Positions 1 to 64,000 of a stretch of 64,000 nucleotides of DNA are shown here, in pieces (position 1 is the stretch's first letter; each line of letters begins with the position of its first letter). The stretch comes from Bugulina stolonifera (Eukaryota > Bryozoa > Gymnolaemata > Cheilostomatida > Bugulidae). The position numbers were made by a program, and so were the translations under genes. The stretch lies in assembly GCA_935421135.1 (NCBI GenBank), contig OW285190.1, positions 9,496,501-9,560,500 on the forward strand. Reading direction: 5' to 3'. Under the pieces are notes generated by a model that searched no databases, was not told the DNA's origin, and saw only the letters and a list, made by a program, of their open reading frames with translations.

Positions 1-635
1 CTCACGAAAATTTTAGAATTGTATAAACATTTACTGTTATTTGCTGACCTTCCAAGTATACTCTAGTGCTGTTCTACTGTATCTACTTGAAGACTTATGA
101 GCCATTAGTGTATCTTGTAATGTAGTTTCAGCATCAGCCCAGCGATTGTAAGATAATATTGATGTACTTTATTACAATTAAAGATACAGGTTAGGTATTA
201 TATTATATTTAGTGACAAAGCATAAAATATATGCAAAAACCCATAACATGACATGACCTCTATATTACCCACTTGCAGGGACAATAAGAACTAGAGCTAA
301 TAGACTGAGTTCAAAGGAACATGTGCTGTACCATGAAACTAAAAAATTAATTATAATTTGATCCAGTAAGATACAGACAACCTAACACAGGCACAAAATA
401 CGACATGCATATAAATTTACAAATTAGAATTTAGGCTAAACTTACAATTAATATACAGGCATACAAGTATCTATATATCATCTGGTACTGTGTACTTGCA
501 TATTTGGTTTCTTACAGGAGCAACAGACAGTATTATATGTAACATGTCAGGATAAATAGTTTCACCACTAAACAACTATGTAGGTGAGATCTAATACCTC
601 TCATCCATAGTTGACAGGGTGAGGTACTTCCATCC
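1..635. other. AT-rich noncoding sequence
   Basis: No reading frame with coding character or plausible splice sites was found on either strand. The sequence is AT-rich with scattered TACATGTA-like words. It may be intergenic or part of an intron of a gene lying outside the window. Confidence 0.4.
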
Positions 636-968
636 TCAGTTTATATAGACTCTTGTACAAATCGCAGCAACATAATTGGCATGGGTAGCACGAATCTTCA
701 GCAACAATTTACGTGGTGGGGAAAGGTGACTTGTCCCACCACTAGTTATGAAACGTGTAAATCCAAGTGCATTGACAGATTTTTTGTGCTTTGGTAGATG
801 ATTAGGGTAACTTCTTCGAATACAAATAACGATTAATAATTTGAAACTTGTTTCACTAGGTACATGGAGTGTCATACTGCACACTAGGAATACAAGGTTA
901 TACAGCAATTGTGGTACTGTTTTGTTCAGTACTATTAATAGTTTAGTCTTCGGGTGTTCAGTGGCCAT
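636..968 (-). pseudogene. Possible degenerate fragment of a repeated invertebrate protein
   Basis: An open frame of 110 codons on the minus strand. Its last part (IRATHANYVAAICTR) is followed, after a frame change, by MEVPHPVNYGWE near 600-650. Together they resemble a short C-terminal pattern I associate with multicopy, transposon-linked proteins of marine invertebrates (a line beginning RA-Y/H-YQ-A-I/W, then a P-x-P-x-x-YGW tail). The frame change and internal stop suggest a decayed copy. The family match rests on memory of a short pattern, so it is weak; chance openness is the alternative. Confidence 0.22.
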
Positions 969-3900
969 GTGGTACTTGATTTCGTTAGGTTGATAGCATT
1001 TGAAATACCTATACTAGCCTACTTCAATGATAGCTCTGCGTCCTTCAAGAATCACCATCATAGCTGTCATCATCGCCGTCGATGGTACTGTATACTGCTG
1101 GGGTTGATCGTAATTTAATTGAGGTAGTAACACGGCAACATTGTTTCTAGCCAGTCTGCCCTAGCAAAAGACAAAAATACACAAACTCATCTAATTTTTG
1201 TAAAAAGATGTTCTCAAGGGTATGAATTGCTAAACAACAAATTAGATCTTTTTTACCCTTCATAATGTAAGCGTATGTACACGAGCTCATAATTTAAATT
1301 TATGCATGTTTGAACATAAGGGAGAAAAGTGAAGAGTTCTGCTCCAAGGAATTCTTACATGTATATATCATCCATCAAAAACATGTTCTGATATAGCCCC
1401 TTGCATCGGCAGTAAGAACATACCTACTAACGCAAGGTCTGTCCGCATGCTTGCTGTGTATATCTTTTAACGTTGGTATGGATACATATGCCTTATCACC
1501 CATCAATCACATCTTCAGGGTTTTTTTTCAGCAATGCAACTTGCACCTAAAACAGCAAGGGTTTTACAACTGTAGGTAATAAAATATAAATGTGCTAGTC
1601 CAGAAACAAACAATTATTTTAGGGTGTAGATGGAAAAATATTTGTGGAACAATAATAGGAGTAGAAAGGCTGTGTGCATGTAAAATAACACAAGGGCAAA
1701 CATAACTGCAGCCTTCGCCGTGAAATTAATGCCACAGTTTTAATGCTAGTATCCTCCAAAAAATATCTAGTAAACATGGAACATAACTACAACCTAGATT
1801 AGACTACTTGAACATTACCCTTAATTATATACATTAAAATCAAAATGAAATTGAAATCCTTATTGCATTGCTAGGTAAAACATAGGCCTACTAGAGCAGT
1901 CTCGCAACACTATAACATAATGATAATAACAGAATAACACAATACAAGACTACATTTAGTATAACTTTGTATACATGTCTATAACCATAACAAATAATTA
2001 TACATGTGTATTTAAAACTACATTTAGGCTATTTTATAAATTTCTTGTGGATCAAGATCATGCAAAAAATTTTGCTGATTGCGATCAACTTCATCACATT
2101 CAATTAAATTATTATAAAAATATTATATTGAGTAATTATAACAGATATGTGACGAGGTATGAGTGTAATTCACATGGCAATGGAATAAGCAATAAGAATT
2201 TTATAAAATGATAATTATTATTAATTATAATTATGGATAAATACATGTTTCCACTAAAAAGTAATTGCCATAAATTACAATGAATAATTAAATTAGGTAA
2301 ACTTAAATTCTTATCCATGTCACAAAATGAAGTTCAAATTTTTCAACCAACTAGCTACTAACTATAACTATTGAATATAATCTTTCTCCTAGTCAGTCAC
2401 ATACCTTTTCCAGAGAAACTGATGCCATATTTAACCTTTGGTTACTAGTGATTCTCATGATAGACCTCTATTATGTGCTGTGATCCCTAGAGACAGAGTG
2501 AGTTAACTCTCAGCTCAAACTAACTCCTTGTCTAATGTCTAGCTGTCTGTTTCCATAATTCAATGAATATCTATGTCAATATTTATTTAGAGAATAGTTT
2601 GTCGGTCTTTGGATGCTCTATTTAACTCTCAAGATAACCAATATGGAGAACTGAATGAATTTATCATTACACATTTGCTACAAAAGTTGCCAAATCTAGT
2701 ATCCAGTAGGTTTCTTGCTACTCACTTTCTTAGATAATTTAACGAAATGACAGGAAATGCATGCAACTGACCAATGAAAGTTGGCGTAGGGGGATTCTGA
2801 TATTTTCTAACAGCAAGTAAAGAGTAGACAACTCTAATTTTAAAAATTTCGAAAAAATTAAATTTTTACCTCTTTGTCAAGTGATTTCGAGGGGTTAGTA
2901 AGTGGATTTGAATTGCCTATGTTTTAATCTATCTGTACACAAAAAATTGTGTAGATTGGAGAGGTCAGGAGCGAAAAGTCATAATTTTGCTGCTTGGCTG
3001 ATGGACTACATTACCAGTAACATTACATTACAAATAGTCCACATTTCATGCATCATTATTTTGTTTGAGCTCTCACTTATTTTATGGTTGAATAACTAAG
3101 ACAATCACAGCCAACCACAAAGCAGGAATAATTAAGGTAAACTGAAGGTCTTTTTTAGGTGTACATAAAATGAAAATCATTTCCATTCTCTTCACAGCTG
3201 GCATTTGATCTTCTGCTGATTTACATGACCAGGATAGTGTATACTAGACAGCTACTGAAGGTAATCCATCAACTACTAGTGTACAATGACTGTATGGAAT
3301 TAGAAACCAAGTATTGTCCGTTTTGAGAAGTCAAAGATCAGTGCCTGCCATATAGTATTATCTCACAGCTCAGAGAGCATTGGCCAGTTTTACACCTACC
3401 ACAGACACTTTTTGCCAACAGCCACCAGCATAAGACGACAGTCAGCCAAGTTGGAAAGAAAAAATAGACACCTGTTGGTAGGTTTCTACATGGTCAAATG
3501 GCTAGCTGTAACATGCATGGGTATGTATAGGCCTACCTACATGGCAATAGGGCAGATCTAGTTGGTATTGGCCCTTCAGGTGCCTACTGTTACATATACG
3601 GTATGCCCTAGTCATCCATCTTTATGCCTGGTCATGCCTAGCATAATTTTTATATTATTGCTTCTCTGGGCAGTTCATGTAAGTCGGCTGCCAATCATGA
3701 CCATAGTTGACTTTACTGTAAAAGAAGGCAATTCTCTGTATTGAATCGGTTTTACTGTCGTCTCTGTAATTGTATCTCTGGTCATACCTTTGTTAAGCTG
3801 CAGGAATCTCTTAGCCTAAGTTCCACTGCAGAGTTGAAGCCAGAACAACTACTAGCTAGTTAGTTAGTGCCTATACACAGAGAACACACAGATACGTACT

Positions 3901-4168
3901 CGGACTCGTTAGTCATTATAACTATCAGAGTAGTGGCATTGTTGGTCAAACACATCTCTCACTCAGTGCATGTACACATAAAGCAATGAAAATGACAGAC
4001 TACTACCATACCTGTTTCACACAATCTCACGCATATCTTTACATTATGTTATGCCTATTGGGTTAATTGACTGTCAAATATAGAATTTACACTAACAAAT
4101 AACCCAAACCCTATAAAGTATAATGAAATACATGTAAATAAGATGTACTACTACATGTCATTGATAGA
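969..4168. other. Noncoding region upstream of the first UNC93A-like gene
   Basis: I see no gene here. Short open frames at 1975-2211, 2902-3099 and 3562-3744 lack family resemblance and splice support. The last about 30 bases (agatgtactactac... up to the ATG at 4169) are conserved just upstream of the second copy's ATG at 17629, so the tandem duplication includes leader or promoter sequence. Confidence 0.4.
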
Positions 4169-7100
4169 ATGGCTGGAAGTATAGAATTAAGTACTACAGA
4201 TGAAGAAAAAAGAGGGATATTAGATGATGATTTATCGCAAACAGAGGCTGTTGGATTCAGCAAAATATCTCAGGTAACATCTTTAGGAAATCTTTGTTTA
4301 CAAAGTACCTGTTATTTGTTGTACATGTACATTGTACATGTAGTGTATCATATAACATAAAACTGATCGTATGAATATAGGATGCAGCTGTTATGGCTGT
4401 TTTTGTCTGTATATTTCCACACTGATTCTGGTGTCATCGTCAACAGAAAACATATTTAACAATTTTTGTTCATATCTAATAGTACATGTGTATGTACGCG
4501 CACTCTGCATAATTCTTTGAAACATCTAAAGGACTTGGTTGGTATAGTGACTCAAAGCAAGTACGTACGTATTGCTGTATAGAAAAGATGTACACTATAC
4601 TTATCACTGTTGCAGCGAATAGGTTTCAGTATTTAGTATTGCTATCATATTTGTATTGCTAATACATTGATCTGTGTTTTTAGTATTACAGTGTTTTGAC
4701 TAAATCTTTGCTATAAATACATGTACATGTAAGAAGTATGGTTGGTGCAGATCAACACTGACTATACTATTCAAGCACATGTAATACATGTACATGATTA
4801 TATTATAATTATGTACCCATGTTTTTACATGTCAATTTGATTAATATGCGTAAATGTATGCCACAGCTAGCAGTTGCCAGTCACTAATATAGCAGTGTCA
4901 ACTATATGTAGGACTAAATAATTTATACTTATGCAATATCTATTTCTAGATATGGAGAAATGCTTTAGCTCTAGAAATCGGGTTGATGTTTTTATATGGA
5001 GCGTACCTATCACTCCAACAGCTACAGTCAAGTCTGTTTGCAAAGGCAGGAATGGGAACCACAGTGTTTGCTATTGTATATGGTGGGCAGGTTATATTCA
5101 CCATGTTGGTGGCTACACCTCTCATTGAAATATTAGGTGTGTAATAATAGTTCATCGGTTATATTGCTCTCGCTGATTTAATGTAGGACCTGCAACATTG
5201 TTTAATTGATTTATTATCAGCATATGCAAGTGAAACCAAAATGCGTTATGTTACTTCATGTTAACAGATTTTTGGAGTAATACTTTAATTCAGCGCGTAC
5301 ATTTATCACACTCGTATCCCCCATGCAGTCGCAAGTTGATTGACTGTTGATTAGGCTCTCATTAGTTCTGCCTACTGCTTGGTTTTACTCATGAAATTCA
5401 CCTGTTTGCTCATAACCTTGAAATATCCAGGTGCCAAGAGGACGATACTCCTGTCAATGGTGAGCTACAACCTGTTCACGGCAGCATATTTCCATCCTGG
5501 CTGGGAACTGTTTATACCTGCTGCCTTGATAATGGGTTTGAGCTCTGGGATATATGTAGCACAACTCTACTATGTTAACATGGTAAGTGATGTAATACTG
5601 ATATGCATTATGCATACTAAACACATGTCTAACACAAACTATACAAACTAGGATATACACTAGTATAATTGACTGAAGGTGCTGATGCAATATCCATGAT
5701 TGTATTGTTATGTTGACGAATAAATAGGTCCACTGTAAATTGCTAACAATGCGTACTAGTAGATTCACAGTTGCATGTGTGAATCTACTAGTATGTATTT
5801 TTAGAACTTATAGTGGGCCTAATTATTCGTCGATCAGTCAGCTCAAGCAACTCAAAGAAACAGTGACACTAACAGGAGCTCAAACTTGATTGATGTATAT
5901 AAAATAGATACAAGATGTATTGTAAGTCTACATTGGTAAACAATGCTTAACTCATTCTTTCAGTCAATCATAAATTGTATGTTGTAGATTGCTCACGATT
6001 ATGCTCACCTTAAAGGAATATCTAACCACGCTGCCGCAAGCCTTTTCTACGGACTATCTGGCAGCATCTACAGAGCTGGTAACTATTGAGTTTACTTGAT
6101 GAATGCAAATTGCCAATCAAAATTCTTCCAATAAATAACTTCTTGTTCCTTCTTCTGAGACACAGGTGTGGAAAGATGTGCATTCATGCCATTAAATTCT
6201 TTGTCTATTAATGGATCATGTCAGACCACAGTCATTTGGCTGGACGATTCTCATGCTAGTGTCGGTCATAAGAAGGCTTGTTTTGAGAAGTGTTTTATGT
6301 GAAAAGCATAGAACCTTGGTTTGTTATTATTTTCGATTGGTAAATACCTTGCAATAGCCAAATGTGTACAAACTTGGTCTTTTTAAAGTAAATTGTATTT
6401 GTTTAATGTATTTTCAGCAAGGAATTTAAAATACAACCATTATAAAATATATAGAAAATAGCCAAACCCCTTAAATTGTATTTGTTAACATTATTCGCTA
6501 TTTTAGCCTGAAAAATCCACCTTTTATTATAATGCCCAGAATACCAGTCCATGATATAGTGCTGGTGGCAGGCTACAATCACTTCTAGCTTATAGGCTTA
6601 AATAAACTGCATGACTTGTATAACTTATACGCATAGAAATTGAAGTAAATGAACTATGGAAGTGAGGCAAATGAACTATAAAATTAACGCAAACTTTTGG
6701 TTGGTTTTATGCTCTTATCATTGCATCGGTGTTCGAAGTGTGGTTATGCATGAATATAGGGTGTAAACTCACCTCAATTTTAGTGGTTATAGGGCCAGAA
6801 GGCATGCACCCTCATTGTAATTTAGCTAGTTTTCCCCATGTAATCACTGTGGACGTGATAAAGCAGTGATAGAGTGCTTGACTCTCATCCATAAGGTCTC
6901 GGGTGTTTAAATCTCACCAGAGAATAGTTTTTTTTCATTTTAGTAATTCACTGATTTCTTAGCTACTATAAGATTAAGTACATGTAGATAGCTATATAAT
7001 TTACTAATCTGCAAAATTGCATGCACCATGTACCCACTTGCATTACTTATATAATATACACGTATATGTATTACTTTGAACATCTTGGAATTGGCACACT

Positions 7101-10100
7101 GAAACCATTGACTATTTAATGACATGCTCAACCTCTTTAAGCGCATCCCAGTTCCACGTAAGCTCGTTATTTCCTTGCCTTCTGCTTTCTATACCTTAGT
7201 ATCTTTCTACAGCGTATCTGATTTTTGCTCAGGAATTTATGATTTTTCAGCTCCGATTTGGGGGAATCTAATTTCTAGCAGAGTTCTTACATCAAGTAAC
7301 TTTACACTGACTATTAAATCGGTCTCTGATGTGGTAAGTGAGATACTTTTTGCTTAGAGGAATTGTGTGTTCACATAACAATACGGTACCAGCTATTGAA
7401 ATATTTACTACTTAACTAATTGTTATGATATTTTCTTCTTAATATGCCTATGTCAGGTGCCCATATTCAACTTTTCTTTAAACTACAGCGACTTAACCGG
7501 TTGCATGTTCAATAATTTGGTCTATTGCAATTATAGTCACTAAACATGCTTCGCTCTCAACAGCGTTTTGCACATGTATTATATACATTGTATATTAAAC
7601 TAATTTATTCTTGTTTAAGATACACTGAACCACTTTCGGTAAAGCACAGCCAGCTTGACTGATCCCGTTCTTGAAAGAGCAATAATTTCTAATTTATGCT
7701 AGTGAACCAGTTTCAAAAAGTCCATTGATACAAATACTTGCATAAAAGAAACACATATCTTTTGCTCAAAATTGAAATGCTCACTTTTGACTTTATAGTG
7801 TTGTGTCTGCTGGAACCGTTCATCACGCAAAAGTTTTCTCGACTTGAATTGTTGCTTGCACTTTATCTTAATATACTGACTAGCAGCACAGGTACAATGT
7901 AGATCATCATGTCGGTCGGCTGGCTGCCGTTATGCCAGACAGAGGTGACTACATCTCAGAGTAACCTTTGGGTCTCTGTGCAGCAAGCACCTGTGTGGCA
8001 AGCACCTGTGTGGCAAGCACCTGTGTGGCAAGCACCTGTGTGGCAAGCACCTGTGTGGCAAGCACCTGTGTGGCAAGCACCTGTGTGGCAAGCACCTGTG
8101 TGGCAAGCACCTGTGTGGCACTGCTTCAGTTTGTCCTTACTTGCAAGTTCAAAAATATTGGTCTGGTAATCAGCAGCACTCCATATACGTAAATATTTAC
8201 ACCTACACTGTATGTAGATTGTATTGTAAAAGAACTAAAAAGAAGTCAACTTTGCTCTTAGCAAGCACCCTGTTTCATATTCAATATTACAACATCAGGG
8301 GTATTAAAGGTACTTACAACCGTATTAAGGGTATTAAAGGTACACACTAAGTTATTTACTGCTGCATTCCACTGGTACACATACATACATTTATAAAACC
8401 TACATGTACATACAACTGTACATGCAGATAATGATAACTGTTAGGTAGCAGGAGTTACATTGTAGCTTTCAGGTGTGAGGCTACACTATGAAAATCCATC
8501 GCAACATCATTGGATGCATTACTTTTAACACAGGACATGGTTGTAGTTTTATCTTGCGTTGGCTTACAACGTACGTAGTTAAAACAAGCAAAAGCTTCAA
8601 TCACATTCTTATGAATAAATTAGTTTAATATATTTTGAGTTGAAAAGAGTATAATCTGTTTATTAAAAGTTGTGATTCAGTTCAATGATGCCTATAGATC
8701 ACTTAATAACATTTTGTTGTTGGCACATACACGTACAACAAATTATTGTTCACACAATAAAATACATTGTACACACATATAAACTAGCGATTGTCGTTCT
8801 AAATCTATCGAAATCCATCATGCTGCTAGTATAAAAAACGCTTCAGTTCAATCGATAGTTAAATTGCATTCAACCCAAAACAGACCCAACATAAAATTTA
8901 CCGCAAATTCTTCTAGCCACACTCCTGTTACCCAGCAACACCAATTGAATGTCCCTGGAAACAAAGCACCTGGTTAAAACTCCTACAGGTGCTAGTGTGG
9001 CAAATTTCCAATCACAGGAGGATTTTGAATGTTGCAAAGGTGTTTTTCTTGTCACAAAACTACCATAGCAAACCACCCAGTGTATGATAAACTATAAACA
9101 TTTGAACTATTTAATTATTTGTGGCAGAATGTAGAATTCACATAGTATGATGTGAGGCAAAGCTAGCTAGTTTTAATATGATACATGTATGTGTAAAAAA
9201 GAACAAAAGCTAATATGAAAGCTGGTACTCACCGAGTACATGTACATGTAATATAAACAGCTTCACAGAATCCTGCTATTTAGCAACATGTATAAGCCAA
9301 GATGTGCCATGAAATATGCCTCAACAGGTGTCTTCGCGACCTCTTGGACGGACCCGGGTCGCTAATAAAAATTAAAAGATGCCCGTCCGACCAAGGCCAG
9401 AAGGGCTATTGGCCTAGGATTTTGCTTGGCCGGACGAAACCATCCCTAGCTCATTGGCACACCTGATTTCTTCGCACGAATACAAGGATTTTGCTTTTGG
9501 CCCAGGCCGGTGTGTTTGCAACCCTGTGACAGATGTGTGCCCGAAAATATTTTCGTAAATCGGCCTGGGTCTGAAGCTTGGGTCGCGAAGACACCTAACA
9601 TTATGTTTTTTGTATAAAAGGTGTCAACTAATTTTCACTGAATCTAAATCTACATCAGTGTACATGTATCGGAATTTTAACTATTTTTGCGTTTTGAATA
9701 GCTTTAGGAGCTACAATATAGATTACTTGCTTACATATTAGGCGTATTTGGATATTGCACCGTGAAGCTTTATAAATACATGTAGCTATCTGCAGCAATA
9801 ACAATTTATTTTATTCAATAATATAACGCTAGGTTAGGCTTAGGCGCTAGGTTAGGCTTAGGCGTACCTGGTAATAATATTTATTTTAAACAAGGAGGTT
9901 CCCCTTCAAATCAAGCATTAGTCACACCTGAATGCTTATGCTGTGTTCGGATATTTAAAGCAGTCTTATATAAACCAAATAACGCCTATTTTGTGCAGCC
10001 ATATTAGAAGTAAGTAATTGCTAGTTACCAGTTTTTTCGCCAGCTTCAATTGAATGTCACCGATCCAGGAAAAGGCTAGTGTGCTATAAATGAGCTTTCA

Positions 10101-13100
10101 ACTTACAGAGCAAGCCTATATTCTAAGCCAAGATTTAAAAACAAATACAAACCTAAGTATTGTCAAACACAGTGAAACTTGCTCAATTCAAACCTCAGAT
10201 AATTCAAAAACTTGGTTAGTTCAAACCACTAGCCTTGGTTCCTGCTGATCACTATATAAGTGGCTTCAAATAATTCAAACTTAGCATCTGTAATTCAAAC
10301 TTTGCACTATATTCAATGGTAAAACTACTACTGCAAGCATTAGTCACCTAATAATAGTTGTCAGTAAATTAGTAGTCATTAGCAGTTACTACTGCATAAT
10401 GTTTCTGCTCAAGCTAAGCTGGAAAAACCTACTGCTTGCTTTAATGTCCCCAAGCTACATGTAAGTTGATCTCATGTTGTCGTCATGTACAGTACATGTA
10501 ATGCATAACTTGTTGCAGTTTTGTGTGTACTAAGCATTACATTAAGTTCTATTGAATAAGAAGCTGTCATGTTAAAGCTTTTCGTTCCTCCACTGTATTC
10601 ACAATTGAAGCAAATGGAAGTTAATACATACATGCACATTCATTTGTTTCTACATTTATACTATTATCATTATCAAGTAGGCATCCAAGCCATTATACAA
10701 AATGAAGGGTAATATAATTCAAACTCGAGCCTAAATTAAACTAATTGTGATGGTCCCTTGGAATTTGAATTAAGCAAGTTCCACTGTAATTCATTCTTGT
10801 TACTTGTACATGCATATTTCCATCTAGCTGACACTGTTTTGTGACGTTGCAGTAATGCAGCTTCTTTTGTGTTCCTGCATCATGTATCCTTATGACTTAA
10901 ATCAATGTGTTATGCATCGACTTTCATTTATTTTAGGAGCTTTCGCTGTGTGGTAAAGATTTTTGTCCAGAAAATGCTGCAAACAACACTTATCTTCAAG
11001 GACCATCAAAAGATCAGGTATAGCTATCAATTCACAGGCTAGGCAAGTACAGTAGGCGTTCTCATGCTTGCTATGTTTTACATGTTATTTAATCAATTTT
11101 GTACAAAGGTTTTTCGGCTAAACGCATTCCAAAATTTGTTTCTGATGCCCAATATTTAATCACTTTATAATGTATTTTTGTAGCGCATTATAATTTTTTT
11201 ACTCAAGTTGTTTTCTCGGTTATCAATATAAAAACAAATGATAACTTGCTACCAAAAACATTCTGTAAGTAGACAGCTAGATATACTGTAGTCTTGGTAC
11301 ATTGGCCAATAGAAACTATACCCTACATCACTATTAAAAGTGAAAGCAATGAGATTGGTGCACTGCACCACCAATTTCAGAGTAATTACCGAATTTCTGA
11401 CACTGCATTAGACGAGTAATTTGGCCATTATAATATGAAGTTCAAAGTTAGGTTTGTATCTTTTTACTGTAGCAAGGCATCAAATTATATTATATGCATA
11501 TGAATATTTTAGAAGACCAATCTTTTTTTGAATGCATAACTTCTCATGAAATGCTACCTCTCTGTTGTCATGATAATTATTTTTTGTTATGTAATTTACT
11601 ATATAAATGCAACCATGTTCAAACGAACTTGGTTCTCATTTATCAATTTAATTGACAAGTTCTTGACTGCTACCAACAAACAGCTACGGGTATATGACTG
11701 AATAAAGACGATTCTATTTTTCTTGTAGCTATACACACTGGCTGGAATTTATATGGGCTGTTCGTTACTTGGAGTAATTATAATACTTGTGTTTCTTCAA
11801 CAACTACCTTGTGAAAAAGACAAAAAAGTGGTTTGCTCTACGGAAGCTTGGCAACTCGACAAAGTCTTTTCAACACTCGCTATGTTGAAAGACTATAGAA
11901 TATTACTGTTGATTCCTTTAACCATACTTGGTGGAATGATGCGAGCTACCTTCTTTGCTGATTATTCTGAAGTACGTATGACATGGAAATTATAGAAAAG
12001 AAAAATGTTAATTGATATTTTTCTTTTCTTTTAGTATACATTATAATTGTTGAGAAAAGTTCTGTTAGAATTTTCTCTACAGATTTGAATTTGCGAGTAC
12101 TATTCTTGAGTTTTGAACACAATGACAATACATCATTTGGTGATAGAATCTTGAAAGCTAAATGTACATTTAGACTGCAGAATATTTCAATCTATTTCAA
12201 AGTATGCCTATTGGTTGAGTACGGTGAAACCGTGTTTCAGCAAAGAATAGCTGTTAGCATAGTAATTGATTGTGCATCATGAGGTGTTTAAACTTCATAC
12301 TTTACCATCAATTATGGAAAAGTTATAAAAGTACAGAATATATAGAATAATCCCGGATCTGTGTTTTGATAAATTAATTGCCTAACCAACTTGACAATGA
12401 TGACGATACTTATTATATTGCCATTCTACATGTATACCATAATAATGCTGAAATAGTCATATTTCATTATATTGAGCAATTCTGCATTCACAGGCATTTA
12501 TTACTTGTCCACTTGGCAGCTGGTGGGTTGGATATATCGGAATGTGTTACAGTGCAGTAGACGGAGTAGGATCCATATTACTTGGGAAGTTTGCAGAGTA
12601 TGTTGAACGATATGCAATGTTCACCCTAGGTAAGTGGCTCACTAAAGATTCGCTACAGTTGGTTCACACAAAAAAGTGTTAGGCCATAACACACTAAAAC
12701 GCTTTTCTCTTTTGAGCTTTGCAAAATATTCCAACACAGATGTAGTACTCAGGTTTCTCATACCATTTTGTTTTCTTGTTGCAGTATTTGTAGTTAATAC
12801 AAGCGCTCTGCTTCCTCTACTTTTCTATCAAGTATCAACTGAGAACAAGTACATCTACTTTATATTTGCTGGTCTCTTTGGTTTGGCCGATTCCTTGTTA
12901 TCCGTTCAGGTAGATGGTAAGTTGTTAAAGGTGTGAAATTAGACTACTGTGAAAATATATAATAATAAAATATATATTAAAAAGTGCAATATAATCTACA
13001 ACTGATAATCCATGTATAGCTGCAAATCTTAACAAAATGAGACAATTACAAATTAAAAAGATTAAAAAACAAAATTTTAAAAACATAATTAGTATTGCGC

Positions 13101-13828
13101 TAAGCCCAATGAACATTACAACAGTGAGCTACCGTAGAGTAAGAGCTAAGGGTACTGCTGCAAAAATCATCTGCATTGTATCTTCTTCTTTAGGTACCAG
13201 GTCTGGAACAGACATTGGTGATCATGTCTTGCCACTCACTCTTCAGATTAGCCTTTCTCATGAAATTTATGTTTCCTTGCTTAATGTTACCTACTGATAT
13301 CCAGTTATTCAAACTATCTATGTATTTTATTCTTTGTCTACCTCTGCTACGCTCACCCTCGATTTTTTCTGTTAGAGTAAGATGTTACAGACCTTTCTGT
13401 CAATATGCACCTACATGACCCATAAATTGTAGTTGCCTCTTTCTTATTGTTCTTAATAATGATCTTTTAACACTTGCTTCGATAAACACTGCTTCATTTG
13501 TTTTCTTCTCCTTCCAGGATATTCTCAATATTCTTCTGATGAACCACATTTCTGTCACTTTGAGTCGCCTCTCCATTTCCTTATTAAGTGTCCAATGAAT
13601 ATTTTTTGTGTTTTAGCACTTTATGGGGTTCTATTCAAAGAGAACGGACAGTCAGCTATAGCCATCAACGTCTTCTCTCGTCTATCGGGATTCATCATTT
13701 CCTTTGCGCTACAGAATCATCTGTGCATGCCTACCAAGGTTTATATTCTACTATCTATTCTGGTAATTGGATTTGTGGGCTACATCACCATAGAGATCAT
13801 GGAGAAAAGGAAAAGTAAAGAATTGTAG
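4169..13828 (+). CDS. UNC-93 homolog A-like MFS membrane protein, tandem copy 1
   Basis: Ten exons: 4169-4273, 4950-5136, 5431-5582, 5988-6078, 7251-7333, 10937-11017, 11729-11971, 12494-12629, 12785-12916, 13617-13828. All introns are GT-AG and all phases match, giving 473 aa. Exon 1 is an acidic cytosolic-type N-terminus (MAGSIELSTTDEEK). Exon 2 begins IWRNALALEIGLMFLYGAYLSLQQ, written here only as the landmark IWRN...LQQLQSSLF, a hallmark of UNC93A proteins. Other landmarks are LGSWWVGYIGMCYSAVD (exon 8), the two membrane segments of exon 9, and ALYGVLF at the exon 9/10 junction. About 11-12 hydrophobic segments fit the major facilitator fold. UNC93A relatives are orphan membrane proteins, with roles proposed in K+-channel regulation or transport; the substrate is unknown. 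The paralogue at 17629-23101 and the gene at 45349-51533 share the same exon layout. The stop is TAG after KSKEL. Confidence 0.93.
6772..7013 (+). repeat. Dispersed SINE-like repeat, copy 1 (intron 4 of the first UNC93A-like gene)
   Basis: The block running from cctcaattttagtgg to ctaatctg matches 15303-15521 in the same order: an identical start, a tRNA-promoter-like middle (AGCAGTGATAGAGTGC, then GGGTGTTTAAATCTC), a T-rich stretch, then cattttagtaattca and a shared tail. The internal box A/box B-like spacing suggests a tRNA-derived SINE, but the match is degenerate. Confidence 0.5.
7983..8117 (+). repeat. Minisatellite, nine perfect 15-bp units
   Basis: Nine exact tandem copies of gcaagcacctgtgtg, in intron 5 of the first UNC93A-like gene. 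All frames stay open because the unit is a multiple of three, which creates spurious short ORFs on both strands. The perfect identity suggests recent expansion or a length-polymorphic locus. Confidence 0.95.
9326..9596. mobile_element. Short TIR element (MITE), 271 bp
   Basis: The element starts AGGTGTCTTCGCGACC and ends with its exact reverse complement GGTCGCGAAGACACCT, a 16-bp perfect terminal inverted repeat. It is flanked by AAC on both sides, a possible 3-bp target-site duplication. Its GC content is clearly above the surrounding intron (intron 5 of the first UNC93A-like gene) and it has no coding capacity. The superfamily is uncertain; a 3-bp TSD is seen in PIF/Harbinger but AAC is not their usual target. 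Confidence 0.75.
13190..13590 (-). mobile_element. Non-LTR retrotransposon relic, C-terminal RT tail
   Basis: On the minus strand this intron reads through MERRLKVTEMWFIRRILRI, then WKEKKTNEAV, then RSLLRTIRKRQLQFMGHV, then IEGERSRGRQRIKYIDSL, ending WQDMITNVCSRPGT and a stop. This is the conserved tail following the reverse transcriptase of LINE-type elements. In-frame stops near GHVGAY show that it is dead and 5'-truncated. It lies in intron 9 of the first UNC93A-like gene and has no counterpart in the tandem paralogue. Confidence 0.8.
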
Positions 13829-14355
13829 TTTTCGCTAGTTTTGAACCACACTTTTATAATGCTGAAATATATTATTTATAAATACCAGTGATGATGTTTA
13901 AGAACAGCGAAATGGTTGTATAGCTCTAGCTTTTGATGTACATGTTTCTCAATACCTTTCATAAATCACAGTAGTCAGCTTTAGCAACTACTGAGAATTC
14001 ACAGCCTATGGACACGTATATGCAAGTACACATAATTATTTTATATTTTGACATGTATTTTTTCAGAATTCTTTCAGCCTACATGGCCTAATAATATGCA
14101 TGTACATGCTTAAAGTTTGTAATGGTAACCAGTGGGCTACATCTAAAAAACGTTTGACCAGATTCAACACTTTATGCAAAGTTGTCCTCTTTGTTCCCTC
14201 CTTTTTAGAAAGGAAAAAACTTCAACATGTTTAAACTGACAGAGAATAGTGGCCTAAACAATGACAACAATCTATATTTATTTTGAACTATTAACCCTGA
14301 CTTGAACTACACCAGAGCTTGCCACCCCAGTTACTATGTACTGTTAGTCCCTTTA

Positions 14356-14590
14356 GTATGTACATGTGTACGTATGTAGTAATACGTATGTTTGTATGTA
14401 GTAGTACGTATGTACATGTGGACGTATGTAGTAATACGCATGTATGTATGTAGTAGTACGTATGTATGTATGTAGTAGTACGTATGTACATGTGTACGTA
14501 TGTAGTAATACGCATGTATGTATGTAGTAGTACGTATGTATGTATGTAGTAGTACGTATGTATGTATGTAGTAGTACGTATGTACATGTA
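14356..14590. repeat. GTATGTA / TAGTAGTACGTATGTA tandem repeat
   Basis: Imperfect tandem copies of gtatgtagtagtacgtat with interspersed acatgtgtacgtatgtagta variants. It is low complexity and makes a Tyr/Thr-rich spurious frame on the minus strand. Confidence 0.85.
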
Positions 14591-15302
14591 CATTATCACT
14601 AACTATAATGAACTGTTTTCAACTTATAATAGTAAATAATTTGCTTGCTAAAAACACATCATAATTTCGTAAAAAGTATTACACAACCAATCATCTAATA
14701 GAAATTCCACAAAAATTGTACCAAGAGGGAGGGTGGACTTTGGCCTCATCAACGATATTGACTTTACAACAGAAGAGTATCCTAGTGTATGCAGCACACG
14801 TATAATGTAAATTATGCAGACCCCTATATTATGTACTTTTACACTGTATATTGTTAGCAAGTTCTTTTTTTTAAATAACTACTTTATAGTCCATAGCCTA
14901 TTAGCATGCTAATATGCATAGTTTGCAACACTGACCAAGTGACCAGTAATCATATACATGTAGTTTGATTATAAAACAAAATTATTATTTTACCATAACT
15001 TGCTATTACTCTACCTATGAAAGTGCTCAGAATCGAAATGTTTAATATTTTTTCAGGTTATATTAAATGGCATTAGTCTGAGTTGATGTTAAATTTTAGC
15101 AATATTACAATAGAATAATATCCAATATATATGTATTATCAAGATGTAGAATTTCATTTAAATAGCTGCATGCCAAATTAGCCGAAGAGTAATTATTTTA
15201 TTTTATCAAATTTGTCAAACATGTTTAATACATTATAGTATTGGAAACCTAATGTCTTTTATTAAGGAAATGTAGCCTACTTGGAAAGTTTGCAGTTAAC
15301 CG

Positions 15303-15521
15303 CCTCAATTTTAGTGGGTATAGGAGTTTGCCCTCATTTTAATAATTAGTTTTCTCCATAATGTTGCTGCAAATCTGATAGCTAATGGTAAAGTGCTCCA
15401 ATGTCATTCATTGTTCAAATCCCTCGAATGCACAACTTTTTCTCATTTTAATAATTCAATAATTTGGTAGTTGTTATGAGATCAAGTAGATACATGTAAC
15501 TATATAACACTAATCTGTAAG
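15303..15521 (+). repeat. Dispersed SINE-like repeat, copy 2
   Basis: Collinear with 6772-7013 from cctcaattttagtggg to actaatctgtaa. It includes the degenerate tRNA-like boxes (AGCTAATGGTAAAGTGC and TTGTTCAAATCCC) and the following T-rich/cattttaataattcaat block. Divergence between the copies is substantial, so neither insertion is recent. Confidence 0.5.
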
Positions 15522-15852
15522 ATATGACTACAGTGATTTTAATTCCGTATTCAACTATATGCTGCTCTTTGCCAAGTCAAAGGAGCAGCTCTGTTCCAAA
15601 TTACATATATGTACAATGAGGTTAGGCTGACCAAAGATGAACCAACTATAATTAGCATTATTAATCCTATTGATATAGCTATAGGATTATGTATGTGTAG
15701 CTGCATGTTATATGGACTGAGTATAATTAGATAGAAGATTCAAGGTAAATGAATACAGATATAACAGATTGATTTGTACAGATGCTACCACAGCTGCTCT
15801 GGCTGCAGTTCCCTTGGAAACTTTGGCTAAGAGACTACTAGGTAGAATCTAC

Positions 15853-16493
15853 CAGACATGTGCCAAGCAGACAAATACTCAAGTCAAGAGTCAAGTAAGA
15901 GTATACATTCCCAATTGATAAAAAGTAATTTAGAGTAAACTCATCGGATGAAGCAAGTCAAAAGTAGAGTAAGAGTAAATAAACAGCCACTTTGAAAAGT
16001 AAAGTAAGAGTCAAGCAACTAGTGCCAAAATGCTAGAGTCAGAGTAGAGTCAAAAGTACAGCGGTATGTCAAAGAGAATACCAATGGAAATTTTGTAGAA
16101 CACAAATTTCTGATGTATACAAGTGTGACAACACACAATAGGTAATACTTAGTGTTAGATCTAACTTTCTGTCAGTTAAAGTAGTTCTGAGGAACAAAGG
16201 CTATTTCAAATTTGCACTTATTGTAATGGTAGGTCTGTTTATCTATAAGCCTCTCAGCTTCTCTATGTTGGACAAGACTTATTACATAATTACACCAAAC
16301 CAATAGAATTATCATTGATAGCTGAGAGATTAGAGTAAAGTAAGAGTCAAGCATCATGCTTTGTAGGAGAGTAGAAGTAAAAGTCAATTCCCAGCTTTCA
16401 CACAGTACAAAAGCACAAGTCAATTAAAAGTAATGAAAAGCTGTTGCTCGAGTTAACTTGAGCCGAGTAAAATGACTCGAGTGCCCATGTCTG
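15853..16493. mobile_element. hAT-like MITE, 641 bp, with 8-bp TSD
   Basis: The ends are CAGACATGTGCC and the inverted complement of CAGACATGGGC. Both sides carry the exact 8-bp direct repeat GAATCTAC (15845-15852 and 16494-16501). A CAG...CTG terminus with an 8-bp TSD is the hAT signature. The interior consists of degenerate repeats of agtaagagtcaag/agtcaaaagtagag and codes for nothing, so it needs a hAT transposase in trans. Confidence 0.85.
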
Positions 16494-17628
16494 GAATCTA
16501 CCACTCCAGATGTCTACAAGTTCGATAGAAGTGTCTTTATTGCTTGTCCAGGAGCAACTGATCCACGTAAAATAAGCTCTCCTTCTGACTAGCTCTGGTG
16601 AGGGTTGACCTACGGTTGGTCTACAATTCAGTCATAAAATAATTTCCATAAAAAGGAATACGAGCAGATTTTGGGAAGGGGGGCTATGTGGCACAAAAGT
16701 ATTATTAGGTTGAATGCTCTTCTTAACACCACCAATGACATCTTTGGGGAATGAACTGAACCCTAACCACTAGGCCATGATAGTAAAACAATGTTTTAAC
16801 GTCACAGTTGAGTACTGAGACTATATTATAACTGACTTATCATCTCCTAACATACAATGTAGATTGACAGTGATAGCATTTTATTTTGACATTTCAATTA
16901 ATTTCAATATTTATTGGATCAGTTACTGAAAGGCAATAGATCAACTACTAAATTATGATGAATGTGTTGAGTTAGGTGCCAACCATTAATAGTTGTAAGA
17001 TCGAAAGTCAAAAACTGTTAGTAGTACTAAATGGCAGAGCTCTGTGGCTACTGATCACGATAACACTTAACATCAACACATACTAGTGAGTTTGGATTTG
17101 ATTTATATATGGCTAAACTCTTGTCTACATAGAGAGGTGAGGAGATATATTTGTGTCTCATGGAACCAAGCTTCTCCAATAGACAGTAACTCTAAAAGTT
17201 GATAATGCTTGACTACACCGCATGCCTTAAATACTTGCCATGTTAACTATAAATATACATGTACTTATGTACATGTACACTAACAGAAAATTCATGCTAA
17301 ATAGGCTCTATTGTAGAATGATAGTAACATTTACATGTACTTTCGTTGTTATGTTTATGCTATGTTGATGTCTAAGCCTAAGGGCTACCAATCCCCATCC
17401 TCCACATTCAATCCCGAGAAGAGCTTAGATATCGGTCTACAGCATACCTTCGAATTCAAGTGCCTGTTGTAGAATTAAACATAGTTTTTAGTGTCCACAG
17501 TTTGCATAGTAGGTTTGCCATGCTAACGAGAAATCGCCATAAAAATGTGCATTTAGATGCTCAAATGATCTGAATTGTTTCAACTGAAATGAAATAAATA
17601 AGACGTACTACTACGTGCCTTTGACAGA

Positions 17629-20600
17629 ATGGCTGAAAGTATAGAGCTAAGTGTTACAGATGAAGAAAAAAGAGGAATATTAGATGATGATTCATCCCAA
17701 ACAGAGGCTGTTGGATTCAGCAAAATATCCCAGGTAGATCCTTCTGTTATGTACATGTACATGTACATGTACGAGGCTGCATTTCATAGCCGAATGCAAT
17801 CTGAGCATTCAGGCATGACTACATAATATTATCTTTTTCTCTAATAATATGATGCTTGCTTGTGGTGGTTGGGCCAATTTGGTTGGAGATGACACCATAA
17901 TACGTAATGGAAAATATGACCTCCCACTCTAGATTCTCAGTGAAGAACCCTGGCTATGTTAATATCATAATCATGTAATTGCACCTGCTTTTCAAGTTGT
18001 CAGTCACCTTGGCACAAATTGCAATTTTATACTTATTTCCAGATATGGAGAAATGCTTTAGCTCTAGAAATTGGGTTCATGTTTCCATTTGGGGCATACC
18101 TAGCGCTACAGCAGCTACAGTCAAGTCTGTTTGCAAAGGAAGGAATGGGAATTGCTATATTTGCTATTATAAATGGTGGACAAGCTATCATCACAATATT
18201 GGTAGCCGCACCTCTTGTTCAATTATTAGGTATGTAGAAAAAATGCATGAATGTTATACATTATGTATGTAGCACTCAATTATTCTGTGTAAGGCCCACA
18301 ACGTGTAAGCTGTTGCTAGTTTATTCATTATTATTTGCAATGAAACTAAGCACAATATTCTGCTTCATAATAACAGGTTAGCAGGTTAGACTGTATCTGA
18401 GATTGAATTCAGCAATAGGCTAGCATTTACGGAATATTCAGATGGCTGAAAATCAATTAGGCTCTTTGGAGCTATGCTAGCAGCATACCATATAAATCTG
18501 TGATAAAATGGGATATCGAAGTAATGTAGCAAACAGCACTCTCTGCTGCACTGCATCATTGTGTAGTATGGATTGTGGTTTACTTTGCTCTTAGTGAAAT
18601 TTCTAGACCGATATGTATGTGTTGCCTTCCAATTTTCCAATGTTGATGGTGCTTTAACTTGTTTGACCATAACTGAATATCTAGGTGCCAAGAGGACCAT
18701 ACTCCTGTCTACCGTCGGCTACATCTTATTCACAGCAGCGTATTTTTATCCTGGCTGGGAACTATTTATACCTGCTGCCTTGATAATGGGTTTAAGTGGT
18801 GCGATACACGTAGCTGAACTCTACTATATAAACATGGTTAGTGATTCAATACATTATTGTCCGCACAGATACTGGAATCATTTCTAATGGAGCGACTATT
18901 CAAAAATATTCACCTCAGGTACAGTTGTATGTGATATGATTGAAAGATTCTTGCGGTACAACTAGTCAAGACTGCTATTGTTTCAATGTTAGAACATACT
19001 TGTACATGTAGATCATTTAAAGACTTAATATTATATTCAGTTGTCACCTAACCTGGCTCTGACAGCAATGATTTTAATTAATTATGTACGTGTCGCATTT
19101 TTCTCAGTTCATTAATCACTAAAATGTTAATTGCATATTATAGATTGCCCATGATTATGCTCGCCTTAAAGGAATATCTAATCACGCTGCTGCAAGTCTT
19201 TTCTATGGAGTAGCAGGCAGCTTCTACAAAGCTGGTAAACATTGCGAATACTAGAAAATTCCACACAATTGGTCGAAACTGTTTAAAATTTTATCTGGTC
19301 ACACTGCATAAGACAGCATGGTTATTTGTTATAGCCTATTATTCTAAATGTTACCACTGTTGAAAATCTATGTATGCAATAGCCAAGTACCAATATTGTA
19401 CAGATATAACTAAGTGCATCCTGAGTGCTACCTGGAAATGCATGTCGTAACTCCTTTAACTTTAGGCAGACTCATGCCTTCTACGACCTGCTAATACATT
19501 TGAGCTCCAAATGAGCAGACTACTGTTTACCCACAATTTTTTTATGATTTAGATTCAATTTTCTACATGTACACCCACTTGTCACCTAGATATTTATGAT
19601 TTTACAGCTCCAATGTGGGGGAATCTGATTTCTAGCAGAGTTCTTACACCAAGCAACTTTACACTGACGATTAAAGCAATCTCTGATGTGGTAAGTTAGA
19701 TAGTTAGTGTGATTAGTAGTTGACAAAACAAACTTATAAATATTCATCGTTGAAATCGCTGTTCTTATTTATCAGCGAAATTGTTGTCCTCAGTCTGAGA
19801 AGATAGCCAGGTGTGGAAGACAACAACTGTACAAAGGTTATTCATGTTAATAGTGATTCACGCTTTTAGGACGAAAATTAGGGTCCCAGACTTGATCGCT
19901 TTCTGGGAGTAAAACAGGAAGTTTTTATTGAATTCAACAAACGGTGCTGCAAGGATTTTTAAACAGCCCTGTCTATTAATACCAGTATGTTGGTACTAGA
20001 TTAATGGTAGACAACTGATACCTGTTGCACACCATACAAATTTTTTATCCACCACAGTGACTTGGTAGACCCCAAACCAAAGCCACAATACATTCAGATT
20101 TCTAAGTCAAGTCGCATTAATGTGCAAGTCCAAGTCAATTCAAGTCAGCAAGTTGGTAAATCCAAGACAAGTCAACATGTGACTTGACTTGACAATTTAA
20201 GTCAAATCTATGACTTGGACCTAGCTCTGTTGTTCCCTTTCATAGAGGAGACAACTCACGATTCCTGGAGTTGTTCAATGTGGGCATAGCCAGAGTTCCA
20301 ACACCAATCAGGTGGGTGAAGTGGGTACCTGACTCATCCCACTCTGGGTCAAGGTAAAGGGTTTAAGGCTGTGGCTTCTGCTGCAGTGCTGCCAGAGAAC
20401 CTGAACCTAATGTCCTAGCACCACCCAGCGCCACAATCTGGATGGGCAGCATGGTAATATATCACAGGTCCAGGAGAGTCTTTGCTGCCAACATAGCCCA
20501 CGTGCAATCAATAATCTTGTAGGTGGAGTAGGTTGTGTACCCACCCATCTACCTTGTGTCAGCAGCTGTGGGCCCACGGCTACAGCCAAGGTCCTAGCAC

Positions 20601-23101
20601 AACCCGGTGGAGAGAGCCATAGAGGCAGCATTATAATAACATATGCTGTATAAATCATGAGTCTAGGAAGATCTCCACGGCGTACGTGCACATACATTTA
20701 TATTATGTACATGCACATTAGGGTTTGGGGTTTGGTCATTTTTACATATACATTGTATATAGGGTGTCTTTTCCTTGCACAAAAAACATCCTTGTGTACA
20801 ATATATTCATATTTAAGCTCATTATAAGACAGTTTTATATGCTGAGAATAATTCGAGCACTTTTCTTTATTTCAGGAGCTTTCTCTGTGTGGTAAAGATT
20901 TTTGTCCAGAAAATGCTGCAAACAACACTTATTTACAAGGGCCGTCAAAAGATCAGGCATGTCTACCAATCTTTGACCTAACAAACATAAGTAATATACA
21001 ATTGTAGGTAGCTTCATGCTTACCACTGCTGCCTTTTACACGAGAATGGATCAAATTCGAAAGACAACGAAAAACTTCTTCTGCTTTGTATGCTATCGAA
21101 GGGATATATTTTTTGCTGCAACCAAATACAATGTACATAAGTTCAGAATCGCCATTTTACCGAATGGAGTGTTTTTATCAGCTTTTTCTACTCTGGAATT
21201 CTGCCGAAGGGCTTTAAATACTTAAACTATTGAAGGATCGGAAAACTATTCTCACTGCCAAAACCGGAGCCCCACAAAAGCAAAGTTTTTACCTCCAAGT
21301 TTTGATATTGTTGAAGATGCATGTAAGTCAATGACTAACATGCAGGCAACTATTTAATTAACCAATAAGGACATAATTATACTGAATCGAATTGGTCAAT
21401 AAAAATTGACACACTGTATCCACTGCATCAGTACTAAAAGTGAAACAAGGTGGGTGCTTCACACCTGTAACTTCTTAGTAATGCTGGAACTTTTAACACT
21501 GCGTTAGACCAATAAATTAATTTATGAAGTTCAAAATTAGTTAGTACTTCAAGGCTGTGGCAATGTATGAAATTTAATATAGTATTTAAGTAGAATGTTC
21601 TGGAGACTAATCTCATTTGGAATGCATAACTTCTTGTAAAATGCACATTCTCTTTCTGTATTCTGTCCTCATGGTATTTACTAATGTATTATTTGTGTTA
21701 TACTGAACATTCATTGTACTAACAAACTTGGTTTTTATTGATCCATTCCAACAACATATTAAATAGACAAACACAGCAGGTGTATGACAACAACATACAT
21801 GTAACTATTGGTATTGTTTATTTTCCTTGTAGTTGTACACACTGACAGGAATTTACTTGGGTTGTTCTTTACTTGGAATGTTTATAATGCTGGTATTCGT
21901 TCAACAACTACCTTGTGACAGAGATAAAGAAGTGGCTTGCTCTAAGGAAGCTTGGCAACTTGACAAAGTGTTTTCAACATTAGCTTTGTTGAAAGACATC
22001 AGAGTACTATTGTTGATCCCTCTAACCATATTTGGTGGAATGATTCGTGGCACCTTCTTTGCTGATTTTTCTGAAGTGCGTGTGACATAGCAGTTATGGA
22101 CTAAATAATAATTAATATGCTCTTTATTTATTAAAAATTAATAAAAACTCATACAGTCGAAAATTAAGTTTGCAAAAAGACCTATCTGGTAGCATGCTTT
22201 CCATACGTGTTGCAAGAAAATCATTATTTGACAATCTCAGTTACACAATCTTAAACTTTATACAATGTATGATGTATTTAAATTTGATATCTTTAAAAGC
22301 AATGAACAAATAAAATATTTTATTGGAACTAATCTTCTCTAAATGGTAGATCTTTATTCCCATCGACAAAATCTAACCAACAATAAACGAAATTCAACTT
22401 GAAAATGATAAGACATTCTTTTTTACTATCACATAATATTAATATATAATCAATTTTAATGTGCTAAATTTGTAGGCATTCATTACTTGTCTTCTTGGGA
22501 GCTGGTGGGTTGGATATATCGGAATGTGTTACAGCGCAGTAGATGGTCTAGGATCCATATTATTTGGAAAGTTTGCGGAATATGTTGGAAGATATGCAAT
22601 GTTTACCCTAGGTAAGTGGAGTCACTCAGAAGAATGTTGGAATATATACAGTGTTTACCCTGGGTAACTTTCACAAAATTTTGAATTGCTGTTTCTACAT
22701 ATTTATTATGCAACCATGAGCGTTGAAATCACAATCCACCTCCCCCCTCTCCAATCAATTATCATTTATCTACAAGAGAGAGTTTCAATTTTTGGCTCAA
22801 ACGCTGATTTCAACTATTATTCTAGCTAGCTAGCTTACAAGCAGGTGTCAATGTAATAGTCATCCAAGAACTGTTTCACTTTGTTTTAGCAATTTATGGG
22901 GTTTTATTTAAAGAGAACGCACAGTCAGCTTTATCCATCAATACCTTCTTCCGGATATTGGGATACATCATATCTTATGCTATACAGAACCATCTGTGCA
23001 TGCCTACAAAGATTTATATCTTACTATTTGCGCTGGTAATTGGGTTTGTGGGCTACATCACCATAGAGATCATGGAGAAAAGGAAAAGTAAAGAGCTGTA
23101 A
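17629..23101 (+). CDS. UNC-93 homolog A-like MFS membrane protein, tandem copy 2, lacking one exon
   Basis: Nine exons: 17629-17733, 18043-18229, 18685-18836, 19144-19234, 19608-19690, 20876-20956, 21833-22075, 22476-22611, 22890-23101, giving 429 aa. Exon lengths equal those of the upstream copy one by one, except that the 132-nt exon 9 (two membrane segments) is absent. Only 278 bp separates exon 8 from the last exon, and no remnant is visible there. The missing exon is phase 1-1, so joining 22611 to 22890 keeps frame (FTL then AIYGVLF). The donor at 20957 is GC, not GT (CAG|GCATGT); the next GT would shift the frame. Protein similarity to copy 1 is high (roughly 80% in exon 7 by eye). It could be a working shortened paralogue with an even-number TM loss, or a decaying duplicate with an otherwise intact frame. 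Confidence 0.9.
20250..20700. other. GC-richer segment with diverged internal duplication, in intron 5 of UNC93A-like copy 2
   Basis: Two related blocks (around 20370-20460 and 20555-20645) each contain GTCCTAGCAC-AACCC/CACCC and then GGCAGCAT followed by taatata. Base composition differs from the flanking intron, which suggests an inserted repeat of unknown class. A 96-codon open frame on the minus strand (20407-20697) has no recognisable similarity. Confidence 0.4.
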
Positions 23102-24926
23102 TCTTAACTAGTGCATTTGAGCTAAAATTTTGCCACTCTGGAATTGCAGTATATTTTTAGATTCTCACTGCTTGTATGACCAGCAACAATATTCAAAGAT
23201 GGTAAAATAGATATATGATAAAGCTCTTAAACATTACATGACTGTATTTTGAAAGATAGATACCTTCTCAATATATTAATCTGTTTAGACATATCAGAGA
23301 AGAGCTCAACTGGTGTATTACCTGTACGAGTGTGAGTTTGAATTCAAAGCATGCAAAATTATTTCATTATTATCCCACATGTATGTCTGGACGACACCTT
23401 TGCATGTACACTAGTTCATATAATTTTTTACCAAAATAGTATATGCCATAAAGACATCACAACATGCACTAGTTTATAGTTATAGTTGATTACATGCATT
23501 TTGCTGCTGCACTCATCTGGGTACCTGTGGTACGAGTTCGGGAATGGTTCAAGAGTGGTCTAGTAAATCTAGTTCCTAATTACATACACTGAGCAGTGAT
23601 TGCCTTGTTGATTATGCTTGTACTGCGAGCTGTTACTTATTGTACTAGAGCTAACATGAGTTCTATCTATGCCAGTTCAGGAATCTGAACTTTCAGTCCC
23701 GAGGGATTTAAACTGGAAGTACTGTAATTGTCTACATCTTGCAATAATGTGGAACATTTATGTACCAAGTATCATTCTACATGAAGTATATCTAACTACT
23801 CCGCAAGCCTACCATAACGGAGGCCGATGTCTCAGAATGTACCAGTTTTTACGTAATATTTAATGTTCCTCACTATTATAAGCACTTTTAATAATGGCCG
23901 ACCCTTTGAAGGTCGACCCTCAGACTTTTGCCGCCAAGTTGTTGGGGAATTTCTGGGGCCGATATATTGTCCTCATCCCCCCCCCCCCATACTCTATCAG
24001 GCTTTTCACCGGAACTGCTACCGGAAATACTTTTAGTATATAAGCATGAACATCTTACAGTACAAATCATTTGATGATTATACTACAATAAAGTCACATC
24101 TCCCAACTCAAGCTATACAGTGTCCTCTCTCTTAGCAAAGCAGTTCCAGCTCTTGGTCCTATTGGACTACCAGCCCGAACTGACTTTTTAGGCTATACAG
24201 AACATGCTTTTTAGCAACACCTTCTGAGCATGGCATCGGACCTTCGGCCTTTACACGTGGATAAGCTACTAGCCCTGTTCACTATTTACATGTATGTAAT
24301 GCTAGAAGATTATTCTAGTCACTACTCCTAGGCTTTTCCCAGACTCGTACGATAGGTGCCCATGTGATTTAAGCACGAAAACATTATAAAATTATAGAAA
24401 ATCTTGAAAAAATACTGTGATTTAATTACAACTTCTTCAATTTAATTATTGTACATGTATGTATTATTATGTAATGATAAAATTAGCATGATACAGATAT
24501 TACAATGCAAAATTAAATAAAATGTCAATTGCATTTTTTAATATAAACCAGCACAAATTTTCCGCAGGCTAAAATGTACATGTACATAGTTTTACTCATT
24601 TTTATTATGCTAAAGAAAATAATTTTATGTTATTAAAAAGAAGCATGCCCTATGATATAAGTTTACTATTACAGGACATGCTGCATATTTTATACACATT
24701 TATGGCCATTCTACACTTGTAGCCACGGAAAAATATTCAGTACAGCCACAACATGCATAACAATAAAGTCCAGTATAAAATAGTTTCTAATCAATATAAT
24801 CCCTATCATGCCGTTATACCTGATAACTTGTTAGCTTTAGCACACCTCAGCTACTACTCGGTAGTTACTAAGGGACTCTTGCTCACATAACAGTCTACAT
24901 GCTGCATCAGAGTACTAATGATTCTT
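23102..24926. other. Intergenic region between UNC93A-like copy 2 and the GRL gene
   Basis: The region lies 3' of both convergent genes. It holds the LTR-like segment 23530-24270; I see no coding exon in the remainder. Confidence 0.5.
23530..24270 (+). mobile_element. Diverged LTR-like segment
   Basis: It shares the order of blocks with the solo LTRs at 53518-54181 and 56774-57572: GGCCGA-GTCTCAGAAT, an ATTATAAGCA block, paired GGCCGACC/GGTCGACC inverted repeats, TATATAAGC at about 24040, CAATAAAGTCACA at about 24087, and a closing GGACCTTCGG block. Ends are not definable by eye. It is probably an old solo LTR of the same family. Confidence 0.45.
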
Positions 24927-27900
24927 TCAGCCATTAAACTGGACCATCACCAGGTAGTAAGTCACCATAACACTCACAATCTGCAGCAGAATAAATATAC
25001 TGCAATGAAAATCATGATCAGCAATTTTAGCAGTTAATTGACTGGTTGAATGAATAACTGACTGACCAATCGATTGATTAAATGATTGATTTATTGATTG
25101 ATTGATCGAACGATCAATTAATCAATCAATCAATCATTCGATCGACTGGTCAGTCGGTCAGTCAATTAATCAACCAGCTAACCAATCGATTAATTAACCA
25201 AACGATTGATAGATAAATCAACTTACAGATATAATATACTACAAAAATTGCTGATCATGGTTCTCATTGATTGATCGATTGATTTATTGAGTGATTATTT
25301 AGTGTTTAGAGCGGTTCATCTGTTATCCAGTTGATTGATTGACTTGTTGAGTGATTGGTTAGATGTTTATCGATCAAAGAGTTTGCTCTCAACACTCAAG
25401 ACTCAAGAGGCCGTACATTTTAATTATGCGAGGCTTGCTCCTTTAGATATGCAATTTACAGGTAGCTGTGGAACAGCATCACCACTTTGTTAGTACATCT
25501 GCAATGCAGCTAAACATTATAGGAATCTTGATTCATGTTGTTGTAGCATTGTACTAATTGTAAACAAGACTTGTTTAAAATGTTTACCGTCAAACCAAGG
25601 TCCTTATTGATGATCATCAGACCGGCCATTGTAACACTTTCAGGGTTTCTTGTCTTGCTAATGAACATCTGAATCTGTAATACAAATTTATTGTAATTTT
25701 CTCTGCACCAATTGAAACCAATGTGAGACACACAGGCACATATTATACAAACATTAATAATTAAAATTTACTCTACTGACTTTTCAGTGAATGGAAATAA
25801 TTTTGTTTGTCAGTACTTGAAGTATAACAAGACCACACTCAACATTGACTCATTTGCACATAACATTATTGACAGAATCAATTTGTGTACGGCCTATAAA
25901 ACATCAGTGATTTGCAGAACATGTTAGTGCTGCAACAATTGTATTATGTTACCCACTTCTACCCTTTTATTCTATGTATTGGTGCTTTACTGCAGTAGCT
26001 GTAATAGTTGCAATACCTGATGACTTTGATGAACTGTAACCTCGGGATATTCATCAGCGACGTTAAGTATATCCTCATAGGCAGCACCCGACTGCAATAA
26101 AAATAATTAAGATAATTATACATAACATTGGTTACTACGACAAGTGATGAGCTAGCTAGAGTATGTTCTACATGTACGTGCATGTGGAAAACAAGAAAGT
26201 CAAGAACGAGAGTAGAGCACCAACTTGAAAACTAATTTCGCTTTTCAATTTAAATAAATTGAGCGCATGACAGGAAAGTCTAAACAATAGGTGGGTGTCC
26301 ATGCAGCCATTAACATATGACTACAAAAAAAGTTTTTGTCGACAAATGCAGAATATGAGATTGCACCACTAACTCTTTTATCCTCTGATGATGTTACTTG
26401 AACAAGTAACGAAATATTAGGTAATAAATCTATATAAAAATAAAATTGTGTCTCGTACTACTATTCATAATTAAAATTTTATCCCAAACCAACATTTTTC
26501 ACAATATGAGATGGATTAGCAAACCAAAGGAGAACAGATGCTTTACCTCAGCCTCGAGTTTTTGTGAGAAGAATATAAACAGAAACAAATTTGCAGCATA
26601 AGTGCTTAACCAGAATGTGAGAGTGAAGTGTTCTAGTGGATGGCGAGGTTCATCTCTCGCTAGAGCCATCATGTATAACGAGATGAGCAACCCAACCACA
26701 ATGTTTGAAAACGTATTCCCTAAATAGAAATTAAAGAGACCGTCGACTTTTTGTATGAGCTGGCAGAGCTTCAGGTGGACTGATCTATACTCTTTCACGT
26801 TTAATAGTATCTTGTTTGCATCTTCCTTGATTTGCTGCTTGAGATGTTGATTGAAGTCCACCAACATCATCCACACTGTGCAACAAGTGCTAACAAACAG
26901 TGCCGGGTGGTACATCCATTGTATATTCGTCAACAGCGGTACACTATAAGAGACACATTGTATGAAAATTGAATAACCAGTTGGAAAAGTGTAATTTGGC
27001 AGCAAGCCTGAACCAAATATGGGATCCATTATATTATTGGTCGATAAGTCCCAGATCTTTATCCCCATGTTTACCAGGCCCATTATCGCTGTGGTGACCC
27101 ATATTGCAGTTTGATACTTCCTTTCCTTCTCCGGATTTCCTCCGACTCCTAGTCTTCTCATTTCATCCGTGATATCTTTCATAGCATCATAGAACCGGTG
27201 GATACTCTCTTCTTTGTGGTTAACATAGAAGAAGATACAATTGCTGAGTGTTTGCGTAAAGTGCCAGTGTAACCCTGATATTGGGAGGAGAAGGTCGATG
27301 ACTGTAGGTGTAGTAGTTGACAAGAAGGTGATGAAAATTCCAAATGCTGTTAAATAGAAAGTAAGTGCATTTGTTATATTTCTTCAATTATGTAGTTACA
27401 TGTACATGTAGATGCAAAAACTTTAAATTCTTACATAATGTGTGTCACGTTGACTGTGATGGCTGCACCACTGCTTGCTGCTGCCAATTCTCCACAGTTT
27501 ATTAATTACTGGCGTGTGTAATTACCTGTTTCAAGTTGTTACTAGTAATTTAATACCTAACTATACAAATAGATGAAATCTAAATCATAGTTCAGTGATT
27601 GGTTGCAAACTGACAGCGGTATATTTCTCTTACAACTACATGTACCAGTGTATGTTATGTGCAGTAGATGAGAGAACAATGTTATGGCTATCTCACAACA
27701 TAATGACTTTTTCTTCAGGGCTTCCGAAGCTAAATTTGTCGTTTAACACAAGATTTACTTTCTCATGTACTACACTGACCTGTTATTACCATAACTACAG
27801 GAAGTATACAGCAGATAAGCTGATACACTGTGGAGATGACAGTAAGAGTTCTTCTCTCATTTTTCCCAGAATGCAGTCCAACCACAACCAGTAGCACTCT

Positions 27901-28478
27901 TAATGGGAAGGTATAGCCATGTCTCTGTTCTCCAGGTGGTGTGGAAGTTGACCCGATTCTCTCAGACTCTGGGTAAACTCTGCTCTTCATAGTTCGCTTA
28001 GCTGTTGTACAGCCATAGGAGAAGACACACTCTCTACTCTTGTCAACCACTGGGGGTATTAGTAAAACTCATTCCTTTTTAACAAACCAAGTTTATTGAT
28101 TGATTTTTAATCTGCTTCAACTCTGCAGAAGAGTTTTACATGTACATGTAAGTCCTGCCAAAGTTTGTATTCTTGCATGTCATCTAAGCGGCTTACTATG
28201 CATTTTATATTAAGTTAATGTAAACATTATTTGAGGCTAAATTAAACCATGTGTTAAGAGGCATACGTAATATTGCTAGATTTATTAATGCCAGCTCATG
28301 CTTTGGAATAATTTACCTGAATGCTAATAAGTAGCATACATACACATGACAGGAAAACACTGCATGAATAGTACATAATGGTTATTGCAACTCCTTGCTT
28401 ACCGTTGACCGTAATATAATGATGTATTTTTATCAAGGAAATTATTTTTGAGCAATCAGAGATTTGTTTCAAATTCAT
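24927..28478 (-). CDS. Gustatory receptor-like (GRL) seven-TM receptor/ion channel
   Basis: Six exons in transcript order: 28478-28403, 28049-27780, 27346-26547, 26091-26017, 25674-25588, 24980-24927. All are GT-AG with matching phases, giving 453 aa. Exon 3 (800 nt) carries most of the membrane segments; a further one follows ERRTLTVISTVYQ at the end of exon 2. The C-terminal part reads QIQMFISKTRNPESVTMAGL, then INKDLGLT, and the last exon ends VMVTYYLVMVQFNG. TYYLVMVQF (residues 443-451) is an exact TYhhhhhQF motif, the signature of the insect gustatory/odorant receptor superfamily. The last three introns are all phase 0 close to the C-terminus, matching the conserved intron pattern of that superfamily. 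Family members are ligand-gated cation channels with intracellular N-termini; the ligand cannot be inferred. The start ATG at 28478 is the only one in phase with exon 2 that I found, so the first exon is the least certain part. Confidence 0.87.
25005..25270. repeat. Long imperfect palindrome with GATT/AATC tracts
   Basis: Outer arms aaaatcatgatcagcaattt and aaaaattgctgatcatgg are inverted copies. The interior runs through gactgaccaatcgattgatt... and its inverted counterpart ...aatcaatcattcgatcgactggtcagtc. The structure would form a foldback of roughly 265 nt. It lies in the last intron of the GRL gene, so it would be present in the pre-mRNA as a hairpin. Confidence 0.75.
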
Positions 28479-28488
28479 GAAAACACCA

Positions 28489-28577
28489 GTCCCTGACTGG
28501 GGTTTGAACCCGTGGCCTCTACGACACCTAATCGCCTAGCACAGTGAACCGAACATGCTACCACTACACCAGCTCAG
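28489..28577 (-). repeat. tRNA-like sequence, probably a SINE head or tRNA relic
   Basis: The minus strand reads GCTGGTGTAGTGGTAGCATG (box A-like), then about 50 nt later ACGGGTTCAAACCCC (box B-like T arm). The acceptor ends do not pair convincingly, so it is not called as a functional tRNA. It lies just upstream of the GRL gene start. Confidence 0.5.
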
Positions 28578-29511
28578 TAAACTTGACAACATGTTACCCA
28601 AGTAATACAAGATGCATTCATTTGCTTGTTTGGTATACACGTGTAATATTGAAAACAAACAATATATCAACGCACATCCTTAAACGTACATGTATATCTT
28701 CATTATATATTCATTAAGTTTATTTAGCATTACTTTACATGCTAGTCAGATATAATATTATTATATCTATTATGACAGCCCCTTCACACATGATTGTATA
28801 CTTGAAGTAACAAGTGGAGGACTCTTGACTAGTTGCACTCTAATATTCTCCAGTCTCCATTACATTTACAATGTATTATGAGCACATGCATTAAAGTTTG
28901 CAGTTGTCTTCCCACTTTTCTATGATATTACATCACAATATTATTTACTATTTCTGCTAAGATTTCTTCTGTCAAATGTGTGAATTGTTTTGCTGGTCTA
29001 GACTGTCGTAGTCACAACTTACATGTATTAACAATTGTCGACTTGGTTATTCTAGATTTACAAAAAGAGCACAGTTTATAAAAGAATAGCTTCAAAAAAC
29101 CATTACACAACCATCACAGTAGACTACTTCTGTTCTTGTCACCTCTGAATGACCACTCAGAATCAGTTCTCAGCAACAAATGAAAAATTTAATAGGTTGA
29201 TATTACTAGGTGATTATATCTACGCTATTAGGTGGTTATATTTACATTGTAAATCATTAGATAATTCTGTGTATATTACTAAATGATTCAGCTACAGGAT
29301 ATACATTACATGCAATGTGCTAAACAATCAATAATACCATAATAAGAAGCGCCGAATGCCAGAGCCTCCACAAAAATAAGTTTGAGCCGTTATTACAAGT
29401 ATAAAATAATTTTAAGGAAATGATAGACCATCTATTTTAAGATAATAGGTTAAGCTATATATATTTTGCGTGGGTGTGCCGTGTACATGCTTGCACTATT
29501 GCCTTGGAAAG
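28578..29511. other. Intergenic spacer between the caspase 3' end and the GRL 5' end
   Basis: AT-rich, with no coding frame or clear repeat. It would hold the 3' UTR of the caspase gene (from 29511 downwards) and the promoter of the GRL gene. Confidence 0.45.
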
Positions 29512-31348
29512 TTACATGTAGTTCTCCCCAACGTCTATCAGCTCTCTACCAGGTAAAATGTCAAAAAATATCTCCTTACTAGCAGCATTAACAGCGTAGC
29601 AAATGTTTGCATACTGTGTAGACCTGGTCTTCTCTCTTAGTATTCCAGCTACATCTGTAAGCAAGGTAATCAGTTCAACTTTTGATGAAGACTGGAAACT
29701 GGAAGCAGGAGTTTCAGGGTCTTCATTGAATTGCCGGATATCATCCATATTTTCTGTCGCCGATACCCTACTTTCTTGACGTGGTACTGCTGATGACAAA
29801 TCAGTAAGGTGACTTACCAGCATCTCAAATAACTTTCCTTGTTTGGATCTGCAATACATGTGTAGCAGGTTCGAACAATTGGGTGCTATTGGAAATGCTT
29901 ACAAGATTTTAGATGATACAATGGTAGAATTAATAGTCAACATAATTATGTCTGCTGTGTAGGTTTCTTTGCGACCCGCAAGTTTACTTCAGCCATATTT
30001 TAATCACTTGCCCAAGTAATATATTGAAAGTCATATACATGTAGCTGTAGTGTGAGAAAACGTACAACTTTGGGGACTTGGAGCTCGAGGCTAGTTACCC
30101 TTTTGTCTGCGACCAATTAGCCAATCAAAATATTTCAATAGCAACTTTATTCTACATATTCAAGCAGTTCTAAAGTGTGGGTGTGTGTATAATTTTATGC
30201 AAACCTGATAGTATCAGGCTGATATTGTTATGTTCCTGGATTATTATACACACAGACTATCTTACTTGCTATCAGGTAGAGTAGAGAACATGATATAACA
30301 GTCAACTGGAACTTCTAAGCAAGGAAATGGATATTCCCATTCTTCAGCCTTTATATTTCCTGGAAGGGCCAGCCTTACTGGTTGTAGGTTCTTACCAACC
30401 TCACTTTCCAACCATGGAAATTCGGGGCTAGATTCAAAGCTGTGCGGCGCTCTGTTATACTGTGCCCGAATTTCTCCCCGACAGAATGATAGGAATACCA
30501 GCTACAATATATTATGTTGAAGATACAGAGTCATGTCATACTAACATTGGGTATAAACAGCAGCTTAATTTCTGCTGTACATTGCTGTATTTAGTGTGAC
30601 AATGTCGAGAAACTCTTGTTTTAGGCATTCGAAGCTTGTCTTATATAATTACATGTATGTTTACATTATTTGATAAAATTTTACTATTATTAATCCTTTT
30701 AGCCAATTTCAAAACTTTTGGAAGCTTACTGACCAAACGTCTACTCAATGTGTTTATATACTCACTTTTGGTATTCCAATGACATTACCAGTATTTAGGG
30801 CACTGATAACCTCTTGCACCGAACATTCTGTTTTGTTCATTCCAGATATCGTTCGATTACCATGTGAAAAGATGGCAAGCGCGACTATCGATCCATGGCC
30901 GTCTGATTGAGCAAACTCAGTTATCGCATTCTTTATACCTTCACCAGTCAAATTTGATTTTACTTGGACCTGGCAGAATGCAAGTTCGTTTATTATTAAA
31001 AATGCTGAAAATTTTCAAAATGCAAACAATTGTTAAACCAAAAGCAGAAATCTATAAAATAACCTTTTGAGCCCCTACCTGTAAGCCAAGTAGAGTGCCA
31101 AGCACCATCTGGGCATTCCTCAAGGTTTTATCACGAGACTCTGCCGTTAGCAGGTCCTTACTGTTCATTCCTTCTTTGAAGCCCAATTGGTTACATACTA
31201 TAAGTGCTTTTCCTCTTTGTTTCCCAGCTATGACCAGTGGAATTGAAGTTGTCAACTCAGGTCTTGAAGAATTCTTGTCCTCACGTTCACTGATGTTCAA
31301 AGCTTTTTTTTCTCTTTGGTATTTTTTGTTGAATGTAGAATTTATGCT
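29512..31348 (-). CDS. Ankyrin-caspase gene, 3' part: caspase domain (split by a transposon)
   Basis: Exons in transcript order: 31342-31079 (3' remainder of a split exon; the TSD at 31343-31348 adjoins it), 30969-30766, 30501-30266, 29848-29512. The first reads GKALIVCNQLGF, the opening strand of a caspase p20 subunit. The next contains VALAIFSHGN with the catalytic His. The third has LVFLSFCRGE, the counterpart of the QACRG active site with the catalytic Cys, followed by the p10-like YIMFSTLPDSK. The final exon (KLFEMLVSHL...) gives the end of the small subunit and a Ser/Glu-rich tail, ending ENYM. Both catalytic residues are present, so the domain should be able to act as a cysteine protease if expressed. 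Upstream exons continue at 40804-43886 beyond the inserted element. As assembled, the caspase part has no promoter or start of its own, and a TAG lies in frame in the adjacent TIR. Confidence 0.88.
31343..31348 (+). repeat. Target-site duplication, left copy
   Basis: TATGCT immediately precedes the left TIR and equals 40804-40809 immediately after the right TIR. On the minus strand it reads AGCATA, two codons of the interrupted caspase gene. Confidence 0.9.
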
Positions 31349-32574
31349 AGTAGTATAGTCAGTGCACTTCTAGACAGACACGCACTCATTGACCCCTGTT
31401 TTCAACCAATCACAAGCCGGTATTTCCGATTTCAACCAATCACAGAAGAGCACAAAAATTTTGCACACGACCTTGCCAAGGTCACCCCAAAATCCCCCCT
31501 TCTGATTGGTCGAAAAGACATTTGCACACTTGACCCCGAACCCGGCCACGACCCCTTCCCTTCCTCCTTCCCACCCTCCTCCCCTCCCCCTCCCCCACCT
31601 CCCACTCCTCCCTCCTCCCCGCCACCGCCCTCGTCCCGTCCGCACCACCGCCGTCGCCGCCGCCGCCACCACCGCCCTCACCACCGCCACCGCCGCCGCC
31701 ACCACCACCGCCCTCACCACCGTCGCCGCCACCGCCGCCACCGCCACCACCGCCACCACCACCACCGCCGCCACCACCACCACCGCCACCACCGCCGCCG
31801 CCGCCACCACCACCACCACCGCCGCCGCCGCCGCCATCACCGTCATCACCGCCACCCCTCCTCCACCGCCGCCCACCCTCCCCCCGCAACCCCCACTCAC
31901 CCGAACGACCAATCGTTTGAGGCGGTCAAGCCGCGTCCGCCCACGTTGCGTGCGGCGCCGACCGTACACGTGGAGGCGACGCCGGTGCCCCGTATCCACC
32001 GGGCCAAGCGACTAGGCAGCGGCCCGCCGCTTCTCCCGAGCCCTCCACTCGAAAAGCTTGTGATCTAAACGAGCGAATTCGGCTGCGCTTCGCCTATAAC
32101 TCTCGTTAGCGATAAGAAGAAGTACTACGGAAGGCTTGGTTTATGATGTGCATCGCATTGTTAATAAAGAAATGTGTAAAGTCTTGGCTATAAATACACT
32201 GATGGGAAGAAGGGTTGGTTCTATGATATACATTGTATTGACAATAAAGAAACGTGTGCATGTGTTAAGTCAGCATATATAATACATTAAATAAACTTTC
32301 CGCAATGGTGACAATAGAATGAATAAAAGATTGTGTACACGTGTTAAAACACAATTGAAAGAATAAAAGACACATATTTAAAAGAGTATGTCATATCTGT
32401 TATTAGCAAGAAAGTCTGTGTGCATGTGTTAAGACAGTGTATATTATACATTAGATAAACTTTTCACAATAGTAGCAATAGAATAAATAAAAGGTTGTGT
32501 GCATGTGTTAAGTCAGCATTATGTAATATATTAAATAAACTTCACAATAGTAGCAATAGAATAAATAAAAGAGG
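31349..32574 (+). repeat. Left terminal inverted repeat
   Basis: The outer part carries three CCAAT-type boxes (AACCAATCAC twice, CTGATTGG once). It is followed by a GC-rich pyrimidine/CCGCCA-repeat stretch (31560-31870), a CpG-rich segment (31900-32080), and AATAAA-rich imperfect tandem repeats of about 75-80 bp reaching to within 15 bp of the IkB-like stop codon. It is nearly identical to the right arm: over the 245-codon open frame I see only two amino-acid-level differences. Inner portions diverge slightly more. Confidence 0.93.
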
Positions 32575-32588
32575 GGTTTAGGTACTTA

Positions 32589-34035
32589 TTACTCATCTTC
32601 ATCAGAAGTCGTAGGAGCTATAATGTTTACGACTTCGGTCTCAGCATACTCTAATTGATATGCTCCAGCTCCAAACTCTTGACACAGTCTTACCTACAAG
32701 ATGATTTTAGTTTTTTACTCAGACGAATATCACTCAAGGTGGACAAAGCAAGAAATCTATACTTCTTTATGTTGTTGGTCCCTTACCATATCTGCTGATT
32801 TGTAGAGGTGAGCTAGTTGTTGAGGAGTTTCACTTTTGTAGTTACGAACTTCAGAATCAGCTCCCAATCTTAGACATGTATGTAGACATTCGTAGTCTTC
32901 ATTCTCTATGGCAATGTGAGATGGGGCATATCCATCTCCCATTCGCTATAATATCAAACAAGAGAATAGAATTAAACTCCCCATCTAACTTATCAATTCG
33001 ATCTACTCTACTTTTATTCCACTGTAATGTATTCACTTACCCTCATATCTAAGTCAGCCCGAGTATTTTTTTTTAGTACTTTTAGTGCCTCTCTATGCTT
33101 GCTGCTATGCGCTGTTTCAACAATGAGGTGGACTACACTCCTTCCATCATGATTGTAGCTCTGTACATTGTCTTGGGGAAGTGATTTGTAAGGAACTCTG
33201 AAGTATGGATGCTTTACTTCTACTCTGGTCAAACTTGTGGTTAGAGCATGAATAACCTTAGCTCTACCCAGACGTGCAGCAATGTGAAGGGGGGTGTCAC
33301 CTTCCAAATAAACATTAGCAATATAGATAAGTATCGAATTGTTACAAGTTTTGCAATACTATATTTTTTAACAAGCAATGCATGCAAACATTGGTGCTAT
33401 AAAACACTAACCCCAAGCATCGGCTATTGCTCCATCCGCTCCCCTTGTGATGATGAGGCGAATTAGTGAATCCGAACAATAAGACTGTACAGTTAGGTGA
33501 AGTAATGTCTGCCGATTCGCATTCTTTGTATTCAGTTGTTTGTGACTCCTCGCAACAAATACCGCGAGTGCAATGGCTCTCTCATCTCTATCTCGGGCTG
33601 CTTCTAGTACCTCACTACATCATTTAGCATGATATTTGTTTTTCACATAGTTGAGAGGTAGTTATATGGGAAATTTGTCTATCATATTTTATTTTGATCA
33701 TAAAAGACAATACGAAACAAAAAAAAAAAAAAATAGTTGGAAGTATGTATAACTTACAACTCTTCATCCTTTCCATCTTGCTCCCAAAAGATAGAACGAA
33801 TTTCTTCTAGTAACTGTGTGCTAAGCTTATTACGAATATCGGTTAAAGGATCCCATTTCTGCCAGTCTAGAGGTAAGCTTTTTTGGAGAAAGAGCTCAGA
33901 CACCCCCTCAAATAAGTCTTTATTCTCATACTTGCTTTGTTCTGTACATCTTTCCACTGTTACCTTCATCAGCTCTTGGTTTATAGGAGTCATTAGCTTG
34001 TTGCTATACTCGCTTGATCCATACCCACTTTCCAT
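32589..34035 (-). CDS. IkB-like ankyrin-repeat protein, cargo of the transposon
   Basis: Five exons in transcript order: 34035-33758, 33614-33412, 33300-33041, 32945-32787, 32693-32589. Splice phases all match, giving 334 aa, close to the usual IkB length. The N-terminus MESGYGSSEYS resembles the DSGxxS phosphodegron through which IKK and beta-TrCP destroy IkB proteins, with Glu in place of Asp. Ankyrin repeats follow: NRQTLLHLTVQ, WGDTPLHIAARLGRA, HDGRSVVHLIVE, GYAPSHIAIENEDYECLHTC and SETPQQLAHLYKSADM. The tail is acidic (TTSDEDE), as in many IkB proteins. The expected role is cytoplasmic retention or inhibition of NF-kB/Rel factors; this is inferred from architecture. The gene is divergently transcribed from the 526-aa gene and retains four introns, so it was captured as genomic DNA rather than by retroposition. 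An A15 tract lies in intron 1. Confidence 0.85.
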
Positions 34036-34120
34036 GTTATTTGTGTGCTAACCCTCTTTAATTTCTATTAAGAACAGACTGGAGCTAGAAAGAGTTAACT
34101 AAAATACTGTTTCCACCTCT

Positions 34121-34161
34121 CTTTATATAGTGAATAAAAAGATACAAATAAAGCTGATTGG
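34121..34161 (-). promoter_or_regulatory. Core promoter of the IkB-like cargo gene
   Basis: On the minus strand a CCAAT box (TTAGCCAATCAGC, core 34157-34161) is followed 26 bp downstream by the TATA box CTATATAAAG (34121-34130). The IkB-like ATG is 85 bp further on at 34035. Spacing suits transcription starting near 34095. Confidence 0.7.
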
Positions 34162-34184
34162 CTAACAGCATATACATTGGAGCG

Positions 34185-35115
34185 CATTGGAAACACATCA
34201 GAGTGCATCGAATCACATCGGGAAAGATCAAAAACACATAGGGAAACATCGAAACACATCGGGAAAGGTCGAAAACACATCGGGGGAGGTCGAAAACACA
34301 TCGGGACACATCGAATCACATCGGGGGAGGTCGAAAACACATCGGGACACATCGAATCACATCGGGAGAGGTCGAAAACACATCGGGACACATCAAATCA
34401 CATCGGGGGAGGTCGAAAACACATCGAATCCCATCGGGGGAGGTCGAAATCACATCGGGGGAGGTCGAAAACACATCGGGGGTGGTCGAAAACACATCGG
34501 GACACATCGAATCACATCGGGGGAGGTCGAAAACACATTGAATCACATCGGGGGAGGTCGGAAACACATCGAATCACATCGGGGGAGGTCGAAAACACAT
34601 CGAATCACATCGGGGGAGGTCGAAAACACATCGAATCACATCGGGGGAGGTCGAAAACACATCGAATCACATCGAGGGAGGTCGAAAACACATCGAGACA
34701 CATCGAATCACATCGGGAGAGGTCGAAAACACATTGAATCACATCGGGGGAGGTCAAAAACACATCGGGTTACATCGGGTTACATCGGGGAAGGTCGAAA
34801 ACACATCGAGACACATCGAATCACATCGGGGGAGGTCGAAAACACATCGGGACACATCGAATCACATCGGGGGAGGTCAAAAACACATCGGGTTACATCG
34901 GGTTACATCGGGGAAGGTCGAAAACACATCGGGACACATCGAATCACATCGGGGGAGGTCGAAAACACATCGAGACACATCGAATCACATCGGGGGAGGT
35001 CGAAAACACACCGGGGGAGGTCGAAAACACATCGGGTTACATCGGGTTACATCGGGTTACATCGGGTTACATCGGGTTACATCGGGTTACATCGGGTTAC
35101 ATCGAATCACATCGG
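34185..35115 (+). repeat. Intergenic tandem array built on a 21-bp unit and the heptamer cacatcg
   Basis: Repeats of cacatcgggggaggtcgaaa (plus one a, 21 bp) alternate with cacatcgggacacatcgaat blocks. Near the right end are runs of the 10-bp unit acatcgggtt. Several long open frames arise because the units keep phase, including a 312-codon frame at 34187-35125, but codon content is that of the repeat and the array sits between two divergent promoters. It is probably a regulatory or structural array (protein-binding sites or replication/packaging sequence of the element). I recognise no known binding-site consensus in it. Confidence 0.9.
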
Positions 35116-35152
35116 GATGCAATAAATCAGACTAAAAAAAGGCACATCACTT

Positions 35153-35179
35153 CTGATTGGACAGAGATTTCCATAAAAG
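35153..35179 (+). promoter_or_regulatory. Core promoter of the plus-strand cargo gene
   Basis: An inverted CCAAT box CTGATTGG (35153-35160) is followed by a TATA-like CATAAAAG (35172-35179), about 110 bp upstream of the first ATG at 35288. The same octamer CTGATTGG occurs in the left-hand promoter (34154-34161) and in the TIRs, so the element reuses it. Confidence 0.5.
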
Positions 35180-35287
35180 CAAGTGTGAGAGAGGATTTTT
35201 ATCATTACCACTCAACCACCTAGTAAAGACTTGCAACTCTGTGGATATTTACTAATTTCTCTGAATAAACATCACTCAACAATTAAT

Positions 35288-38200
35288 ATGGTGAGTAAAC
35301 TTATTTTAATATGTATTTTAGTATGAATTTACTCATTTGAGTTAACATTGGGACTAATTCTATTTTAGTAGTGATATAATACTCCCTTGGTATGACTAGA
35401 GCTTAGAAACTTTGTAAGCTTATGTATTAAACTGTTTTGATTCTCAACATGAGAGCAAGTATGTAGAGATCTGATCTGTCTATACTACAATTTGTGTGAC
35501 CGGAGCTTAGAAGCTTTATATGTGGTGAGATTTTTTTCAATATGAGTAGTTATACCACTAGTAGTGTAATAAGTATCAAAACAGTTTATTACCACTTGTA
35601 CTGGCTATACTAGTACATCCTAGCTATTTTAATATGTATTTTAATATGAACTTACTCATTTGAGTTAACATTGGGGCTAATTATATTTTAGTAGTGGTAT
35701 AATTCTCCTTTGGTATGTCCAGGGCTTAGAAACTTTGTAAGCTTATATATTAAACTGTTTTGATTCTCAACATGAAAGCATGTGTGTAGAGATCTGCTCT
35801 GTCTATACTACAATTAGTGTGACCATAGCTTAGAAACTTTATAAGTGGTGAGATTTATTTTCAATATGAGTAGTTATACCACTAGTAGGGTAATAAGTAT
35901 CAAAACAGTTTATTACCACTTGTACTGACTATACTTGTACATCCTAGCAAAGAAGTATATTATCAAGTGTAGCCTATACTCTACATCCAAGACTATACTG
36001 TACTAAAGTGGCCTATCACAATACTTGGGGTGGACTTGCTGCTAAAAAGATTAACTGGATAATTCTAATGAATAGGTCTGCACTAAAGTGATTTATTACA
36101 CTACTTGGGATGAACTTGTTGCTAAAAAGATTAACTGAATAATTCTAATAAATAGGTCTACACCAAAGTGATTTATTACACTACTTAGGATGAACTTGAA
36201 GCTAAAAAGACTAACTGATTAATTCTAATAAATAGATCTGCACTAACACAAGAGTAATTTATCTCTCTGTTTGGGAGGAGCTTACCATCAGAAAGACTCA
36301 ATTGGTTGAAAAACACATAAAAAGTAAGGGGTGGTATTTTTGGTTTTTTTTCTGTCTTATACTGATTATTCACTTCAAAATTAATTCTTGCTAACACATG
36401 TTCTGTTTATCTGTTCTTGTTTCTATTCCCCAGTGACTATGGTGAGTTGGTGGTTTTATCCACACAGTTAAGGCTTTAGTATATATTATTACTTGTTATT
36501 TAACTTGCCTATGCTATTCATTCTAAAAGTAGTTGTTATCAGTATTCTTATTCTCTTGCTCAATAACTATAGGGATTAGTATTTTTGTATACTTGACTTG
36601 TACACTACCACTATGCTCATGTTTCCTATATATTTTTATTCATTCTTATTTTCTTTGTTTAGTAACTATGTTGCATTAGTAGTTCCGTTTACTTGACTTA
36701 TGCTTTGGTATATGTTTATTACTCTACATATACTTACAGGCTTCTACATCTAAATATCAAAGAAAGAAATATATAAGAAAAATTAAAACATCAAAAAAAG
36801 GTACGAAGTATATGATTACGTACGACTCGGAAGACAGAAGACGAATCTCGAGGAAAAGAATCCCATCTCCAGAAATGGTTAGTCTATTATCTTATTTGTT
36901 CACACATGCATTACACCTTCAATCCACTATGGTGTTGGGTTTCTAAGATGTCAAAGGAGATTACTGACATTTCTGCAGAAGTACATGTTAGTTACACATA
37001 ATGATGATGTACTTTTTTATACTATAAGCCTCTTACCATGTCTAGAATGTCAAAAGAGACTACTTCCTTTTTAAAACCAGATGTTAATTAGTCATAGTAT
37101 GATTTTCTCTAATTCTATAAGTCTCTTACCATGTCTAAGATGTTAAAGATTAGTGATATTTTTATTATAAGTATTGCACTTTCTTTCTTATGTATTATTT
37201 TTATCAATAAGACACTTTTTTTCTTTTCTTATGTGAAAAAATATAACATAAATTACAACTGGTTTTCTTATGTTGATGATGTATTTCTCTTTATGTGAGT
37301 AAATAGACAGGCTTTAGTAGACTTGCTTAGTACTTAGAGTGCCAGTTTTTTCATCAAATTCTTCAAAAACCATATATTACAAATAACTATGTTAATGTAG
37401 TTTGTTAATTAGTCACTGCACATTTTATTTACATTATAGAATGAAAAAGAAACAGAACTAGGGGAAGAAGAGATTGCTTTATTTGAACAATGTGGGGGAG
37501 TAGATGGCTTCGAGATAGGTAAGAATGATTTAGTATCTATTTGTATATTTAGAATCTTTTTTTTTCTGATTTACAAGTAAGTCATATGTTCTCTCTCACT
37601 TATTCTTGTTATTTTCTTTCTTTTTTAGGACTCAGAGCAAAGTCGATATGTAAGGGGGGTCTAAGATTCTATGTCTTTGTTAGTGATGAGACAAAAAGAA
37701 GACTGGAGATGTCACTAACAAAGCCATTTGAATCGGATGACCCCTGTTTTTTATGCAATAAGAATGTTGGGCACCGACGAGGTGTCCACATTCAACAGCA
37801 TTTTTTGCTCCGAATCTGTTTTTGCTATCACATAACAGTAGATGATGAGGGGATGAATAGACACTACAACTTTCCATCTAATCATCATATTGATGGAAAG
37901 CCCTGTCACCGACACATCTCATTCAACACACGCTTTCTAACAGATATCTATTCACTAAAAAAGACCATATCCTTTTTGCAAAGGGTCACTGGTCACTCTC
38001 CACCTTCCAAAATACTCATCCCCGCATACACTCCAACAACTGTTGGTGGGGTAGTATACCCTCCCTTCTTTAAGGGGATGTCTACTACTCCATTCTCTTT
38101 AAAGTCTGGGGTGTGCTCTTCACAATTTCCTCTCCCTTCTCACCATCATTTTGATTCAGATGCTTCTTCCATCAGTAACTCTCTTACTAATGGAGACATT

Positions 38201-38989
38201 ACCATCTCTACTTCTTCTCTTACAACTACTACTATTACTACTACTCCTTCTACTACTTCTTTTCTTCCACTCTTTTCTTCACATTCACCCTCTCATTCTC
38301 CTGAAAGATCTGTAAAGTCTGGGGTGTGCTCTTCACAATTTCCTCTCCCTTCTCACCATCATTTTGATTCAGATGCTTCTTCCATCAGTAACTCTCTTAC
38401 TAATGGAGACATTACCACCTCTACTTCTTCTCTTACAACTACTACTATTACTACTACCATTACTACCACTCCTTCTACTGCTTCTTTTCCCCCACTCTTT
38501 TCTTCACATTCACCCTCTCATTCTCCTGAAAGATTTGATGATACAGTTACCACTGTTTCGATACCTACTTCTACTCCCACCTCTTCACCTGCTCCACTCT
38601 TTTTCTTAGATTCACCCTCTTTTTCTCTTGGAAGGTCTAATAATACAATTACTAGTCTTTCAATACCTACTTTTATTACTACTTCTACTACTACCACTTC
38701 TTCCTTTTCTTTAGCTTCACCCTCTCTTTCTTTTGGAAGAGAGCTACTTAGCTCGCAATCTCCTTCTTGTTCGTCTGAACTCAATCTTAATACCCCCACC
38801 ACTATTACCCCCATAGAAGAAGAGACTGTCAGTGAACTAGTTGATCGAAGCAGACTCCCCCCATCTTTTTTCTCTGGAGCAGTTGAGTATTACCGCTCTG
38901 CCATTTTTCATCTCAAGAAGAATGGGTATCACAGAGAGGTAATAGCACAAGCTGAAGCTTACCTTCGAGTCAGTGAAGAAAAGCTCTAA
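35288..38989 (+). CDS. Unrecognised basic/Ser-Thr-rich protein, cargo of the transposon
   Basis: Proposed exons: 35288-35290 (ATG only), 36740-36877, 37440-37518, 37629-38989. Phases match and give 526 aa. The ATG at 36439-36441 also sits directly before a GT donor and could be an alternative start; including that mini-exon after the first ATG would give an immediate stop. The N-terminus is very basic (KYQRKKYIRKIKTSKK), suggesting nuclear localisation. The middle has Cys/His clusters (DDPCFLCNKNVGHRRGVHI, then CFCYH, then HHIDGKPCHRH) that could bind zinc. Residues from about 38100 on are Ser/Thr/Pro-rich, with a perfect-looking 71-codon internal duplication (38101-38313 and from 38314). The C-terminus is short and helical (GAVEYYRSAIFHLKKNGYH). 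I do not recognise a family. It could be an element-specific DNA-binding protein. Confidence 0.75.
35307..35945 (+). repeat. Two tandem ~320-bp repeats in the first intron of the plus-strand cargo gene
   Basis: The block starting atgtattttagtatgaattt (about 35307-35627) is repeated from about 35628 to 35945 with scattered substitutions. It includes the shared gagttaacattgggg and ctagtacatcctagc landmarks. Confidence 0.85.
36003..36250 (+). repeat. ~80-bp tandem repeat, three units plus a partial
   Basis: The units read ctaaagtg-ttattacactact, then gatgaacttg, then gctaaaaagattaactg, then aattctaataaataggtct. They lie in the same intron as the preceding duplication and give way to a more diverged fourth copy. 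Confidence 0.85.
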
Positions 38990-39119
38990 TCATCTTTTCT
39001 TTTTTCTCCCACTCTCTTTCTCCCACTCTCTCTCTCTGTAGTGTCTCATTCCCTCTGCATTTACTTTTATGTGATATCAAATCAGTGAGGATTTTTTTAA
39101 ATTATTTTTTAAATTATTA

Positions 39120-39543
39120 TATAATGGTATTCTAACACTTATACACATCCTTTTATACATTCTATTGCTACTTTTGTAAAAAGTTTATCTAATGTATTAT
39201 ATGTGCTGACTTAACACATGCACACAGCTGTCTCTTGCTATAATAGCTATGACATACTCCTTTACATATGTGTCTTTTATTCTTTCAATTGTGTTTAAAT
39301 CATATTATAATGATATTTCAACATGTGTACACAATCTCTATTTATTCTATTGCTACTATTGTGAAAAGTTTATTTAATGTATTATATATGCTGCCCTTAA
39401 CACATGTACACAGACTTTTCTTGCTAACAATAGCTATGACATACTCCTTTACATATGTAGCTTTTTTATTCATTCTATTGCTAGTGTTGTAAAAAGTGTA
39501 TTTAATGTATTACATAATGCTGACTTAACACATACACTCAATC
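39120..39543. repeat. AATAAA-rich ~75-80-bp tandem repeats inside the right TIR
   Basis: Repeated blocks of ttattctattgctactattg, then aaaagtttatttaatgtatta, then tgacttaacacatgcacac. The same units form the inner part of both TIRs. The right side carries extra copies, so the TIR length boundary on this side is approximate. Confidence 0.8.
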
Positions 39544-40803
39544 TTTTATTTATTCTATTGCTACTATTGTAAAAAGTTTATTTAATATATTACATAATGC
39601 TGACTTAACACATGCACACAACCTTTTATTTATTCTATTGCTACTATTGTGAAAAGTTTATCTAATGTATAATATACACTGTCTTAACACATGCACACAG
39701 ACTTCCTTGCTAATAACAGATATGACATACTCTTTTAAATATGTGTCTTTTATTCTTTCAATTGTGTTTTAACACGTGTACACAATCTTTTATTCATTCT
39801 ATTGTCACCATTGTGAAAAGTTTATTTAATGCATTATATATGCTGACTTAACACATGCACACGGTTCTTTGTTGTCAATACAATGTATATTATAGAAACA
39901 ACCCTTCTTCCCATCAGTATATTTATAGCCGAGACTTTACACATTTCTTTATTAACAATGCAATGCACATCATAAACCAAGCCTTCCGTAGTACTTCTTC
40001 TTATCGCTGAAACCAAGCCTTCCGTAGTACTTCTTCTTATCGCTAACGAGAGTTATAGGCGAAGCGCAGCCGAATTCGCTCGTTTAGATCACAAGCTTTT
40101 CGAGTGGAGGGCTCGGGAGAAGCGGCGGGCCGCTGCCTAGTCGCTTGGCCCGGTGGATACGGGGCACCGGCGTCGCCTCCACGTGTACGGTCGGCGCCGC
40201 ACGCAACGTGGGCGGACGCGGCTTGACCGCCTCAAACGATTGGTCGTTCGGGTGAGTGGGGGTTGCGGGGGGAGGGTGGGCGGCGGTGGAGGAGGGGTGG
40301 CGGTGATGACGGTGATGGCGGCGGCGGCGGCGGTGGTGGTGGTGGTGGCGGCGGCGGCGGTGGTGGCGGTGGTGGTGGTGGCGGCGGTGGTGGTGGTGGC
40401 GGTGGTGGCGGTGGCGGCGGTGGCGGCGACGGTGGTGAGGGCGGTGGTGGTGGCGGCGGCGGCGGCGGTGGTGAGGGCGGTGGTGGCGGCGGCGGCGACG
40501 GCGGTGGTGCGGACGGGACGAGGGCGGTGGCGGGGAGGAGGGAGGAGTGGGAGGTGGGGGAGGGGGAGGGGAGGAGGGTGGGAAGGAGGAAGGGAAGGGG
40601 TCGTGGCCGGGTTCGGGGTCAAGTGTGCAAATGTTTTTTCGACCAATCAGAAGGGGGGATTTTGGGGTGACCTTGGCAAGGTCGTGTGCAAAATTTTTGT
40701 GCTCTTCTGTGATTGGTTGAAATCGGAAATACCGGCTTGTGATTGGTTGAAAACAGGGGTCAATGAGTGCGTGTCTGTCTAGAAGTGCACTGACTATACT
40801 ACT
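39544..40803 (-). repeat. Right terminal inverted repeat
   Basis: Inverted copy of 31349-32574. It differs by a tandem duplication of about 36 bp (gaaaccaagccttccgtagt..., 39973-40044), by one base turning GRKD into GRKN in the open frame, and by scattered changes at its inner end. The outer 16 bases are identical to the left end. Confidence 0.93.
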
Positions 40804-40809
40804 TATGCT
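40804..40809 (+). repeat. Target-site duplication, right copy
   Basis: TATGCT directly follows the right TIR and equals 31343-31348. Confidence 0.9.
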
Positions 40810-43800
40810 GACCCTCTGCACATCAGCGTCACATCTTAAGGCGTTTATGAAATCTTCGATAGAATCATAGCCATTTATGTCTATCTTTTGTTTTCTAAAA
40901 TACAGTACTTGATCAAATTATACATGCACCATGTTTACATTACATGTGCAATAGGCTTGTAGATTTCACCAGTACTGTACTGTGAATATAAGAACTAGAT
41001 AATTCAATTATTTGTATTTTTGATGTGGTAAGCTATAGGCAAAGAAATACATGATTATTATAAAATGACAATCAAATTTTCAATAAAAACTGAAAACATA
41101 GATGTGAGAATATTCAATTATTCACAGGAAGTTCATGTGCATGAGTATAGGTAATCAGACTTTAAATTTATTTCTTTCGTTATGCCTTACGTTTTATAAT
41201 GAGGCACCAGAAAATTCACTATAAGAATAAGAAAATCTGGACCTGGAACCACCAAGTTGAGATTGGTTGCATCTACCGAGCATTCCACAACAACTATCTA
41301 CAAAGAACAGCAGAATAACATCGCTTAGGATAAAGTTCATGTGCATTATTTTTAATAAGATAATATTGCAATCACAATACATAATATTGCAGGGGATTTC
41401 TCTATTCATTTATGTACTTATTTGTCTGTATCAGTCCATCTTTGATTCGTAGCTTTAATGCACATAGCAGGAAGTTATACCCCACCCTTAACGGGTTTTT
41501 CTTTTACCTGCTTATAACTAATGCAAACCATACAGAGATTTTCAGCTGCTCCCCCCCCCCCCCTGCTCTCCCATTCTCCATCTCTATTAAAAAGATATTG
41601 ATAGGATCAGGCTGAAGGTATCATAGGTATTTCTTTAATCATATTAACCTTTGGTTTCCCTTGATGCTCTACAGAGTCCATACCATTCAGCATGGCCTGA
41701 AGTTTCTCTTCCTTTGGTGCTGGTACTTCTTCTAGATCAATAAGGAAGTAGAGAGAATCTGGCTTGCTCCCTTCTCCCTCCTCCAAAGTCTGAATGAAAT
41801 GCAATGAATTTTAGTATACATGTGCTTGTTACCGATAAAACACCCCTTGCAGCATCATGGTAGCTTAGGTGTGGTGTTATTCCACACTGACGCTAATGGT
41901 GAATGAAAGATGTCAATTTGCATTTATTATCCAGCTGAAATGTTGAGCTGTAGGTTATTAGGATGTAACACACATTATAACTGCCTAACTATTTATCCTT
42001 GAATCAGCAAACCTCACCTGTGGAAATGCTGCAGCTGTAAACAGCATATGTGAAGTAGTGTAAGCTGAATCCAAGAGCGAGTATTCGTTTAGAGCATACT
42101 TGAGTACTTTGAGAATCTCTTCGTTATACTCGTAGTACCGATTTGGGTTCTCCAGCTGATCGCTCAAATCTGGTGATGCGAAATGTCCTTGACTGGCAAA
42201 AATCTTAGAGAAAGATTTGACTTGCGTCTCACACAGCACTCTCTGAATGTAAAAGTCTTCCAAAAACATACGCTGTTGCAAGATTGTTTCGCAATTTGTG
42301 TTCTGCATATTTTCTGATTTAATGACACGCCGTCGTTCATATAGCGAAAGCCGAAGCATGAAGTCTGCAAATACTTTGGCATCATATTTGGCGGCTACAT
42401 AGTGAAGCGGAGTGTTGTTGTATTTGTCAGGAAACATCATTTTAGCAGAATCTATATCTGGCAAGTAGTCAAGGAGAACATCATATAAGTCATCTAAGGA
42501 GAGTAAAAGGGAAGCAAGGTGGAGTATATTTTGACCAAAATTGTTTGTGTCTTGTAAAACAGCTTTCAAGTATTCTGAGCTAAACTTTTCGTCAATATTC
42601 TCCAGTAAACACGATAGAGACTCTGCTCTGCCACACCGAACCAAAGATAAGACAACATTTTCTCCATTAGCGTTTTTGACGAGCAACAGATTATGTAGTG
42701 ATTCAGAATCCATTGCTTCAATGAATGCTTCAACTATCTCTGCTGTACCTGCAGAGTGTATGGCTGTATCACCATCAGCGTCTTGTTTCAGCATCAGCTC
42801 ACAGTTTGGGAGAGGTATGCTACACAAATATTCCACGACAGCCGTTTTGCTGAATTGAGCCGCTGAGTGCAAAGCGGTGCACTGATTCCGTTTTACTGTC
42901 ATGAGAAACTCTCTTTGCCTTTCAAAATCTACACATTCAACCAGAATTTCTGCAATTTCTCCATTTTTTGCAAAATGCAGTGCAGTTGCACCTAAATTAT
43001 CCCTTACATGAACCAGCTCATTATTCTGTAGAGCTATACTACACAAATATTCTACGACATCCGTTTTTCCTAAATCAGCAGCTACATGCAACGCTGTACG
43101 ATGGTTAAAATCAACTGCCACTATTAAATCTCTCTGTTTTTCAGGCTCAACAGTCTCAACCAATAACTCAGCTATCTCTCTATTCTTGGCGTAATGTAGT
43201 GCAGTTCGATCAAAATAGTCCTTACGCTGAAGGACCAATTCTTCGTCAGGTACAGATAAAACATCACAAAGGTATTCGATAACTTCAGCATTGCCTAAGA
43301 TGGCTAAAGTATGAAATACAGTCCATTTGTTTTCATCTGCTGTCAAAATAAAGTTTCTCCTCGTAACCGGCTCAACCCACTCGACAAGTATCTCGGCAAT
43401 GTCTTTGCTATGAGCGTAATGTAACGCCGTTCTACCGTCATTGTCTCTCTGGAATAACAACTTGTCCTCGGGTATTTGTAGGGTCTTTATGTATGACATC
43501 ACATCGCTTCTACCATCACGTGAAGTCATATGCAGTATTGTACCGTGCTCTTCATCAACATCTAGTACGTAGCCTACTTGCTTAGATGAGTCCAGTGAGT
43601 CTACTATAACTTTCGCTGTCGCTCTGTCTTTAGCAACATGCAAAGCTGTTTTTCCCGCTTTGTCCTTTTTGAAAATTAATTCATGACCAACCTCATCAAT
43701 GTTACATAGATACCTCACCAAATCGGTTTTCCCTAAACTGGCGTTAACATGTAGAGCAGTGCGGTGGTTTTCATCAACAGCTAAAATAACATTTTTCCTC

Positions 43801-43886
43801 TCATCAGGGTCTATAGATTTTAAAAACTGTTCTGCTGCCTCTTTGGTCAATGCACTGTAAAGTGCTGAAGAATCATGTGCATTCAT
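40804..43886 (-). CDS. Ankyrin-caspase gene, 5' part: ankyrin repeats and linker (split by a transposon)
   Basis: Exons in transcript order: 43886-42018, 41789-41649, 41297-41191, 40894-40804 (5' part of the split exon). The first exon encodes about 13 ankyrin-type repeats of roughly 33-50 residues with landmarks such as HRTALHVAADLGKTDVVEYL, GKTALHVAKDRATAKVIV and NNTPLHYVAAKYDAKVFAD. Then follow an acidic segment (TLEEGEGSKPDS), a hydrophobic strand-rich segment (IVVVECSVDATNLNLVV) and DINGYDSIEDFINAL. Removing the element and one TSD gives a 355-nt exon that enters phase 2, leaves phase 0 and continues into the caspase exons; the whole prediction is 1082 aa, with insertion near residues 734-736. 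The ATG at 43886 follows a possible acceptor (catgcag|gtgat), so an untranslated or short upstream exon is possible. As assembled, the frame runs on into the TIR for about 240 codons. Confidence 0.87.
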
Positions 43887-45348
43887 ATCACCTGCATGTA
43901 TGTGTGTTTGGCTAAATGTTTGTCCTCTGATCAACCTTTAGTCACATTACAGACCTAAAAGTAAAGTGACAAGGCAAGTCTTACAATTCCTAAATTAAGA
44001 TGCAACAGCATAGTTGGTAAAAAGCATGTTGGTAACATGTTTTTCTAATTTTGGTGCATGTACGTCTATATCTGTAGCCGAATATAGGCCAGACATACAT
44101 GTATATAAGTAACAGACTAGAATTGTGTGAAGAACTGCAATGCATTATGGTAAGTCTTAAATATACTCTACCTACCAATGATGTAACTCTAATTTGTTAA
44201 TTTGTTTTCATTATCCTCCTGTTAGCTGCCGTGCAATCCGATTATCTTTAATGAAAACTTCACTAGTCTGATGATGCACAGAACACTGTATCACTCCCGA
44301 CTATTGGGAATAATGTGGAGCAAAACCACAAGTTTGTCTTTTGTAAAGAGTACACATGTTCGGAATTATGCACTTACCTGGTCGGTGGTGTTTCACTCTA
44401 TTAAGATAAGCATCTCTCCTAGTTTTAACTACTAACTCGGCACCAAAGCAGTTTCATTATAATCATTCATTCCATATGCTAATTATAACTGTACTGATGA
44501 TAGGGTAGTGCTAAATTCCAACATATCCATCTGATATAATGTAATCCAATCCTATATGAGCTTACTAACACATTGGCAATTGACCAATACTTTGCTTCCT
44601 TGTGCAAATAAGGTATCTAAACTACTGCTCAATATTTTTTATCAATTACCAACTGACGGCCAACTGACAACACTGACAACGGTATAATATTGCACTAATA
44701 TTATCAGCACTTACATTTACATGTAGGCTACATGACTCCCGCAGTAGATGTATAGGTCCAGCCCAAGTGCATAATTATACAGCACCTTCCATTCCATGTT
44801 CACTTACATGTATATAACTAGATTGATGAAAATTATAACCACCTTACAATCATGTCATCTGGCAGATTCTGTAAAACAGAGCAGATAGTTTTGCAAGCCA
44901 GCATGTAAGCTATAAATGGGACAACCAAACGGCTGGCATCCAAAATTATTTGGATTTATTACTCACCCAGTCCTATGGTAGTTGGCATCGATAAATTTAT
45001 TAATGGTTTCACATAAATGCATGGGTATGATATAGGCCTTTTATACATATCCTAACATGCAACTGTATTTTCTTCAAATATCACAAAAATAATTCACTTC
45101 AAAAACATTGTTGTTTCACCATGTCAATGCTGTCAACTGCAAAGCATTATGTACTTGTGTACTAACATGGTAGTTAAAAATTCAAATAGACTATACAGTT
45201 AGTAATTCAACCAAGTTAGTTGTAAGCCCTGCTACAGAGACAGGTGGATGATTTCCTCCAATCACACTGAGATTAATTAGCTATATTCTGTATCATCCAA
45301 TTAAAGCAGAGATAGTGAATGTGTCATGTCTTGCATCTAGCTCGAAAA
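43887..45348. other. Intergenic region between the ankyrin-caspase gene and the third UNC93A-like gene
   Basis: No coding frame with splice support was found. It should contain the 5' region of the ankyrin-caspase gene and the 3' UTR of the minus-strand UNC93A-like gene. Confidence 0.45.
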
Positions 45349-48300
45349 TTATTCTTTGTGGCCAATTTGGAGATTTTTCTTCTTGTTCTTTCTATCCAAA
45401 AACTCCACGATGCCATAGCCAATCATAGCTAGACAGAGAACTGCTAATAATATGTAGGCTTTGGGTTCAAAGGGGAGATGACTCTGATATGCCAAGGATA
45501 AGATAAATCCTATTGACTCAAACAGTCTGTAGTTGGAAAAGGCTGCCTCACTGCTGTCTATGAATAGCACTCCATATAATGCTGCAATGTAGACGTTAAC
45601 TGTCTGTATGTGATTTACAACATAGGCGGAAAGTACAATCAATAAATATTATAACAGGGTGTACTCATATTTCTTAATATTCTAAATACAATTATTGAAA
45701 TTCAAAATATTATTCTGGACAGAACTTTGGTTAAAAGCATTCTAGAGTGTTATTAAGCTTGCCATGTACCTGTATATGTGCAAAGTAGAATTTACTAAAT
45801 TATATGTATTGTATATGGAAATTATTTACAAGCCTACTCTTATAATGGGTCTACCTCTATCAGCCATAACTGTTACAGGGTCAAAGGAAAAAATAAATGT
45901 TAAATGATCTTTGAACTGAATTGCTTAAATTTAAATTTAAAATTTTTCAAACCTGTATGTTCTTATAAAATATAATGTGAACTGAGCTGTTAAGAAAACA
46001 ATTCACTTGAATATGATAAATATCAACTAACCATTGATCTGGGTCTGCCACACAGCATCCGCCATGCCCCAGAGTCCAGCAAATATGAAATATATATACA
46101 GTCTGTCTTGTTGAACACTGAAGTTCAGGAAAGTTATTATTAGCGACAGGTTGATGGCAGCACCTAAAATCCGTGGTAATAGCAAAATATTGATAAAAAT
46201 GCAAAATCATGAAATAGCAGCAGGGTATTTCTAAGGACTAAATGGTAGGCAGGCCGACTGAAATATGCAATTTAAAGGTTTATTGCACCAGCACTCAGAT
46301 ATGACGTGCTTTCTGTCATCGTTCCCACACAGCGGTATATTATAATTCCACATTCCATTAGCATTTGATAAATTTCAAGTCACAAACCAGCAGCAGGTAA
46401 AGTCAGGGTTCATCGCATGTAATATTATGATTCATGTACATGTACTTCCATGCTATTGGTAGACAGTTTGGCATGTTTTCATTAATATACATACATGTAT
46501 GCACCAAACACTTACCTAAACAAAAGAATGGGATTCTGCCAACATACTGAACTAGTTTACCAAATATTACGGAGCATAGGGCATCCACAACTCCGTAGCA
46601 TATCGCTACATATCCGACCCACCAGCTTCCTAAGGGACATGTCACAAATGCCTGCAGAAAGTAGAGTATATGAGTGTAGACACTTGCATGCACTAGAAAA
46701 TTGTGGCTGCCCATGAATCTTATTACTTAAAGTATTTAACTAAAATCTCGGTTGGTATCACATGTACACATTTTTTGATCAAAACGAAAATGCAGTTTTC
46801 CAGTCAGTTACCTCTTTAGAAATTAACACTACATTATATGTAAATGTAGCCAGGCAGACTGTGTACATTTTAATACCACAATATACATGTATATCTTACA
46901 TGTTCCACCGCAGTATACTGTGTACCAACCTGCATATTCAAGGGAATACAGTATATTTATCCAAATACACTGTACATGTACACAGCATATTATTTCCTTG
47001 AGTATATACATGTATATACATTGTATAGTATGTTTTGGTACATGCTACTATAATTAGACTAGGCACACAATATTCTGATAGGGACGACATCATATTGTCA
47101 GTTGTGAAGAACAGTCTTATGTTAGTTATATCCGTCTTAACCACATGTGTATAGAGTCAGTTGCTAATTCTCTTACCTGCGTGTAGTCTGAGGCAAAGAA
47201 ACCCTGTTCCATGCCACTGTATACAGTCAATGGTATTAGTAAAAGTTGCCTGCGATCTCTCATGTGAAGGAAAGTGGCTACAACAGTTCTAGGACTACAC
47301 CCTTCCCTGGAGCATCCACCACAGTGCTGTTTCTCACTCTCTGAAGGTAACTGCTCCAAGCCAATGAGGACAATCAACACAGCCAGAAACGCACTTCCTG
47401 TGTAAGCCCCAGCCAACATGTACAACTGTATAAATTACAATATACAGATACATGTATATTATACATTTTATTTTTATGTCATAGGAAATCGTTATAGATA
47501 CGGATATTGTAAGCTACTGTGCAATATATGTGCAATGTGCATGCATTAGCACTGACTGAAGGTGTGTAGCTTTGCTTTAGTAGTTCACAGCAAAAAGTAA
47601 TAATGATACTGATTGTGTTTTTATTCACATTCATGTACCTTTACATCATGTAACACAGCATACAGGCATTGGACATTATAACTTGCTATTTTAGTCGTTT
47701 ATAATACACTAATGCCACGTGCAACAGTAATACATATGTTACATACACAGTAAACATGTATCTGTCTAGCTAGCTATGGCAGATTTTATTAACATAACGT
47801 ACGATTATATATAGCAATCTAGACGCATACAGATGTATTTGGAATATGCAACGCTACCTTATCTTTGGGAGGTCCTTCTAAATTTGTGTTATTCTGCTTT
47901 ATTCGAGGGTCAAATGCACTGCCACATAAAGACAGCTCCTGTAAAATACAAAATATATTTGCTAATAATTGTACATGTATGTGTAGCTAGAACATATAAC
48001 ACAATCTTACACTTTAGTGGCGAGCACACAACTACATCTACTGTTAGAGCTTCGTATTTCTATTTTAGTGTACAATGTACAACGCACATAACGTGGATTC
48101 ATGTTCATGTTCTTTGAAAAAGCTAGCAAGAGTGGGCAACTCCAGGTATAGTGTGCAAACATTTCACTGTTAGTCATTATGGCCATTTACACCTTTCTTC
48201 TAGGAGTTATCTTCTGTCTCATCATCTCAACATAAGAGTAGATAACTTCTCATAGATGTATGTTATTAACGTTGCATAGTTCTGTTCAAAGGATTTAGTT

Positions 48301-51300
48301 GAGTATTATGACAAAACAGTTCAACTCACAACCACAAATTTGTAAATATAGAAACATAATCATAGGAATCCAGGCCTCCATCGCTTTTGAAAACTGGATT
48401 CTATGTGTTACATAACACCTTACCTAGACGACATAAATATTATCAAAACAACATTTTATATTAAATGCAAATTGTGGGATTAAAACTGACTGCCTTTTTA
48501 GCATCTACATTTGTATATGTGCAGCAGGCTTCAACTTTTACACACACTATGAAAGCATACATGTATGTACCTTACCTCCTGGGATAAAGGTGTAAGAGAC
48601 CCATTGCTGTCCTCAGGAGTTAGTATCTGACTGGATATAATATTCCCCCAAACAGAAGCTAAAAATAATTACATAAGAATTGGGTGATAAAAATGTCAAA
48701 AGGAGCAAAAATTAATGGTGTTAATATTGACTACAAGTAAGCTGTCTACTATCATTACGCTCAGATTGTAATAAATTTTTACTTAATAATTTGCCTAGCT
48801 ATGTACATATAAATGGTTAGCCATTGTTATAGGCCTATGTGTTTTAATATAACTTTTTTAAATTTACAAGTATTATTCAAACTGCAGGTGGAATTCCCCT
48901 TGGCATCATCACAGCAGCTTAACGTTCTGTTTCAGCTTATTTCAAATCAACCTATTGAGAGACAGCATTAAATTGAATGTTCAGTATAAAGCTCTGGCTT
49001 TCTATATTGTGCAACCATTCATATTTACTTGCTGCCAACGCTTGAGTAGTAATACTAGCAGCCTTAAGCACTTGAATTATATCTGATTATCTTTTTACTC
49101 AAACTGATAAATGCTTTACATGAATGCAGGCACAGTGTTTCACTTTGACTAAAGCACAGTGTCACACATGTAAATTTACTAACCTGACTGGAAAAACAAG
49201 AAGAAAATTCCGAAAAAGAGGTTAGCTCCAGCATCGTTGGTCACTCCTTTAATTTTAGCATAGCTATGAGCAATCTACAGAGAAATAATTTCGAAATGTT
49301 TTCAAATAATGATTGCATCATACTTTCTCATAATTAATGCAATTCAATCATTAAAATGAAGGAAAAATTATTCAACCACACTGTCATCATGCAAATGGAT
49401 CGCACTGACATCATGCAAATGGATCGCACTGACATCATGCAAGTGGATCGCACTGCCATCATGCAAATGGATCGCATTGCCATCATGCAAATGGATCGCA
49501 CTGACATCTGCATATGGATTAGCCTTTGCAGGTCTCAGTGGTTTTGTAGTTGAACTCTTGTGCAGCTTTTGGTAAAAATTTTATTCACAGGTTACACCAA
49601 TACCATGAGACTACAGATTAGACTAGTACAAAATGTCAAAGTTACAACCACTAGTGTGTCAATGGTTATTTTGTGGTAAAGTCTTAATCCCTTAATCCTA
49701 GTGTACAACTACAGCATACAAATCCTTAATTCATTCTACAGTTTGATCAATACAGTACCAACCAGGGTATAACCATCAGCAAATACTCAAAATGCCAACT
49801 GTTAGATATAGTGTAGGGTGGTTGATTGCTGTAAGGTATGCTAAGATTTTTAGCTAACGTCCTACATGCAGGCTTTACTGCGATGATAGCGTGTAACGGG
49901 AATAATGGTGACATTGGAAATGCAGGTTTTTCTATCAAAATCAATCAGTGTAATTCTGCGATTAGTTTGGATCAAGTTTAGAATTAAATTTTGTAATATG
50001 CATGTTGTGAAAACCGATCTACTAATTTATCAACTTACCATGTTCAGGTAGTGGCTCTTAGATGACCAGAGAGGTGCCGCACCCATTCCCAGGACTATAG
50101 CCGCAGGTATAAACAGGCCCCAACTTGCGTAGAAGTGAGCAGCCATAAACATAATATAGCAGGCCACAGATATAGACAGAGTCCACTTGCATCCTGTAAT
50201 ATTAAATATGTAGGCTGGCTCTACATCAAATCATGGTGTTACATGCAACTCGACCAGATATTAAGATTTTTTATTTGGAGCTTGCTAACTAATAATACCA
50301 TAATATAAAGAGAGAAGCATTGTGCACAAGTCCTACTCAAAGAAGTTTTACATAATTTACAGATGAATGCCTGTCCCACACTTAATTTTTGACGATGACA
50401 TTAGCTTCTGCCTATTAGTGAAGTCAACGACTGAAAAAGTTACAGTTGAAATTGATTGGTCAATTGCTAACGATAATAAACAGTGTAATTCCATGAATAC
50501 GGATACCAATTACAGTGTAATACTCACCCAAAGTTTTTATCATGGGCGAGGGTAGGAAAAATGATGATAGCACCAAAGACCCATAAATGACAGACAATAC
50601 TGTCGTACCCATTCCTTCATCTATAAATAGACTTGACTGAAGAAATTGTAAAGACTGGAACGCAGTGAATAAGAACATAAATGTAGTGCATATTACCAGT
50701 CCATTTCGCCATATCTATAAATATTTCAGATTTAAAATATATTGCATGTACATGTATATTATACAGTGTAAAAGAATGTGTTATTTCTTACTAGTCTAAT
50801 GGTGCTTTCACACTGCAGGTACGGTCGCTGCAGGTACGGTCGCTAACCACATGTTAGTTAGCGGGTTCAAAGTTCAACTTATTGACCCCCATCGCTCGTG
50901 CCACTATAGTTATAATATACTTGTAGTTCACGCTGGTTGCCCATAGCTAGTAGTTGGCTAAAACTGCAGTGTGAAAACACCGTAATTATACACATACATA
51001 ATGTAGATTGTAGCCATATTGTACTAAGATAGCATTGGCAGCAGATAACACTCTGTATAATTGATGGCCTGTATAACAAAATTTAAGTGGTTTAAGCAGC
51101 AGCAATTATAAATTAAAACAGTAGGATCATTGGAAATTAGTTCAATTGTTACTGATAAATATACCTAAATGGTGTGAATGAAATTTACTACATCTGTGTG
51201 AAGGATTGTTTAATTTCTACATTCTAACTGCCAGGTTACAGGATGATCGGTCACTGTTAATCGTTTGACAATGCATCCATATGTGCATCTTACCATATGC

Positions 51301-51533
51301 ATGTACATGTATATCTCACTGTATGTACGAACGTCTCACTGATAATATATATGTACGCAGGTATGGTGAGATAATGTGTAATACATATTAATGCACTTTA
51401 TTTGGTCATACTGTATGGCGCAAATGTAAACTAACTTCACCTGCTTTAGATTATCAAATTCTTGCTCGTTGTCAACCTTGGGGTCGTCTTCGCTTTCTTT
51501 CTCCGAGAGCTCTATATCTCCTGATTTAGGCAT
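45349..51533 (-). CDS. UNC-93 homolog A-like MFS membrane protein, third divergent copy
   Basis: Ten exons in transcript order: 51533-51441, 50714-50528, 50193-50039, 49274-49184, 48658-48576, 47938-47858, 47425-47177, 46651-46516, 46163-46032, 45581-45349. All are GT-AG with matching phases, giving 479 aa. Exon lengths 187, 91, 83, 81, 136 and 132 are the same as in the two plus-strand copies, so intron positions are conserved. Landmarks include IWRNGLVICTTFMFL, LGSWWVGYVAICYGVVDA, IYFIFAGLWGMADAVWQTQI (closest to the canonical family motif) and ALYGVLF. The N-terminus is acidic (MPKSGDIELSEKESEDD). Exon 9, missing in the 17629-23101 copy, is present here. It is more divergent and inverted relative to the tandem pair, so it is an older duplicate. 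Confidence 0.93.
49382..49505 (+). repeat. 24-bp minisatellite, five units
   Basis: Units of the form gacatcatgcaaatggatcg plus cact, with one-base variants, lying in intron 3 of the third UNC93A-like gene. Confidence 0.9.
50800..50982. mobile_element. PIF/Harbinger-like MITE, 183 bp
   Basis: The ends are TGGTGCTTTCACACTGCAG and the complement of CGGTGTTTTCACACTGCAG, a 19-bp TIR with two mismatches. TAA flanks both sides (50797-50799 and 50983-50985), the 3-bp T-A-rich TSD typical of Harbinger. The interior has a perfect tandem pair of gcaggtacggtcgct. It lies in intron 1 of the third UNC93A-like gene. Confidence 0.75.
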
Positions 51534-53517
51534 GATTCAGCAGGTGTCTGTAGCACAATCTAAGTTTTATACTACCAACTGACACCATGCATATTGTAGT
51601 AGTTGATGTTGGCAAATATATGCCTACTACCACATGTAGTACCATGATAATTGTTGATATTTTTGGGTGACCTCATTGTGAAGTCATAATACGCAACACA
51701 TGCTAGTAAGGATTACCACGCTGCAGCCGTACACATGTGTCGAACATGCACATACGCATAGATAGATGGCAAAGAGACTTAGCTAATTTTCTTCACAACC
51801 AGTTATCAAGTTTCAATTGCTAAACCTCAGTTTCAAACCATTCTTCCTACAACCAGTTCACCCATCTCATGTACACATAGATAGCAAAATATATTATGTA
51901 GTCTATATGAAAGTAATCCTATAGTATTTATGCAGGCGATACAGTTATGTACATGTAGATAAGCCTATGCCAATACTTAGAATGTTACTTACTACTTTTA
52001 GGGTAAATTCCACTCCAGTGTAGTAGTCCACTGCTAGTCAGTCTGAAGGTATAACTTGATATGCTTGAGAATGTAGTAAACACTTGTTAGAATCATCTGT
52101 CAGTCTCTGCTAAGAATCATTAGCATATTTCTAACCATTGGAATTCTGTTATCTACTATACTTCAGATAAGGGAGGGTATCAATACCATGGTAGTAGCAT
52201 ATTAATTACAATCATGTACACGCTGAATATTAGCACAATATCATAGACTGTTATTCAACAGAATCAGCTATTAGGGTGGTGTAGTGTGTGAACCTTCTTA
52301 TTTACTGGCAGGACCTCAGTCTAATTATATGTTATCTAGGTAAATATTTTGATGCTGATTTCCAAGAGGAAAATTATCCAACAAGCACTTGGGCTTTGTA
52401 CTTCTTTCACAAACAACATAATTACCTTTTTTCCCTCTCTCGATCTTATTATCCTATTGGCTATTATACGCCCATTCACAGTCGTAGGTTTACGTGACAC
52501 AGATAATGGCCTCAGCTAACTTGTATAAGATGGTTACTTGCTGATGGACAGGGTCAGCTAGGGCACTGCTTTATAGAGAATAATGCTGTTATGCTGCTTG
52601 TCATGGACATGAGGCAGATATGTGATAAGATAGGGCTACATTTCAGTAATAAAATAGGTGACTGTCATAATTTATGGGAGACAGCATAGTGTACAAGCAC
52701 CTGCTAGTTTTTGACATGTCAGTCTATCTGCTGTTTCTATGTCACTATTCTAATTAATTACTTACATTTTTGGCATTATCTGAATGGCTGACATATTACT
52801 GTGGTACTTGGCAAGTGAGATTTGCTACTTCACTTCTCTGTACCATTTTACACTTGATGGAAGTAATTTGGAAGCCTGCAGAGATATTGTGTAGTGCATT
52901 ATGTGAAGAAGGGGAGGGGGCAGCCGTAGAATAAGATACTATACAAATAATAATGAAGAGGTCAAATGTTTCATTGACTTTTTAATGCAAAGTGGTTTCT
53001 TCTATCAAATCTTACTACTCTATAATGACTTGTGGGTGGTACAAACTTGTGAAGCTAGGATAACTCTAATAAGTTAAGTGAACTTCTGCCCTTCACCAAC
53101 AGAATAGCAATCACTGGTAAATGTAGATCTACAGTTACTTGTCTACATCACTATTACTGTTTAATGCATATATATCACTAAAATAAAAAAGTTATCAAGT
53201 TATAAAAAATAGCAAGCTGTCATCTAGTGGGCCACAAATATTGTTATAAAATCACCATTTAAACTATTTACTGTCCAACTTATACGCATGTAATAAAAAC
53301 GAAATAAATTTTAGCATACAGTTTTAGACACTTCATTAGTACAACTCTCACTGTATATACATGTATATATACATGTATATATACATGTACATGTTGTAAA
53401 TTCCTATACCAACAGAAAGGAAGTTCAAATTATGGAGTTGTCTTCTCTCTTCAGCAAATGGCAGACAACTCTGTATTAAACAATTACATTGTAATAGTTA
53501 CAGCTGTCATGTTGTAT
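51534..53517. other. Intergenic region upstream of the third UNC93A-like gene
   Basis: No coding sequence was recognised. A TATATACATG simple-repeat tract lies at 53353-53394. Confidence 0.5.
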
Positions 53518-54181
53518 TGTAATGGTACGCACAGTCGTCTCCTACACCTGACACTCATTATTGTGTGCATATACATGTATATATCTGCTTGTAATTTACT
53601 ATATGTTATTGTATATACTTGTATGATTATTACTAAGTCTTTTAATGCCTTTTATACCCATGTACAGAGGCCCGACCTCTCAGAATCCATTGATATTCAT
53701 TTTGTACATGAATTGGACCATTATAAGCAACTTTTGTAGAACCCGACCTATTTTGGGTCGGCCGTCGGGCTTCCGGCGGCCATCTTGTTGCGCAACTTCC
53801 GGACGACCTTACGTCGTCTTTTCCCGACACTACGTCGGGCGGAAGTCCTTATACTATATAAAGGGCATTGTTTCACTGTTCATTGTCTCAGTCTTCACTT
53901 GGCTTTCAATAAAGACACATCTATACTTGATACAGAGACTTTCACTTCCTTTTGTCAGGTCATTCGCTTAGCGAACCGCCTACTAGGTCGGATCACTCTC
54001 TTTCAAAGTATAGTCTGAAGGTCAGACTTGGGACCAGATGGGTCGTCTCTGGTAGTTATTGGGCTACTGAGACCGCTCGATCTTTCATGTAATGCGAAGT
54101 CCTATTACCACTCATAGGCACTTCATTTCTGGGTCGGCAGTCGTCCAAGGACGACCGCACCAAATCACAGAAACCATTACA
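53518..54181 (+). mobile_element. Solo LTR, copy A (664 bp)
   Basis: Begins TGTAATGGTAC and ends ACCATTACA, an inverted 9-bp terminus starting TG and ending CA. It is flanked by the 4-bp direct repeat GTAT on both sides. It contains a TATA box (TATATAAA, 53855-53862) and a poly(A) signal AATAAA (53908-53913), i.e. U3-R-U5 organisation, plus GC-rich inverted repeats (ACCCGACCTATTTTGGGTCG region). No internal retroelement genes adjoin it. The superfamily cannot be assigned from the LTR alone; a 4-bp TSD suits several LTR classes. Confidence 0.85.
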
Positions 54182-55043
54182 GTATCAACTGCTCTAGATA
54201 GAAAACAATAATACTGTACATTTAGCCTAATACGGCGAATGGGTTAAAGTACATATTGTATTATAACTTTATATGGGGCGGGCACTGATATTGTTCTCAT
54301 AACTATCCAGTTGTTGCTGGGACAAATCTTGACAAAATATATTTTATAAATGATACAAGCGTTAGTTGAAAGTATCCACAGTTTGGTGAAATCTGCTAAG
54401 AGTGGGGCATAGAACCAGGAATTAACTGTTACTAAAATACTTGCTAAGCTACGGGTATATTCTACTATAACTTGTGGTTTGGGTCTGTGGTAAGGGCAGA
54501 CAACTTACAAAATAAAAGGCAGACAACTCCTCTATGTGGCTTCTCTATAGGATGCATCTTGTTATGTATTAGTATGGATTTATGCCTCATAGGAACAGCT
54601 ATAATCACTCTGCTTGTGAATCCCAATAGCTAACAACTATCACAAAGGTCACTACCATTTCATGTGCTAGATTCATTGTACATGTATAGTGTGTGTTGTA
54701 TGAAAATAATATTATACATGTAGTCACACAAAAATATACTTTCTTATCAGCAATTCAATATATAAATATTGAAAATTAATTATCAATATGAATTATTATT
54801 AATCAGTTATCCAATTAAATTTCACTAATTTTACTAATATTCATATTTTGAGGATACAGTTGACAGCTATGATTTGCATAGTATAAAACACAAGCATCAG
54901 TGATTCTCATTTCCTTCTGACAGCTGAGACCACAACCAAAATAGTCAACTTTGCAGAACAAAATATACTAGATTTTTAGATTTCACTAGATTTTATCATT
55001 TGACACAAGTTTAGTACATGTAGAATTCTGGGATTGCAGCACA
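54182..55043. other. Upstream region of the CUB-mucin gene
   Basis: No coding frame. AT-rich; presumably holds the promoter and 5' UTR of the gene starting at 55044. Confidence 0.45.
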
Positions 55044-58000
55044 ATGCTGACAGTAGGATCTTGTATGGTTTCCAACAAACCTGCAGTATTAATTGTATTA
55101 CTCATCCACATCCTACCTCTAGTTTCTAGTGAGCAGATTCAAGGTGGTGAGTACAAGCAGTATCATATATTGTTGAGTCGCAACATTATCAGAATTTTTT
55201 CCTCTCTAAAGTTCACACACTAGCAATCCTCAAGTAACATTAGTTCTGTACTTGCATATAGGTCTGCTGCCGTTCGAAACTGTGCCGTTGTTATAATCTG
55301 ATTTACCCTAATGTTATTCTGCAACATGAATTCACAACAACTCTTATCTGTACACTATACCCTTACACATTCAGTTGTTAGTGTTGACTATTATACATGT
55401 ACATGTACGTGTGCAAGCTCTACAACATACATTGTACATGTACATGGACGTACAAATCTAATTGTTTGCCATTGTAAATAATTCTTTTCGGTTTTGGAGT
55501 CCAGTCCAGTTTTGATGCACAGAAGAAGTGTGGTTTTTCTGCCAAAGACTCCAGGGACTACATGTATTTTTCTCCATTGTAAATTTGCTTCGTCCATTCG
55601 TTCATAAGGACTCCATGTACATGTAATATAAGCTCAACAAAAAGAAGCAGTTCCAATGTGGATTGGTCATTCTGTTGGGAAAATATAAGTTATGGTCTAC
55701 AAATAGATTACAACATGTACAAGATACACCTATATTTTACTCTATTGTAAATGTAATGTTGATGCAATGATATATATACTGTATATGTATGTAATTTGAA
55801 GCGAAACAGCTCTGTTCCCAGCACATTGATCAATTATAGCAACAATATTTCCATTATTACCCCTAATAATTTCATCAATAAATTATGCACTCCTGTGTTG
55901 ATCTAAATATAGATGTGGTGCATATTATACACCTTGTATGCCATTTAAATATGTACAGTATGTATGAGAAAAGAAAACATAAACTTTAGGCTCATTTACA
56001 ACCTAGTAATAGAGTATAAATAGTGTACATATTTAACTGGTGACTCACTATTACAGATGAGTTGGCACTGTACCAAGACATATGTGACAGCATCTACTGG
56101 AGAAGTGTGAACACTTTACCAGCCTATATAAGATCACCCCATTATCCTTCTAACTATCCTGATAATAAAAGATGTGTTTGGTCTAAGGAGGTGACCCAAT
56201 ATGACAACATCATGGTAAGTAATGAAAAGCATACAGGTCAGATACACATGTACACTCTATTTACATGTAAAATACACATTTCATTTTGTGTTTAGCTCAT
56301 TCACTTGATTAAGGTCTTAGGTACATGAGAGGCCATGAGCTCTAGAACGGGGGGGGGTCCGAAGGCCGAAAAATAACAATCGGCCTCTCCTGTTGCCAAG
56401 CCTTAATGGGTGTGTACGTATATGAGCCTCAACAAATTATGCGTTTCCTGTGTCAGTTAGTATTTGTAGAGAGTTTCTCTGTATGGAGCAAGCAGGATTT
56501 GTAGTAAGCATAATTGTTTAATATATAATACCAACTACCTGCCACAACATGTATGTTATAACTATGTTTGTGACTAGACAGTAGACACTATTGTTAGGTG
56601 TACAATCAACTTATACTTGCAAAAATAGTTGGCAGCATGATTTTGCAAATCTATTTGCTTTTGTAATTTCCTCCTAACCTGAATTTGGGGAGTAAATGTA
56701 CATGGATTTCCCTGTTGACACTATGGTGACACTTCTATACATAACATGTATGATACAGAGCCTGAAATAATATTGTAATGGTTTCTGTGATTTGGTGCGG
56801 TCGTCCTTGGACGACTATCGACCCAGAAATGAAGTGCCTATGAGTGGTAATAGGACTTCGCATTACATGAAAGATCGAGCGGTCTCAGTAGCCCAAAAAC
56901 TACCAAAGACGACCCATCTGGTCCCAAGTCTGACCTTCAGACTATACGTTGAAAGAGAGTGATCCGACCTAGTAGGCGGTTCGCTAAGCGAATGACCTGA
57001 CAAAAGGAAGTGAAAGTCTCTGTATCAAGTATAGATGTGTCTTTATTGAAAGCCAAGTGAAGACTGAGACAATGAACAGTAAAACAGTGCCCTTTATATA
57101 GTATAAGGACTTCCGGCCGACGTGACGTCGAGAAAAGACGACATGTGGTCGTCCGGAAGTTGCGCAACAAGATGGCCGCCGGAAGCCCGACGGCCGACCC
57201 AAAATAGGTCGGGTTCTACAAAAGTTGCTTATAATGGTCCAATTCATGTACAAAATGAATATCAATGGATTCTGAGAGGTCGGGCCTCTGTACATGGGTA
57301 TAAAAGGCATTAAAAGACTTAGTTATAATCATGTAACTATATACAATAATATAGGAGAACAATACATGAATAAGTAGCGAGTATAAACACATGGAGACAC
57401 GTATATAGATAGTAATTAATGGTTTAACATGCATTGCAATAAGTACACGAACAGCTAATTATGAGAGTGTGAGTGTCAGATGAGTAGTGCTGTAACAACT
57501 ACTAGGCACTTGGAGTGCGGTGGAGCTTCGTCCAGTAGTTGGAGTCGTATACAAATGTCCTGTACCATTACAATATTTCTGTGGTAATTTACACAGCCTG
57601 CTATAATTAAACTAATAATGGGTTTGTTTCAGATGACAATCAAGGACATTGATCTCGGACTAAGAGGAACGAATTGTATCTATGACTACTTATCAATCAC
57701 TAGTCAGGGTGATCACAGGCGACGATGTAGGCCAGACGATGCAGGGACATTTCCCATTAGACCAATAGAAAGCCGAGGGAGGAAATATTTGGCTGTGACT
57801 TTCCGGTCTGATGGGATAGATAATCACAGAGGATTTGCTCTAATAATTGATGGGACTGAAAGAGCGCCGACAACTACTACACCAGTTACTACAACTACCC
57901 CAACTACTACTACAATTACTACTACAACAACCACTACCCCAACTACTACAACCACTCCAATTACTACTACAACTACCCCAACTACTACTACAACTACCCC

Positions 58001-60478
58001 AACTACTACTACAACTACCCCAACTACTACTACAACTACTACTACAACTACTCCAACTACTACTACAACTACCCCAACTACTACTACAACTACCCCAACT
58101 ACTACTACAACTACCCCAACTACTACTACAACTACCCCAACTACTACTACAACTACCCCAACTACTACTACAACTACCCCAACTACTACTACAACTACCC
58201 CAACTACTACTACAACTACCCCAACTACTACTACAACTACTCCAACTACTACCACACCAGTTACTACAACTGCTCCAACTACAAATTCAATCGTTACAAC
58301 TGTGACTACAGCTACACCCGCTACTACTACTGCCATAGTATCAGCTGCAAAATCAACTACTTCACGCCCTACTATTCCTGGTCACACAACAACAACTTCA
58401 CCAACAACAGTGTCAACTGTAGATTCCTCTATTCAAATGTCAATTACTACACCACACCCTGCAACTACCACTACACCACTACATGCAAACACTACATTTA
58501 CTACAACAATGCCTACAACTGTCATGCCAAATACTGTGCTTGCTACTACAGCAACCACAAAGTCAACACTATCTATTTTACCAACAACTAAACTCTCCAG
58601 TGTGCCAACTGTTCCAACAACTGATAGAAAAACACTTGCAATATCTACGAGAATAACACGTCCTGCTACAAACACAAAATACTCTCTGCCACCAAGTAAA
58701 ACTATTAGCACTAAACGAACTACTCCGTCATTCACTACTAAAGACAATGCATCTAAACCTAAGGAACCCAATGAAGAGCAGACTAAAGCTCCATCCCAGG
58801 ACAAACAAGAAGAATCTAAAGGTAACTCCATTCTTTTGCTTCTTATCTATTGTTAAAATTTCAATAGCTGCTACCAATAAATTGCAGTGTGCAGTGTGCA
58901 GTGCTGTCGCACCACAAACATCTGCATATTTCTTTTCATATTTATTAGGAAAATGTAGATAGATTATTTATAAGTACCACTTGTTAATAATGATCACTTA
59001 TCTTAATCTAACTTGTGAAACAAAATCAAGTGTTCCAGATATATTGGGCAATTTCATACCCAGAGAATCGCTAATTGTTTCTATGTTTAACTCATCAAAA
59101 ACCGCAATAAATCACCATGTCACATGCTTTCAGAATGTGAATTTGAAAAATTTTGTGCTTATTCCAAATTTTCAAAGTCATGAGAAACACGTGTGTTCTA
59201 TAACTTGTCAAAAATTGTGAATTGTTCCCAGCAGCTGCACAAGTACTTGATAATACAATTGTAATTGTACATACAATTTATGTAGTGGTTTGGCCGAATT
59301 TTGCTCATTGCCAATGTAACCTCCTATGTGGTTAAAATCCAACACTGTTAAATCTCCCGCACAGGGAGAATGTCCTGCAGTATAGGCTCATGCTACTGAT
59401 GTAACAGTACATGTCCAATGACAGCATGGTATTTTAAGACAGTCTCTCTCTATATTTATAGATTCGCTGCCAATACCCGTGCTGGTTGTTGGAGTAACAT
59501 CAGTGGTCTTGATTTTGACGGTTGTTATATCAGTGGTTCTGGTAGTTCGCTATAAAAGGTGAGTGGCCTTACTTTTTCCCTATACCAAGTAAGAAAACAG
59601 CGTATGTTTCAGGTACTAAGCCTCAGGAAGAGATATTTATTAATAGCTCTCAAAATGAGTAATTTATATGTAGTAGCGTGTATTTATACTCTTCTGTGCT
59701 GTTCCACAAGTATTCAATTACTGTTGAATGGAGTGTACAATTGAATAAATAATGCTGAAGTTCTGCTATACAAATACAAAGTGAAGAAATTTAGCAAGTT
59801 ATGTAAGCTATTTTACTTTATCTGTCAATTGCCATGGTTAAAGGTTTAGGGACACCTATTGTATCTCAGAATTGTAATAGCAGGTTAAATCAAGTGAAAA
59901 CTAGAATTAGGTAAAATATTTTATTTAATCCACTTTCTCACCAATCCTTACACTGTGATAAACTAGAAAAAAAACACATTTATGATTATTACCCTCGGAT
60001 TTTAATAGCTACTGAAATATAAAATAAATCAAGTATCATCTCAACAACACTTCACACCAGTGTTGGCAGTTGAAGACTTTGAATGCCTACCACATTAATG
60101 TGACATCCAATAAAGTTGGCTATATTACTTTTCTAGATTTTAATTTGAGGACCTCGTTGTATGAACAATGTAGATGAAAACTTCTTGTCTTTTCTTAATT
60201 GTGAGCACAACATACACACAGTTACAACAACAAAATTTCAACTTTAAAAAAAAGTGTAAAAACATGCAGTTGATAGCTCTTGGGGATCAATACTGTAACA
60301 CAAGGTTATGAGACGTAAATAAAATAGATTCCTATGGTGATTTTTAAATCTGAACTTTTTATCTTTTAGAGGACAACGAAGGAAAAGAGAAGCTAAGCGT
60401 TGTTTATTAGAGAAAAACTTCAGAGACCACATGAGTAAGGTTAGAAAAATAATGGAATGGGAAGATAGCGCATTGTGA
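55044..60478 (+). CDS. Type I membrane protein: signal peptide, CUB domain, Thr-rich mucin stalk, TM, basic tail
   Basis: Five exons: 55044-55146, 56057-56214, 57633-58821, 59462-59558, 60370-60478. Phases match and give 551 aa. Residues 1-30 form a signal peptide with core AVLIVLLIHILPLVSS. A CUB domain spans about 40-160, divided between exons 2 and 3: ICDSIYW, IRSPHYPSNYPDNKRCVW, then NCIYDYLSI, LAVTFRSDGIDNHRGFALII. Residues about 165-475 are Thr/Pro/Ser-rich with a 7-residue PTTTTTT repeat, expected to be heavily O-glycosylated. Exon 4 encodes a TM helix (PVLVVGVTSVVLILTVVI) and exon 5 a 36-residue basic tail (RGQRRKREAKR). The expected role is a cell-surface adhesion or recognition molecule; the ligand is unknown. 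Intron 2 contains a solo LTR in antisense orientation. Confidence 0.88.
56774..57572 (-). mobile_element. Solo LTR, copy B (799 bp), inside an intron
   Basis: Same family as copy A but inverted: TGTAATGG at 56774 and ACCATTACA ending at 57572, with ATAT directly repeated on both sides. The R-U5 half is almost identical to copy A. The U3 half is about 135 bp longer, so the copies represent different subfamilies or copy A carries a deletion. It lies antisense in intron 2 of the CUB-mucin gene. Confidence 0.85.
57898..58250 (+). repeat. Coding 21-bp minisatellite (mucin stalk)
   Basis: Tandem copies of ccaactactactacaactac encoding PTTTTTT within exon 3 of the CUB-mucin gene. Near-identity of units predicts allelic length variation. 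Long antisense open frames (Val-rich) and frame +3 (Leu/Gln-rich) over this stretch are artefacts. Confidence 0.92.
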
Positions 60479-61349
60479 AGACTAGGGAATGACTATGACT
60501 ATGTTGTTCTACAAGACCATTCTACTGGAATTCACGGAAGACCTGTAAACAACATAATATCCTTTTAATTTATATCACTAAAAAGAGGCAGTTAGCCAAC
60601 TTAATTGCTTTATTTTCTTGTAATGCATTTGCAAATATATCAGTATTACTCGTACATGTTGTTAAAGATATTGTAGACTGCATTTGTAGACACATGTATA
60701 TCCTGTCCACATATATTTCATTTATTATACACTGAACGACTTATATTGTAGTTATATCATTTTAAGCAGCGTCTTGCTCCTGCCCTTTGTTTTTTATTTC
60801 TTTAAGGCTCTCTATAAACTCATTGTTCACTGGCTTCTGGAGTTATGTAAATGCTGTCAGCACTATTTATTCTATCGATTCATGTGTGTAGATACAAGAT
60901 CAAGTGGCTGCATGTAGTTGTCTTCACCCACGGCCATCAGGTTGGGCTTTAAACAAAATGCATGGAGTTTGGCCTTTAAATCTCATCACAACAATACTAT
61001 TATTCAGATGGTTGTACTAGTGCCAGCTAACAGTAGGCAATAAAAAATTTAGTTATTATCCCCTCTTCAGTCTCTTCTCTTATCATTGTAAATAAGAAAA
61101 TGAGGCACATTTTGGTGATTCTAATTCAATTATTTTTTAATAGTTCATGAGGCACATTAAAAATAAAGTTAACTTTATTTTAACAACGTTTAAATATTGT
61201 GTAACTAGACATGGGTAGGTTCATCAATGGGTGGTAGAAGCTAGGTATAAAATTTAGTCATTGCTAGGCCTACCACTGTATGCAATGTATATACTAGCTG
61301 GTACATCAACTTATAACCCTTGTTGTTATTGGTAAAAGGGATTAAAACA

Positions 61350-62099
61350 TGTTGCAATGTTTTGCATTCTGGGTATGAGTGCTGAACGATAGTGCAGGTG
61401 AGAAGAGCCTATGAGTAGTGCTAGGCCTTCTATATTACATACATTATAAGACGAACAGTACGTGTAGTTATAGTAGTTAACCAAGGTGCTTATTCTATTC
61501 TTGAGTAAGAGTATGTTCCAGTTCGATCCTAGTAGATAGTTGGGGCATCAAGGTCCAATGGTATGGGACATAGAACTGGAACTAATCTTAGCTACGAAAG
61601 AAAACTCTGTATAAGTAGTATAGATGTGTCTTTATTGAGATCCAAGTATCAACTGACAGTACAACACAAACGCACACGCGTTATATATTTTTAAACTTCC
61701 GGTAAAATTTTCCGATAAAAAGACGACGTAGTGTCGTCTGAGAATTGCGCAACAAGACGTCTGCCATGTGGACGAGGCCCGACCTAACTAGGGTCGGCCT
61801 TATACAAAAGATGCTTGAAATGATGGAAATCATATGCAAAATTAATTATAATCCTCCATTACATGAGTATAAAAAGGCAGTTATACACGGTAAGTTGCAA
61901 CATACACTGTATAGTCCAGGAAAAGCATAATAGAGTAATTATGAACAACTATGAGTAGATGCATACACAATAAGGTAAGTACAAGAGTAATTGGACAAGT
62001 ATGAGTTGAGCGAGACAACTACCAGGCACTTAATGTGCGTAAATGTTAGTCGGGAAGGCTTAGGCGACGTTATGAAATGTCTTTGGCTACCACAATACA
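61350..62099 (-). mobile_element. Diverged solo LTR, copy C (boundaries approximate)
   Basis: Read on the minus strand it follows copies A and B block by block: a TGTATTG start with ACATTT-ATA-CG, the GCACTT-TAGTTGT block, ATACCTTTTTATACTCATG, CGACC/GGTCGGGC inverted repeats, TTGCGCAA, a TATA-like stretch, and CAATAAAGACACATCTAT at about 61620-61640. No TSD could be confirmed, so the ends are provisional. Confidence 0.6.
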
Positions 62100-62393
62100 A
62101 CCTGGAAACATATTCTGAACTAGTTCAATAGATAGATTTGTTACATGCTCACCATATCTTAATATTGAATACCTGTAAATGAATGGTAATAGGAAGCAGG
62201 CACCTCTATAAAGCATGACAAAAGAGGTATATCTTATAACAATCAACAGAAAGTTAGCATTCTACCCTATAAAATTTACCTACCAGTTTTACTTCCCATA
62301 ATGAATTTCAGGTAGCAAAGCTAGGATCTGAAGAGATCATCATGTTTTGTAATTTGGAGCCAAGAAGAGGGACAAGAGTAGTATACCACTAAT

Positions 62394-62479
62394 GACCTTT
62401 ACTCAGGAATTGAACCTGGATCTGCTACATGAAAGTCGGATTCTCAAAGTCCAGAGCTCTAACCAACTAGGCGACTACT
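62394..62479 (-). repeat. tRNA-like sequence, probably SINE-derived
   Basis: The minus strand reads GTCGCCTAGTTGGTTAGAGC (a good box A/D arm), then TCTGGACTTTGAG, and after a long variable stretch CCAGGTTCAATTCC (box B/T arm). The acceptor ends do not pair and the anticodon stem is imperfect, so a working tRNA is unlikely. Confidence 0.5.
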
Positions 62480-63813
62480 GCTCTGTAATTCTACCTTATA
62501 GGTTTGATATAAATCATCCTTGTAAGATACATGCTAGGCAAAATTCAACCATTTGCATGCAGTTTAAAAACACGAAATCTTTCAATTAACTTAGTCCTGG
62601 TCATACATGCAGATGTAAGTAACCTTCTGCTTTCACCGAGACCTACCAGAAGTAGAGTGATTTCAGTTTACCATTTTATTTGAAATAAGATCAAATCTGT
62701 TGTTCATTTAACAATGTGTGAGCCATGGTTCTGGCAACTCACACAGAGCCTAGTCTTATTCCACCTACTTAGTCATGTAGCAACTCTGAAGTCTACAGCA
62801 ATAGTATCATGCTAGTATGTTACATCTAGTTTTTACTGATGATGTGCAAGATTTTCCCATCACAATTTTTATCCTAACTTCATCAACTTTTTGATTTTAC
62901 TCAGATAATATTGTAAAACTTTTAAAAGAAATAACTCTTCTCAGCATCAATAATCTTTGAATCCCCCTCTTCCAGTAACTCAAAGCTTAGATTTATGTTT
63001 AACCCAATTATATGTGTGCTTCTTCAAGTGGATGAGGCAGGTACGTAGACAGAAAAGTCAAAAATAACAAGTTTTGCACTATTATACAGACTTTAATGAA
63101 GATCACGTATTAAATTAAAATCAACACACATTATATTTTGGCGTAGAAAACAGAAAGTGTGCAAAGTATAAAAGCTGACATGCAATACTAGAAATAAAAC
63201 AAAGATTTGAGCTAAAATTAAATGCAGTCTAATTCAAACAGTACTAATCAGACTGTGAAATAGATGCAAATACATGTACATGCACATTTATAGTGTAAAA
63301 TAAAGCATTGTTAATTGTAGTGTCTATAGTATAGAATAGTATACGTTGTATGTGGTATCTATTTTCAGTTTTTAGCAAAGTATATTATATTTGTTATTCG
63401 AAGTATCTATTATGGAACAGTGCTGTTATAAGTATTATCTATAGTATAGAATAGTATATTGCTATATAGGTAGTGTCTGAACTGAACTAATTGGTTTAAG
63501 TTGAAGATCCTCATCTTTACCGAATTAAGGAAGTCATCAGAAATACAAACTTTTTTAAACCAGAAGTCAAGTCAACTTTATCCACGGCTTTATACTAAGT
63601 TGATGTGCATGTGTGGCCTGTGCTCACCCTAATAGTAAAACATGTCTTTCATTGTGTTTAAACTTTAACATGACATCTTTCTTCATTAAGTTTTATTTAT
63701 TTTCAGAGTTTACCTTTGTTTTCAAAACTGTGCAGAGGTGACCACAGAGTAGTATTCATATCTCACCACTTGTCATACTACTGTAAGTGCTAGTACTTGC
63801 CAGTACTAGTAGT

Positions 63814-64000
63814 TTACCCAGTGTGCTTAGTTTTAACATGCCTCTTTAGGCTGTTGCTTGCTGTAAAAGTAAGATCACATTTTGTACACTTATATGGTTG
63901 CTCTCCAGTATGTGTTCTCATATGTACCTTTAGGTGAGCTGCTTGTGAAGCACGATGATCACATTCAGAACATCTATATGGTTTTTCACCAGTATGTGTT
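63814..64000 (-). CDS. C2H2 zinc-finger protein, C-terminal part (continues beyond the window)
   Basis: The minus strand from the right edge reads [20 protein letters not shown], then [18 protein letters not shown], then [20 protein letters not shown], then HTG and a stop at 63814-63816. Two complete Kruppel-type fingers and the THTGEKP linker are visible. The second finger has four residues between its two His. It is probably a DNA-binding transcription factor; the number of upstream fingers is unknown. Confidence 0.9.

What the first reader, a model, noticed from the sequence alone, without database searches (positions are those of the whole stretch)
31343..40809. Intact 9.5-kb long-TIR transposon sits inside a caspase coding exon, with a perfect 6-bp TSD
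Ends AGTAGTATAG.../...CTATACTACT, TIRs of about 1.2 kb, and TATGCT on both sides. Taking out the element and one TSD gives a 355-nt exon with no stop, in phase with the exon before (phase 2) and after (phase 0). The reading frame thus proves the boundaries and the disruption. Almost identical TIRs and an undecayed host frame point to a very recent insertion, perhaps polymorphic between haplotypes. Core transposition genes are absent, so an autonomous partner should exist. Termini and TSD length suggest Polinton/Maverick-like mobilisation; that assignment is inference.
Basis: partly seen in the sequence, partly recalled or inferred. Interest (0 to 1): 0.92.

Follow-up and report, generated by a model that had tools for sequence, protein, structure and literature searches.

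The report
Virus-like transposon carrying captured host gene
A 9.5-kb Maverick-type mobile element has landed inside a caspase gene; it lacks virus genes itself but shares its ends with virus-like elements of the same genome that do have them, and it carries an old copy of a host ankyrin gene (IkB-like) that selection appears to have kept working.

Summary
In detail: a 9,455-bp element (31349-40803) with TIRs of about 1.2 kb and a perfect TATGCT duplication interrupts a 355-nt caspase exon. Its exact 35-bp tip occurs 546 times (about 270 copies) in this 235-Mb genome; all 17 copies read at both ends have perfect 6-bp TSDs. Ends (AGTAGT...ACTACT) and TSD length match published vertebrate Mavericks. 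Three interior classes share these ends and a CATCGG-rich array: A (the window's), B (integrase with chromodomain, double-jelly-roll capsid protein, packaging ATPase; no PolB) and repeat-only. Of 48 pairs typed, 22 are A, 24 B (three of them duplicates of one insertion), 2 repeat-only. Separate PolB Polintons exist; the three examined share only the outermost 9-10 bp. Class A's ankyrin gene is a diverged, intron-retaining copy of a host IkB/Bcl-3-like gene without that gene's N-terminal region; it and a second, unknown gene show purifying selection. Best reading: A is a payload element moved in trans by B, possibly one component of a divided virus-like element that also damps host immunity. 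Mobilisation in trans, NF-kB inhibition and polymerase supply are inferred.

The parts
31343..31348 (.). left target-site duplication TATGCT
40804..40809 (.). right target-site duplication TATGCT
31349..32572 (+). left terminal inverted repeat (tip AGTAGTATAG, then a GC-rich triplet tract)
   Evidence: of 33 other arms of classes A, B and repeat-only, 27 differ from its first 212 bp at one site only
39542..40803 (-). right terminal inverted repeat; holds an extra 36-bp unit (repeat at 39974-40044) also seen in one arm of other class A copies
33758..34035 (-). IkB-like ankyrin gene, exon 1 (starts MESGYGSSE)
   Evidence: ORF; splice sites lined up with host paralogue; 150 scored genome matches, host gene included
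33412..33614 (-). ankyrin gene exon 2
   Evidence: 75% identical to host exon; best PDB matches Bcl-3 E 3.3e-6 and MIB1 4.5e-6
33041..33300 (-). ankyrin gene exon 3
   Evidence: 75% identical to host exon; Pfam Ank
32787..32945 (-). ankyrin gene exon 4
   Evidence: 80% identical to host exon; weak Ank match below cut-off
32589..32693 (-). ankyrin gene exon 5 with stop; tail differs from the host gene after AETE
34129..35105 (+). 41-bp tandem array rich in CATCGG, a motif also arrayed in class B and repeat-only elements
36741..36877 (+). gene X, probable exon (basic); exons upstream uncertain
   Evidence: ORF, splice-like borders read by eye
37440..37518 (+). gene X, probable exon
   Evidence: ORF, borders read by eye
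37629..38989 (+). gene X, last exon: conserved Cys/His-rich domain, then Ser/Thr-rich tail; no known family
   Evidence: no Pfam or PHROGs hit; no protein homologue found; 150 scored genome matches; pN/pS 0.21 against L014
31079..31348 (-). host caspase exon, 3' part (includes one TSD)
   Evidence: one match in the assembly
40810..40894 (-). host caspase exon, 5' part

Best explanation
The element is a payload member (class A) of a Maverick/Polinton-type family. It has the family's cis parts (TIRs with tip AGTAGTATAG, 6-bp TSDs, CATCGG array) but no integrase, polymerase or capsid gene that I could find. It is inserted, and perhaps packaged, in trans by class B elements, which have the same TIR and encode an rve-chromodomain integrase, a packaging-type ATPase and a double-jelly-roll capsid protein. 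In place of those genes class A carries two genes that selection keeps: gene X (unknown) and an ankyrin gene captured as genomic DNA, introns included, from a host IkB/Bcl-3-like gene (or a relative's) long before the present copies spread. The copy lacks the host protein's N-terminal region, so its likeliest role is to bind NF-kB and damp the host response while the element moves. Shown: anatomy, shared ends, TSDs, gene contents, capture, selection. Inferred: mobilisation in trans, NF-kB inhibition, and polymerase from the separate PolB Polintons or from the host.
For: Tips: 546 exact. 17 of 17 elements read at both ends have perfect 6-bp TSDs, with pyrimidine-purine at the centre in 17 of 17, and in 88 of 100 listed flanking hexamers of a G-first sample of 104, as one integrase would give. 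In 27 of 33 other arms the first 212 bp of TIR differ from the window's at one site only, across A, B and repeat-only. 48 pairs typed: 22 A, 24 B (22 after collapsing one triplicated insertion), 2 repeat-only. B: rve 2e-11, Chromo 1.1e-6, Pox_A32 1.4e-6; capsid model matches PBCV-1, iridovirus, Sputnik and mavirus capsid proteins, best E 3.3e-16. CATCGG: 3.5-22 per kb in the A, B and repeat-only loci that hold the array, 0.11 in window flanks, 0-0.31 in the pieces of one PolB element. Ankyrin gene: same intron positions as host gene L027; 49, 75, 75, 80% identity in exons 1-4; pS 0.67, pN 0.14 over exons 2-4. Among copies, window against L014/L015: ankyrin 10 synonymous, 12 non-synonymous changes on about 200 and 724 sites; gene X domain 15 and 11 on 105 and 363.
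Against: No transposition was observed. Class B lacks PolB, so it is not a complete helper; the three PolB Polintons examined share only 9-10 bp of tip. IkB membership is weak: Bcl-3 is the best match of one exon, with MIB1 almost equal, and only rank 56 for the host gene, with no NF-kB inhibitor among the 60 of 245 matches shown. Ankyrin exon 3 shows little constraint among copies (1 synonymous, 3 non-synonymous against L015; that count includes 8 codons before the exon). The element's exon 1 keeps ESGYGSSE, which might still act as a degron. Repeat-only copies show that the two genes are not needed in cis. Some copies are segmental duplicates, not insertions.
Confidence: 0.7

Rival explanations
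1. Class A is simply a non-autonomous parasite of class B that picked up a host gene by accident; the gene has no role.
For: Gene capture by transposons is common (general knowledge); repeat-only elements with the same TIR moved without genes (L007, TSD TTCAGG).
Against: Both genes look kept: gene X pN/pS 0.21, ankyrin pS 0.67 against pN 0.14 to the host gene; 141 of 150 scored gene-X domain matches and 144 of 150 scored ankyrin exon 1 matches have no stop (capped lists, the second includes the host gene).
Confidence: 0.15
2. Classes A and B are two components of one divided virus-like genome, each needed and transmitted together (multipartite).
For: Same TIR, same CATCGG motif array, near equal numbers (22 and 22 of 46 after collapsing duplicates), complementary contents, genes largely intact in both.
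Against: No PolB in either; nothing shows that B needs A; function of gene X unknown; equal numbers can arise in other ways.
Confidence: 0.3
3. The inverted arms are an assembly artefact.
For: Long GC-rich arms are hard to assemble.
Against: Hundreds of tips, nearly equal on the two strands; 17 of 17 perfect TSDs of 15 different sequences; open host frame when the flanks are joined.
Confidence: 0.01

Closest known systems
Maverick/Polinton elements (adintoviruses)
   Same: 6-bp TSD and (AGT)2//(ACT)2 ends, long TIRs (46-1,447 bp in vertebrates; PMC8097293, passages); in class B rve integrase, packaging-type ATPase, jelly-roll capsid protein
   Different: class A has none of the core genes that I could find; class B has no PolB; coding content is split over element classes with one TIR
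Cargo-carrying Mavericks of nematodes (Widen et al.)
   Same: host-derived genes carried by virus-like elements (described in PMC10680173, one passage seen)
   Different: as described there, cargo was acquired by Mavericks; here the cargo class holds no core gene and shares its ends with a core-gene class
Polydnavirus vankyrins
   Same: IkB-like ankyrin genes; vankyrins lack the regulatory N- and C-terminal parts (PMC3757122, abstract and passages)
   Different: no parasitoid; here the capsid elements are themselves mobile with the same ends; NF-kB inhibition not shown
Polymerase-less endogenous viruses of protists
   Same: capsid-bearing elements without detectable DNA polymerase (PMC10120064, passages)
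   Different: here with a payload partner class that has the same TIR

Membership tests
Maverick/Polinton | 6-bp target-site duplication | tested here: met
   17 of 17 elements
Maverick/Polinton | terminal motif (AGT)2//(ACT)2 on long TIRs | tested here: met
   AGTAGT...ACTACT, ~1.2-kb TIR; motif from PMC8097293
Maverick/Polinton | rve integrase | tested here: not met
   none among the ORFs of the window element; present in class B with the same TIR
Maverick/Polinton | protein-primed PolB | tested here: not met
   no such ORF seen in A or B; 11 PF03175 matches in the genome, of which the 6 on C1 and C2 lie outside exact-tip pairs (list complete there); the 5 on C4, C7 and C10 were not checked against a full list
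Maverick/Polinton | capsid, packaging ATPase, protease | tested here: not met
   not found in A; in B capsid fold and A32-type ATPase shown, protease only suggested (best PDB match E 0.4)
IkB family (ankyrin gene) | ankyrin repeats related to IkB/Bcl-3 | tested here: inconclusive
   Bcl-3 best match of exon 2, E 3.3e-6, MIB1 4.5e-6; host gene matches Bcl-3 over 171 residues, E 4.1e-15, at rank 56 among ankyrin proteins
IkB family (ankyrin gene) | N-terminal DSGxxS degron (motif recalled, from no call) | tested here: inconclusive
   host gene has DSGFES; the element's exon 1 has only ESGYGSSE
IkB family (ankyrin gene) | binds and retains NF-kB | not testable with these tools
   needs biochemistry

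The most novel reading that the evidence does not exclude
A divided virus-like transposon of an animal: one component (B) makes integrase and particles, another (A) is an equal-number payload component with an NF-kB-damping IkB copy and a second needed gene, both with the same ends and array, the polymerase being borrowed from PolB Polintons with the same tip. This would be a polydnavirus-like division of labour that arose within Mavericks.
Probability: 0.3. Interest if true: 0.88.

Novelty: new variant of a known kind. Interest (0 to 1): 0.65.

Why it matters
It would show that Mavericks can split into cooperating classes, one of which keeps a captured host immune regulator under selection. 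With about 270 similar copies in one genome, insertion, capture, helper dependence and immune interference become testable in one animal, and the caspase insertion gives a direct presence/absence marker.

Tried and rejected
Recency from TIR identity: rejected as a clock, since the main arm difference is inherited. Counting every copy as an insertion: rejected; three class B pairs on C1 (14.20, 14.30, 14.36 Mb) have the same TSD and flanks that differ at 0-2 of 301-323 positions, so they are duplicates of one insertion; other groups were not checked. A third, PolB-bearing class with the same long TIR: not seen among 48 typed pairs; in the G-first sample (100 of 104 ends) 38 had class A hits, 39 class B, 1 both kinds and 22 none, but the gene lists are capped and 5 of those 22 are known to be B (4) or repeat-only (1). 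Relatives of capsid and integrase in IMG/VR: none confirmed; capsid in the phage collection: none. Gene X homologues: none; PDB chance level. Structure of gene X: alignment made, but the machine was busy each time. Rfam on the window: none. Penton- and protease-like genes of B: no family hits, so named from the look of the sequence only. The capsid alignment used 24 of 40 homologues plus the query.
Full report
Observation. The window lies in a 235-Mb, 27-contig genome that is not named to me. The element runs from 31349 to 40803 with TATGCT on both sides. The outer 759 bp of the arms differ at 2 sites; the right arm then has an extra 36-bp unit, and the arms match on to about 1.22/1.26 kb. Joining the flanks with one TSD gives a 355-nt exon without stop between an AG acceptor and a GT donor. 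With the next exon it scores as a caspase (Peptidase_C14, E 3.3e-9; the exon alone has no hit). The insertion lies about 45 residues upstream of the first matched residue of the domain. The left 270 bp of the exon have no second copy in the assembly.

Copies. The exact 35-bp tip occurs 270 times forward and 276 times reverse, with 0 in the control. I read 17 elements at both ends (the window's and 16 fetched); 17 of 17 have perfect 6-bp duplications, of 15 different sequences. The duplications have pyrimidine-purine at their centre in 17 of 17, and so do 88 of 100 listed flanking hexamers of a sample that starts with G (104 in all, first 100 listed). Not every copy is an insertion of its own: three class B copies on C1 share TSD and flanks and are duplicates. 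I checked no other group.

Classes. The same TIR encloses different interiors. The 100 places listed give 48 complete pairs on C1, C2 and the start of C3; four tips without a listed partner were dropped. Of the 48, 22 carry gene X and the ankyrin gene (class A), 24 carry class B genes and 2 are repeats only. Of the B pairs, 14 were typed by capsid hits, 6 by fetched DNA, 1 by the 451-aa gene and 3 by fetched 601-bp pieces; the last 3 include two of the duplicates, so independent B insertions are at most 22. The repeat-only pairs are L007 and L029. Class B encodes an rve integrase with chromodomain and an A32-type ATPase, and a 461-aa protein whose predicted structure (mean pLDDT 78) matches double-jelly-roll capsid proteins of PBCV-1, iridovirus, Sputnik and mavirus at TM-scores of about 0.5-0.6. 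In the viral library the top match by E-value is a 25% identical protein listed under a bracovirus, with a low TM-score (0.34). The 92 scored capsid matches have no stop (a capped list). Integrase genes of four and capsid genes of three fetched B copies are 99.2-99.7% identical. A and B share up to about 700 bp of TIR, and 27 of 33 other arms differ from the window's first 212 bp at one site only. All three classes hold arrays of CATCGG. Over the genome, merged hits give 158 class A loci, degraded ones included, and at least 118 class B loci (from capped lists).

Polymerase. I found no PolB in A or B. The PF03175 search gave 11 matches; the 6 on C1 and C2 lie outside exact-tip pairs, the other 5 were not checked. 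Around three matches I found Polintons with TIRs and perfect 6-bp TSDs: C1:4278024-4293072 with 513-bp TIR and TAATAT (its tip has one pair in the genome with up to 2 mismatches), one on C2 near 16.26 Mb (ATAGCT) and one on C1 near 12.83 Mb (GATTAC), with 818-bp TIRs. Their tips share AGTAGTATA or AGTAGTATAG with the window element and their TIRs have no longer match to it. The integrases of B and of the first of these are 25% identical. A polymerase acting in trans through the shared tip is possible, but this is inference.

Payload. The ankyrin gene on the minus strand has five exons. A host locus, L027 on C5, has a paralogue with the same intron positions and 49, 75, 75 and 80% identity in exons 1-4. 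Over exons 2-4 synonymous sites are far diverged (0.67) and non-synonymous much less (0.14), so the capture is old and the gene was kept; capture from another species is not excluded. Among copies, window against L015, there are 10 synonymous and 12 non-synonymous changes on about 200 and 724 sites, with exon 3 showing little constraint. The host protein has a long N-terminal part with DSGFES, the pattern that I recall as an IkB degron; the element's exon 1 starts further in, at MESGYGSSE. Exon 2 matches Bcl-3 best, with MIB1 close behind. Ankyrin matches are unspecific and no NF-kB inhibitor is among the matches shown for the host gene, so I call it IkB/Bcl-3-like, not proven IkB. Gene X has no relative that I could find outside the genome and is under selection.

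Mechanism. Class A has the cis parts only; with B supplying integrase and perhaps particles, it is a payload element. By analogy with vankyrins, IkB-like proteins that lack regulatory parts (PMC3757122), its ankyrin protein may damp NF-kB signalling. Against a simple parasite stands the selection on both genes; against a strict two-part virus stand the missing polymerase and the repeat-only copies.

Comparison and print. Ends and TSD agree with vertebrate Mavericks (PMC8097293, passages). Polymerase-less endogenous viruses are known in protists (PMC10120064, passages) and host-derived cargo in nematode Mavericks (PMC10680173, one passage). PMC11071296 and PMC6431247 were seen in passages only. 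My searches listed no paper whose title or abstract start, as shown, deals with Polintons carrying IkB-like genes or with element classes sharing one TIR; the library omits most subscription papers and I did not read the listed papers whole, so this is weak evidence of novelty.

Noticed in passing
41985-43937, minus strand: 650-aa ORF of ankyrin repeats just upstream of the caspase exons (Ank_2 1.3e-41); may be the same host gene or its neighbour.
   Followed up: no
53627-53971 and 56984-57322: Very similar ORFs on opposite strands (GRPSGFRRPSCCATSGRP), also in L014 and L037: another interspersed repeat.
   Followed up: no
57588-58856, plus strand: 422-aa ORF with a long TTTTTTP repeat, mucin-like.
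   Followed up: no
26499-27383, minus strand: Weak 7tm_7 chemosensory-receptor match, E 1.2e-5, just under the curated cut-off.
   Followed up: no
L017 and L015: hAT-type transposase pieces inside a class B copy and a 924-aa ORF, retrotransposon-like by eye, inside a class A copy: nested insertions that lengthen some elements.
   Followed up: partly
L007, L029: Elements with the same TIR that consist largely of CATCGG-type repeats; L007 has a perfect TSD.
   Followed up: partly
L028:1296-1760: Relic of gene X, 46-48% identical and with stops, so the gene X lineage is old in this genome.
   Followed up: partly
G000 C1:14200014, 14298523, 14359530: Three class B copies with the same TSD and near-identical flanks: segmental duplicates of one insertion.
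   Followed up: yes
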